From: Desulfobacteraceae bacterium 4572_35.2
GTDB lineage: Bacteria > Desulfobacterota > Desulfuromonadia > Desulfuromonadales > Desulfuromonadaceae
Assembly (NCBI GenBank): GCA_002084665.1
Contig: NBLY01000009.1
Span: forward strand, 1 to 40,546
DNA length: 40,546 nt
Reading direction: 5' to 3'
Made by a program: the position numbers and the translations under genes. The notes under the pieces are model-generated. The model worked only from the letters and a program-made list of their open reading frames with translations. It was not told where the DNA came from and did not search any database. The number at the start of each line of letters is the position of its first letter. The stretch's first letter is position 1. Of this stretch, positions 1 through 40,546 are shown one piece after another.

Positions 1-1159
1 AATTGAGCAAAGAGGTTAACGGCTGATAGTGATACACCGCCAACCGATTGCTAGCCCTTGTCAGGGCAACATACAAAAGATTCTTACCTATTTTACTATC
101 GGGATATGCTCTTTGGGTTGGATTCCATAAAATAACACCACTAAACTCCAAACCCTTAACCTGATGGGCATTAGTAATCAAAATGCCGGGCTCGAAAGTC
201 AACGATCCAGTTTGTAATCGAGCCCCTTTGATCCCCTTGAGTGCAGCAAACACCTCTTGCGCCTCTTTCTTGTAGCGGCAAATGATAGCAGTAAGACTCA
301 AGGGCTCTTTATTTATAAGGGTGAACAGGGCATTTTTAAGATGTACGAGGGTCTCTTGTTTGCTATCCCAGTTATGAAAACGTGGATCAGGGCCACTATT
401 GACCACCTTTACAGATGCACGGCCTGACACGCGGTTTGCCAGTGCCATAATTTGCGATGTCGATCTGTAACTGACATCTAGCGATTCAGACTGCACGCCC
501 TGTTTTTGCATATCCATTTGAAAAGTAGAAAATCCAGACTCATCGACAAAATCAAGAATTTTCTGGTGGGCATCAGCACAGATCGTCATGCTTTGCTTAT
601 CCCCCGCCGCACCTAAAAGAGATTTCAACTCTACAATAGATAAATCTTGAGCCTCATCGATCAAAATATGGTCATACCAATTAACAGCGTCACGACACGT
701 TTCGCTATGGCGTAACTGCAGCAAGTGCAGCAACACTCCCGCATCATCAAAAGATAATTCCGGCTCACCACCAGAGAGTATTCGCTGACCATCTTTTGCC
801 AAAAGTGGAATTTTGCTTCGTATTGCACAGTGCTTTATCAGCAAATCTTCTTGCGTATAGAAATTACCTAAATCGGCTAAATCATCAGTTGGTGCCTTAT
901 AAAGATCGACGTATTCCCTTAATGCTTGATAAAGACCGGTACTCTTTTTGATGTCACCTAAGCCCGTACCTTGCTTTGTTGAGAATTGAACATCTACCCC
1001 CATAGAGCGCAACGCTTGCGAAGCCCAAGAATGAAAGGTAACGATCGATACATTTTTACCGAGCAAATCAACGGATGTTTGCCGCACATAATCGGATAAA
1101 GACCGATTGAACATGACAACCAAACAACGCTCTTGTCTAAACTTCTCAGGTTGGTTAAA
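1..1159 (-). pseudogene. UvrD/Rep-like helicase, N-terminally truncated, runs off left edge
   Basis: The minus strand stays open from about 1159 to the window edge and reads as the middle and C-terminal part of a superfamily 1 helicase. Visible motifs are VVMFNRSLSDYV (motif Ia region), VTFHSWA, the Walker B box ILIDEAQDLS (near 620-665), SYRSTSQI, the motif V-like HQVKGLEFSGVILW (near 125-165) and the motif VI-like LLYVALTRASNRL. The Walker A loop GxxGSGKT, which should lie just before the NQPEKF segment at 1159, is absent in all three frames. The frame stays open further upstream but matches nothing. A terminator sits directly upstream at 1244-1279, so no promoter is apparent. I infer a 5'-deleted pseudogene. 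The 81-codon ATG reading frame at 994-1239 is in a different frame and carries no helicase motif. Confidence 0.75.
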
Positions 1160-1243
1160 GAGCAAGAACGACAAAGTAATGCTTCTTCTTGTGCAATAAA
1201 ATCTTTCACATTGTCCCTGTATTTGCTCGTGTTTTTCATAAAA

Positions 1244-1279
1244 CAAAAAAAGCACCTAGATCATTAGACCTAAGTGCTT
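1244..1279 (-). terminator. Rho-independent terminator after tRNA-Gly
   Basis: On the minus strand a 9-bp stem, AAGCACTTA pairing with TAGGTGCTT (one G-U pair), encloses a loop of about 12 nt and is followed by a run of T (complement of 1244-1250). It starts 9 bases after the encoded CCA end of the tRNA and so ends the cca-tRNA transcript before the helicase remnant. Confidence 0.85.
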
Positions 1280-1287
1280 GAATTTCT

Positions 1288-1362
1288 TGGAGCGGGAAAC
1301 GAGATTCGAACTCGCGACCTTCACCTTGGGAAGGTGACACTCTACCACTGAGTTATTCCCGC
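1288..1362 (-). tRNA. tRNA-Gly (anticodon CCC)
   Basis: Read on the minus strand this is a 75-nt tRNA including an encoded CCA end. The acceptor stem is GCGGGAA/TTCCCGC with discriminator T. The D arm contains CTC-AGTGGTA-GAG. The anticodon stem CACC/GGTG encloses the loop TTCCCAA, giving anticodon CCC, which reads GGG glycine codons. The T arm is GCGAG-TTCGAAT-CTCGT. It lies 38 bp downstream of the tRNA nucleotidyltransferase gene in the same orientation and is followed by a terminator, so both may share a transcript. Confidence 0.95.
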
Positions 1363-1400
1363 AATAGGTGAAGGAGTATATGTAACAGTGACCATGATTG

Positions 1401-2705
1401 TCAATTGGATTCACACCATTTATCAAGATATAGTTCGCCATCGTCTATGTTCGCTACTATGCCATTAATTTCTGCTAGCTCGATAGCTTTTAAACACTGG
1501 CCTAATTGCTGCCCTTTGCAATGTGGAACCAGCTGTTGAATGTATTCAGCTGGTAACAATGGTTGCATACGGCCATTGGTTTGAGATTGTTGCCATAGGT
1601 GCTGCAACGCTAACAATTGCTGGGTGTCGATAGCGCCACTACTGAGCAATTGGCAAAAGATAAGTGCTTGGGGTAGTGGTGCATGATGATGTTGCAACCA
1701 CAATAGTTTGCCGCGCTCACTACAGTCTAACCGACGGTATTTATCGAACTGTGCTGCGCTGGTATTAAGAAAAAAACGGAGCAGTTGTGCGATCCGTTTT
1801 TCAAAATGGAGCCATTTTAAAAGTCCATCTAAACTATCACCACTAACAGCGCAACATCTCATAATAGCGATAAAAACAGCTAAACCCGACACAGTGAAAC
1901 CATCACCACATAGAAGGTTTAGTTGCCGCTTACAATCCTCCTGCAGTTGCTGTTTCAATTGATAAATACGGTGTTCAATGGTGCGATGACATTCGACAAT
2001 TTGAGCACTGGTACACGACAGTGTCAACGCAGCGGCAACATCACACTCAACAAGCATTCTGAGTGCTGCCTCGCTGTTTATCGCGGCAAAGAGCTGACTC
2101 AATTCACTGCGAATCCGCTCTCCGGCGACCTGTTTCAGCAGTGGAGCATGGGCAATAAATTGCTGTTGTGTAACATTATCGACGGCAAGATTAAGCTTGG
2201 CGCAGTGGCGTATCCCTTTAAGAATACGTAACGGATCAGCGGCAATAACGCTATCACCACACATCCTCAATCGCTGTGCAGCGAGATCCCCTTGGCCGTT
2301 AAGGGGGTCTATTAGTGCCGAAGTATCAAGGGGTATCGTCAACGGTAACGCCATGGCATTGATAGTAAAGTCGCGTAGAGCGAGATCAATTTCAAGCGAA
2401 GGACCACGAAACGGGGCAAAATCAAATTGAAGCTTAGTTGCATTACGCATGACAACACGGCTGTAGCCGCGTTGTTGATCAAGGTAAAACCAATGAGCGT
2501 TGATCTGTTTAGCGAAGGCTTGAGCGATACGGCTTGGATCAACAGCACAAACAAAGTCATAATCGGCACTGTCGCGCTTGAGAAGGTGGTCGCGAAGACA
2601 ACCACCAACAAGATAAATAGGTAACGACTCGGCTGCCGCCAATCTGGCCAGCAGGTCGAGTTCGTTTTTATGTTGAGAAAATATCAACGACCCTATTTTA
2701 TCCAT
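1401..2705 (-). CDS. cca: CCA tRNA nucleotidyltransferase / poly(A) polymerase family
   Basis: A 434-residue class II nucleotidyltransferase, predicted to add or repair the 3' CCA of tRNAs in the cytoplasm. The head domain shows YLVGGCLRDHLL (about residues 31-42), the metal-binding carboxylates in ADYDFV, and RDFTINAMAL. The next blocks DPLNGQGDL and DPLRILKGIRHCAKL are the neck elements that bind nucleotide and tRNA. No HD phosphohydrolase motif is evident in the C-terminal half. Related bacterial enzymes can be CCA-adding, A-adding or poly(A) polymerases, and sequence alone does not separate these securely. tRNA-Gly lies just downstream. The ATG at 2705 gives the usual N-terminus ahead of the LVGG motif. 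Confidence 0.88.
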   Translation of the reverse strand: MDKIGSLIFSQHKNELDLLARLAAAESLPIYLVGGCLRDHLLKRDSADYDFVCAVDPSRIAQAFAKQINAHWFYLDQQRGYSRVVMRNATKLQFDFAPFRGPSLEIDLALRDFTINAMALPLTIPLDTSALIDPLNGQGDLAAQRLRMCGDSVIAADPLRILKGIRHCAKLNLAVDNVTQQQFIAHAPLLKQVAGERIRSELSQLFAAINSEAALRMLVECDVAAALTLSCTSAQIVECHRTIEHRIYQLKQQLQEDCKRQLNLLCGDGFTVSGLAVFIAIMRCCAVSGDSLDGLLKWLHFEKRIAQLLRFFLNTSAAQFDKYRRLDCSERGKLLWLQHHHAPLPQALIFCQLLSSGAIDTQQLLALQHLWQQSQTNGRMQPLLPAEYIQQLVPHCKGQQLGQCLKAIELAEINGIVANIDDGELYLDKWCESN

Positions 2706-2741
2706 ATATCCATAATGAATGAGTGTAACAATTGAGGTAAA

Positions 2742-3635
2742 TTATTCAGCAGCAGGTTCGCTGAAATTGATTTCAGCATTAGTTTTGAGCTCTTCAACCC
2801 AGGCGTGAAGGAGCTTTGCCCCCTCTTGCTCTTTTAAGAAAGCTGAAATTTGTGGCTTGATCTCATCGAAGCTTAATGATTGCTCTTCTTGACGATCAGT
2901 CACTTGGATAAGGTGATAACCAAATGCCGTTTTTACAACATCACTGGTTTCACCAGTTTTTAAAGCAAAAGCAACAGCATCAAACTCCTTGACCATCGAA
3001 CCAGGACCAAAGAAGCCAAGATCGCCACCTTTAGCACCACTTGGGCACGCAGAGTGCTCTTTTGCTAAGGCACCAAAACTTAATTCTTCAGCTTGCAGCT
3101 GCTTTTGAATCCCTTCAATCTTCTCTTTTGCCTCATCATTTTCCTCCTCTGTTGCCTTAATAAGGATATGGCTAGCACGAACCTGAGATGGCTTGCGCAT
3201 TTTTTCAGGGTTGGCATCATAAAACGCCTGAATCACTTCATCAGTAGGCTCAGCTGCATCACTAGACTTTTTCTCAGTCATCATATTAACCGAGAGATCT
3301 TGACGAATCATACGATAGTAACTGTCTCTATCGATTCCAGCCTTCTCTAAGGTTGCATAAAACTCCTCAGGGGTTGGGAAATTACTCATCACTTTTACGG
3401 TTTCTTGCTTGATTTTCTCATCATCAGCAATGACACCCTCGGCCATCGCTTGTTGGTAAATCAACTCACGGGCAATGATGCGCTCAACAGCGATCTCTTG
3501 CACCTGCTCTGTTTCTTCGTCGGTCAACTGCTCGGCAGTTTTACGAAACATCTCCATTGAGTAGCTTTGGATCGCATTGATAAAATCAAAATGGCTGATA
3601 GGTGTTCCGTTAACGGTAATAGTTTGTTCTGACAC
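2742..3635 (-). CDS. Parvulin-type peptidyl-prolyl isomerase (PpiC/SurA-like)
   Basis: A 297-residue protein with an N-terminal SurA-like helical region (about 1-140) and a parvulin domain (about 145-250) containing QVRASHILIK, GGDLGFFGPGSMVKEF and AFGYHLIQVTDR, the hallmark segments of rotamase family PF00639. No signal peptide or membrane anchor is visible, unlike periplasmic SurA/PrsA, so a cytosolic folding role is inferred. The start is GTG at 3635 with an AAGGAG ribosome site about 6 bases upstream. rsmA ends 10 bp upstream, so the two are probably cotranscribed. Confidence 0.85.
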   Translation of the reverse strand: MSEQTITVNGTPISHFDFINAIQSYSMEMFRKTAEQLTDEETEQVQEIAVERIIARELIYQQAMAEGVIADDEKIKQETVKVMSNFPTPEEFYATLEKAGIDRDSYYRMIRQDLSVNMMTEKKSSDAAEPTDEVIQAFYDANPEKMRKPSQVRASHILIKATEEENDEAKEKIEGIQKQLQAEELSFGALAKEHSACPSGAKGGDLGFFGPGSMVKEFDAVAFALKTGETSDVVKTAFGYHLIQVTDRQEEQSLSFDEIKPQISAFLKEQEGAKLLHAWVEELKTNAEINFSEPAAE

Positions 3636-3645
3636 GTAATTCTCC

Positions 3646-4461
3646 TTAGTTGTTTAAATAACGCTGTTCAAAAATTTGTAATTGTTTTGCAAGGTGTGCA
3701 AATTCAGTAATCGACAGCGTTTCCCCTCGTCGCTTCATATCAAGTTGTGCATTTTTTGCTGTAATGTCAACCACCTCGGCACTAAATCCTGCAGCACAGA
3801 GACAATTGCGTAACGTTTTACGCCGTTGGGCGAATGAGGCCTTAACGACACGGCGGAAAAAACCATCATCTTCAACCTCAACTCGCGGCGTTTGACGGCG
3901 ATCGAAACGCAGCACTTCGGACATCACCTTTGGCGGTGGTCGGAACGCACTGGGTGGCACAAGGGTAACACGGCTAATATCGAACCATAGCTGACACAAT
4001 ACAGTCAAGGAACCATACTCTTTTGAGCCGGGCTGCGCCCGCAGACGATCACCAACTTCCTTTTGAAACATCAGTATCATACGCGATATAAGTTGACGGT
4101 GAGTGATCATCTTAAACAATACCTGACTAGAAATATTGTAAGGAAGATTAGCGACCAACTTATAATCGGGTTGCTTTAGAATTTGGTTCCAATCGATTTT
4201 TAGGGCATCACCAACATGAACGTTAAGTTTTTCATCACCATTGTCAGTGAATTGTTGCGCCAAATCGCGGTCAATTTCAATTAAATCAAGACGCTGAATC
4301 AACGGTAACATTTTGTGCGTTAAAGCCCCCTGCCCCGGGCCGATCTCAAGAACATGATCGTTAGGTGAAAGTTCGGCAGCGGCAATAATATGATTGATAA
4401 TATTTTGATCAATTAGAAAATTTTGGCCAAATCGTTTCCGTGGCCGATGAAGTGTACTCAT
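3646..4461 (-). CDS. rsmA: 16S rRNA adenine dimethyltransferase RsmA (KsgA)
   Basis: A 271-residue SAM-dependent methyltransferase that dimethylates A1518 and A1519 in helix 45 of 16S rRNA during small-subunit maturation. Seen here are the N-terminal RFGQNFL (about 10-16), SAM-binding motif I LEIGPGQGALT (38-48), the acidic EID after strand 2, and catalytic motif IV NLPYN (105-109). Length is normal for KsgA. The ATG at 4461 overlaps the stop codon of the upstream DUF2062 gene by 4 bases (ATGA), indicating translational coupling. Confidence 0.96.
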   Translation of the reverse strand: MSTLHRPRKRFGQNFLIDQNIINHIIAAAELSPNDHVLEIGPGQGALTHKMLPLIQRLDLIEIDRDLAQQFTDNGDEKLNVHVGDALKIDWNQILKQPDYKLVANLPYNISSQVLFKMITHRQLISRMILMFQKEVGDRLRAQPGSKEYGSLTVLCQLWFDISRVTLVPPSAFRPPPKVMSEVLRFDRRQTPRVEVEDDGFFRRVVKASFAQRRKTLRNCLCAAGFSAEVVDITAKNAQLDMKRRGETLSITEFAHLAKQLQIFEQRYLNN

Positions 4462-4949
4462 TGATGTTTTACTCTCTTAAAAGGACGAGGCCAACGGGAG
4501 ATACGTAACGTTTTAAGGCTTGGCACCATCCGTAACACCACGGCATAAGAGACAGCGCCAAGAAGTAAACCGAAAACTACACTGCCTAAGCACATGGGAA
4601 CCAGCAGATTGTAGCCGAGTTCAGCGATGGACTCAGATGTAACGTGATGGGGAAAATGGATGTGCTCCATACCGAGAAAAAAGCGCCCCATTTCGTATTC
4701 AGCGGCATAAATTAATGGTGCTGTGATCGGATTGCTAATCCACACACCGACAGTGGCGGCAATTTTGTTCTGCCCTAAAAGCATAGCGACAAAAAATGCA
4801 ATCAACATTTGGAAACCAAGTGTAGGTGTCATGCCGATAAAAACCCCCAAAGCGAATCCTTTGGCAATTTCATCGGGCTGGGCGCGTAAACGCAACAAGC
4901 GCAACAACAGCAATTTAGATTGTCTAATAAGTCCCCATCGCCGCCACAT
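4458..4949 (-). CDS. DUF2062 family small membrane protein
   Basis: A 163-residue protein with the DUF2062 signature: FALGVFIGMTPTLGFQML followed by a hydrophobic segment, then GVWISNPITAPLIYAAEYEMG, and another hydrophobic stretch near residues 115-140. Members are small inner-membrane proteins of unknown biochemical role, often near glycosyltransferase or RNA-modification genes. It lies between tsaD, whose stop is 6 bp upstream, and rsmA, which it overlaps by 4 bp, so it belongs to this operon. Its function cannot be assigned. Confidence 0.85.
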   Translation of the reverse strand: MWRRWGLIRQSKLLLLRLLRLRAQPDEIAKGFALGVFIGMTPTLGFQMLIAFFVAMLLGQNKIAATVGVWISNPITAPLIYAAEYEMGRFFLGMEHIHFPHHVTSESIAELGYNLLVPMCLGSVVFGLLLGAVSYAVVLRMVPSLKTLRISRWPRPFKRVKHQ

Positions 4950-4955
4950 TGTGTT

Positions 4956-5999
4956 CTACCGCTTTGACCATGTGTCTGACTGCAACGGGCCGTCGACAGA
5001 ATCAAGAGGCCAGTTGGCCCGAGCATTTAAATCAAGCGGCGATGATAATCCACGACTCAAGTATTCATCACCGGCAACGGCTAGCATCGCTGCATTATCG
5101 GCACATAACAGTGGCGATGGAAAAAAGACATCGATATTTTTATCACAACCAAACTGTTGGAAGCGTTGGCGCAAGCCGCTATTACACGCGACACCACCGG
5201 CAACGGCAATGCGCGTTAGCCCTTGTTCGTGCGCAGCTTTAAATGTTTTGCGACTTAAGACATCGACAACAGCCTCTTGAAAACTAGCGGCAAGATGTTG
5301 CAGCGTTTGCTCCTCAAGGGGATGCTCAAGTTTTTTGATTTGATTCAGCACCGACGTTTTGATACCACTGAAACTAAAATCGAAACCTGGCCGATGTAAC
5401 ATGGGCCGTGGGAAATCAAAATATTTCGGGTCGCCCTGTTGCGCCAAGCGGTCAATCAAGGCACCGCCTGGGTAGGTTAACCCTGACATCTTAGCGATTT
5501 TATCAAAGGCCTCACCTGCCGCATCATCCAAAGTTTGACCAATGATCTGATACTGACCAATCCCCTCAACACGATACAGGTGGGTGTGGCCGCCAGAAAC
5601 CGCAAGGGCTAGATAGGGAAATTCAATTTGATGCTCTAAAAACGGTGCCAGAATGTGGCCTTCGATATGGTGGACACCAACCAGCGGAATCCCCAGTGCG
5701 TAAGCCATCGCCTTGGCATTGGACATACCGACAAGCAGCGCGCCAATGAGCCCGGGGCCAGCAGTGACAGCAATCCCTTCAATCTCGGCTAGTTCAACGC
5801 CAGCTTGCTGCAACGCCTGTTCGATAACAACAGGACAGGCCTCAAGGTGTTTACGGGCCGCGAGTTCAGGCACCACACCACCGTAACAGGCGTGGAGATC
5901 AACCTGAGAGGCAATAATATTGCTTAAAACCTCACGGCCATCGCGAACGACAGCCGCTGAGGTTTCATCACAAGAGGATTCAATAGTAAGTATCAGCAT
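4956..5999 (-). CDS. tsaD: tRNA threonylcarbamoyladenosine synthase subunit TsaD
   Basis: A 347-residue Kae1/Gcp ASKHA-fold protein that, with TsaB and TsaE, transfers threonylcarbamoyl from TC-AMP to A37 of ANN-decoding tRNAs. Motifs seen are LTIESSCDETSAAVV (4-18), AGPGLIGALLVG, and HHIEGH with metal-ligand histidines at 111 and 115, then AVSGGHTHL and the ATP-cleft segments DDAAGEAFDKIAK and VAGGVACNSGLR. Length and order match the bacterial protein. It starts at ATG 5999, 24 bp downstream of the phoH remnant. Confidence 0.96.
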   Translation of the reverse strand: MLILTIESSCDETSAAVVRDGREVLSNIIASQVDLHACYGGVVPELAARKHLEACPVVIEQALQQAGVELAEIEGIAVTAGPGLIGALLVGMSNAKAMAYALGIPLVGVHHIEGHILAPFLEHQIEFPYLALAVSGGHTHLYRVEGIGQYQIIGQTLDDAAGEAFDKIAKMSGLTYPGGALIDRLAQQGDPKYFDFPRPMLHRPGFDFSFSGIKTSVLNQIKKLEHPLEEQTLQHLAASFQEAVVDVLSRKTFKAAHEQGLTRIAVAGGVACNSGLRQRFQQFGCDKNIDVFFPSPLLCADNAAMLAVAGDEYLSRGLSSPLDLNARANWPLDSVDGPLQSDTWSKR

Positions 6000-6023
6000 C
6001 AGTCTTTTTTGTTATTAAATAGA

Positions 6024-7179
6024 TTAAAGCAAGTTAGCGGCGAGCTCTGACAAACCAGAACGTTCACCGTGCGTCAAGGTAACATGACCTGAGACCGACT
6101 GCTCCTTAAATTTTTCGACAATATACGCGAGGCCATTACTCGATGCATCGACGTATGGATTATCAATTTGGTAAGGATCGCCAGTTAAGACGATTTTTGT
6201 CCCCTCACCAACGCGAGTAATAATGGTTTTAATCTCATGCGGTGTCAAGTTTTGTGCCTCATCGACAATCATATATTGATTGGGGATCGAGCGGCCACGA
6301 ATGTAGGTAAGTGGCTCAATCTCCAGAATACCCATATCAACCAATTCACGGTAACCACGTTTACGCGTACCCCGCTCCTCTACTGCGCCAAGCAGCAGTT
6401 CAACATTGTCAAAAATAGGTTGCATCCACGGAGCCAACTTCTCCTCGACATCGCCGGGGAGAAAACCAAGGTCGCGTCCCATAGGAAATACCGGCCGAGA
6501 CACCAGCAGGCGGCTATATTCGCCATCATCAGCAGACTTTTGCAAGCCAGCAGCGATGGCTAACAGAGTTTTACCAGTGCCCGCCTTACCCACTAATGTC
6601 ACCAGTTGAACAGCAGGATTTAACAACAGATCAAGAGCGAACTGCTGTTCGCGGTTACGCGCTTGCAGACCCCATATCCCCTCTTTGGGAATTTTCACCA
6701 GCGGCTGCAACTTTTTCATTATCGCATCGTATCGTGCTAGTGCGGTATGGGAAGGATTACCTTCATCGACCAAGGTGATATATTGATGGGGCAATAACGT
6801 AGTAGCTTCATCTTCATCGAGAAAACCTTGACTATAAAATAGATCGACATCGGTCGCCGCGACGATGCGCTCACAGGTGCCGGTATAAAGTTCATCCCGC
6901 AGGCAAGTTCCCTACGTAACCATCAGCAATCAGTACCACCGTCAGAGTTCCACCATTTTCAAGAGCAACACCCTCAGTCAGGCTACCCTTAGTGCGTAAT
7001 TTATCCAACATGCGAGAGACATGACGCGCATTGCGACCAATTTCATTCAAATCTTTTTTAAAGGTATCAATCTCCTCAATCACTGTGATGGGGATATACA
7101 CCTCATTGTCTTCAAATTTAAGATAAGCTTGAGGATCATGTAACAACACGTTGGTATCAAGGATAAACTTTTTGGTCAT
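6024..7179 (-). pseudogene. PIN-PhoH family ATPase (YlaK type), split by internal deletion and frameshift
   Basis: The N-terminal piece (ATG at 7179) begins with the PIN-domain motif FILDTNVLLHDP and continues through VIEEIDTFK and GRNARHVSRMLD, but meets a stop near 6892. A second frame picks up at about 6895 with DELYTGTCERIVAATD and continues into a complete PhoH ATPase: Walker A GKAGTGKT, Walker B MIVDEAQNLTPHE and GDPYQIDNPY. In intact homologues I expect about 60-70 residues of PIN core (a DNxIL...VxLVSKDxNxRxKA segment) between GTLTVVLIADGYVGNLP and DELYTGT, and these are missing. The gene therefore carries a deletion of roughly 200 bp that also shifts the frame. The PhoH half could still be made from an internal start (ATG at 6794). 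Confidence 0.8.
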
Positions 7180-7205
7180 AATACCTCACCAGCTGGAGTC
7201 AATAA

Positions 7206-8387
7206 TCAAACAGATGCTGCAGACAAAGAGTCACCAATAATTTCAGTTATTGCAGTCAACAAACAATCGACCTCTTCTTGCGTATTAAAATACCCTGGAC
7301 TGATGCGAATCGTCCCCTGAGGAAACGATCCAATGGTGCGATGAGCGTCTGGAGAGCAGTGCAACCCAACCCGAGTGCCGATACCATAATGATGATCAAG
7401 CAAAAAACCCACTTCCGCAGGATCTCTTTTATCGATATTGAATGACACCACACCGCCTTCGGCTTCAACAGGACCATACAGAGTAACATTATCGAGCAAA
7501 GACAATCCGTTACGTAAACGATTTGTCAACTCTTGCTCATGCTGACAGATAGCGGCCATACCAACCTGCTCAACAAAATGGATTCCAGCACTAAGCGCCG
7601 CCAGTGCAGGGGTGTTTAATGTACCACACTCTAAATGTTCTGGCATCTGTTCAGGCTGTGTTAATTGGCTTGAAAATGTGCCAGTACCACCATATTTAAG
7701 CGGCTTAAGATGAATTTTCTCGTCAACGTACAAAAAACCAACACCCTGCGGCCCCATTAACGACTTATGTCCTGGGGCAGCGAGAAGATCAATGGCCATC
7801 GCCTCAACATCAATGGGAAACACTCCAGCACTCTGAGCTGCATCGACCATAAAGGTGATCCCCTGCTGGCGACACCAAGGGCCAATTTCACCAATCGGTT
7901 GTAACGTCCCCGTTACGTTGGAACAGTGACTCAACACAACAAGCTGTGTAGAAACACTACATGCCTGCTTAATATCTTCAACAGTTACTCGCCCTTGGCG
8001 GTCGGCCTGTACTTTTACAACCTCAACGCCACGCTGCTGAAGTTCATGTAATGGTCGCACCACAGCATTGTGTTCCATGCTGGTCGTTACAACGCGATCA
8101 CCCGGTTGCAACAAACCGAACAAAGCAACATTGATAGCTTCTGTAGCATTAAAGCTAAAGGCGACTTGAGCACAATCACTAATATTGAAAAAACGGGCCA
8201 GATCTAACCGAGCGCTAAGAACGATTTTAGCTGCTTGATGAGCTAAATAATGACCTCCTCGACCGGGGTTAGCACAACACGTACGTGAAATATGATCTTG
8301 AGCACGATAAACAGATTCAGGTTTGGGAAATGAGGTCGCTGCATTATCGAAATAAATGACAGTTTTCTCACCAGACTCAAATGACAT
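7206..8387 (-). CDS. Aminotransferase class V, cysteine desulfurase family
   Basis: A PLP enzyme of about 393 residues resembling NifS/SufS-type cysteine desulfurases, specifically the family of stand-alone 'cysteine desulfurase family proteins'. It carries IYFDNAATSFPKP at the N-terminus, the PLP aspartate block FMVDAAQSAG, the Schiff-base lysine in APGHKSLMGPQG, and GLHCSPDAHRTIG with the likely catalytic cysteine. It would take sulfur from cysteine for cofactor or tRNA thiolation, though the acceptor is unknown. The longest frame begins with TTG at 8399. I prefer ATG 8387 because GGAA lies 6 bases upstream. It is the first gene of the minus-strand run toward phoH and tsaD. Confidence 0.85.
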   Translation of the reverse strand: MSFESGEKTVIYFDNAATSFPKPESVYRAQDHISRTCCANPGRGGHYLAHQAAKIVLSARLDLARFFNISDCAQVAFSFNATEAINVALFGLLQPGDRVVTTSMEHNAVVRPLHELQQRGVEVVKVQADRQGRVTVEDIKQACSVSTQLVVLSHCSNVTGTLQPIGEIGPWCRQQGITFMVDAAQSAGVFPIDVEAMAIDLLAAPGHKSLMGPQGVGFLYVDEKIHLKPLKYGGTGTFSSQLTQPEQMPEHLECGTLNTPALAALSAGIHFVEQVGMAAICQHEQELTNRLRNGLSLLDNVTLYGPVEAEGGVVSFNIDKRDPAEVGFLLDHHYGIGTRVGLHCSPDAHRTIGSFPQGTIRISPGYFNTQEEVDCLLTAITEIIGDSLSAASV

Positions 8388-8552
8388 GATGTGTTCCAAT
8401 AGGGGAGGATTTAGTTAAAAAAAATGACAAAAATTAAAATACAATTCGAACAATAATTCTAGATTTTCCTGAAACTACCACCCCGCTTATGTTTAGGCAA
8501 CTTCATTCCATTATAGACTAATACGCGAGCGAAGACATGAACATTAACGCCG

Positions 8553-8608
8553 TTGACAGCCACGATATATTGTGTTTTAAATCCCCTCTTATACACAATG
8601 TAGTAAAA
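8553..8608 (+). promoter_or_regulatory. Promoter with two NrdR-like boxes upstream of nrdJ
   Basis: A -35 TTGACA (8553-8558) is followed after 17 bp by TTTAAA (8576-8581). The spacer contains the 16-mer CCACGATATATTGTGT (8560-8575), which matches 14 of 16 positions of the NrdR box consensus ACACWATATATWGTGT. A weaker second box (8593-8608, beginning ACACAATGTAGT, about 10/16) starts 33 bp later, three helical turns away, as is usual for NrdR box pairs. Repression of the reductase by NrdR-(d)ATP is inferred. Confidence 0.75.
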
Positions 8609-8635
8609 GGTTCCCCTCTTAAAAAGGACACGCAC

Positions 8636-10861
8636 ATGTCAAAAAGCATGAAAAATACAGCTCTACCTCTCACAAAAAATGCCCTCACCGTCCTCGAACG
8701 TCGCTACTTAAAGCGTGACGACAAAGGAAATGTTTTAGAAACACCAGCCAACATGTTTGAACGTGTCTCGCAAGCCATCGCCGGTGCTGAAACTGAATTT
8801 GATGAGAAAGCTGATGTCAAAAAACTTTCGACAAATTTTTATGGCATGATGGCCAATCTTGAATTTCTACCAAACTCACCAACATTGATGAATGCCGGTC
8901 GTGAACTCGGTCAACTTTCAGCCTGTTTTGTCCTACCCATTGCAGACTCAATGGAGAGTATTTTCGAAGCGATCAAAAATACCGCTCTAATCCATAAAAG
9001 TGGTGGCGGTACAGGTTTTTCATTTAGCCAGATCCGTCCAGTTAATGATGTTGTGCTGTCAACCAAGGGTGTTTCATCGGGGCCACTGTCATTCATGAAA
9101 GTGTTTGATGCGGCGACTGAAACCATCAAGCAAGGTGGAACCCGCCGCGGGGCCAACATGGGCATTCTGCGTGTTGATCATCCCGACATTATGGATTTCA
9201 TCATGTGCAAACGGGATCAAACGGTCCTAACAAACTTCAACATCTCTGTTGGTATGACGGAAGCCTTCATGGAGGCCGTTAAAACAGATAGCGAATATGA
9301 CATTATCAACCCGCGAACGAAAGAGGTGTGTAACCGTATGTCAGCGGTGAAAGTCTTTGATCACATCATTGATCTTGCTTGGAATAACGGCGAGCCGGGA
9401 ATTATCTTCCTTGACCGCTTAAATCGCGACAATCCCACACCTCATATCGGTGAGATTGAGAGTACCAACCCGTGCGGTGAGCAACCGTTACTACCTTACG
9501 AATCGTGCAACCTCGGCTCGATCAATCTTGCCAAAATGATCAAAAATGGTCAGGTTGATTGGGATAAGCTCAAGGAAACGGTACAGCTTGCTGTCCGATT
9601 TCTCGACAACGTCATTCAGGCGAATAATTATCCAATTCCTGAAATTGCTGAGATGTCCCTCGCCAACCGTAAAATTGGCCTCGGCATCATGGGTTGGGCT
9701 GACATGCTGATCCATTTAGGCATCTCATACCGCGAACAAGAGGCAACCGACCTCGGTGCAAAAGTGATGAAATTCATCAACGATGAATCACATGCTACCT
9801 CACGCAAGTTAGCCAAAGATCGCGGCGCATTCCCTAACTTTAAAGGCAGTGCTTTTGATAAGCGCCAAGAGCCAGAGATTCGCAATGCAACCTGCACCAC
9901 CATTGCACCAACAGGTACCATTTCAATTATCGCCAACAGCTCTAGCGGCATTGAGCCACTGTTTGCTGTCTCTTATGTGCGTCAGGTCATGGATGACGAC
10001 ATTCTTGTTGAGGTCAACCCATTATTTGAACAGATCGCCAAAGAGCGTGGTTTTTACTCTCTTGAACTGATGAAGCTGATTGCCGAAAAAGGGACGATCG
10101 CTGATTTTGATCAGATCCCTGAAGATATTCGCCGTATCTTCGTTACCGCACATGACATCACCCCTGAAGACCACATCCGCATGCAGGCGGCCTTCCAGCA
10201 ACACACCGACAATGCGGTGTCCAAAACAGTCAATTTTTGCAATGGTGCCACCCGTGACGATGTCGCCAATGTCTACCAACTCGCTTATCAAAGTGGCTGC
10301 AAAGGGGTAACAATCTACCGTGACGGTTCACGTGACCACCAAGTGTTGTCGGTCAAAAAGTCAGACGAAGGCTCAGAAATAGACATTCCGATGGAAAATA
10401 AAAAAGATGGCCGAAAACGTGATCGACCACGGACATTAAACGGTGCTACCTACCAGATGGAAACAGGCTGTGGACCATTATATATTACCATCAACGAAGA
10501 TCCACATGGTTTATTCGAGGTCTTTACCACGATGGGTAAAGCTGGTGGTTGTGCGGCATCTCAATGTGAAGCCTTAGGTCGTTTGGTTTCAATGGCATGG
10601 CGAAGTGGCGTACAAGCGCGCCAAACAGTTAAGCAGTTGGTGGGAATTTCGTGTCATAAGCCAGCTGGATTTGGCGCCAACCGTATCACCTCTTGTGCCG
10701 ATGCATTAGCCAAGGCGATCCAAATGCATATGCAAACAGAAGAGGAAGATTATCACCAACACATTGCTGGCGGTGGCGCGTGTCCAGAGTGTGGCGGCCC
10801 AGTTGAGCACGAAGGTGGCTGTAGTGTCTGTCACTCCTGTGGCTACTCTGAGTGTGCTTAA
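8636..10861 (+). CDS. nrdJ: Adenosylcobalamin-dependent (class II) ribonucleotide reductase
   Basis: A 741-residue reductase that makes deoxyribonucleotides using a B12-derived radical, with or without oxygen. The substrate and redox cysteines appear in GQLSACFVLPI and NPCGEQPLLPYESCNLGS, where NPCGE holds the radical-site Cys and Glu. Other conserved parts are KSGGGTGFSFSQIRP, GTRRGANMG and CTTIAPTGTISIIA. A TSCPD domain follows at about residues 600-690, and the C-terminus ends in a zinc-ribbon-like CPECGG...CSVCHSCGYSEC tail that probably shuttles electrons. An upstream in-frame ATG at 8537 exists, but it would place the promoter and NrdR boxes inside the gene. ATG 8636 has AGGA 7 bases upstream and is preferred. 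Confidence 0.95.
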   Translation: MSKSMKNTALPLTKNALTVLERRYLKRDDKGNVLETPANMFERVSQAIAGAETEFDEKADVKKLSTNFYGMMANLEFLPNSPTLMNAGRELGQLSACFVLPIADSMESIFEAIKNTALIHKSGGGTGFSFSQIRPVNDVVLSTKGVSSGPLSFMKVFDAATETIKQGGTRRGANMGILRVDHPDIMDFIMCKRDQTVLTNFNISVGMTEAFMEAVKTDSEYDIINPRTKEVCNRMSAVKVFDHIIDLAWNNGEPGIIFLDRLNRDNPTPHIGEIESTNPCGEQPLLPYESCNLGSINLAKMIKNGQVDWDKLKETVQLAVRFLDNVIQANNYPIPEIAEMSLANRKIGLGIMGWADMLIHLGISYREQEATDLGAKVMKFINDESHATSRKLAKDRGAFPNFKGSAFDKRQEPEIRNATCTTIAPTGTISIIANSSSGIEPLFAVSYVRQVMDDDILVEVNPLFEQIAKERGFYSLELMKLIAEKGTIADFDQIPEDIRRIFVTAHDITPEDHIRMQAAFQQHTDNAVSKTVNFCNGATRDDVANVYQLAYQSGCKGVTIYRDGSRDHQVLSVKKSDEGSEIDIPMENKKDGRKRDRPRTLNGATYQMETGCGPLYITINEDPHGLFEVFTTMGKAGGCAASQCEALGRLVSMAWRSGVQARQTVKQLVGISCHKPAGFGANRITSCADALAKAIQMHMQTEEEDYHQHIAGGGACPECGGPVEHEGGCSVCHSCGYSECA

Positions 10862-10926
10862 CAACTCGACAATGAGCAAAGGAACCGATTACATAGCGGT
10901 TTAATTAGCCCTTGAAAACATAATAC

Positions 10927-10956
10927 GGCAGGAAGGGCAACCTTCCTGCCTTTTTT
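10927..10956 (+). terminator. Terminator of nrdJ
   Basis: A perfect 10-bp stem, GGCAGGAAGG/CCTTCCTGCC, with a GCAA tetraloop is followed by TTTTTT. It lies 66 bp past the nrdJ stop and abuts the convergent thioesterase gene. Confidence 0.95.
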
Positions 10957-11374
10957 ATTGCTCTGCACTTGCGGACATCTTTTGTTGAACCAATTGATAA
11001 AAACTGTCTGAGAGCGCACTGGGATTCCCCTCACTATCCATAATAAGATGGCGCGTTGAACCATGAGCGATCAGAGTATCAGTGTCATCAACTACGCGAT
11101 AACTGAACTCCATCAACCGTTTTCTGAAGCGCTTTAAGCAGGTCACAACCGTCAAATTATTTTCATAATACGCAGGTTTAGCGAAGCGGCTAGCTAAATC
11201 AACAACCACAACAAAATAACCCTGCTGTTCCCACTGACTATAGGCCACATCTACTTTACGCAAAAAATCAGATCGACCCTCCTCAAACCAAACGGGATAA
11301 ACAGCATGGTGAACAATACCCTGAGCATCTGTTTCGGCATAACGAACGCGAATTTGTGTACGGTGTTCCATCAT
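10955..11374 (-). CDS. Acyl-CoA thioesterase, YbgC/FadM hot-dog family
   Basis: About 139 residues with the 4HBT hot-dog pattern: VRYAETDAQGIVHHAVYPVWFEEGR near the N-terminus. It contains the catalytic Asp of the D-x-x-G-x-V-H motif, then FAKPAYYENNLTVVT and RLMEFSYRVVDD. Such enzymes hydrolyse short or hydroxy acyl-CoA or acyl-ACP thioesters. The longest frame starts with TTG; the ATG at 11374 has GGAG 7 bases upstream and is chosen. It is divergent from the flavin-barrel/radical SAM/ketosynthase run and may serve the same acyl metabolism, which is inference from position only. Confidence 0.85.
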   Translation of the reverse strand: MMEHRTQIRVRYAETDAQGIVHHAVYPVWFEEGRSDFLRKVDVAYSQWEQQGYFVVVVDLASRFAKPAYYENNLTVVTCLKRFRKRLMEFSYRVVDDTDTLIAHGSTRHLIMDSEGNPSALSDSFYQLVQQKMSASAEQ

Positions 11375-11499
11375 TAACGATCTCCACAATATAGAAAATG
11401 TAACGTTTGATTAATTGTCGTTGCATGGCATGGGTATTTATATTACAAAACACTTCAAACTTCGATATGAAATACTCCCAACAAGCAACAAGGTTACCA

Positions 11500-11847
11500 T
11501 GTCCTTCGACCAGCAAAAATTTATCTCTGAACCCAAGCAAGTGTTCGGCTATAATGACAAGCGAGGGACAACTAATCTTAGCATTAGGTGACAATCGCTC
11601 GCTGAAAAATTTACACCAAAATCCGCTGGCAGTTTTTATAGCCTTTAAGGAAGCTGATTTTCTACCGGCTTGGCAAGGAGTTAGACTCTATTTGCAACTC
11701 GAAGAGATCAACTACGATGGCGCACTCAAAGAGCAACGCGTTGCCGAGATTAAGCAAACAGTTGGCAATCAAGCCGCAAAAATGATGGTTGCAGCAATAC
11801 GATTTTCTGTTTACGAAACACGCCCTCTTCTCGATATGTCAAACTAA
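11500..11847 (+). pseudogene. Pyridoxamine 5'-phosphate oxidase-like flavin split-barrel protein, apparently frameshifted
   Basis: The C-terminal two thirds match the PPOx-like split-barrel family: LILALGDNRSLKNLHQNP, PAWQGVRLYLQLEEI and the ending RPLLDM. The frame containing these can be read back to an ATG at 11407, but that extension looks unlike the family. The neighbouring frame starts at ATG 11500 behind AAGG and gives a family-like N-terminus (FISEPKQVFGYNDKRGTTNL) before stopping near 11589. I infer a small deletion around 11560-11590 that fused the two frames. If so the gene is inactive; alternatively the long frame is real with a divergent N-terminus. The stop lies 3 bp before the radical SAM gene. 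Confidence 0.55.
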
Positions 11848-11850
11848 CTC

Positions 11851-13158
11851 ATGAATATTCTACTGGTAAATCCACCTAATAGCGGTCGCAGCATCCCAGA
11901 AGAGCGCTACGGCCTTGATTCTCTTAAGCAAATATTTCGCGGTGAACCTCTTGGGTTGGAAGTATTAGCCAGCTACTTAGATGATCACGAGGTAAAAATA
12001 ATTGACCTAAAAGCTGAACCGCACAGCTTCAACGCTACCCTCGTAGAGTTCAAGCCAGACATTGTTGCATTTACAACGATGACCTGTGAAGCGAACGCAG
12101 TGGTTGCCTTGGCGAGTGAGGTTAAACAGCACGGCAACATCACTACCATTGTCGGTGGCATTCACGCCAGTAACGACCCTAATTTTTTCAACCAGAGTAT
12201 GTTCGATTATGTAGTTATCGGCTTAGGGCAACAATCACTACCTGAGCTAGTAACACTACTTAGTCAGTCAACAAACCAACAACTAACTGCACCAGTTGTA
12301 GCTGGGGTGGCTAAAACATCAAGACAACAACCGCTAACGTGGACAGCGAGAAAATTCAAAACTAAAGACTACTCTCAAAGTAAAGCACCACGCTACGATT
12401 TAACTTCCCAGTACCGCGACAGCTATTTCTTGCCGAATTTACAGGTACACATGGGCTATGTCGTTACCGCTTACGGTTGCCCATACCGCTGCTCATTTTG
12501 TTCAATTGCTGGGCAAGCTGGCGGCCAATATCTCTGTCAAAGTAACGAAAATGTGGTGCGCGACCTACAATGCCTTGACAATATTCCATTTATTAGGCTC
12601 GTTGATGCCAACACCTTTGGCTCAATTAGCCACGCACGGCAACTGTGTCGCTCAATTGAAGATGCAGGGATCAATAAACAGTTCCTCATTGATGTTCGTG
12701 CCGATACCGTTGTTCGCCATCCTGAGTTATTAGAAGAGTGGAAAAAGATTGGCTTGCGTTCTGTGGTGATCGGCTTTGAAGAGATCAGTGATAAACGCCT
12801 GACAGCCATGAACAAAGAGGGGAGCACCGCGCTAAACAGCGAAGCTCTTCGGATTTTAAATCAGCTGGGCATCACCGTTGTGGGTGACTTTATTGTTGAT
12901 CCCGATTATGATGATGACGATTTTGACCAACTTGAAAGCTATATCACCTCACATCAAATCGATCTGCCAATGTTAACCATTCTAACCCCGCTACCTGGGA
13001 CAGAATTATATGGACAGATGAAGCAGCAAATATGTGAACACAATCTTGATTACTATACTTTGACCAACGCTGTAACCTCTACACGGTTAAGTGAGAAACG
13101 TTTTTACAGTCGCTATTCTGACTTAATGCGTTCATGTCATAACAAAGCTAAAATTTAG
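11851..13158 (+). CDS. B12-binding-domain radical SAM protein
   Basis: A 435-residue protein with an N-terminal Rossmann-like cobalamin-binding region (about 1-150: MNILLVNPPNSG, EPLGLEVLASYL, IVGGIHAS) followed by a radical SAM core. Its cluster-binding motif is CPYRCSFC (Cys 210, 214, 217). The cobalamin loop DxHxxG is not obvious, as in many class B relatives, so actual B12 binding is not assured. Characterised relatives methylate or rearrange unactivated carbons; the substrate here is unknown. The next gene is a FabH-like ketosynthase 8 bp downstream with its own TTAGGA ribosome site, so lipid or polyketide tailoring is a reasonable guess. Confidence 0.82.
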   Translation: MNILLVNPPNSGRSIPEERYGLDSLKQIFRGEPLGLEVLASYLDDHEVKIIDLKAEPHSFNATLVEFKPDIVAFTTMTCEANAVVALASEVKQHGNITTIVGGIHASNDPNFFNQSMFDYVVIGLGQQSLPELVTLLSQSTNQQLTAPVVAGVAKTSRQQPLTWTARKFKTKDYSQSKAPRYDLTSQYRDSYFLPNLQVHMGYVVTAYGCPYRCSFCSIAGQAGGQYLCQSNENVVRDLQCLDNIPFIRLVDANTFGSISHARQLCRSIEDAGINKQFLIDVRADTVVRHPELLEEWKKIGLRSVVIGFEEISDKRLTAMNKEGSTALNSEALRILNQLGITVVGDFIVDPDYDDDDFDQLESYITSHQIDLPMLTILTPLPGTELYGQMKQQICEHNLDYYTLTNAVTSTRLSEKRFYSRYSDLMRSCHNKAKI

Positions 13159-13166
13159 GAACAAAC

Positions 13167-14315
13167 ATGGAAGCCTACATTACCGACATCTCCGCCTTTC
13201 TACCCAATTCTGCCATCAGCAACAACGAAATGGAGAAAATTCTAGGATTGGTTGACAATATTCCGTCACGAACACGTCGTATTATTCTGCGTAATAATAA
13301 AATTTTACAACGGTATTATGCGATCGATCCCGATACCTTTGAACCTACCCATAGCAATGCAGAGTTGACTGCTGAAGCAGTTCGAATGTTGCGCCCCACC
13401 GCCGATTTCAAATTAGATCAGATCGAGTGTTTATGCTGTGGCACCTCATCTGCTGATCAGCTTATGCCGGGTCATGCATCAATGGTACATGGTGAATTGG
13501 CCTGCGGCCCGTGTGAAGTTGTTTCGACTGCAGGTATCTGCCTTTGTGGCGTTACGGCATTAAAGCAAGCATGTATGCAAGTCGCCCTTGGCGAGTCAAA
13601 AAACGCTGTCGCGACAGGTTCAGAGCTGGTGACAACATTTATGCGTGCTGCAATGTGTGGTCAGGTAGAGCAGAAACGCTCAGAAGAGCTTCAAAATCAG
13701 CCGGCACTCTCATTCGATGCCGATTTTTTACGCTGGATGTTATCAGATGGTGCTGGCGCTGCATTTATCAGCCCAACACCAGCAGAGGTGGGCCATTCAC
13801 TAAAAGTAGAATGGATCGATCAACTCTCCAGCGCGCATGAGCTTGAAACCTGTATGTACGCAGGAGCAGTTAAAACTGAAACAGGGGAGATTAAAGGCTG
13901 GCGCACATTTCCATCACTGCAACAAGCTGTCGATGAAAAAGCTTTTTTGATTAAGCAGGACGTAAAACTTCTCAATGAGGAGATTATCCCCACAGCAGTA
14001 GACCGTACACTGCTGCCTATTGCAACTAAACGCGGACTTAAGCCGGACGAGGTCACATGGTTTGTGCCCCACTACTCTTCAGATTATTTCAGGGATAGGC
14101 TTTACCAAAGAATGGCTGAAAAAGGATTTCACATCCCATATGAGCGTTGGTTTACAAATTTAACCACTAAGGGAAACACCGGCGCAGCATCAATATATAT
14201 AATGCTAGAAGAACTGTTTCATTCAGACAAACTGAACAAGGGGGACAGAGTTCTCTGTTTCATCCCAGAAAGTGGTCGGTTTTCGATCTGCTACATGCTT
14301 CTTACTGTCGTATAG
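13167..14315 (+). CDS. FabH-like beta-ketoacyl synthase III family protein
   Basis: A 382-residue thiolase-fold protein. The expected Cys-His-Asn triad can be placed at Cys125 (STAGICLCGVTAL), His302 (FVPHYSSDYF) and Asn337 (KGNTGAASI). The opening, ITDISAFLPNSAISNNEME, followed by an RTRRIILRNN-like basic stretch, resembles the ketosynthases of specialised lipid/resorcinol pathways (DarB-like) more than housekeeping FabH. It would condense an acyl starter with a malonyl or ketoacyl thioester. It is coupled to the radical SAM gene. No acyl carrier protein or tailoring oxidase is adjacent, so the product is unknown. Confidence 0.82.
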   Translation: MEAYITDISAFLPNSAISNNEMEKILGLVDNIPSRTRRIILRNNKILQRYYAIDPDTFEPTHSNAELTAEAVRMLRPTADFKLDQIECLCCGTSSADQLMPGHASMVHGELACGPCEVVSTAGICLCGVTALKQACMQVALGESKNAVATGSELVTTFMRAAMCGQVEQKRSEELQNQPALSFDADFLRWMLSDGAGAAFISPTPAEVGHSLKVEWIDQLSSAHELETCMYAGAVKTETGEIKGWRTFPSLQQAVDEKAFLIKQDVKLLNEEIIPTAVDRTLLPIATKRGLKPDEVTWFVPHYSSDYFRDRLYQRMAEKGFHIPYERWFTNLTTKGNTGAASIYIMLEELFHSDKLNKGDRVLCFIPESGRFSICYMLLTVV

Positions 14316-14363
14316 CACTGTAATCGCCAGCTTAAAACACTGCTGGTCAAAGAATACAGTGCT
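14314..14363. terminator. Nested inverted repeat between convergent stop codons
   Basis: AGCACTGTA (14314-14322) pairs perfectly with TACAGTGCT (14355-14363), and inside it CCAGC pairs with GCTGG around a 10-nt loop. The outer arms overlap the ends of the ketosynthase and HU-family genes. There is no clear U tract, so it is either a bidirectional transcription barrier or an mRNA-end stabiliser. Confidence 0.5.
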
Positions 14364-14638
14364 CAACCATCAACACGCTCACGCAGTTCTTTACCAACCT
14401 TGAAAAATGGAAGCTTTTTAGTCTTAACCTGAATGGCTGCACCTGTTTTTGGATTACGGCCAACATAAGACCTATAATCCTTTACCACAAAGCTACCGAA
14501 GCCACGAATCTCTATGCGCCCACCTTTAATCAACTCCTCAGTCATGGTGTCAAACATTAGATTAATAATCTCCTCCGCCTTTTTGTAGGTCAAGTCTTGT
14601 TGCAATGATAACGCTTCAACCAACTCAGATTTATTCAT
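14363..14638 (-). CDS. HU/IHF family DNA-bending protein
   Basis: A 91-residue histone-like protein beginning MNKSELVEAL with the HU/IHF hallmark GRIEIRGFGSF and the DNA-arm sequence YVGRNPKTGAAIQV. The wording of the arm and the dimerising helices resemble IHF-beta (HimD) more than HU, but the call is not firm. The ATG at 14638 is preceded by GGAGG 5 bases upstream, so the longer frame from 14665 is rejected. It is monocistronic, with a nested inverted repeat at its 3' end. Confidence 0.9.
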   Translation of the reverse strand: MNKSELVEALSLQQDLTYKKAEEIINLMFDTMTEELIKGGRIEIRGFGSFVVKDYRSYVGRNPKTGAAIQVKTKKLPFFKVGKELRERVDG

Positions 14639-14768
14639 AGAACCTCCAACAAGGTGTGGGACCATAAAAAAAGAATCTTAAATAAAACGCCAAACTACCA
14701 TCATTAACCTACTTAAACATACAGTATTCGCAGGCTGTGTCAATACGTGATCTATGTGAATTTATTAT

Positions 14769-15335
14769 TTAAATTACGGTAAACGGCGAGAGTGTCCACA
14801 TAACCTTAGCTTCATCATCGCCACTGTTAACCCAAGAATGGGGAAGGTGTGATTTAAAGGATAAACTATCGCCCGGATTTAACGTATAGACTTCATCTAT
14901 AATCTCAACTGTCAGTTGCCCCTCAAGTAAGTAAATCAGCTCATCACCGGGATGATGCATTGGGGCAACACCACTTTTCCCACCCTTTAACACCGTACTA
15001 TAAAACGCCGAGAACTGCGGATCTCGTAAGCCTGAGGTGAAGGATTCCGTCAACATGTTTGAGCTATCTTCATAAACCGTCGCGTCGCGCTGTCCTTGCG
15101 TAGTAAAAACAACTTCATGGGTCGTGTTCACCTCTTCAACGAAGTAATCAACACTTTTATCAAAGACAGTCGCCAACTTCATCAAAATCGCGACGGATGG
15201 AATCGTTAGGCCTCTCTCGACTCGTGAGATCATATTAGATGAAACACCTGAGCTGGTGGCAAGTTGTTGAATTGTTAAATCACTACCAAGACGGATCGAT
15301 TTAAGTTTTTTACCGATAATTTTGCGCAATTTCAT
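14769..15335 (-). CDS. XRE-family HTH regulator with C-terminal cupin (copy 1)
   Basis: About 188 residues. The N-terminal helix-turn-helix (about 12-65) shows LTIQQLATSSGVSSNMISRVERG followed by PSVAILMKLATVF. The C-terminal cupin-2 barrel (about 105-185) shows APMHHPGDELIYLLEGQ and LNPGDSLSFKSHLPHSWVN. This architecture (SutR/PuuR-like) normally senses a small metabolite in the barrel and represses nearby uptake or catabolic genes; the ligand is unknown. ATG 15335 sits behind a GAGGAG site and 10 bp after the stop of its paralogue, so I reject the longer frame from 15368. Confidence 0.87.
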   Translation of the reverse strand: MKLRKIIGKKLKSIRLGSDLTIQQLATSSGVSSNMISRVERGLTIPSVAILMKLATVFDKSVDYFVEEVNTTHEVVFTTQGQRDATVYEDSSNMLTESFTSGLRDPQFSAFYSTVLKGGKSGVAPMHHPGDELIYLLEGQLTVEIIDEVYTLNPGDSLSFKSHLPHSWVNSGDDEAKVMWTLSPFTVI

Positions 15336-15345
15336 CGCTTGCTCC

Positions 15346-15921
15346 TCATGCTTGTTGCTGAGCGACACTTGGGGCTGGAGAAACTACCCACATCACCAAA
15401 GTTTGTCCATCAAAGGTATTAACCCAACGATGGGGAAGATTTGCCTTAAATGAGATTGAATCTCCTTCAGACAGCAAATAACTCTCGCCCTCAAATATAA
15501 GTTGCATTTGCCCCTCATGGACCATCGCAAATTCCTCACCAACATGAACCATATCACCTTCACCACTACTACAACCAGGTTCAAGCGTTTCGTGAAAAAC
15601 GGTAAAGCCAGGATCACGCAACCCTTGCGTTAGGCTGACAATCTGATGTTTATCTTCGAAAAAGAAAATAGGCTCCCCTTTACCTTTCGGGGTATAAACG
15701 ACTGTCGAACCTTTTTCAGCCTCCTCAACAAAATAACTGATGCTCATGCCAAAAGAGGTGGCTAACTTCATCAAAATTTCAACGGACGGTGTCGTAAGTC
15801 CACGTTCAATACGCGAAATCATATTGGATGACACTTGAGACTTGTTGGCTAAACCCTCAATCGTCATATCGTTATTTAACCGCATCTTTTTAAGCTTTTT
15901 ACCAATCAGTTCCTTGACCAT
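15346..15921 (-). CDS. XRE-family HTH regulator with C-terminal cupin (copy 2)
   Basis: About 191 residues with the same layout as the downstream gene. The HTH reads MTIEGLANKSQVSSNMISRIERG and PSVEILMKLATSFGMS; the cupin contains MVHVGEEFAMVHEGQ and LSEGDSISFKANLPHRWVN. The two proteins align along their whole length, so this is a tandem duplication that has diverged, especially between the two domains. The ATG at 15921 with AAGGG upstream is preferred over the 20-codon longer frame. They form a two-gene operon and may form heteromers or respond to related ligands (inference). Confidence 0.87.
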   Translation of the reverse strand: MVKELIGKKLKKMRLNNDMTIEGLANKSQVSSNMISRIERGLTTPSVEILMKLATSFGMSISYFVEEAEKGSTVVYTPKGKGEPIFFFEDKHQIVSLTQGLRDPGFTVFHETLEPGCSSGEGDMVHVGEEFAMVHEGQMQLIFEGESYLLSEGDSISFKANLPHRWVNTFDGQTLVMWVVSPAPSVAQQQA

Positions 15922-16262
15922 CACAATACCCTTTCGATAACAATAGAATGTTGTTTTACCATCCACCCCTACTACTGTCAATCACAAGTATTAAAACTTT
16001 GTAGTCATAGTGTCATTCGCTTATTAAAACAGCACTCCCCCCATTAACTAGGCTACCAAATGTGCACCAACACTAATCGTTTTAATATCAAACCATAATT
16101 TAAAGTAACAGCCTGAAATGTGTTATCGCGAAAAAGATACTTTAAATATTCATAAATACTATTATTGACATAACAGAATGGTCATTCAGGGTTTTAACTA
16201 TCGAAATACGCCATTAGGCTTAAATTCACCTTAATATCAGCTGGTTTCACATGGCTAGCTAC
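15922..16262. other. Intergenic, no gene seen
   Basis: About 340 bp of AT-rich sequence upstream of the HTH-cupin pair. I see no supported coding region or RNA. It presumably holds the regulator promoter on the minus strand and possibly autoregulatory operators, but I could not identify a convincing palindrome. Confidence 0.5.
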
Positions 16263-16290
16263 TTGACAAGGAAATTATTGCAGCTACAAT
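16263..16290 (+). promoter_or_regulatory. Sigma-70-type promoter of a small ORF
   Basis: TTGACA (16263-16268), a 16-bp spacer and TACAAT (16285-16290) form a near-consensus promoter. The predicted start near 16297 leaves a leader of about 26 nt before the small ORF at 16323. Confidence 0.7.
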
Positions 16291-16322
16291 TTTTACTAAA
16301 GAGACGAAAATAGGGAGAAATA

Positions 16323-16429
16323 ATGACATATTTGCTTCAAAAAAAAGTGGCAATCGCATAAAGGCAGGATTTGCTAGAAATTGCACCAAACATGGCATGC
16401 CCTGTGCATTTTACATAGATAAGTCTTAA
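16323..16429 (+). CDS. Putative 36-residue Cys-containing small protein interrupted by an A8 slippery run
   Basis: An ATG at 16323 stands 5 bases after AGGGAG. In the starting frame it ends after 12 codons (MTYLLQKKVAIA). A -1 shift on the run of eight A residues (near 16337-16347) opens the continuation SGNRIKAGFARNCTKHGMPC then AFYIDKS, stopping at 16427-16429. The shifted part is basic, contains two Cys and looks protein-like. The unit has its own promoter and terminator. It may be a real small gene with programmed slippage, a gene with a one-base homopolymer indel, a leader peptide, or a small RNA. I recognise no family. Confidence 0.4.
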
Positions 16430-16455
16430 AACAAAGAAACAACGTACTTCATTTG

Positions 16456-16497
16456 AGCCTCGGTGCTTTCTCCTCCTTAGCCCGAGGCTATTTTTTT
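16456..16497 (+). terminator. Terminator of the small-ORF unit
   Basis: AGCCTCGG (16456-16463) pairs perfectly with CCGAGGCT (16482-16489) and is followed by ATTTTTTT. It faces plus and has no other plus-strand gene upstream except the small ORF, supporting a genuine short transcript of about 200 nt. Confidence 0.85.
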
Positions 16498-16544
16498 CAC
16501 TTACACCCTCCTGAACTTAGCCCATATTGCCGTCGATTTAAAAT

Positions 16545-17300
16545 TTAACCGCGCCGTCGCCCTGGCCAGTCCTTAACACTCTGCGAAAGCTGCTTAACCA
16601 CACCACGAAGCATATTCAATTCTTTAATATTGGGTCTTGCTTTCGCCAGCAAACTGCGCAACATGCCACTAAACACTTCAGGACGACTCGGGTTGCTATA
16701 GCCAATTCGATTTACCAATAGATCAACTTGATTCATCAGTGCTTCGGTATCGTTATGCGACGGCAGCGGCTGTACAGCATCAACACTCTCCGGCATTTCA
16801 TAGGTACGCTCACAACTCATCTCATACAGGGTCACCACCACAGCTTGAGCTAAATTAAGAGACCCTTTCGAGCCAAGCACACCCGAAGTTGGGATGGTTG
16901 CCGCATGCGAACACTGAGCCACCTCTTCGGTACTCAAACCACAATCTTCACGGCCAAACACAAGACCGACACGACTCTGATCAGGTAAGGTGGTAATCAA
17001 CGGTTGAATTGCGGCAATAGGATGCAATTCACCGCGCAAACGACCACAACGACGCGTCAAGGCGACAGTCATGGTTAAGTCTGCCACAGCATCACTCAAC
17101 GTTTCATGCAACGTTGCTTGCCCCAATAATAGTTTTGCATCAACAGCAAACTTAACCGCTTCAGGATGAAAACGATCACAAGGGTTCACTAAACGCAGAT
17201 CAGTCACGCCAAAGTTAGCCATCGCACGACAGACGGCACCAATGTTGCCCGGTTGACGTGGCGCAACTAAAACAACTGCAAATTTCGATAAATCAATCAT
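16545..17300 (-). CDS. trmJ: TrmJ-type tRNA (cytidine/uridine-32-2'-O)-methyltransferase
   Basis: About 251 residues of SPOUT-class methyltransferase. Seen are VLVAPRQPGNIGAVCRAMANFG near the N-terminus, LVFGREDCGLS (motif 2) and the trefoil-knot segment SLNLAQAVVVTLYEM (motif 3). TrmJ 2'-O-methylates position 32 of several tRNAs, and the C-terminal extension with KARPNIKELNMLRG supports TrmJ over other TrmH-like enzymes. GTG 17306 is too close to the GAGG site, whereas ATG 17300 has 8-base spacing and is preferred. Confidence 0.88.
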   Translation of the reverse strand: MIDLSKFAVVLVAPRQPGNIGAVCRAMANFGVTDLRLVNPCDRFHPEAVKFAVDAKLLLGQATLHETLSDAVADLTMTVALTRRCGRLRGELHPIAAIQPLITTLPDQSRVGLVFGREDCGLSTEEVAQCSHAATIPTSGVLGSKGSLNLAQAVVVTLYEMSCERTYEMPESVDAVQPLPSHNDTEALMNQVDLLVNRIGYSNPSRPEVFSGMLRSLLAKARPNIKELNMLRGVVKQLSQSVKDWPGRRRG

Positions 17301-17331
17301 CAACACATCCTCTACCCATTTATTTACAAAT

Positions 17332-17359
17332 AAAAAGGGCGCCTCAATTGGGCACCCTT
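17332..17359 (-). terminator. Terminator after the FadL-family gene
   Basis: On the minus strand AAGGGTGCC and GGCGCCCTT form a stem (with G-U pairing) around a short AT-rich loop, followed by TTTTTATTT. It lies 28 bp after the porin stop codon. Confidence 0.8.
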
Positions 17360-17386
17360 ATATACAAATATATCTAACTCAACCGA

Positions 17387-18700
17387 TTAAAAGAAAAAGG
17401 TCAAATTTGCCGCAAACAGGTGGGCATCACTTTCGTAGGTTCCTGTTTGGATCTCATTATCAACCTTACGCTCATCAAAATCGACCCACATATAAGCAAA
17501 GTCAATAACAGCGCGCTCGGTATGATAGCCAACACCAAAGGTATAGTTATTGCGGTCTGAATCTGGCAATTCTGGCCCCATGGTCGCATCGGGGACAGGA
17601 GAATTGTCGCGGGCATAACCTATACGCAGATCAAAACTATCCGTTAGCTCATATTGAGCACCGAGGCGGTAAGCCCAGACATCGTTCCAATCTTTGCCAT
17701 TCAACGAATCAGGTAAAACATCGTTGTTTGCAAAAATGATATCTAAGCTATCGTAAGAACTCCAACCAAAATAATCGGCATCACACTCAACGGTTAAGCG
17801 CTCCATCGGTTTCCACGCCACAGCAAAACTCCATGTATCAGGTAGGGTAATCTCTGTTTTAGCTTTAACATCATACACTGCACTTGAAAGAGCACCTTGG
17901 CCGTAAGGGGTCATCAGATAATCAGCATCGCCATCAAAATCGAGTTCAATTTCACTACGGTATGCGAAACCTATTGAAACCGTTTCAATAGGTTTCCATA
18001 ACAGACCAAAGTTATAGCCCCAGCCATCACCATCAGCTTCAATTTCTACTTCACCAAGTTGCGCTGAAGTGGTTCCTGACGCTCCCAAACCAACAGCAAC
18101 ACCATCAATATTTGTTGTTTTTTCCAACACTACCTGAGCATAGGTGTAATCAACCCCCACACCGATAGAAAGATTCCACTTGTCAAAGCGATAGGCAACC
18201 GTTGGATTGACATTGATCGGTTTAATGGCAATTTCAATAATTTCATCACGGAACGGGCTATTGTTAGCCCAACTTTTGGCTAACGGATAGAGGGAACCGA
18301 TACCGACCCCAAAAGCCCAAGGTGAATCGGGCTCAGAGATGGTGGCATAAAAATTAGGTGGGAAAAACACATCAGACCGTGCTTCGGTATCAACAGCGAT
18401 TGTTTCGCCCAAAAAAGCAGGACTCGCATCGGACTGACCAATATTGGTCGTACCTTTAAAGGTTGTTTCAGGAACATTAACTACCGTGACACCGAGACTT
18501 ACCTGGGTACCACTTTGAAAGGCAAGCCCCGCTGGATTATAAAAAATCGCTGACGGGTCATCGGCCTGAGCAACAAACGCATTGGCCATCCCCATGGCCT
18601 TTGCACCCTGCTCACGGATATGAAATCCTGCGCCACATACAATTGTCGGTACCAACAGCACCATCAATACAACAACAGTTAATCTACTCTTCAAATGCAT
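17387..18700 (-). CDS. OmpP1/FadL/TodX family outer-membrane porin
   Basis: A 437-residue protein with a signal peptide (basic MHLKSR, then a hydrophobic run of about 15 residues ending near Ala24). The mature N-terminus GFHIREQGAKAMGMANAFVA and DDPSAIFYNPAGLAFQSGTQ are diagnostic of FadL, whose N-terminal hatch plugs the barrel. Repeated amphipathic beta strands follow (SIGFAYRSEIELDF, YTFGVGYHTERAVIDFAYMW) and the chain ends in FFF, the outer-membrane insertion signal. The family passes fatty acids or other hydrophobic compounds through the outer membrane; the actual substrate is unknown. It is a single gene with its own terminator. Confidence 0.93.
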   Translation of the reverse strand: MHLKSRLTVVVLMVLLVPTIVCGAGFHIREQGAKAMGMANAFVAQADDPSAIFYNPAGLAFQSGTQVSLGVTVVNVPETTFKGTTNIGQSDASPAFLGETIAVDTEARSDVFFPPNFYATISEPDSPWAFGVGIGSLYPLAKSWANNSPFRDEIIEIAIKPINVNPTVAYRFDKWNLSIGVGVDYTYAQVVLEKTTNIDGVAVGLGASGTTSAQLGEVEIEADGDGWGYNFGLLWKPIETVSIGFAYRSEIELDFDGDADYLMTPYGQGALSSAVYDVKAKTEITLPDTWSFAVAWKPMERLTVECDADYFGWSSYDSLDIIFANNDVLPDSLNGKDWNDVWAYRLGAQYELTDSFDLRIGYARDNSPVPDATMGPELPDSDRNNYTFGVGYHTERAVIDFAYMWVDFDERKVDNEIQTGTYESDAHLFAANLTFFF

Positions 18701-18773
18701 TCTCCCTTATCATTAAAATGACGGCTATTATGCCTAGGAGAACTCACATCAAGCAAGCATAAAAAAATGAAGA

Positions 18774-18872
18774 TTAATTTGGTGGTTTTTGTGAGCGCTT
18801 ACTCAGGTATATTGCCCCCCAAATTACTCCGCAAATCAGTACAATAAAAAAGATATCACCTAAATATGTCAT
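18774..18872 (-). CDS. 32-residue single-span membrane peptide
   Basis: A short frame with a very strong ribosome site (GGAGGGG, 4 bases before ATG 18872). It encodes MTYLGDIFFIVLICGVIWGA followed by IYLSKRSQKPPN: one hydrophobic helix of about 17 residues and a basic, proline-containing tail, which predicts an inner-membrane peptide with a cytoplasmic C-terminus. It starts 19 bp after the GNAT-like gene in the same direction, so it is the last gene of an HDAC/GNAT-like operon. No family is recognised. Confidence 0.6.
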   Translation of the reverse strand: MTYLGDIFFIVLICGVIWGAIYLSKRSQKPPN

Positions 18873-18891
18873 TTTCCCCTCCATAAACAAT

Positions 18892-19737
18892 TCAATATAC
18901 GTGCGTTACAACAGTATTAATTTCAGCATGTTGACCAACGGTTTTGTAAATTTTTATATCATCCCACGGTTGAGCTAAAATACCATCATGGATGGCCCAA
19001 CTGCGACCGCGCACTGTCGCCTCCATCCCCTGTTGACGAAAGGGGGTCGAACCATCTAAGCGTGCCGTAAGAATCCCGCCGGGCTGGAACTCGCGATCGA
19101 TCCAAAGCATTAACTGTTTGCCGGTAATATAATCAAATCCATATTTTTCATAACGGACAGCATTACTATAGGACAAAGGCTCAGCAATAATTATGTCAAT
19201 ACCAAGTGCTGCAACAAATTTCTCAAATTGAGCAAAAAAGTCTTTAAATGCCTTCAATCCACGCCGCACCTGATTGGGAGACAACCCCGCCTTCATCGCC
19301 TTGATCTCTTCAGGGAGATTACGCCGTACCGTGGCAAACGAGTTTTCACGCCCCTGCTCATCACGGTCAATATTAAATCGAGGTGAATCGGGATCATTAA
19401 TCAAACAAAATGATAGTTCAATCTGATGATATGGGGTATCGGCAACTTCAACAAAGAAAAGACAATCTTGATCATCAGCATCCCGTCTAATTTCGATACG
19501 AAGCAACCCAAGACCTTGTGGGCAGATAAAATTGATTCGATTTTCACTCATCGTCGACAACTTTGATGGTGCGGTGAATGTGTGACGATCAAAACCATAC
19601 TCATCAAAAATCATTGCTGGAACAATGGTTGAGTAAATTGACTCCTTTTGCGCTTGGGCTAACGCATTAATCTCTTTAATTGAGAACAGTGGCAACCCGT
19701 CAGGATCAAGCAGATTTGTCGTACCAGTCTGTGCCAT
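18892..19737 (-). CDS. Unrecognised 281-residue protein, possibly GNAT-like
   Basis: I do not recognise this family firmly. The segment AEPLSYSNAVRYEKYGFDYI near residue 185-205 resembles the acceptor end of GNAT acetyltransferases (AxxxYxKxGF), and a positive, helical block (EIKAMKAGLSPNQVRRGLKAF) precedes it. There is no signal peptide or membrane segment. It lies 1 bp downstream of a histone-deacetylase-family gene and 19 bp upstream of a small membrane peptide. An acetylation/deacetylation pair like AcuA/AcuC is an attractive but unproven reading. Confidence 0.55.
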   Translation of the reverse strand: MAQTGTTNLLDPDGLPLFSIKEINALAQAQKESIYSTIVPAMIFDEYGFDRHTFTAPSKLSTMSENRINFICPQGLGLLRIEIRRDADDQDCLFFVEVADTPYHQIELSFCLINDPDSPRFNIDRDEQGRENSFATVRRNLPEEIKAMKAGLSPNQVRRGLKAFKDFFAQFEKFVAALGIDIIIAEPLSYSNAVRYEKYGFDYITGKQLMLWIDREFQPGGILTARLDGSTPFRQQGMEATVRGRSWAIHDGILAQPWDDIKIYKTVGQHAEINTVVTHVY

Positions 19738-19738
19738 A

Positions 19739-20884
19739 TTAACCCCGTGGACTAAGATTCAGTAATGGGAAAATCTGCCGCTCAATTATCGAGATATTTT
19801 TATCTAACGATTGTTGAGCGCGACTAAAGTCATCGGGTGCGGCCATGTGCGGTGGGTCACGCAACCAATCACACGGTTCGTCTAGCGATAGCATTGTCTT
19901 TCTAAAAGGGGCAGGTATTTCATCGGCAACTGGTAGGCCAATCATCGTTGACCACAGCAGTGTCCACGCCCGCGCAACATTAAGACGGTCATAGCCACCA
20001 CCACCAATCGCCACCCACGGGATGGCTGTCTCTAAAAAGCCACGCCCAGCATATTCCATAAACGCTGTCGTACATTCGAGCCGCGTTAACGGGTCGGTGC
20101 GCAACGGGTCGGCTCCCATTTGAGTCACCAACACATCGGGAGCAAATCCCTTAATCAGGGGGAGAATCGTCCGGGTAAAAGCTTGTTCAAAAATCAGATC
20201 ATCGGAATGGGGAACCAGAGGGATATTAACTGAGTAACCATAACCTTGGCCCGTGCCCACCTCATCAACAAAGCCTGAATAAGGATAAAAATCCTTACCG
20301 TTCTCATGGATCGATATCGTCAACACTTGGTCATTGTCATAAAAAGCTTGTTGAACACCATCACCGTGGTGTGCATCAATATCAACATAAACTACGCGCT
20401 TGCCTTGTTTCAACAATTGCGCAATAGCAACAACAGCGTCATTGAGATAACTAAACCCTGATGCTCGCGCACTGTGAGCATGATGCCAGCCACCAGCCAT
20501 ACTAAACGACGCACGGCAACCCTCTTCAACCACTTGGCGTACAGCTTCAATGGTGCCACCACACATCAACCGCGACCAATCATATAGACCTTTAAAAACT
20601 GGATTTTCGATATCACCAAGGCCGTAGAAAAAATTGGCGTGCACCTCATCGTCCATGCTGAACAATTTAAGGGTATCAAGGTAATCCTGACGATGAAAAT
20701 CACGCAACATCTCTTCTGATGCCACAGGACATTCCACCTGCTTCACATTAGATGGGGTAAGCAATTGATATTGCTGCATCAATTCATAGGTAAGCCGGTA
20801 GCGATCCACCTTAAAAGGATGACATTCGCCATAAGAATAATCACTGAAACGGCTAGAATATATGAGGGCAAATTGATCGGTCAT
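19739..20884 (-). CDS. Histone deacetylase / AcuC family zinc amidohydrolase
   Basis: A 381-residue class I-like deacetylase. It has the general-base histidine pair in GGWHHAHSARASGFSYLND, the zinc ligands in VYVDIDAHHGDGVQQAF and GADPLRTDPL, and the GGGGYD loop near residue 298. Bacterial members deacetylate lysines on enzymes such as acetyl-CoA synthetase, polyamines or small acetylated compounds; the target here is unknown. It starts at ATG 20884 as the first gene of the unit with the GNAT-like protein and the 32-residue membrane peptide. Confidence 0.92.
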   Translation of the reverse strand: MTDQFALIYSSRFSDYSYGECHPFKVDRYRLTYELMQQYQLLTPSNVKQVECPVASEEMLRDFHRQDYLDTLKLFSMDDEVHANFFYGLGDIENPVFKGLYDWSRLMCGGTIEAVRQVVEEGCRASFSMAGGWHHAHSARASGFSYLNDAVVAIAQLLKQGKRVVYVDIDAHHGDGVQQAFYDNDQVLTISIHENGKDFYPYSGFVDEVGTGQGYGYSVNIPLVPHSDDLIFEQAFTRTILPLIKGFAPDVLVTQMGADPLRTDPLTRLECTTAFMEYAGRGFLETAIPWVAIGGGGYDRLNVARAWTLLWSTMIGLPVADEIPAPFRKTMLSLDEPCDWLRDPPHMAAPDDFSRAQQSLDKNISIIERQIFPLLNLSPRG

Positions 20885-21091
20885 GAATTAAATATCAACT
20901 CCGTATGCTGTAAACCTTTATTGCGCTAGTTTTACCCATCTAACCATGCAGCGTCAATAGAATTGGGTAATTGCTATTTAGGTGTACAACAGGTATAAAG
21001 ATGGCGTTTCGATCTATTTTCACACCTATGTCAATAATAGTTCAGAAACATGCATTTACCCTGCGCTAACTATTTTAAGGAGCACCAATAC

Positions 21092-21400
21092 GTGTCACAA
21101 CAATTATCAGGAAAACAAGCTCGCTACTTGCGCGGCCTCGGCCACCACTTACAACCAGTCGTTCTTGTCGGCAAGGATGAAATTACAGCGGGACTCGTCA
21201 GCTCTGTCGATGAAGCGCTAGAGCTACATGAACTCATCAAGATCAAGTTGCAAGAGGGCTGCATTATGGATCGTAAGGATGTTGCCAGTATTCTTGCAGA
21301 ACGTTGCGGTGCCGCCATTGCGCAGATTTTAGGACGAACAATTCTATTGTTTCGTAGCTCTGAAAAAGCATTGATCACCTTACCCAAATCGAAACAATAA
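21092..21400 (+). CDS. yhbY: CRM-domain ribosome assembly RNA-binding protein YhbY
   Basis: A 102-residue single CRM domain: LSGKQARYLRGLGHHLQPVV at the N-terminus, LVGKDEITAGLV, and ELIKIKLQEG. Near the C-terminus is GRTILLFR, completing the RNA-binding fold. YhbY associates with pre-50S particles. The start is GTG 21092, 9 bases after AAGGAG; the longer ATG frame from 21050 adds residues not typical of the family. It heads a plus-strand group with rsmD and coaD. Confidence 0.92.
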   Translation: MSQQLSGKQARYLRGLGHHLQPVVLVGKDEITAGLVSSVDEALELHELIKIKLQEGCIMDRKDVASILAERCGAAIAQILGRTILLFRSSEKALITLPKSKQ

Positions 21401-21412
21401 GGTTTACAAGCG

Positions 21413-21988
21413 GTGCGGATCATAAGCGGTAGTGCTCGCGGCACAAAACTAACCACCTTCGACGGGGCAGAAATTCGTCCGACAAGTGATCGGGTGCGTG
21501 GGGCTATCTTTAGCATTTTGACCAGTCGCTTGGGCCACTTCAGTCAAAAACGGATTCTCGATGTTTTTGCTGGTAGTGGTGCCATGGGCCTTGAAGCGCT
21601 GAGCCGTGGCGGTGCAAATGCCATTTTCGTTGATCAAGCAAAGCAAGCGAAACAGCTCATTCAAACCAATCGCAGCCGCTGCCGCCTCGACAAAAACACC
21701 CGCATCATTCATCAAAGTGCACAACAGGCGCTACCAAGTCTTAACGGCCAACAATTTGACCTCATTTTTATGGATCCACCCTACGGCAACGAGTTGATCC
21801 CAGCAATAATTGAGTTAGTAGCTAAATATAATTTATTAGCTCCTGACGGCATCATTTGCGCCGAAGAACAACGTAACACAGTGATCCCCCAACATATCAA
21901 GTGCTATGAGCAACAGGATGTACGCCACTACGGTGCCACCTCAATTTACCTCTATAGCCATACTGAATCCAGTTCAACGGGAGAATAA
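21413..21988 (+). CDS. rsmD: 16S rRNA G966 N2-methyltransferase RsmD
   Basis: A 191-residue methyltransferase. The N-terminus RIISGSARGTKL, then RPTSDRVRGAIFSIL, SAM motif I LDVFAGSGAMGLEALSRG and the catalytic DPPY in LIFMDPPYGNEL all match RsmD. It modifies G966 of 16S rRNA. Translation starts at GTG 21413 and ends 4 bp before coaD, an arrangement conserved in many bacteria. Confidence 0.95.
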   Translation: MRIISGSARGTKLTTFDGAEIRPTSDRVRGAIFSILTSRLGHFSQKRILDVFAGSGAMGLEALSRGGANAIFVDQAKQAKQLIQTNRSRCRLDKNTRIIHQSAQQALPSLNGQQFDLIFMDPPYGNELIPAIIELVAKYNLLAPDGIICAEEQRNTVIPQHIKCYEQQDVRHYGATSIYLYSHTESSSTGE

Positions 21989-21992
21989 GATT

Positions 21993-22475
21993 ATGAATAA
22001 CTGTATTGCCGTTTGTCCCGGTTCGTTTGACCCCATCACCAATGGTCATCTCGACATTATTCAGCGCGGTCTCAAATCTTTTGATACGGTCATTGTTGGT
22101 GTCGCCAAAAACGCGACAAAGAACAGCCTGTTTACTGTTGAAGAGCGGGTGGAGATGATCAAAGAAGCGGTCGGACACAATCCACGGATACAGGTTGATG
22201 TGATTGAAGGGTTACTCATCAACTATGTAGCAAGTAAGGGCGCTCAGGTTATCTTACGTGGCTTACGGGCGGTATCGGACTTTGAGTATGAATTTCAACT
22301 GGCACAACTCAACCGTACGATTCACGATCAAATTGAAACGGTTTTTTTAATGACCTCTTTGCGCTACGGCTATCTTAGTTCATCTATCGTCAAAGAGATT
22401 GCCTCCCTGAACGGCCCTATTGATGAATTTGTACCAGAATTTGTACAAAAAAAGTTAGCTGAGAAATTCAGCTAA
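21993..22475 (+). CDS. coaD: Phosphopantetheine adenylyltransferase
   Basis: A 160-residue nucleotidyltransferase for the penultimate step of coenzyme A synthesis, 4'-phosphopantetheine + ATP to dephospho-CoA. It has the CPGSFDPITNGHLDII motif with catalytic TxGH, GLLINYVASKGA, RGLRAVSDFEYEFQLA and the YGYLSSSIVKEIA motif. ATG 21993 with GGGAG upstream is the family start; the earlier ATG at 21906 overlaps rsmD and is rejected. Confidence 0.96.
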   Translation: MNNCIAVCPGSFDPITNGHLDIIQRGLKSFDTVIVGVAKNATKNSLFTVEERVEMIKEAVGHNPRIQVDVIEGLLINYVASKGAQVILRGLRAVSDFEYEFQLAQLNRTIHDQIETVFLMTSLRYGYLSSSIVKEIASLNGPIDEFVPEFVQKKLAEKFS

Positions 22476-22493
22476 CTTTAAACATTATCACTA

Positions 22494-23234
22494 CTACAAC
22501 ACCGCTAAATAGCAGTGTGTTTGCGGGATCACCCGCACATCTAATCCAGCACCAGAAAGCACCCCCTGCCACGCAATGAGCTGCGCCCCTGCGACCGAGC
22601 AGCGCCCAGCGATTGTTCGCGGCTGCAAAATAACGGGAACATGACGGGCCACATCGGCAACGATATCAGCCGCACGCTGTAGTTCTTCAATCGGCGTTTC
22701 AGCACCGACAACTATCTTGACACAACAATTGACCTGCGCTGCCAGTTGCAAAAATTGGCGATGCTCATTCCACGGTGTCGGCTCACCCGTCTGCGACTCG
22801 AGCTTAAAGTCCATAACAACCCAGCGCAACCATGGCAACACCGAACGTAACGACTCTGTCAAGGTACCGTTGGTTTCAAGTTGCAGCGGTAACAACTGCG
22901 ACAATTGCGGCAACCATTGAACTAGAGCGTCTACATGCAGCAATGGCTCACCACCGGTAATTGAAAAAGAGTGGTGTGCTTGCGGCAAATCCGCTAACCA
23001 ACCATGAACACAATTCACCACCTGATGTACATCAATGGGGTTATCCCACAGAGTAAATGTTTCTGAACCGGGAGCCGTTTCAACCCTGCACGATGCTGTC
23101 GGCACAAACGGCGTATCACAATAAGCACACGCAAGATTGCAACCCGCAAAACGTAAAAAAACCTGCCTCCTGCCGACAAGGGGACCTTCCCCCTGTACAG
23201 AGGAAAACATCTCTATCAATGGCAACTTAGTCAC
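22494..23234 (-). CDS. queE: 7-carboxy-7-deazaguanine synthase QueE
   Basis: A radical SAM enzyme of about 246 residues that contracts carboxytetrahydropterin to CDG in queuosine/7-deazaguanine synthesis. It shows IEMFSSVQGEGPLVGRRQVF, the iron-sulfur motif FAGCNLACAYCDTPF (CxxxCxxC), ITGGEPLLH and LETNGTL. The frame is open to 23273, but GTG 23234 gives the family-like start (MTKLPLIE) and overlaps the queD stop by 8 bases, fitting translational coupling. It is the last gene of a yacG-queD-queE unit. Confidence 0.92.
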   Translation of the reverse strand: MTKLPLIEMFSSVQGEGPLVGRRQVFLRFAGCNLACAYCDTPFVPTASCRVETAPGSETFTLWDNPIDVHQVVNCVHGWLADLPQAHHSFSITGGEPLLHVDALVQWLPQLSQLLPLQLETNGTLTESLRSVLPWLRWVVMDFKLESQTGEPTPWNEHRQFLQLAAQVNCCVKIVVGAETPIEELQRAADIVADVARHVPVILQPRTIAGRCSVAGAQLIAWQGVLSGAGLDVRVIPQTHCYLAVL

Positions 23235-23598
23235 GTGAGTAACTCGCACAAGCGTTATCTGACTCCCACACATTGACCTCTTGTACGGTAACGTTATCGC
23301 TATTCAAAATTGTTTCGAGTTTTTCAAAGAGGTAACGAGAGATATTTTCAGATGAAGGACTGTTTTCAATAAATGGCTCAAGCTCATTCAAATATTTATG
23401 ATCAAGAGTCCCTAACAACTCCTTTGTTTTACCCTTAAGAATTTTAAAATCAATTCCAAGGCCTGAGTTATCAAGTTCCTTAGCCTTAACAGTTACCTCA
23501 ACCTTCCAGTTATGTCCGTGTAAATTTTCACAATCACCATCATAATTAATCAAGTTGTGAGCTGCCGCAAAATTAGTACAAATCTTCAAGTTATACAT
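23227..23598 (-). CDS. queD: 6-carboxytetrahydropterin synthase QueD
   Basis: A 123-residue PTPS-family enzyme converting dihydroneopterin triphosphate to 6-carboxytetrahydropterin. The zinc-binding histidines are seen in FAAAHNL and LHGHNW, the catalytic cysteine in GDCENLHGH, and the catalytic DHKYLNEL loop follows near residue 70. It precedes queE directly, so two consecutive queuosine-pathway steps are coexpressed. No preQ1 riboswitch is visible upstream, where yacG lies 32 bp away. Confidence 0.94.
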   Translation of the reverse strand: MYNLKICTNFAAAHNLINYDGDCENLHGHNWKVEVTVKAKELDNSGLGIDFKILKGKTKELLGTLDHKYLNELEPFIENSPSSENISRYLFEKLETILNSDNVTVQEVNVWESDNACASYSRD

Positions 23599-23629
23599 AA
23601 TATTTCTCCAATCACCTGTTTAAGTATGG

Positions 23630-23809
23630 TTAGTTTTCCATCTCATCACTATTCATCTCCATCGGCTTTTGTCCAGCGACACGATACTCTTCATCGATCC
23701 ACGAACCAAGATCAATAAGTCGACAACGTTCGGAACAAAATGGCCGCCAACGATTATCTTCCCATTGGCATAGTGTTTTACACTGCGGGCATTTCAGCTC
23801 AACAACCAC
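23630..23809 (-). CDS. yacG: Zinc-ribbon protein YacG (gyrase inhibitor family)
   Basis: A 59-residue protein starting at GTG 23809, 5 bases behind an AGGAG-containing leader. Four zinc ligands are visible: Cys7 and Cys10 (CPQC) and Cys25 and Cys29 (FCSERCRLIDLGSWIDE). The FCSxRC...DLGxW wording is diagnostic of YacG, which binds and inhibits DNA gyrase in E. coli. The acidic C-terminus (MNSDEMEN) is typical. It is likely cotranscribed with queD and queE. Confidence 0.9.
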   Translation of the reverse strand: MVVELKCPQCKTLCQWEDNRWRPFCSERCRLIDLGSWIDEEYRVAGQKPMEMNSDEMEN

Positions 23810-23852
23810 CCTATTCTCCTTTCAAATTTGACACTGTACAATGCTAAAATCA

Positions 23853-23861
23853 TGCTATAAT
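23853..23861 (+). promoter_or_regulatory. Extended -10 promoter
   Basis: TGCTATAAT is an exact extended -10 element 35 bp before the ATG of the unknown gene at 23897. A TTGACA at 23828 is 22 bp upstream, too far for a standard pairing. Confidence 0.5.
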
Positions 23862-23896
23862 CTGTCACATTTTTCACACACAAGGGAAGACAAAAT

Positions 23897-24370
23897 ATGA
23901 CTTTACAACCAAATCAATTTAACGTTAGCGATCTTGATTCAGAAATTGCCGTTGACGGTCGCTGTTGTGAACTTTTAAAGCAATTCCACCAGCAACTACT
24001 GCAAGAAGGTATTGACCCCCTAGAAGCGGGACAAATCGCCCATGGTGCGGATTACTTCTTACGAGATTTCATCATAGCTGACCGCTACATGAATCTCTTT
24101 ACTATCGAGCCTTGCTGTGTCCGACAATTTGCAGGTCACTGGTATATCATAAAAAACTTGGAACCGAACATAAAAGAATTAGCAACGATCCTTCAAGGTG
24201 TTGCGGTATTTTACGCTTATTTACATCAAAATGGACATGTCTCGCAAAGTTTAAGCGAACAAATTCAAACCGAAACAGCTGACTTAGAGCTTTACAGTGG
24301 TCGCATTGATCAATTTTGGCAGATTATAGCAAGAGATAGATTGTTTGAGACTAGATGTTCGAGAATATAG
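23897..24370 (+). CDS. Unrecognised 157-residue protein
   Basis: I do not recognise a family. The protein is mostly helical and acidic with no signal peptide or membrane span. The N-terminal half holds a CCELLKQFHQQLL helix and GADYFLRDFIIADRYMN; a CCVRQFAGHWYIIKNLEPN strand-helix region follows, then LQGVAVFYAYLHQNG. The ATG is preceded by AAGGGAAGA and an extended -10 promoter, so it is expressed on its own. Divergent from yacG, 68 bp from the next gene. Confidence 0.75.
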   Translation: MTLQPNQFNVSDLDSEIAVDGRCCELLKQFHQQLLQEGIDPLEAGQIAHGADYFLRDFIIADRYMNLFTIEPCCVRQFAGHWYIIKNLEPNIKELATILQGVAVFYAYLHQNGHVSQSLSEQIQTETADLELYSGRIDQFWQIIARDRLFETRCSRI

Positions 24371-24438
24371 GCCAAATCAGGCTATATCGCAGCAGACTCG
24401 TGTTAGATCAGATATCCTGCCAAGGAGATTGACTGAGA

Positions 24439-25398
24439 ATGGATTCAAGGGCGCGTGTTAGAGCAGCTAAAATTGCCATAACCACGGCAATAAGCTTGGC
24501 CATCATCAAGATGATCACTGCTTTTGCTACTGGCTCAATGGCACTACTGTCATCAGCAACAGACTCGCTGCTTGATATCATGATGTCCTTTGGCAACCTG
24601 TTGGCACTGCGCCAAGCCAACAAACCTGCCGACGATGATCACCCTTATGGTCACGGCAAGTTTGAGACCGCAGCAACCCTGCTACAAAGCCTGCTGATTG
24701 CCGCATCAGGCCTGTTTATTCTCAATGAATCAATTCATCGATTACAACACAGTGACAACAAACTGGCTCACCTAAACATTGGCATTGCCGTTCTAGCATT
24801 CAGCAGTATTGTTTCATGGTTTCTCAGTCGCTACTTAAAACAAGTCGGAATAAAAACAGACTCATCAGCCCTTCAGGCTGATGCCCTCCACTATGCTACC
24901 GATGTCTACAGCAATGCAGTTTTGCTCATTGGACTAATCGGTGTGCGCCTACTGGGTTGGAACTGGGTTGACCCTGTTCTCTCAATAGGTGTTGGTTGTT
25001 ATATTTTATATGCTGCTTTTGAACTCTTGAAAGGGAGCATGAATGATTTTCTTGATGCAGGGCTACCAGAAGAGCAACGAAAACAGATTGTTACTTGCAT
25101 AACGAACAATGAAAGCGAAATCACTGGCTACCACAATATTCGCACGCGACGTAGCGGCAAGTTTAAGATGGTTGACTTTAATCTCACTTTTTGTCGATTT
25201 AAAACCATCGAAGAAGCACATGACAGTGCCGATAAAATTGAGAAAGAGATTAAACAGTGCATCGATAATGCTGACATAACCATCCACCTTGAACCAACCA
25301 AATGTACTGAATGTCCTAAACATGGTCAATGTGCTCGATCTAAAAACATAGCCAAGACGAGCCAGCAAGCATTACAGGACAGAACTTCACCTCCCTAA
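24439..25398 (+). CDS. Cation diffusion facilitator (FieF-like metal efflux)
   Basis: A 319-residue CDF transporter with about six membrane segments in the first 210 residues and a cytoplasmic ferredoxin-like domain. The transport metal site is Asp42/Asp46 (TDSLLD) on helix 2 and His151/Asp155 (LHYATD) on helix 5. The HPYGHGKFE loop is also a CDF hallmark. The D-D/H-D arrangement fits Zn(II), Fe(II) or Cd(II) export. The tail carries an extra CTECPKHGQC cluster that could bind metal. It overlaps the convergent phosphofructokinase gene by 12 bp at the 3' ends. Confidence 0.92.
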   Translation: MDSRARVRAAKIAITTAISLAIIKMITAFATGSMALLSSATDSLLDIMMSFGNLLALRQANKPADDDHPYGHGKFETAATLLQSLLIAASGLFILNESIHRLQHSDNKLAHLNIGIAVLAFSSIVSWFLSRYLKQVGIKTDSSALQADALHYATDVYSNAVLLIGLIGVRLLGWNWVDPVLSIGVGCYILYAAFELLKGSMNDFLDAGLPEEQRKQIVTCITNNESEITGYHNIRTRRSGKFKMVDFNLTFCRFKTIEEAHDSADKIEKEIKQCIDNADITIHLEPTKCTECPKHGQCARSKNIAKTSQQALQDRTSPP

Positions 25399-26475
25399 CA
25401 TAATACCCAGCTTTTCCGCTGCCTTGACCAACTCACCTTGTGGATCGACAGTATTCAATGAGCCAACCGCGTCGGCAATTGTCGTTGCAACCACATTTCG
25501 TCCACGCAAAGAAACCATCTTGCCAAATTGTCCTTGATCAATAAGATCAACTGCTTTAACACCAAAGCGTGAGCCAAGAATCCGGTCAAACGGTGACGGT
25601 GAACCGCCGCGCTGCAAATGTCCTAAAACGACAGTTCGCACCTCCATCTCAGTACAATCAGCAAGCTGTTCAGCAACATACTGACCAATCCCCCCTAATC
25701 GCTCAACGCCGCTGCGACTTAAGCCAGTACCAACCTTAACAACTTTTTCTCCCTGTTGAGGAAATGCACCTTCTGCAACAACGACAATTGAAAAACGTCC
25801 CCCACCTTCTCGTCGTTCATTGATAGCATTGCATACATGCTCGATTGAATAAGGGATTTCTGGTAGCAAAATCACATCAGCACCACCCGCAATACCAGAC
25901 TCTAAAGCAATCCAACCTGCATCACGCCCCATCACCTCAACAACCATCACCCGATGATGACTCTCAGCAGTGGTATGCAAGCGATCTAAAGCTTCGGTCA
26001 CGACACCGACAGCGGTATTGTAACCAAAAGTCACATCCGTAGATTTTAAATCATTATCAATGGTCTTGGGGATACCAACAACATTTAGCCCAAGCTGGTA
26101 GAGATGTTGTGCTATCTTCAACGTACCATCGCCACCGACAGCGATAAGAGCATCAGCACCTAGACGGTTAAAATTCTCAATAACGACTTGTGACATGTCT
26201 ACACGTTCAATTTGACCATTTTTTTCAACAGGATAATTGAGTGGATCACCATGATTACTGGTACCTAAAATAGTGCCACCACGCTGCAAAATACCGCGGA
26301 CCGTAACAGAATCCAATTCACGAACAGGGCTATTGGAGATTAAACCGTCAAAACCATCTTCAACCCCTAACACACGCCATTTTTTTTGCATGGCAGAACG
26401 AACCACACCACGAATAACTGCATTTAACCCAGGGCAATCCCCTCCACCTGTTAAAATCGCAATTGTCTTAGACAT
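25387..26475 (-). CDS. 6-phosphofructokinase (atypical ATP-type, group III-like)
   Basis: A 362-residue phosphofructokinase catalysing the committed step of glycolysis. It begins KTIAILTGGGDCPGLNAVIRG; the phosphoryl-donor signature is VGGDGTLK (115-120 region) and the catalytic loop is IPKTIDNDL. Gly in GGDG argues for ATP as donor, whereas Lys in PKTIDND is the state found in PPi enzymes and in atypical ATP enzymes, so I assign the mixed group and leave the donor open. Further motifs are MGRDAGWIALESG and LGHLQRGGSP. ATG 26475, 5 bases after GAGGAG, is preferred over 26478. Confidence 0.9.
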   Translation of the reverse strand: MSKTIAILTGGGDCPGLNAVIRGVVRSAMQKKWRVLGVEDGFDGLISNSPVRELDSVTVRGILQRGGTILGTSNHGDPLNYPVEKNGQIERVDMSQVVIENFNRLGADALIAVGGDGTLKIAQHLYQLGLNVVGIPKTIDNDLKSTDVTFGYNTAVGVVTEALDRLHTTAESHHRVMVVEVMGRDAGWIALESGIAGGADVILLPEIPYSIEHVCNAINERREGGGRFSIVVVAEGAFPQQGEKVVKVGTGLSRSGVERLGGIGQYVAEQLADCTEMEVRTVVLGHLQRGGSPSPFDRILGSRFGVKAVDLIDQGQFGKMVSLRGRNVVATTIADAVGSLNTVDPQGELVKAAEKLGIMLGR

Positions 26476-26526
26476 CATCCCTCCTCAGATAGAACTTCAT
26501 CTTATATATTTCAACAGATTACAACA

Positions 26527-26940
26527 TCACTCCGATTTGGCTTTAGGGTCGGTAGCAATGGCTAATCTCTGAAAGCCTGCCCGTCGTGCGGCATCCATCA
26601 ATTCAACAACCCGCCCATGTTGTGCTTTTTCATCGGCCAACAATATAAATGTCGTCGTCGCCGCACGGTCGGCATAACCAGCAAGGTGGGCTTCAAGATC
26701 AGAGAAAGAGATTAAATGATCATCAAGATGGATTCGACCTGATTTTTCCAGATAAATCTTAACTTCCTCTGGTGCTTGTTGAATTTTTTCAGAATTTGCC
26801 GCTGGCAAAGCAACAACGATCCCTTGTGATTCAACAAACGTGGTTGAAATCATAAAAAAGATCAGCAACAAGAATACAACATCAACCATCGACGTCAATT
26901 CCACACGAATCTCTTCTCTTTTTTTTCGTTTAAAAGACAT
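26527..26940 (-). CDS. ExbD/TolR family biopolymer transport protein
   Basis: A 137-residue protein with one N-terminal membrane helix whose start carries the proton-coupling Asp in LTSMVDVVFLLLIFFMI, typical of ExbD/TolR. The periplasmic C-terminal domain (about 45-137) has the usual alternating strands and helices and ends RAGFQRLAIATDP. With the ExbB/TolQ protein immediately upstream it forms a proton-driven stator. Whether it energises TonB or Tol-Pal cannot be told, as neither partner is nearby. Confidence 0.92.
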   Translation of the reverse strand: MSFKRKKREEIRVELTSMVDVVFLLLIFFMISTTFVESQGIVVALPAANSEKIQQAPEEVKIYLEKSGRIHLDDHLISFSDLEAHLAGYADRAATTTFILLADEKAQHGRVVELMDAARRAGFQRLAIATDPKAKSE

Positions 26941-26975
26941 CCACCCAACCTAAATAAGACGAAAAGAAACGACAG

Positions 26976-27605
26976 TTACGATATGTGCTGCTCGGCTGAA
27001 ACAAGATCAACCATTTGCATGGCATAAATCTCAACTTGATTGCTCAGTGAATCTGAACGACTGGTGAGATATTTATGCAATAAAATAGTTGGGATAGCCA
27101 CAGCAAGCCCCGTTGCGGTTGTTATTAATGCTTCAGAAATTCCGCCACCGAGTGTCGCAGGTGAGCCAACGCCTTCAAGCGAAAGTTGAGTAAACGCCCG
27201 GATCATGCCGAGAACAGTGCCAAGTAAACCCAACAGCGGCGAGATGGTTGCGATGGTGCCCAACAATCCTAAATAGCGATCTAAACTGGCACTATGGCGT
27301 GAGCCGACCTCTTCAACGAATGTTTTGACTTGATCACGAGGCAATCCAGCAGCATTGAGGGCTACCACGAAGATACTCGACATCATGGTTCGGCGGCTTT
27401 GACAAATGGCTAAGGCTTCAACAACGTGATCTTTACGAACCAATGTTTCAATTTCGAGTGTCAGGTTTGTTGCGCTGCGCTGAATCCCCCAATAGGTCCA
27501 TACGCGCTCAAAAAAAATAGCAAAAGCCAGAATTGAACATAGAAAAATTGGATACATAAGGGGACCCCCCTTATAAAATATGTCGAGCAGTGTTCCGTTA
27601 GGCAT
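26976..27605 (-). CDS. MotA/TolQ/ExbB proton channel family protein
   Basis: A 209-residue inner-membrane protein with one N-terminal span (MYPIFLCSILAFAIFFERVW) and two further spans in the conserved MotA/ExbB block: YLGLLGTIATISPLLGLLGT, VLGMIRAF, and GISEALITTATGLAVAIPTI. These sequences are diagnostic. It lies 35 bp upstream of the ExbD gene in the same direction and is its obligatory partner. Confidence 0.94.
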   Translation of the reverse strand: MPNGTLLDIFYKGGPLMYPIFLCSILAFAIFFERVWTYWGIQRSATNLTLEIETLVRKDHVVEALAICQSRRTMMSSIFVVALNAAGLPRDQVKTFVEEVGSRHSASLDRYLGLLGTIATISPLLGLLGTVLGMIRAFTQLSLEGVGSPATLGGGISEALITTATGLAVAIPTILLHKYLTSRSDSLSNQVEIYAMQMVDLVSAEQHIS

Positions 27606-27635
27606 TTGAGAAAAAACTCCTATAATACTGAGATG

Positions 27636-28133
27636 TTATTCTTTTTTTTCATCATTCTGTGGTTGCGCTGGCGAATCAAGGGGCAACTCAATCACATCCT
27701 GCACAGGTTCCACTGTAGTCTCCACCACTTCCTCTTCGTAAATAGCATCTGCCACCGCTCCAGCCGTTGCTGGCGTTGACACAGTAGTCGGTGCTGATTC
27801 ACGGCTAGCTTTAGGCTCATCAACGACATCCTGTTTCACATCATCTTTACCCTTGTTTTTCTTGTCTTTCTTCTTTTTCTTCGCGCTACTGTCCTGATCA
27901 GAAACAGGCTGTAGCTTACCAAGTTGTCGTTTCAACTGAAAAATCTTAATAGTGCTGCAAAATGAGGCCGCGATCATCCCAAGGACAAAAGCTGACAAAA
28001 CATATAAAAACAAATATGTTTCAGGTGTCGAATATTCTAGAAAATTAAGACTGACTTTGGTCTCGTTACTGGAACAAAAAACAAAAACAAACGTTAATCC
28101 AACTAATGCAAATATTATTTTGACAAACTTCAT
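27636..28133 (-). CDS. LapA-domain (DUF1049) membrane protein with charged tail
   Basis: 165 residues. Two N-terminal membrane segments (about 4-20 and 40-63) flank the NETKVSLNFLEYSTPETYL loop, as in lipopolysaccharide assembly protein A (LapA/YciS). A RQLGKLQ coiled segment follows, then a strongly basic run (KKKKKDKKNKGKDD) and an acidic, low-complexity tail rich in E, V, P and T. LapA proteins work with LapB in regulating LPS synthesis in enterobacteria; no lapB is adjacent. It lies 30 bp upstream of the ExbB gene. Confidence 0.78.
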   Translation of the reverse strand: MKFVKIIFALVGLTFVFVFCSSNETKVSLNFLEYSTPETYLFLYVLSAFVLGMIAASFCSTIKIFQLKRQLGKLQPVSDQDSSAKKKKKDKKNKGKDDVKQDVVDEPKASRESAPTTVSTPATAGAVADAIYEEEVVETTVEPVQDVIELPLDSPAQPQNDEKKE

Positions 28134-28204
28134 GCAACTCTCCTCTAAAATTTCATTTTCATGTCAACACATCAAATAACAACAGACAGACGTTAGACGA
28201 TTTA

Positions 28205-28711
28205 TCATTCAACGTCAATATTGATAATCTCGCCACCAATCCCTTCACCAATAGTGAGCATGCCGACAGAGTGCCAAGGGGCACGGCGGCGATCTGTTGC
28301 ACTACCTGGATTCATAACTAAAATTGAATTAACCGTATGACAGACTGGCAAATGGCTGTGACCATAGACCAAACAATCTAACTCGACAGACTGACAGTGA
28401 CTCAGTAATCGCTCCTCAAGGCCCTCAGCATCACCCCAACCATGAATCAAACCAATTCGATAGCCTGCAAACTCAACCACTCGCTGTTCAGGAGCAATCA
28501 AGTCTATTGAGTCCATATTACCCCGCACGCAATAAAACGGCAGTTCACCGAACAGTAGCGGCACATCGGGGTGAACCAAATCTCCTGCATGTAATATGGC
28601 ATCAACATCTGAGAAATGATGTTCCAAAAGATGCTGAACAAAGTCTACACCTTCTGAAATTGAATGGAAGTGGGTATCAGAAAGAACTCCAACTTTAACT
28701 TGCTTAGCCAT
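28205..28711 (-). CDS. YfcE/MJ0936-type metallophosphodiesterase
   Basis: About 168 residues with the calcineurin-like metal-binding series: VGVLSDTHFH, ILHAGDLVHPDV, CVRGNMDS, LIHGWGD and VYGHSHLPVCHTV, then NPGSATDRR at the end. These supply the Asp, His and Asn ligands of a two-metal centre. YfcE-type enzymes hydrolyse phosphodiesters, but physiological substrates are not established. The longest frame starts at TTG 28717; ATG 28711 is preferred. Confidence 0.9.
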   Translation of the reverse strand: MAKQVKVGVLSDTHFHSISEGVDFVQHLLEHHFSDVDAILHAGDLVHPDVPLLFGELPFYCVRGNMDSIDLIAPEQRVVEFAGYRIGLIHGWGDAEGLEERLLSHCQSVELDCLVYGHSHLPVCHTVNSILVMNPGSATDRRRAPWHSVGMLTIGEGIGGEIINIDVE

Positions 28712-28763
28712 ACTCAACCACCCTCACAATTAACAAAATAAAACCTGTTCAGCATAGTAGCAT

Positions 28764-28797
28764 AAAAAAAGGCCCCCGAATCAACTTCAGAGGCCTT
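28764..28797 (-). terminator. Terminator of glnB-glnA
   Basis: On the minus strand AAGGCCTC and GGGGGCCTT form a GC-rich stem followed by TTTTTTT (complement of 28764-28770), 27 bp after the glnA stop. Confidence 0.9.
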
Positions 28798-28823
28798 AAA
28801 ATCACAATCTACTAAACTACAAA

Positions 28824-30233
28824 CTAGATGTCATAGTAAAGGTTGAACTCTTCCGGTACTGGACGCATACGAACAGGATTAACTTCCGCTTCTGTTTTGT
28901 ACTCGATCCACTTCTCAATAACATCGAGTGTAAAGACATCACCTTTTAACAAGAAGTCATGATCCGCCTGTAGGCATTCCAATGCATCCTCAAGTGATTT
29001 TGCAACACATGGGATATCTTTAAGCTCTTCAGGAGACAAGCCATAGATATCTTTATCAAGTGGCTGGCCCGGATCGATTTTATTTTCGATACCATCAAGA
29101 CCCGCCATCAATAGTGCAGCAAATGCCAAATAACCGTTACAAGATGGATCAGGAGTACGGTACTCAACACGCTTCGCAGCCGCAGCGTTTGTTACGGGGA
29201 TACGCAGTGATGCTGAACGGTTACGGTTTGAATATGCAAGATTTACTGGAGCTTCATAACCAGGAACCAAACGCTTGTAGGAGTTAGTACTAGGGTTAGT
29301 AAAAGCACAAAGCGCCTTTGCGTGCTTCATGATTCCACCGATGTAGTACATAGCCATCTTTGAAAGACCACCATAACCATCACCAGCGAACAGGTTCTCA
29401 CCATCTTTCCAGATAGATGAATGGATGTGCATACCAGAACCGTTGTCACCATAAATTGGCTTAGGCATAAAAGTAACGGTCTTGCCATTACGCACAGCAA
29501 CGTTCTTAATGATGTACTTAAACCACTGTACGGTATCGCCCATGCTTACAAGGGAGTCAAAACGCATATCGATTTCACACTGGCCGCCTGATGCAACTTC
29601 GTGGTGAGATGCCTCAATACGCATTCCAACACTTTGTAGCACTTCAACCATCTCATTACGCAGGTCAATACTAGAATCGGTTGGAGCAACAGGAAAGTAA
29701 CCCTCTTTATGGCGTGGCTTGTAACCTAAGTTAGGATACTCATCACGGCCTGTGTTCCAGCGACCCTCGATTGAATCAACCGCATAAAAAGACTGGTTAC
29801 ATGTCGATTCGAAACGAACATCATCAAAGATAAAAAACTCTGGCTCAGGGCCAAAAAATGCGGTATCGCCAATACCTGTTGATTTCAGATACGCTTCAGC
29901 CTTAGAAGCGATAAAACGTGGGTCACGAGAGTAACCTTCACGAGTAATTGGATCAATGATGTTACAAATCAGACTAAGGGTCGTTGCCTTGGGAAATGGA
30001 TCGATTTTAGCAGTATCAGGAACAGGAATCAGCAACATGTCGCTGTTATGAATCGGCTGCCATCCACGAATTGAAGAACCATCAAAGCCGATCCCTTCTT
30101 CAAAAGTATCCTCATCAAACTCTGAGACTGGTGTGGTAAAATGTTGCCAAATTCCGATAAAGTCGAGGAATTTGTAATCTACCATCTTCACATTATTATC
30201 TTTTGCAAACTGAACAACTTCTGCTGCATTCAT
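28824..30233 (-). CDS. glnA: Glutamine synthetase type I (GSI-beta)
   Basis: A 469-residue dodecameric enzyme that condenses glutamate and ammonia with ATP. Seen are the beta-grasp start with [22 protein letters not shown], the metal ligands in [11 protein letters not shown], the ATP-binding [13 protein letters not shown], and [10 protein letters not shown] tyrosine lies exactly at residue 397 (DIYGLSPEE), the adenylylation site of E. coli GlnA, so GlnE-type control is likely. It lies downstream of glnB, the PII gene, and shares its predicted sigma-54 promoter. Confidence 0.97.
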
Positions 30234-30320
30234 TATTTAGATCTCCTTGAATGATTTATACGTGTGCCACATGTGCCACGCATGAGGTATTAATTCTAAC
30301 TATTAAAATTTCAACTACTT

Positions 30321-30740
<420 letters not shown>

Positions 30741-30773
30741 TCATGCAAAATTACATATCAGTAAGGAAGGTAA

Positions 30774-30789
30774 AGCAATAACCTTGCCA
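30774..30789 (-). promoter_or_regulatory. Sigma-54 (RpoN) promoter of glnB-glnA
   Basis: Read on the minus strand: TGGCAAGGTTATTGCT, which fits TGGCAC-N5-TTGCW at all key positions, including GG at -24 and GC at -12 with correct spacing. Transcription would start near 30763, leaving a leader of about 105 nt before glnB. Confidence 0.82.
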
Positions 30790-31015
30790 CACATACATAA
30801 AAAGCGGATCGACGATTTTTCATCCAACAAATCAATATGTTACAAATACAAACAAACCACTAAAAGTATATTTACAAACAAAGCCAACAAAAAATGCTCA
30901 ACTTTTAATCAAAAAAGAAAAAAGATATGCACACTTTTTACTCAGCAGTGGAATGATGACGATTAACTCTTGGGAGCTTCTAAATCTATTTTACACCCTT
31001 ATTTGGTATATATTT
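30790..31015. other. AT-rich intergenic stretch upstream of glnB
   Basis: About 225 bp rich in A, between the glnB promoter and the duplicated repeat of the Wadjet island. It should hold activator-binding sites for the sigma-54 promoter, but I could not pick out a convincing NtrC-type palindrome. No coding frame is supported. Confidence 0.45.
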
Positions 31016-31181
31016 ACTGACACATCAATAAGTTAGCTTGGTTCGACCCCGTGTGTCGAATTTACGTTAGAGGTTTGATTCAGTTTTTTAGACAAAACAC
31101 TGACACATCAATAAGTTAGCTTGGTTCGACCCCGTGTGTCGAATTTACGTTAGAGGTTTGATTCAGTTTTTTAGACAAAAC
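31016..31181. repeat. Exact tandem duplication, two 83-bp copies
   Basis: Copy 1 at 31016-31098 and copy 2 at 31099-31181 appear identical. Each starts ACTGACACATCAATAAG and ends TTTAGACAAAAC. Each contains a small hairpin (TTCGAC, 7-nt loop, GTCGAA) and the first 32 bases of the long inverted repeat. Absence of any divergence implies a recent duplication or an assembly effect. Confidence 0.93.
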
Positions 31182-31210
31182 CTTTTATTAAGACTGTTAC
31201 TTGACTTTTA
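31150..31210 (+). repeat. Left inverted repeat of the Wadjet island
   Basis: 61 bp starting TTAGAGGTTTGATTCAG and ending TTACTTGACTTTTA. It matches the reverse complement of 38123-38181 with about three substitutions and two one-base gaps over its length (near 90% identity). The outer 32 bases are also in the first 83-bp copy. Confidence 0.92.
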
Positions 31211-31293
31211 TACTGAAGTTTCCCTCGTTTATCCTTCAACTACTGATCATCTAGCAGAATATGGTTCATACGACTCGACAAAAAAGCCGGGGA

Positions 31294-31321
31294 TGTATTG
31301 TGGCGATAGCGCCACAATACA
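31294..31321 (+). promoter_or_regulatory. Perfect 12-bp hairpin in the jet leader
   Basis: TGTATTGTGGCG and CGCCACAATACA are exact inverse complements separated by ATAG, about 175 bp before jetA. No U tract follows, so it is not a standard terminator. It could be an operator for a dimeric repressor or an RNA structure controlling the operon. Confidence 0.65.
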
Positions 31322-31496
31322 AGAAGAAATTCACAAATATTTTACTAATTGCGATGCAAGGATATTTAACTTATATTTATATTATTGGGGAGGATTACTT
31401 GATGTGCAGCGCAACCAGACGAACAACACCTCGCTGCGTTTACGGACAAGGCTACGATGAATCTCACCACCCTTCACTAAAGAAAGCAGATGAACT

Positions 31497-32912
31497 GTGA
31501 TTTTCGGCAGACTGCACGACAACATCTTCTCGCCACTTGCGGGAAAGAACCGCCATATTTACGAAAAAGTTATTTTAGCGATCATGCCGGTTATCCTCGA
31601 TAGCGACGATGCCGACATGATCTTTCCGCCCAAGCCCCTTGTTCTCTCAACAATCTATCAATTACTCGATGACATTGAACGCCTTGAATGGTGCGCCGAA
31701 GACGAGGAAGAGATACAAGAAAAAGGTTCCACCCTCTCCATCTGCGCGAACCAGATTTACCGTCGGCTCAAGAACACGGGATGGCTCGAGGAGGAAGACG
31801 ATGGATTCAATAAGCTCGTTGTTATGCCGCCAGACGTTGCAATGTTAGTCCTCGCCTTACAAAACATCAAAAAAGCCGAAAAAAAGAACTACGGCGGTAC
31901 GGTCATTGGAATCCTGAACAATATCGAAAAGGCGTGCAGTGACCCGATAGGCCGTGGCTATGGTTTGGTAACGGCCACTGAAGAAACGCAGGCATTCATT
32001 GCCCATATTAGCCAAATCGTCCACGGCTTACGCAATTTACAGAAGCAGATACTTGACACACGGAACCCAAAAGAGATTTTGGAAGTGTTTTATGTAGATT
32101 TTGTCGACAAGATCCTTATTGCTGATTACAAGACCCTCCAAGCTGGCAACAATCCGTTTCGTTATCGCTCAAAGATCATTGATGCCCTGCAACAGCTGAA
32201 CTACGATGATGAGACAAAGCGGCAATTATGCACGGTGTATGAAGAACAACTACAAATTACTCACGCTGAAGCTGTTCAGAAGGTTGATCACAATATCAGC
32301 TACATCATCAGTGCCTTTAGTTCCATCGACAGACGGCTCCGCCGAGTAGACAGGTTTCGCGCTCAACTTGAAAACAGAGTAGCGGAAACAGTGCGCTATG
32401 TTGATAAAACACTGCCTGGCATACGACATCGCATTGCGGGGGTACTTTCAGGCGTAGGCTCGAAGATAGAAGCCGATGCCGATTGGTATTCCGACTCTGC
32501 CGCCCCCTGCCAGTTACAATTCAATCGCATGATCTCTCAGTCAAGCGCATGGACCCCACCGAAAAAACGCGAACCTGTTGCCGTTGAAGTTTTCGCAGAG
32601 AAAAAGGTCAGTGAGGCAGCACGACAGGCCAACGTACAGATGCGTGAGTTTCAGAAGAGACGTAAAATTTCACCTGTGGCCATTGCTGACTACATTGAGC
32701 GTCACCTTGGCAACAACGACAGTATCAAAGCCGATCAGTTTAGCATTCGCAGTGTTGAGGACTATGTGGCCTTTTGCCATATCGTCAACTTGCGCTACCT
32801 CAAGGGGGGCGCTCACATTGCAGCACGGTACACCATCACCCGCCACGATCAACTGATTGAAAACGACATGGTAAAAACGCAAGATTTTACCGTAACGCGA
32901 AAGAAGCGATAA
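31497..32912 (+). CDS. jetA: Wadjet protein JetA (MksF/kleisin-like)
   Basis: A 471-residue protein recognised by operon position and by the JetA-family start IFGRLHDNIFSPLAGKNRHIYEKV, with winged-helix-like segments and a long helical middle (residues about 150-330, many E/K/R heptads). In Wadjet, JetA is the kleisin bridging the JetC motor dimer and binding JetB. The JetA type with this N-terminus (formerly DUF5716) differs from the DUF3375 type of type I systems, so type II or III is more likely (inference). The start is GTG 31497, the first possible start after an in-frame stop (31491-31493). Its GTG overlaps the TGA of a 79-codon upstream frame, and only a weak ribosome site is seen, so coupling is possible. 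jetB starts 2 bp after the stop. Confidence 0.87.
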   Translation: MIFGRLHDNIFSPLAGKNRHIYEKVILAIMPVILDSDDADMIFPPKPLVLSTIYQLLDDIERLEWCAEDEEEIQEKGSTLSICANQIYRRLKNTGWLEEEDDGFNKLVVMPPDVAMLVLALQNIKKAEKKNYGGTVIGILNNIEKACSDPIGRGYGLVTATEETQAFIAHISQIVHGLRNLQKQILDTRNPKEILEVFYVDFVDKILIADYKTLQAGNNPFRYRSKIIDALQQLNYDDETKRQLCTVYEEQLQITHAEAVQKVDHNISYIISAFSSIDRRLRRVDRFRAQLENRVAETVRYVDKTLPGIRHRIAGVLSGVGSKIEADADWYSDSAAPCQLQFNRMISQSSAWTPPKKREPVAVEVFAEKKVSEAARQANVQMREFQKRRKISPVAIADYIERHLGNNDSIKADQFSIRSVEDYVAFCHIVNLRYLKGGAHIAARYTITRHDQLIENDMVKTQDFTVTRKKR

Positions 32913-32914
32913 TC

Positions 32915-33472
32915 ATGGAAAAATCCGATAAAGATACCCTACGCGTAGCGGCCACTATTTTACTGGAAAAACAGTTCCTCTATCTGTCCAACCAAAGTGA
33001 GCGCAAGCACTATCTCACTATTGCGGGTGAAACCAGTTACTTTGAAAATCTCTTTGAGCAATTAAGCCGCAGCGTATTCATAGATCGTAACTTAGGCTAC
33101 GTCGCCCTACTGCCAAACCCCGGTGCAAAAAGTATCAGCCTGAAGCAAGACGAAACGCTGATGCTGTTATGTTTGCGCCTTATCTATGAAGAGGGGATCG
33201 AGAACTTTGCCGCGACCGAAGGGGCCGTGACGGTAACCAGTGACAAAGTAATTGATCGCTACACCACGGAAACGCGGCTTGAACAACCAAATTTAACACG
33301 CTTCAGGGAGATTATGGTGCTGTTGAAACGCCACGGCATCGCCTCTGCAAAAAAAGAGAGCGAAGGCAAGAACATGGTGATCACTATTCGCCCTGCGATA
33401 CGCCACGTTGTTAACGATGATTATATCGTACAGCTGGAAGAGTTGGTCGGAGAAGAGAGTGATGCAGAATAA
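32915..33472 (+). CDS. jetB: Wadjet protein JetB (MksE/KITE-like, DUF4194)
   Basis: A 185-residue protein of the small DUF4194/JetB type: two winged-helix-like halves, starting LRVAATILLEKQFLYL, continuing through YFENLFEQLSRSVFIDRNLGYVALLP and ETLMLLCLRLIYEEG, and ending with an acidic tail (LEELVGEESDAE). JetB dimerises and binds JetA to complete the loop-extruding complex, equivalent to MukE/MksE. It follows jetA after 2 bp and precedes jetC by 68 bp. Confidence 0.87.
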   Translation: MEKSDKDTLRVAATILLEKQFLYLSNQSERKHYLTIAGETSYFENLFEQLSRSVFIDRNLGYVALLPNPGAKSISLKQDETLMLLCLRLIYEEGIENFAATEGAVTVTSDKVIDRYTTETRLEQPNLTRFREIMVLLKRHGIASAKKESEGKNMVITIRPAIRHVVNDDYIVQLEELVGEESDAE

Positions 33473-33540
33473 GAATCTGATTAGAGGCCGCGATTCCATC
33501 TCTTTCTGCTTCAGCGAACCGAAACATAAAAGGACCTAAA

Positions 33541-36500
33541 TTGAAATTCTTATCGAAAATAATATTGGTCAACTGGTACTTGCTTGACGGTGTAGAGCTT
33601 GAGATCAAAGGTAACACCGCCATCGTAGGCCCGAACGGATCGGGTAAGTCCTCCATCCTCGATGCCGTGCAAACAGTCCTTGCTGGCCGCGACCGCAATA
33701 AACTGAATCTGAACGCTGGTGCCAGCGGCAAAGGTAAACGGAGCGTGCACGAGTATTGCTTAGGTGTTATCTCTAATGCCGCAGGGCAAAACGTCTACTT
33801 TCGTAAAACGGCACATACTCACATTGCCCTTGTCTTCCACGATGACGTAACTAATACCCATACCACCGTCGGCATTTCAATGACCGCCTCGACATCCCTC
33901 CATGAAGAAAACGTCGAGGGACGGTTTGTGGTACCAGGAATGAACGCCAGCCTTAGTGACTTCGTGCGCCATACCAGCAATGACCGCCGCAGTGCTATTC
34001 CGTGGGTCGAAGTTAAGTCCACCATTGATCGGCTCCACCCACAGGTGATCTACTATCCTGGTAGTAATGCCTTCCGCTTTGTCAGTGAGTTATTGACTCA
34101 GCTCAGTGAAGATCCAGGCTGTCCAATGATCGACACAGATCAATTTTTAAGAAACCTGCAAAATGCCATCGCTTTTGTTCCGATCGGTGACCCAACCATG
34201 TTCGTGCGCGACTTCATCCTTCAGAACAATGATCTCTCCATTGATGATCTACGTGGAGCCATGAAGAATTATGAGGAGATGAACGCAAAGCATCAACAGG
34301 TCAGTGAGCGAATTGACGATTTAACCCAGATCGAGACGTTATGCAAAAAGGTAAAAACTCATCAGAGAAATATTGCGTACTTCAGGCTGATAAGCCTATG
34401 GAGCAACAAAGAGCACCACATTGAACTCAGTGAGCCGATCAACACTGAGATTGAAGATATCGAACAGCACCAAATTGACTGTGCTGATGCAATCAAAGAG
34501 TTCGACGACAAACGCGAACAGTTTCGCAACCAACTGAACGAAGCCAAAAACGAATTAGCTAACTCCACTGTCAAGGCACGCATCACCGCCCTTCAGCAAA
34601 AAAAGGACGTTAGCCGAAGGACAGAGGAGTTGTCTCAAAAGGAACTCGATACAACGCGTAACGAGATCTCTGAACTATTGCGCTGTAACAGTCATTTCGC
34701 TTTATTGCCACCTGAGCTTGTATCCAGTCATCAAGCACTTACAGATCACGTCAACAAGGAAGACGCTCTATTGGATCAACTGTGGCCAACTCAGCCGCAA
34801 CAAGTGGATCACGCCATTGATAGTTTTGTTGGCCTTGAACAGCAGACGCGCAATCTTCGTAGTGACAAACAAGCTCGCTACATCACCAATAAAGATCGGT
34901 TAGAAACAGAGATAGGCGGTGTGCTTAGTCATCTAAAGCAATTACGCGATGGCAAGTCCCCTCTTTCACACGACACCCTAGCAATGGTCGCTATCCTCAA
35001 AAAAAATAACATTGAGTCCCGCCCCTTTTGTGATTTGTGCGATGTAACGGATGAGACTTGGCGCTTGACCATTGAAGGTATTTTAAAGGGCAACCGTGAG
35101 GCGTTGATTGTTGACAGCAAGGATGCTCACGAAGCAGTACGGATATACAGACAAAACAAGCGAGATTGCCCAAAAGCCAAGGTGATTGATACCACGAAGA
35201 CGAAACGCTGGATTAACAAGGTATCGGCAAACACGTTGGCAACGATTATGAGTACAGAAGATGAAGACGTGCGTGCGTTCATCAATCGACAACTTGGTAA
35301 TATTGAGATGGTCGAAACGGAAAAGGAGCTATTGGCAACCAATCGTGGGGCCACGGCAGATGGGATATTTTACAATGGCGGCGTTACATCCTCCATCGAA
35401 CGTCCCCGTCCCTACCCTATCCTTGGCCGTGAGAGTCAGGCTCTGCTCTTAGAGCAACTTGAAAAAGAACTGGAACAACTGCAACAAGAGTTTAACGATA
35501 CGGATCTGGTGAGTAAAAACCTTAACGCAGTTGAGGAGGTGATCCGTTCATTCGTTAATTTTTGTGACCGCCGCCGCCAGAGCGTTGAAAAAACAAAAAA
35601 AGAGCGTGAAGAAGCTCACTTAAAAACATCGCAGCTAGATCGTGAGATAGCAGAACTCGAACAAAATCAAGACACCACGCTGCAATCGCGCATAGGGCAG
35701 CTTGAAGGTGTCGTTGCACAATTAAAAGCCGACACCGACGCACAGCAAAAGAAGCAAATAGAATTGGCTCAATTGCTCGGCAGGAAAACAGGCGATTACG
35801 CCGCACTGCAAACAAAGATAACCACCTATGAGGCACAAGAAAAAGAGCTCACTGGGCAACCAATGTGGGACAGCGAAGGTTGGGATTTTGCAGATGTGAC
35901 CGATCGTTTTCTAAAACTCCAAGAACAGTTCAATGCCGATCACCAACTGGTGATATCTCATTGTTTAAAAAAACAGCAGACCCTTGCGGCACAGCTGAAC
36001 AACGAAGAGAGTGCGGTTTATCAGCAAACATGGAAGCACCAGTCGCAATATGCCACAATTGGGGGCGTATCGAGCTTTGCTAAAAACGACAAGCCCGATT
36101 TTGATGAACTTTATGCGCGTATTGCCAGCGACAAACAAAAGCTCATTGATACCAGCCTTGCCGAATATGCTGCGAAATCTCAACAGGCACTACACGACGC
36201 TGAATTCACCTTCAGGTCACAGTTTATCTTTAAGATCAAGGAAAGCATCGACAAAGTAAAAAGTCAGCTTAGTGAGCTTAATCGTACCCTGAAGAAAATT
36301 ACATTCCACGGTGAACGATACACCTTCAAATGGTCGTATAACCCTGAGTATAAAAATATCGTCAAACTGTTTGATGCCATTGACGAGAATCCGAACTTCA
36401 GCTTGTCGGGGCTGTTTGACCCAAGTAATGACCCCACCTCCCCCCACTATGACGCAATACAGGAGATCAACGGGGCGTTGAAGGATTCACAGCAAAGCTC

Positions 36501-36990
36501 GCGATTGGAAGATTATCGCTCCTATTTTGTTTTCGACATCGAAATGCACTCCCAGGATGGCGAGTTGAAATCCAATATGCGCAACCGTATTGCCAAAGGT
36601 TCAGGTGGCGAAGGCCAAAGTCCTTATTACGTTGCCATTGGTGCGGCCCTGGCATCAACGTACCGGCTACGTAACACCTCTGAAGGGGTGAAAGGTGGAA
36701 TACACCTGATTATGTTTGATGAAGCGTTCTCAAAGCTCGATGTTGAGAACTGCGGCAACTGTTTAAACTTCCTACAGGACATCAACCTTCAGGTGTTGCT
36801 TGGTGCTCCAGATGAGAAGCACACCATCCTTTCAGCCTCGATGGATACCATCATCAATATCTACCGTGAAGAACAGGCGATTGATATTAGCATTGAGTAT
36901 CCGACTAAGGCCGCGCACGCATTACTGCAGCAAGACAATCCGACGATTAATAAGCCCGTTCCTGATTCAAACGCTACAATAGGGGCATAA
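33541..36990 (+). CDS. jetC: Wadjet SMC-like ATPase JetC (MksB/MukB-like)
   Basis: An 1149-residue SMC-family motor. The N-terminal head has Walker A GPNGSGKSS (30-38). Long coiled coils rich in Q, E, K and L run from about 270-480 and 630-950, separated by a hinge-like middle with PFCDLCDVTDETWRLTIEGI and EALIVDS. The C-terminal head has the signature KGSGGEGQSPYYVAIGAAL (about 1020) and Walker B/D-loop LIMFDEAFSKLD (about 1055). These identify a functional ABC ATPase. JetC dimers extrude DNA and present small circular plasmids to JetD for cleavage. The start is TTG 33541, 6 bases after AAAGGA. All catalytic motifs look intact. Confidence 0.93.
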   Translation: MKFLSKIILVNWYLLDGVELEIKGNTAIVGPNGSGKSSILDAVQTVLAGRDRNKLNLNAGASGKGKRSVHEYCLGVISNAAGQNVYFRKTAHTHIALVFHDDVTNTHTTVGISMTASTSLHEENVEGRFVVPGMNASLSDFVRHTSNDRRSAIPWVEVKSTIDRLHPQVIYYPGSNAFRFVSELLTQLSEDPGCPMIDTDQFLRNLQNAIAFVPIGDPTMFVRDFILQNNDLSIDDLRGAMKNYEEMNAKHQQVSERIDDLTQIETLCKKVKTHQRNIAYFRLISLWSNKEHHIELSEPINTEIEDIEQHQIDCADAIKEFDDKREQFRNQLNEAKNELANSTVKARITALQQKKDVSRRTEELSQKELDTTRNEISELLRCNSHFALLPPELVSSHQALTDHVNKEDALLDQLWPTQPQQVDHAIDSFVGLEQQTRNLRSDKQARYITNKDRLETEIGGVLSHLKQLRDGKSPLSHDTLAMVAILKKNNIESRPFCDLCDVTDETWRLTIEGILKGNREALIVDSKDAHEAVRIYRQNKRDCPKAKVIDTTKTKRWINKVSANTLATIMSTEDEDVRAFINRQLGNIEMVETEKELLATNRGATADGIFYNGGVTSSIERPRPYPILGRESQALLLEQLEKELEQLQQEFNDTDLVSKNLNAVEEVIRSFVNFCDRRRQSVEKTKKEREEAHLKTSQLDREIAELEQNQDTTLQSRIGQLEGVVAQLKADTDAQQKKQIELAQLLGRKTGDYAALQTKITTYEAQEKELTGQPMWDSEGWDFADVTDRFLKLQEQFNADHQLVISHCLKKQQTLAAQLNNEESAVYQQTWKHQSQYATIGGVSSFAKNDKPDFDELYARIASDKQKLIDTSLAEYAAKSQQALHDAEFTFRSQFIFKIKESIDKVKSQLSELNRTLKKITFHGERYTFKWSYNPEYKNIVKLFDAIDENPNFSLSGLFDPSNDPTSPHYDAIQEINGALKDSQQSSRLEDYRSYFVFDIEMHSQDGELKSNMRNRIAKGSGGEGQSPYYVAIGAALASTYRLRNTSEGVKGGIHLIMFDEAFSKLDVENCGNCLNFLQDINLQVLLGAPDEKHTILSASMDTIINIYREEQAIDISIEYPTKAAHALLQQDNPTINKPVPDSNATIGA

Positions 36991-36991
36991 G

Positions 36992-38125
36992 ATGGGAAAT
37001 ACTGCCGCTTCAGCTTTACTTCTGCGCCTATTTGAATCGTGGCAAAAGAGTGCCAATAAAGATCAAACCTTTTCGCGGCCGATTACGAGAAAAATGGCGA
37101 AAGAGTATTTTTCTACTACAACATTTCATGGCAAGGAACAACTCCATGCACGGCTTAGAACAGCTGAGGCCAACGGCTGCATAAGTCTCACTTGGGCTAA
37201 ACGCGCCCCCAATAAGGTTTTGGAAAGAATAACCCTTAAAGATCCCACAAAGCTGGCAACATTTTTAGATGTGCCATTAGCGTCTGAGCAAGCAGCTGAT
37301 GCACGAGAGCAGATTGAAAAACATGTACGGACTGAATTCGAATGGATTGCTGTGATAAAAGAGGATCTAGTTCTTGCATGGCACCATGGAAAATCACTAC
37401 ACGGATTAGGTGTTGCGGATGTGGCAAAGGCAATCAGTGTATTGAATGCTCTCGATGCCGTCAGTCAAGGATGTCATCGCGGCCACGACCTGCGATCCTT
37501 CAGTGTGACCTACCTTGGTAACTCAAAAACCATGGAATCAATAAAGGGTATTTTTAGAACGCTTTGGCAACATCACCATGGGGGCGACCTCGAAGCTCAA
37601 GAGTTATACGAGTCACTTGGCTTGGTAAAGTTTGCCCAACCGGTCTTCTTACAAGCTCAATGTACCGTTAAGCTCAACAACACTCAGATCGATTGCTGCA
37701 ACGTCAAGCCGTATATTGGTTTGGCACCACAATCCATCAACGACATTGAGTTTGACGCGCCCCCGCGTTATGTGCTGACCATCGAGAATCTTGCTTCATT
37801 TAATCGCCACTGTGATGAGATAACAGATGGTGGGTTGATCCTGTATAGCAATGGCTTCCCCTCCCCCGATTTTGGTAACCTGATCCGCTTACTGCACCAC
37901 AAGTTTGATGCGAACGTCCCCTTTCTCCATTGGGGCGATGTTGACCTGGGTGGACTGCGTATTTTTTGTCATATTCAGAGTTTTTTACTCGGCAGCGATG
38001 CAGCACGAACATTGCTCCCCCACCTAATGAATAAAGAACTCATCGTAGCACATGGCCAGCCACAACTTAAATTGCGCCGTTCGCAGTTTGATACGGTAGT
38101 TGAAAAATGTCCATCAAGCGTTTAA
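36992..38125 (+). CDS. jetD: Wadjet nuclease JetD (Toprim, MksG-like), likely C-terminally trimmed
   Basis: A 377-residue protein. An N-terminal winged-helix/CAP-like region (about 1-120) is followed by a Toprim domain of the topoisomerase VI/Spo11 type: the catalytic Glu265 in VLTIENLASFN and Asp316/Asp318 in HWGDVDLGGLRIF. JetD cuts the plasmid gripped by JetABC. Only 59 residues follow the DxD motif and the usual C-terminal helix (often an LEQE-like segment in DUF2220 proteins) is missing. The TAA stop is the first triplet of the right inverted repeat, so the last tens of residues appear to have been replaced. The nuclease core is complete; whether JABC docking is preserved is unknown. It starts 1 bp after the jetC stop. 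Confidence 0.87.
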   Translation: MGNTAASALLLRLFESWQKSANKDQTFSRPITRKMAKEYFSTTTFHGKEQLHARLRTAEANGCISLTWAKRAPNKVLERITLKDPTKLATFLDVPLASEQAADAREQIEKHVRTEFEWIAVIKEDLVLAWHHGKSLHGLGVADVAKAISVLNALDAVSQGCHRGHDLRSFSVTYLGNSKTMESIKGIFRTLWQHHHGGDLEAQELYESLGLVKFAQPVFLQAQCTVKLNNTQIDCCNVKPYIGLAPQSINDIEFDAPPRYVLTIENLASFNRHCDEITDGGLILYSNGFPSPDFGNLIRLLHHKFDANVPFLHWGDVDLGGLRIFCHIQSFLLGSDAARTLLPHLMNKELIVAHGQPQLKLRRSQFDTVVEKCPSSV

Positions 38126-38181
38126 AAGTCAAGTAACAGCCTTAACAAAGGTTTTGTTTAAAAAACTGAATCAAACCTCTA
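38123..38181 (-). repeat. Right inverted repeat of the Wadjet island
   Basis: 59 bp, inverse complement of 31150-31210 at about 90% identity. It begins with the TAA stop codon of jetD and ends 85 bp from the ssrA 3' end. Confidence 0.92.
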
Positions 38182-38227
38182 ATCATTACTTGGCGGACAA
38201 TGCCCGCCCTTCAATCAAACAAATAAT

Positions 38228-38262
38228 AAGCCCTGTAACTCATTTGAGTTGCAGGGCTTTTT
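38228..38262. terminator. Bidirectional terminator between jetD and ssrA
   Basis: AAGCCCTG-T-AACTC and GAGTT-G-CAGGGCTT pair around ATTT, followed by TTTTTG on the plus strand. On the minus strand the stem is followed by a T-rich TTATTATTTG, so it can end both the jet operon and ssrA. Confidence 0.88.
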
Positions 38263-38265
38263 GTT

Positions 38266-38617
38266 TGGTGGAGGCGGCGGGAATCGAACCCGCGTCCGAA
38301 AATCTTTCACGTAAGGCGTCTACATATATAGTCTGTGATTTAAGTTTAACTCAACGTGGCCCCCACAGACAGGCTCACACACCAAGCGATTCTATTTAAG
38401 TCTCATTGTTGAACCATAGACGTGAACAACAACCAGCCTACTAAATTGACGTCACTAGAAACCCGTAGGCACTGTTACTAGCGACGTAGCAGACTATGCT
38501 GCTAGTGCGTACGAAACGTCAGTATCGGCGTTTTTATATAATGGGCTTTTTTACGGAGCCTGCCCACTCCGACATGCAACCTTAGCTTCCAATCCCCGTC
38601 GAAACCTTGGCGCCCCC
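38266..38617 (-). ncRNA. ssrA: Transfer-messenger RNA (tmRNA)
   Basis: A one-piece tmRNA of about 352 nt on the minus strand. The 5' end GGGGGCGCCAAGGTTTCGAC and 3' end GGTTCGATTCCCGCCGCCTC plus CACCA form the tRNA-Ala-like domain; acceptor bases pair GGGGGCG with CGCCTCC. The tag frame near 38500-38530 reads (A/N)ADTDVSYALAA followed by TAG, a proteolysis tag ending in the usual YALAA. The exact resume codon is uncertain (AAC or GCC). smpB, its protein partner, lies immediately upstream. Confidence 0.96.
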
Positions 38618-38695
38618 GATATCTAAATTCAGGCTTAAGTTTAACGGTTTTACCTATCATACCATAAGACAACGATCATTGATAATTCTGTTATT

Positions 38696-39148
38696 CTAAC
38701 GATTCTCTTTTAGTATTTTAGCCATTTCACGTGTGGCTTGTTTTTGCTTGAGGCTCTCGCGTTTATCGTGCATTTTTTTACCGCGCCCTACCCCTATCTC
38801 AATTTTAACTAGACTATTTTTAAAATAGATTTTCGTTGGTACTAGGGATAACCCTCTTTCATCAACTTTACGCGCCAGCTTTTCGATCTCTAGCTTGTGT
38901 AACAACAACTTACGCATGCGAGTAGGTTCATGATTTCCGCTATTACCCTGCTCGTATGGACTGATATTCATATTATTGAGGAACAACTCACCTTTTATAA
39001 TACGGCAAAATGATTCCTTAATGGTGACGTTACCAAGGCGCAATGACTTCACTTCGGTGCCGAGCAGCATGATACCTGCTTCATAGACATCGTCGATAAA
39101 GTATTCATGATACGCTTTTTTATTGGTGGCGATTATTTTAATGCCCAT
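38696..39148 (-). CDS. smpB: SsrA-binding protein SmpB
   Basis: A 150-residue OB-fold protein that binds the tRNA-like domain of tmRNA and takes it into stalled ribosomes. It shows IIATNKKAYHEYFIDDVYEA, GIMLLGTEVKSLRLGNV, NISPYEQGN and the basic C-terminal tail GRGKKMHDKRESLKQKQATR, which acts in the empty mRNA channel. Length is normal. ssrA follows 78 bp downstream on the same strand. Confidence 0.97.
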   Translation of the reverse strand: MGIKIIATNKKAYHEYFIDDVYEAGIMLLGTEVKSLRLGNVTIKESFCRIIKGELFLNNMNISPYEQGNSGNHEPTRMRKLLLHKLEIEKLARKVDERGLSLVPTKIYFKNSLVKIEIGVGRGKKMHDKRESLKQKQATREMAKILKENR

Positions 39149-39190
39149 AGTGAACCGTATTTTCTCTATTTTGCGTAATTACTGCAACGA

Positions 39191-39715
39191 TTACTGATCA
39201 GCAGTATCAATAATTTCTACAATTCTTGCCAATGAATTTTGCACCACAGCTTGGCGGCCAAAACGTAATACCCCCATAGTACCGACCATAAACGCGCAAC
39301 CAATTAACAATGATAACAGTGCCGCAGGAATACCAACAGCAATAAGATTGGCGATAAAATAACCGACTGCTAGGCCAAGTGCAAGCATGATAAATGAAAT
39401 GACGTATAAAAATGATTGCGAATCGACAATTCCAGCGCTGGTTTCAATTTCGACACGCACGGTATCGCCGACACGGGCGTAAGGGATATTGTCGGCAAAG
39501 ATACGACGTTTGCCTTCACTTCCACCGCCATCACCGCCATCATTTCTGATGCAGCAACCACCTGATGCACCACAACCGGAGCAGCCATCACCCTCTTCGC
39601 GTAGTACAATGGCAATCCGTTTCTCGCGCAATTCGCTGACAACACCAACCTCTTCGAGGGTGGTTTGATACTCAAATAATTGCTTAACTGATGGTATTTG
39701 ATTGCCGCTTAACAT
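39191..39715 (-). CDS. RseC/MucC-family membrane protein
   Basis: 174 residues resembling SoxR-reducing-system/RseC proteins. Residues 45-55 contain a Cys cluster CSGCGASGGCC, followed by a Gly/Asp-rich linker. The VGDTVRVEIETSAGIVDS segment is typical of the family, and two membrane helices follow (about 103-122 and 126-148). RseC relatives influence sigma-E activity or support the Rnf-like SoxR reducing complex; the role here is not known. The family usually starts near LEEVGVV, so the first 18 residues may not be translated, although ATG 39715 is the only clear start. Confidence 0.82.
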   Translation of the reverse strand: MLSGNQIPSVKQLFEYQTTLEEVGVVSELREKRIAIVLREEGDGCSGCGASGGCCIRNDGGDGGGSEGKRRIFADNIPYARVGDTVRVEIETSAGIVDSQSFLYVISFIMLALGLAVGYFIANLIAVGIPAALLSLLIGCAFMVGTMGVLRFGRQAVVQNSLARIVEIIDTADQ

Positions 39716-39741
39716 GACTCCCCCATTTTTTATGTTTCAGA

Positions 39742-39916
39742 GCTAGCAGTCTGTCGAGCTTGACAAGCCGTAGCGAGAAAAAGCTGGCTTGAGACCAGAT
39801 TTTCGACCATTTGAGAGCGAATAGTGAACCTATTTGTCGAAAATGGACGGTAATATGGGCCAAGTTCAGCTGATTCGTAGTAGGTTCGTGTCAAGTCCGA
39901 CAGCCTGCTAACTAGC
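39742..39916. repeat. Long imperfect palindrome (MITE- or REP-like)
   Basis: The two ends are complementary: GCTAG...CAGTCTGTCGAGCTTGACA on the left pairs with the inverse of 39888-39916, and partial matching continues inward to a perfect 9-bp inner stem (ATTTTCGAC/GTCGAAAAT). The whole 175 bp can fold as one long hairpin. It overlaps the last codons of the amidohydrolase. This looks like a small non-coding mobile repeat; copies elsewhere in the genome would confirm that. Confidence 0.7.
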
Positions 39917-40546
39917 AATATAGCGCGACACGCCATCAACAACAAGCTGTCGCACCTCGTCACTGCGTTGTGCTTGACATAAAAATGGGTAGATGTAGTT
40001 AAGCTCAGGTAATGACTCGGGCTGTAACACCTGAAACGATGCCGGCGCTCCGACAGCCAGTTGCCCCTCTAACGTTTGAGCACCATAGAGTGCTTGAGCG
40101 CCACCACGAGTACACATATATAATAACTGTTGAGGATCGAGATCACCGTTGAACCAATTGAGGGCAAAAGCCATCTCGTGCCAGAGTGATAGTGAATCAT
40201 TGCTGGCCAGGCTATCGGTACCAAGAGCCAAAGGAACCCCAGCCTGAAGATAGTGCGCGGCTGGAGCCACACCAACGTTTAACTTGGCGTTAGAACGTGG
40301 ACACAACACCATGCTACAGCCTGCTGCGCCGACCTGTTTAACTTCATCAGCATTGAGATGAACGCCATGAACCAACACATTGCTGTCAGTCAAGCCTCCC
40401 ACCTGCTGTAACAGCTGTAATGGCCGCACATTGCGGGACTCGGGGAGAAATTGTTGCCAACCGACAAAAGGATACATCTGCTCGGCAATGGAGCCACGAC
40501 TGTCGCAGGTAAAGGCCACCTCATCAGCGGATTCGGCAATATGGAT
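39908..40546 (-). CDS. Amidohydrolase (deaminase-type), N-terminus off the right edge
   Basis: The C-terminal 212 codons of an amidohydrolase-superfamily enzyme, open through the window end. Metal or catalytic residues seen are HIAES at the edge, LVHGVHL and LALGTDSLASNDSLSLWHEM, followed by the HRGAQALYG-like block (TRGGAQALYG). The pattern fits MTA/SAH or aminofutalosine deaminases and chlorohydrolases (TrzN-like); the class cannot be fixed from this part. The reading frame continues upstream of the internal ATG-like start, so the visible N-terminus is not the true one. The last codons fall inside a long palindrome. Confidence 0.82.
   Translation of the reverse strand: MHIAESADEVAFTCDSRGSIAEQMYPFVGWQQFLPESRNVRPLQLLQQVGGLTDSNVLVHGVHLNADEVKQVGAAGCSMVLCPRSNAKLNVGVAPAAHYLQAGVPLALGTDSLASNDSLSLWHEMAFALNWFNGDLDPQQLLYMCTRGGAQALYGAQTLEGQLAVGAPASFQVLQPESLPELNYIYPFLCQAQRSDEVRQLVVDGVSRYIAS

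Follow-up and report, generated by a model that had tools for sequence, protein, structure and literature searches.

A B12-type radical SAM gene in the place of darA before a DarB-family ketosynthase: a candidate variant of the dialkylresorcinol pathway

The closest described relatives of the locus analysed here are the dar modules for arcuflavin (Azoarcus sp. BH72) and the flexirubins (Chitinophaga/Flavobacterium). These have in common with it a DarB-type ketosynthase, a DarG-family protein and a BtrH-type DarE/DarH protein (PMC3949708, PMC3992019), together with an ABC ATPase and permease, ACP and KS genes, which keep the same order where DarA is retained. The published Azoarcus order is darA-darB-darD-darE-darF-darI-darC-darJ, with an extra darG and darH between darF and darI, and DarA is named there as the 'DAR-aromatase' (PMC3949708). 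In Pseudomonas, darA mutants and darB mutants both lose the resorcinol (PMC6403133), and heterologous expression of darB and darA from C. pinensis yields dialkylresorcinol (DAR) (PMC3992019). Since darA is needed for the resorcinol in these systems, something must replace it wherever it is missing. We analysed a stretch of 40,546 nucleotides from the anaerobe Desulfobacteraceae bacterium 4572_35.2 (hereafter the window), which forms contig C53 of a 1.9 Mb genome that is 80% complete. The window's lineage differs from the described modules in that it lacks darA and carries a B12-type radical SAM gene at its place, and in the window's genus the module also stands apart from the remaining dar genes.

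The gene pair and its surroundings

The pair consists of two forward-strand genes separated by 8 nt. The downstream gene (13167-14315, ATG start, 382 aa) encodes a ketosynthase/cyclase of the StlD/DarB family, which scores 565 bits against the corresponding model NF005293 (cut-off 450). Its closest solved structure is StlD (PDB 5gk0; E 3e-116), with which it shares full-length homology and the catalytic Cys-His-Asn, whereas the partner enzyme of StlD is a different one. The catalytic residues Cys125 (codon 13539-13541, aligned with the StlD cysteine), His302 (14070-14072) and Asn337 (14175-14177) show no variation across 29 aligned proteins and match the StlD positions. The protein remains below the cut-off of the model for DarB sensu stricto (NF053539; 478 bits, cut-off 550) and far below that for FabH (TIGR00747; 69.9 bits, cut-off 292). 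The sequence-only reading had described a DarB-like ketosynthase 8 bp from a radical SAM gene, both with intact motifs, and each element of this description holds for the two ORFs (11851-13158 and 13167-14315). A phage search with the ketosynthase gave no match, and its plasmid matches lie in different StlD-like contexts, all lacking the radical SAM gene. Among these, a Streptomyces plasmid (L164, 6001-9816) carries a plasmid-borne DAR-like cluster, in which a DarB-like ketosynthase precedes a DarA-like protein with the annotation 'hypothetical', and an FAD monooxygenase and a P450 are encoded nearby. On Bacteroides and Prevotella plasmids (L163, L161), the gene immediately before an StlD/DarB-like ketosynthase encodes an HTH or TetR regulator, and no biosynthetic partner is apparent.

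The upstream gene (11851-13158, ATG start, 435 aa), which occupies the darA position, encodes a protein with B12-binding (68.5 bits, cut-off 32.1) and Radical_SAM (44.4 bits, cut-off 29.5) domains in Pfam. The B12-binding Rossmann domain covers residues 31-133 (11941-12249). The [4Fe-4S] motif CPYRCSFC (12478-12501), preceded by a glycine, supplies C210, C214 and C217, which are invariant across 106 aligned proteins; Cys79-Glu80 within the B12 domain is likewise invariant in this alignment. With both domains and the CX3CX2C motif, the protein belongs to the cobalamin-dependent radical SAM enzymes. Cobalamin binding itself is not certain, because AprD4, a close structural neighbor, carries such a B12-type domain without cobalamin. 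Every score against a named family falls below the family cut-off: the nearest is the hopanoid C-3 methylase HpnR (TIGR04367; 177.7 bits, cut-off 650), and the BchE model reaches 111 bits. The window's protein thus shares its B12-binding and radical SAM architecture with HpnR, BchE and HpnJ but falls into a distinct group tied to DarB. The solved folds nearest to its AlphaFold model (pLDDT 84) are TsrM, MgmA, OxsB and AprD4; the model also resembles CysS and TokK, and the best TM-score (0.74) is to the non-methylating AprD4. As these neighbors include both methylases and non-methylases, the fold does not decide the reaction. The protein is 92% identical to the copy in 'Desulfuromonadales bacterium C00003068', the nearest named loci belong to Desulfuromonas/Desulfuromonadales MAGs, and no match was recovered from the plasmids searched. 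Several relatives also carry a paralogous B12-type radical SAM gene of ~455 aa (L216, 6283-7641; L217, 5992-7371; L218, 5927-7285), which adjoins a TetR-like regulator and has no DarB linkage.

Divergent to the pair on the reverse strand lies the thioesterase gene that had been pointed out from the sequence, a YbgC/FadM-type 4HBT member (10955-11389). Its membership in the pathway is uncertain, because it adjoins the pair only in the window's genus and one close relative. Alignment with siblings identified the remnant of a PNPOx-like, flavin-binding gene (11499-11847, forward strand) in front of the radical SAM gene. This is the first gene of the operon in the siblings, scoring above the PNPOx_N cut-off when intact, and it is broken in the window by a net loss of 53 nt after its start at 11499 (compared with sibling G005/L045). 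The ORF at 11407-11847 (146 aa, TTG start), which had led the sequence-only reading to begin its range at 11407, is an artefact of this break with its first part out of frame. The PNPOx-like gene looks accessory, because tblastn did not find it in most loci outside the order; being absent from most loci searched and broken in the window, its product was set aside as a candidate aromatase. Farther upstream of the pair, a ribonucleotide reductase gene with a TSCPD domain (8537-10861) is conserved in the genus. Tandem HTH-cupin paralogues (14769-15368 and 15346-15981; 49% identical), which are possible regulators, are kept together with an HU gene beside the pair across the whole genus. A reverse-strand gene (22494-23273) gives a weak radical SAM/Fer4_12 match under the Pfam cut-off and possibly encodes an activating enzyme.

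Radical SAM and DarA at the same position

Examination of the gene-pair neighborhood across bacteria revealed strict conservation of the pairing. The radical SAM gene directly precedes 103 distinct StlD/DarB-family ketosynthases in Desulfuromonadales, Desulfobulbales/Desulfobulbaceae, Geobacter, Syntrophus and related bacteria; the few carriers under other names (Neptunomonas, Verrucomicrobia, Holophagaceae) come from MAG bins whose assignment may be wrong. Carriers that can be cultured include Desulfuromusa kysingii, Desulfobulbus rhabdoformis and Geothermobacter hydrogeniphilus. When loci of relatives were fetched by the ketosynthase, the radical SAM gene lay upstream in all those with enough upstream sequence except G058. 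Conversely, an alignment-based contig scan for the radical SAM gene—a single-sequence query having given no match—found a ketosynthase after it in 79/79 named loci with downstream sequence, mostly within 30 nt. At one locus (L221, G126:C121:22000-32100, at 7405-10093) the radical SAM gene is followed by a seemingly degraded darB, and the module there may be decaying. The sequence-only reading was to fall if the ketosynthase proved to be a housekeeping FabH and the pair lacked conservation, and neither is the case. That a FabH and an unrelated radical SAM gene merely stand side by side by chance has negligible probability: the family scores and the pairing with 103 distinct ketosynthases speak against it and rule out both FabH identity and chance adjacency.

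A phylum-wide sample of 395 genomes, drawn by the ketosynthase alone and regardless of the radical SAM gene, yielded a DarB-family ketosynthase in 33. Immediately upstream of these 33 ketosynthase genes stood the radical SAM gene in 19 loci (16 newly fetched and 3 seen before) and a DarA-like gene in 14, with no locus carrying both and none carrying neither. The 14 DarA-type loci encode a flavodoxin-like protein of ~300 aa (MKKVLVLYYSQSGQL...) at exactly the place of the radical SAM gene, one of them (L196) being counted from a contig that holds only the end of this gene. Among 123 distinct ketosynthases, after removal of identical ones, 103 are of the radical-SAM type, 13 of the DarA type, 7 of neither and 0 of both; the two genes are mutually exclusive at this position. 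Of the seven without either, four are distant StlD-like genes borne on plasmids; the others are one contig end, one IMG/VR contig with a prophage in front of the ketosynthase, and G058. On an IMG/VR contig (L181, 2340-9616), a darB-darG pair comes directly after a prophage, which occupies the expected darA place. Complete DarA-type loci run in the order DarA, DarB, DarG-family, BtrH, ABC ATPase, permease, ACP, KS. Because this order matches that of Azoarcus apart from the two extra genes, the flavodoxin-like gene upstream of DarB is taken as DarA, an assignment based on synteny and fold; the protein has no DarA match in NCBIfam and only weak flavodoxin-type matches in Pfam and PDB. NF053537, NF053538 and NF053540, considered as DarA models, turned out to be other families.

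No DarA-like protein was found in the window's genome (80% complete) or in 147 relatives, except in G058, and no genome among the 147 holds the radical SAM gene and DarA together. A DarAB dialkylresorcinol module, a darA gene with darB, was thus not found in the window's genome, which has the radical SAM gene in DarA's place. The exception, a genome of the window's order, is the sole DarB genome among these relatives without a match to the radical SAM family. Its ketosynthase is nearest to the radical-SAM-type ones but has other genes upstream, and a DarA-like gene lies on another contig of similar G+C. As G058 is a MAG of 84% completeness, we treat it as supporting, not as proof. On the ketosynthase trees, the radical-SAM and DarA labels require a single change, as against three on the DarH tree, a difference that counts against the reading favored below and would fit an exchange of modules among clusters. 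Two genomes of one genus (G489 and G507) are not of the same type, which likewise indicates that the module can be exchanged.

The remaining dar genes and the ladderane-type clusters

Beyond the genus of the window, a recurrent, conserved group of genes is often found next to the pair. It encodes an ABC-2 permease with an ATPase, a protein of the BtrH_N/DUF4872 type (470 bits against DarH, cut-off 300) and a member of the DarG family (94 bits, cut-off 70). The group further includes ACPs, a PagL-like protein, FabF-type KS pairs, an MMPL exporter, LolA, lipid A-type and glycerol-phosphate-type acyltransferases and an FlxY-like ligase, the last at 410 bits and thus under its cut-off of 520. Such kinds of genes occur in flexirubin and arcuflavin clusters (PMC3949708, PMC3992019). 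In the window's genome the dar-cluster genes lie apart from the pair on contig C15, where DarG_fam (128.7 bits, cut-off 70) and DarH (460 bits, cut-off 300) mark a putative flexirubin/DAR-polyene cluster, the product of which would be a DAR ester of an aryl polyene. The sequence-only reading was locally correct in finding no carrier protein or known partner adjacent to the pair; the partners are on this other contig. The cluster (L165, G000:C15:14700-34693, at 48-17572) includes three consecutive B12-type radical SAM genes, a GT2+DUF2062 gene, a lipid A-type acyltransferase, ACPs, KS pairs, DarG, DarH and ABC genes, of which the permease gene has an apparent frameshift (16073-16612 / 16503-17282). 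A gene resembling phage antirepressor-type (Bro-N-like) proteins (1710-2624) and an AAA-type ATPase gene (9213-10943) appear to be insertions in it.

These associations bear on the idea, put forward from the sequence, of an undescribed acyl product, taken here as a free-standing metabolite with no tie to the polyene genes. A separation that fits such independence is seen in the window's genus, where single-contig genomes have the DarH gene ~92-107 kb from the pair. Against it, the phylogenetic profile of the pair is near-identical to that of DarH (DarB in 44/147 relatives, DarH in 44/147, 41 common to both, including genomes where they are unlinked), and many other lineages show direct linkage to the dar cluster. 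We consider the free-standing product improbable and replace the orphan pair of the sequence-only reading, which as a whole is partly supported, with what is most likely the part of a flexirubin/arcuflavin-type cluster that forms DAR.

A protein encoded on contig C15 also matches TIGR04072 (rSAM_ladder_B12) at 665 bits (cut-off 360), and a relative of it lies near the pair in L119. Similar clusters of Desulfotalea, Geobacter and Pelobacter appear in Rattray et al. 2009 and have been compared with the anammox ladderane genes (PMC2649909), and the function of the Desulfobacterota 'ladderane' clusters was still reported as unknown in 2023 (PMC9902471). What these clusters have in common with the loci analysed here is the TIGR04072 radical SAM protein, a CrtI-like desaturase, a ligase and KS genes, which lie in one neighborhood or in related ones (PMC2649909, PMC9902471). 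A ladderane-like or polyunsaturated hydrocarbon product, as proposed for the related Desulfotalea and Kuenenia clusters, nevertheless seems very improbable here: no ladderanes were found in Desulfotalea (PMC2649909), and a DAR ester is the product indicated by the DarB, DarG and DarH families, which for their part have no bearing on the anammox cluster itself. For the ladderane-like clusters that carry DarB/DarG/DarH, the gene content suggests a DAR-polyene product rather than ladderanes.

Predicted role of the radical SAM protein

We favor, with moderate confidence, the view that the pair supplies the DAR in a flexirubin/arcuflavin-like polyene-dialkylresorcinol pathway, with the radical SAM protein acting on the ring instead of DarA. 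Most likely, this protein either performs DarA's step, the aromatisation of the cyclohexanedione made by DarB, or modifies the ring in a linked step. By analogy with the established StlD/DarB reaction, the ketosynthase would condense and cyclise two acyl thioesters to a 2,5-dialkyl-cyclohexane-1,3-dione. The radical SAM protein, replacing the flavodoxin-like DarA, would then remove two electrons via a 5'-deoxyadenosyl radical to convert the ring to a resorcinol. Judging from family names and cluster content, DarH would esterify the resorcinol with a polyene acid, itself presumably made by the KS/ACP genes on the other contig. The radical SAM protein is the only enzyme always added where DarA is missing; the most economical reading is aromatisation by radical dehydrogenation or a linked modification of the ring.

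Oxygen as an explanation for the choice between DarA and radical SAM is unsupported, and so is the simple scenario in which anaerobes replaced an O2-dependent enzyme. COX1 is present in 5/14 DarA-type genomes (one by a weak, interrupted match), 9/14 being without cytochrome oxidase, and in roughly every second genome of the radical-SAM type. That COX1 does not track the swap lowers, without removing, the case for a straightforward replacement of DarA, and leaves methylation as a live rival. The radical SAM protein would then be a cobalamin-dependent C-methyltransferase of the ring or side chain, with another flavoprotein (e.g. the PNPOx-like one) aromatising the ring or the dione persisting as such. 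Most known cobalamin radical SAM (class B) enzymes are methylases (PMC13142503), the best-scoring family, HpnR, is one, and TsrM, MgmA, TokK and CysS are among the near structural neighbors; a PNPOx-like gene also precedes the pair in some loci. This gene was, however, not found in most loci and is broken in the window, the top TM-score goes to a non-methylating enzyme, and an added methylase would explain neither the absence of DarA nor the zero loci with both genes. We rate methylation as unlikely, though well ahead of a free-standing product.

Aromatisation or a linked ring modification in place of DarA thus remains our preferred reading, and we regard the locus as a real and testable variant of the known DAR pathway, with the radical SAM reaction as its predicted element. 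The open-access literature searched contained no description of a DarA-to-radical SAM swap or of this pairing. More tentatively, it is possible that the radical SAM protein aromatises the DarB dione in place of DarA and, at the same time, that many Desulfobacterota 'ladderane-type' clusters are radical-SAM-rich polyene-dialkylresorcinol pathways. The occurrence of DarA or radical SAM before the same ketosynthase family amounts to a natural experiment. The proposal would give a widespread, unnamed radical SAM family a concrete metabolic place and predicts an unrecognised reaction for it. It would likewise provide a testable product class for those gene clusters that, in sulfate and metal reducers, have been labelled ladderane-like with an unknown product (PMC2649909, PMC9902471).
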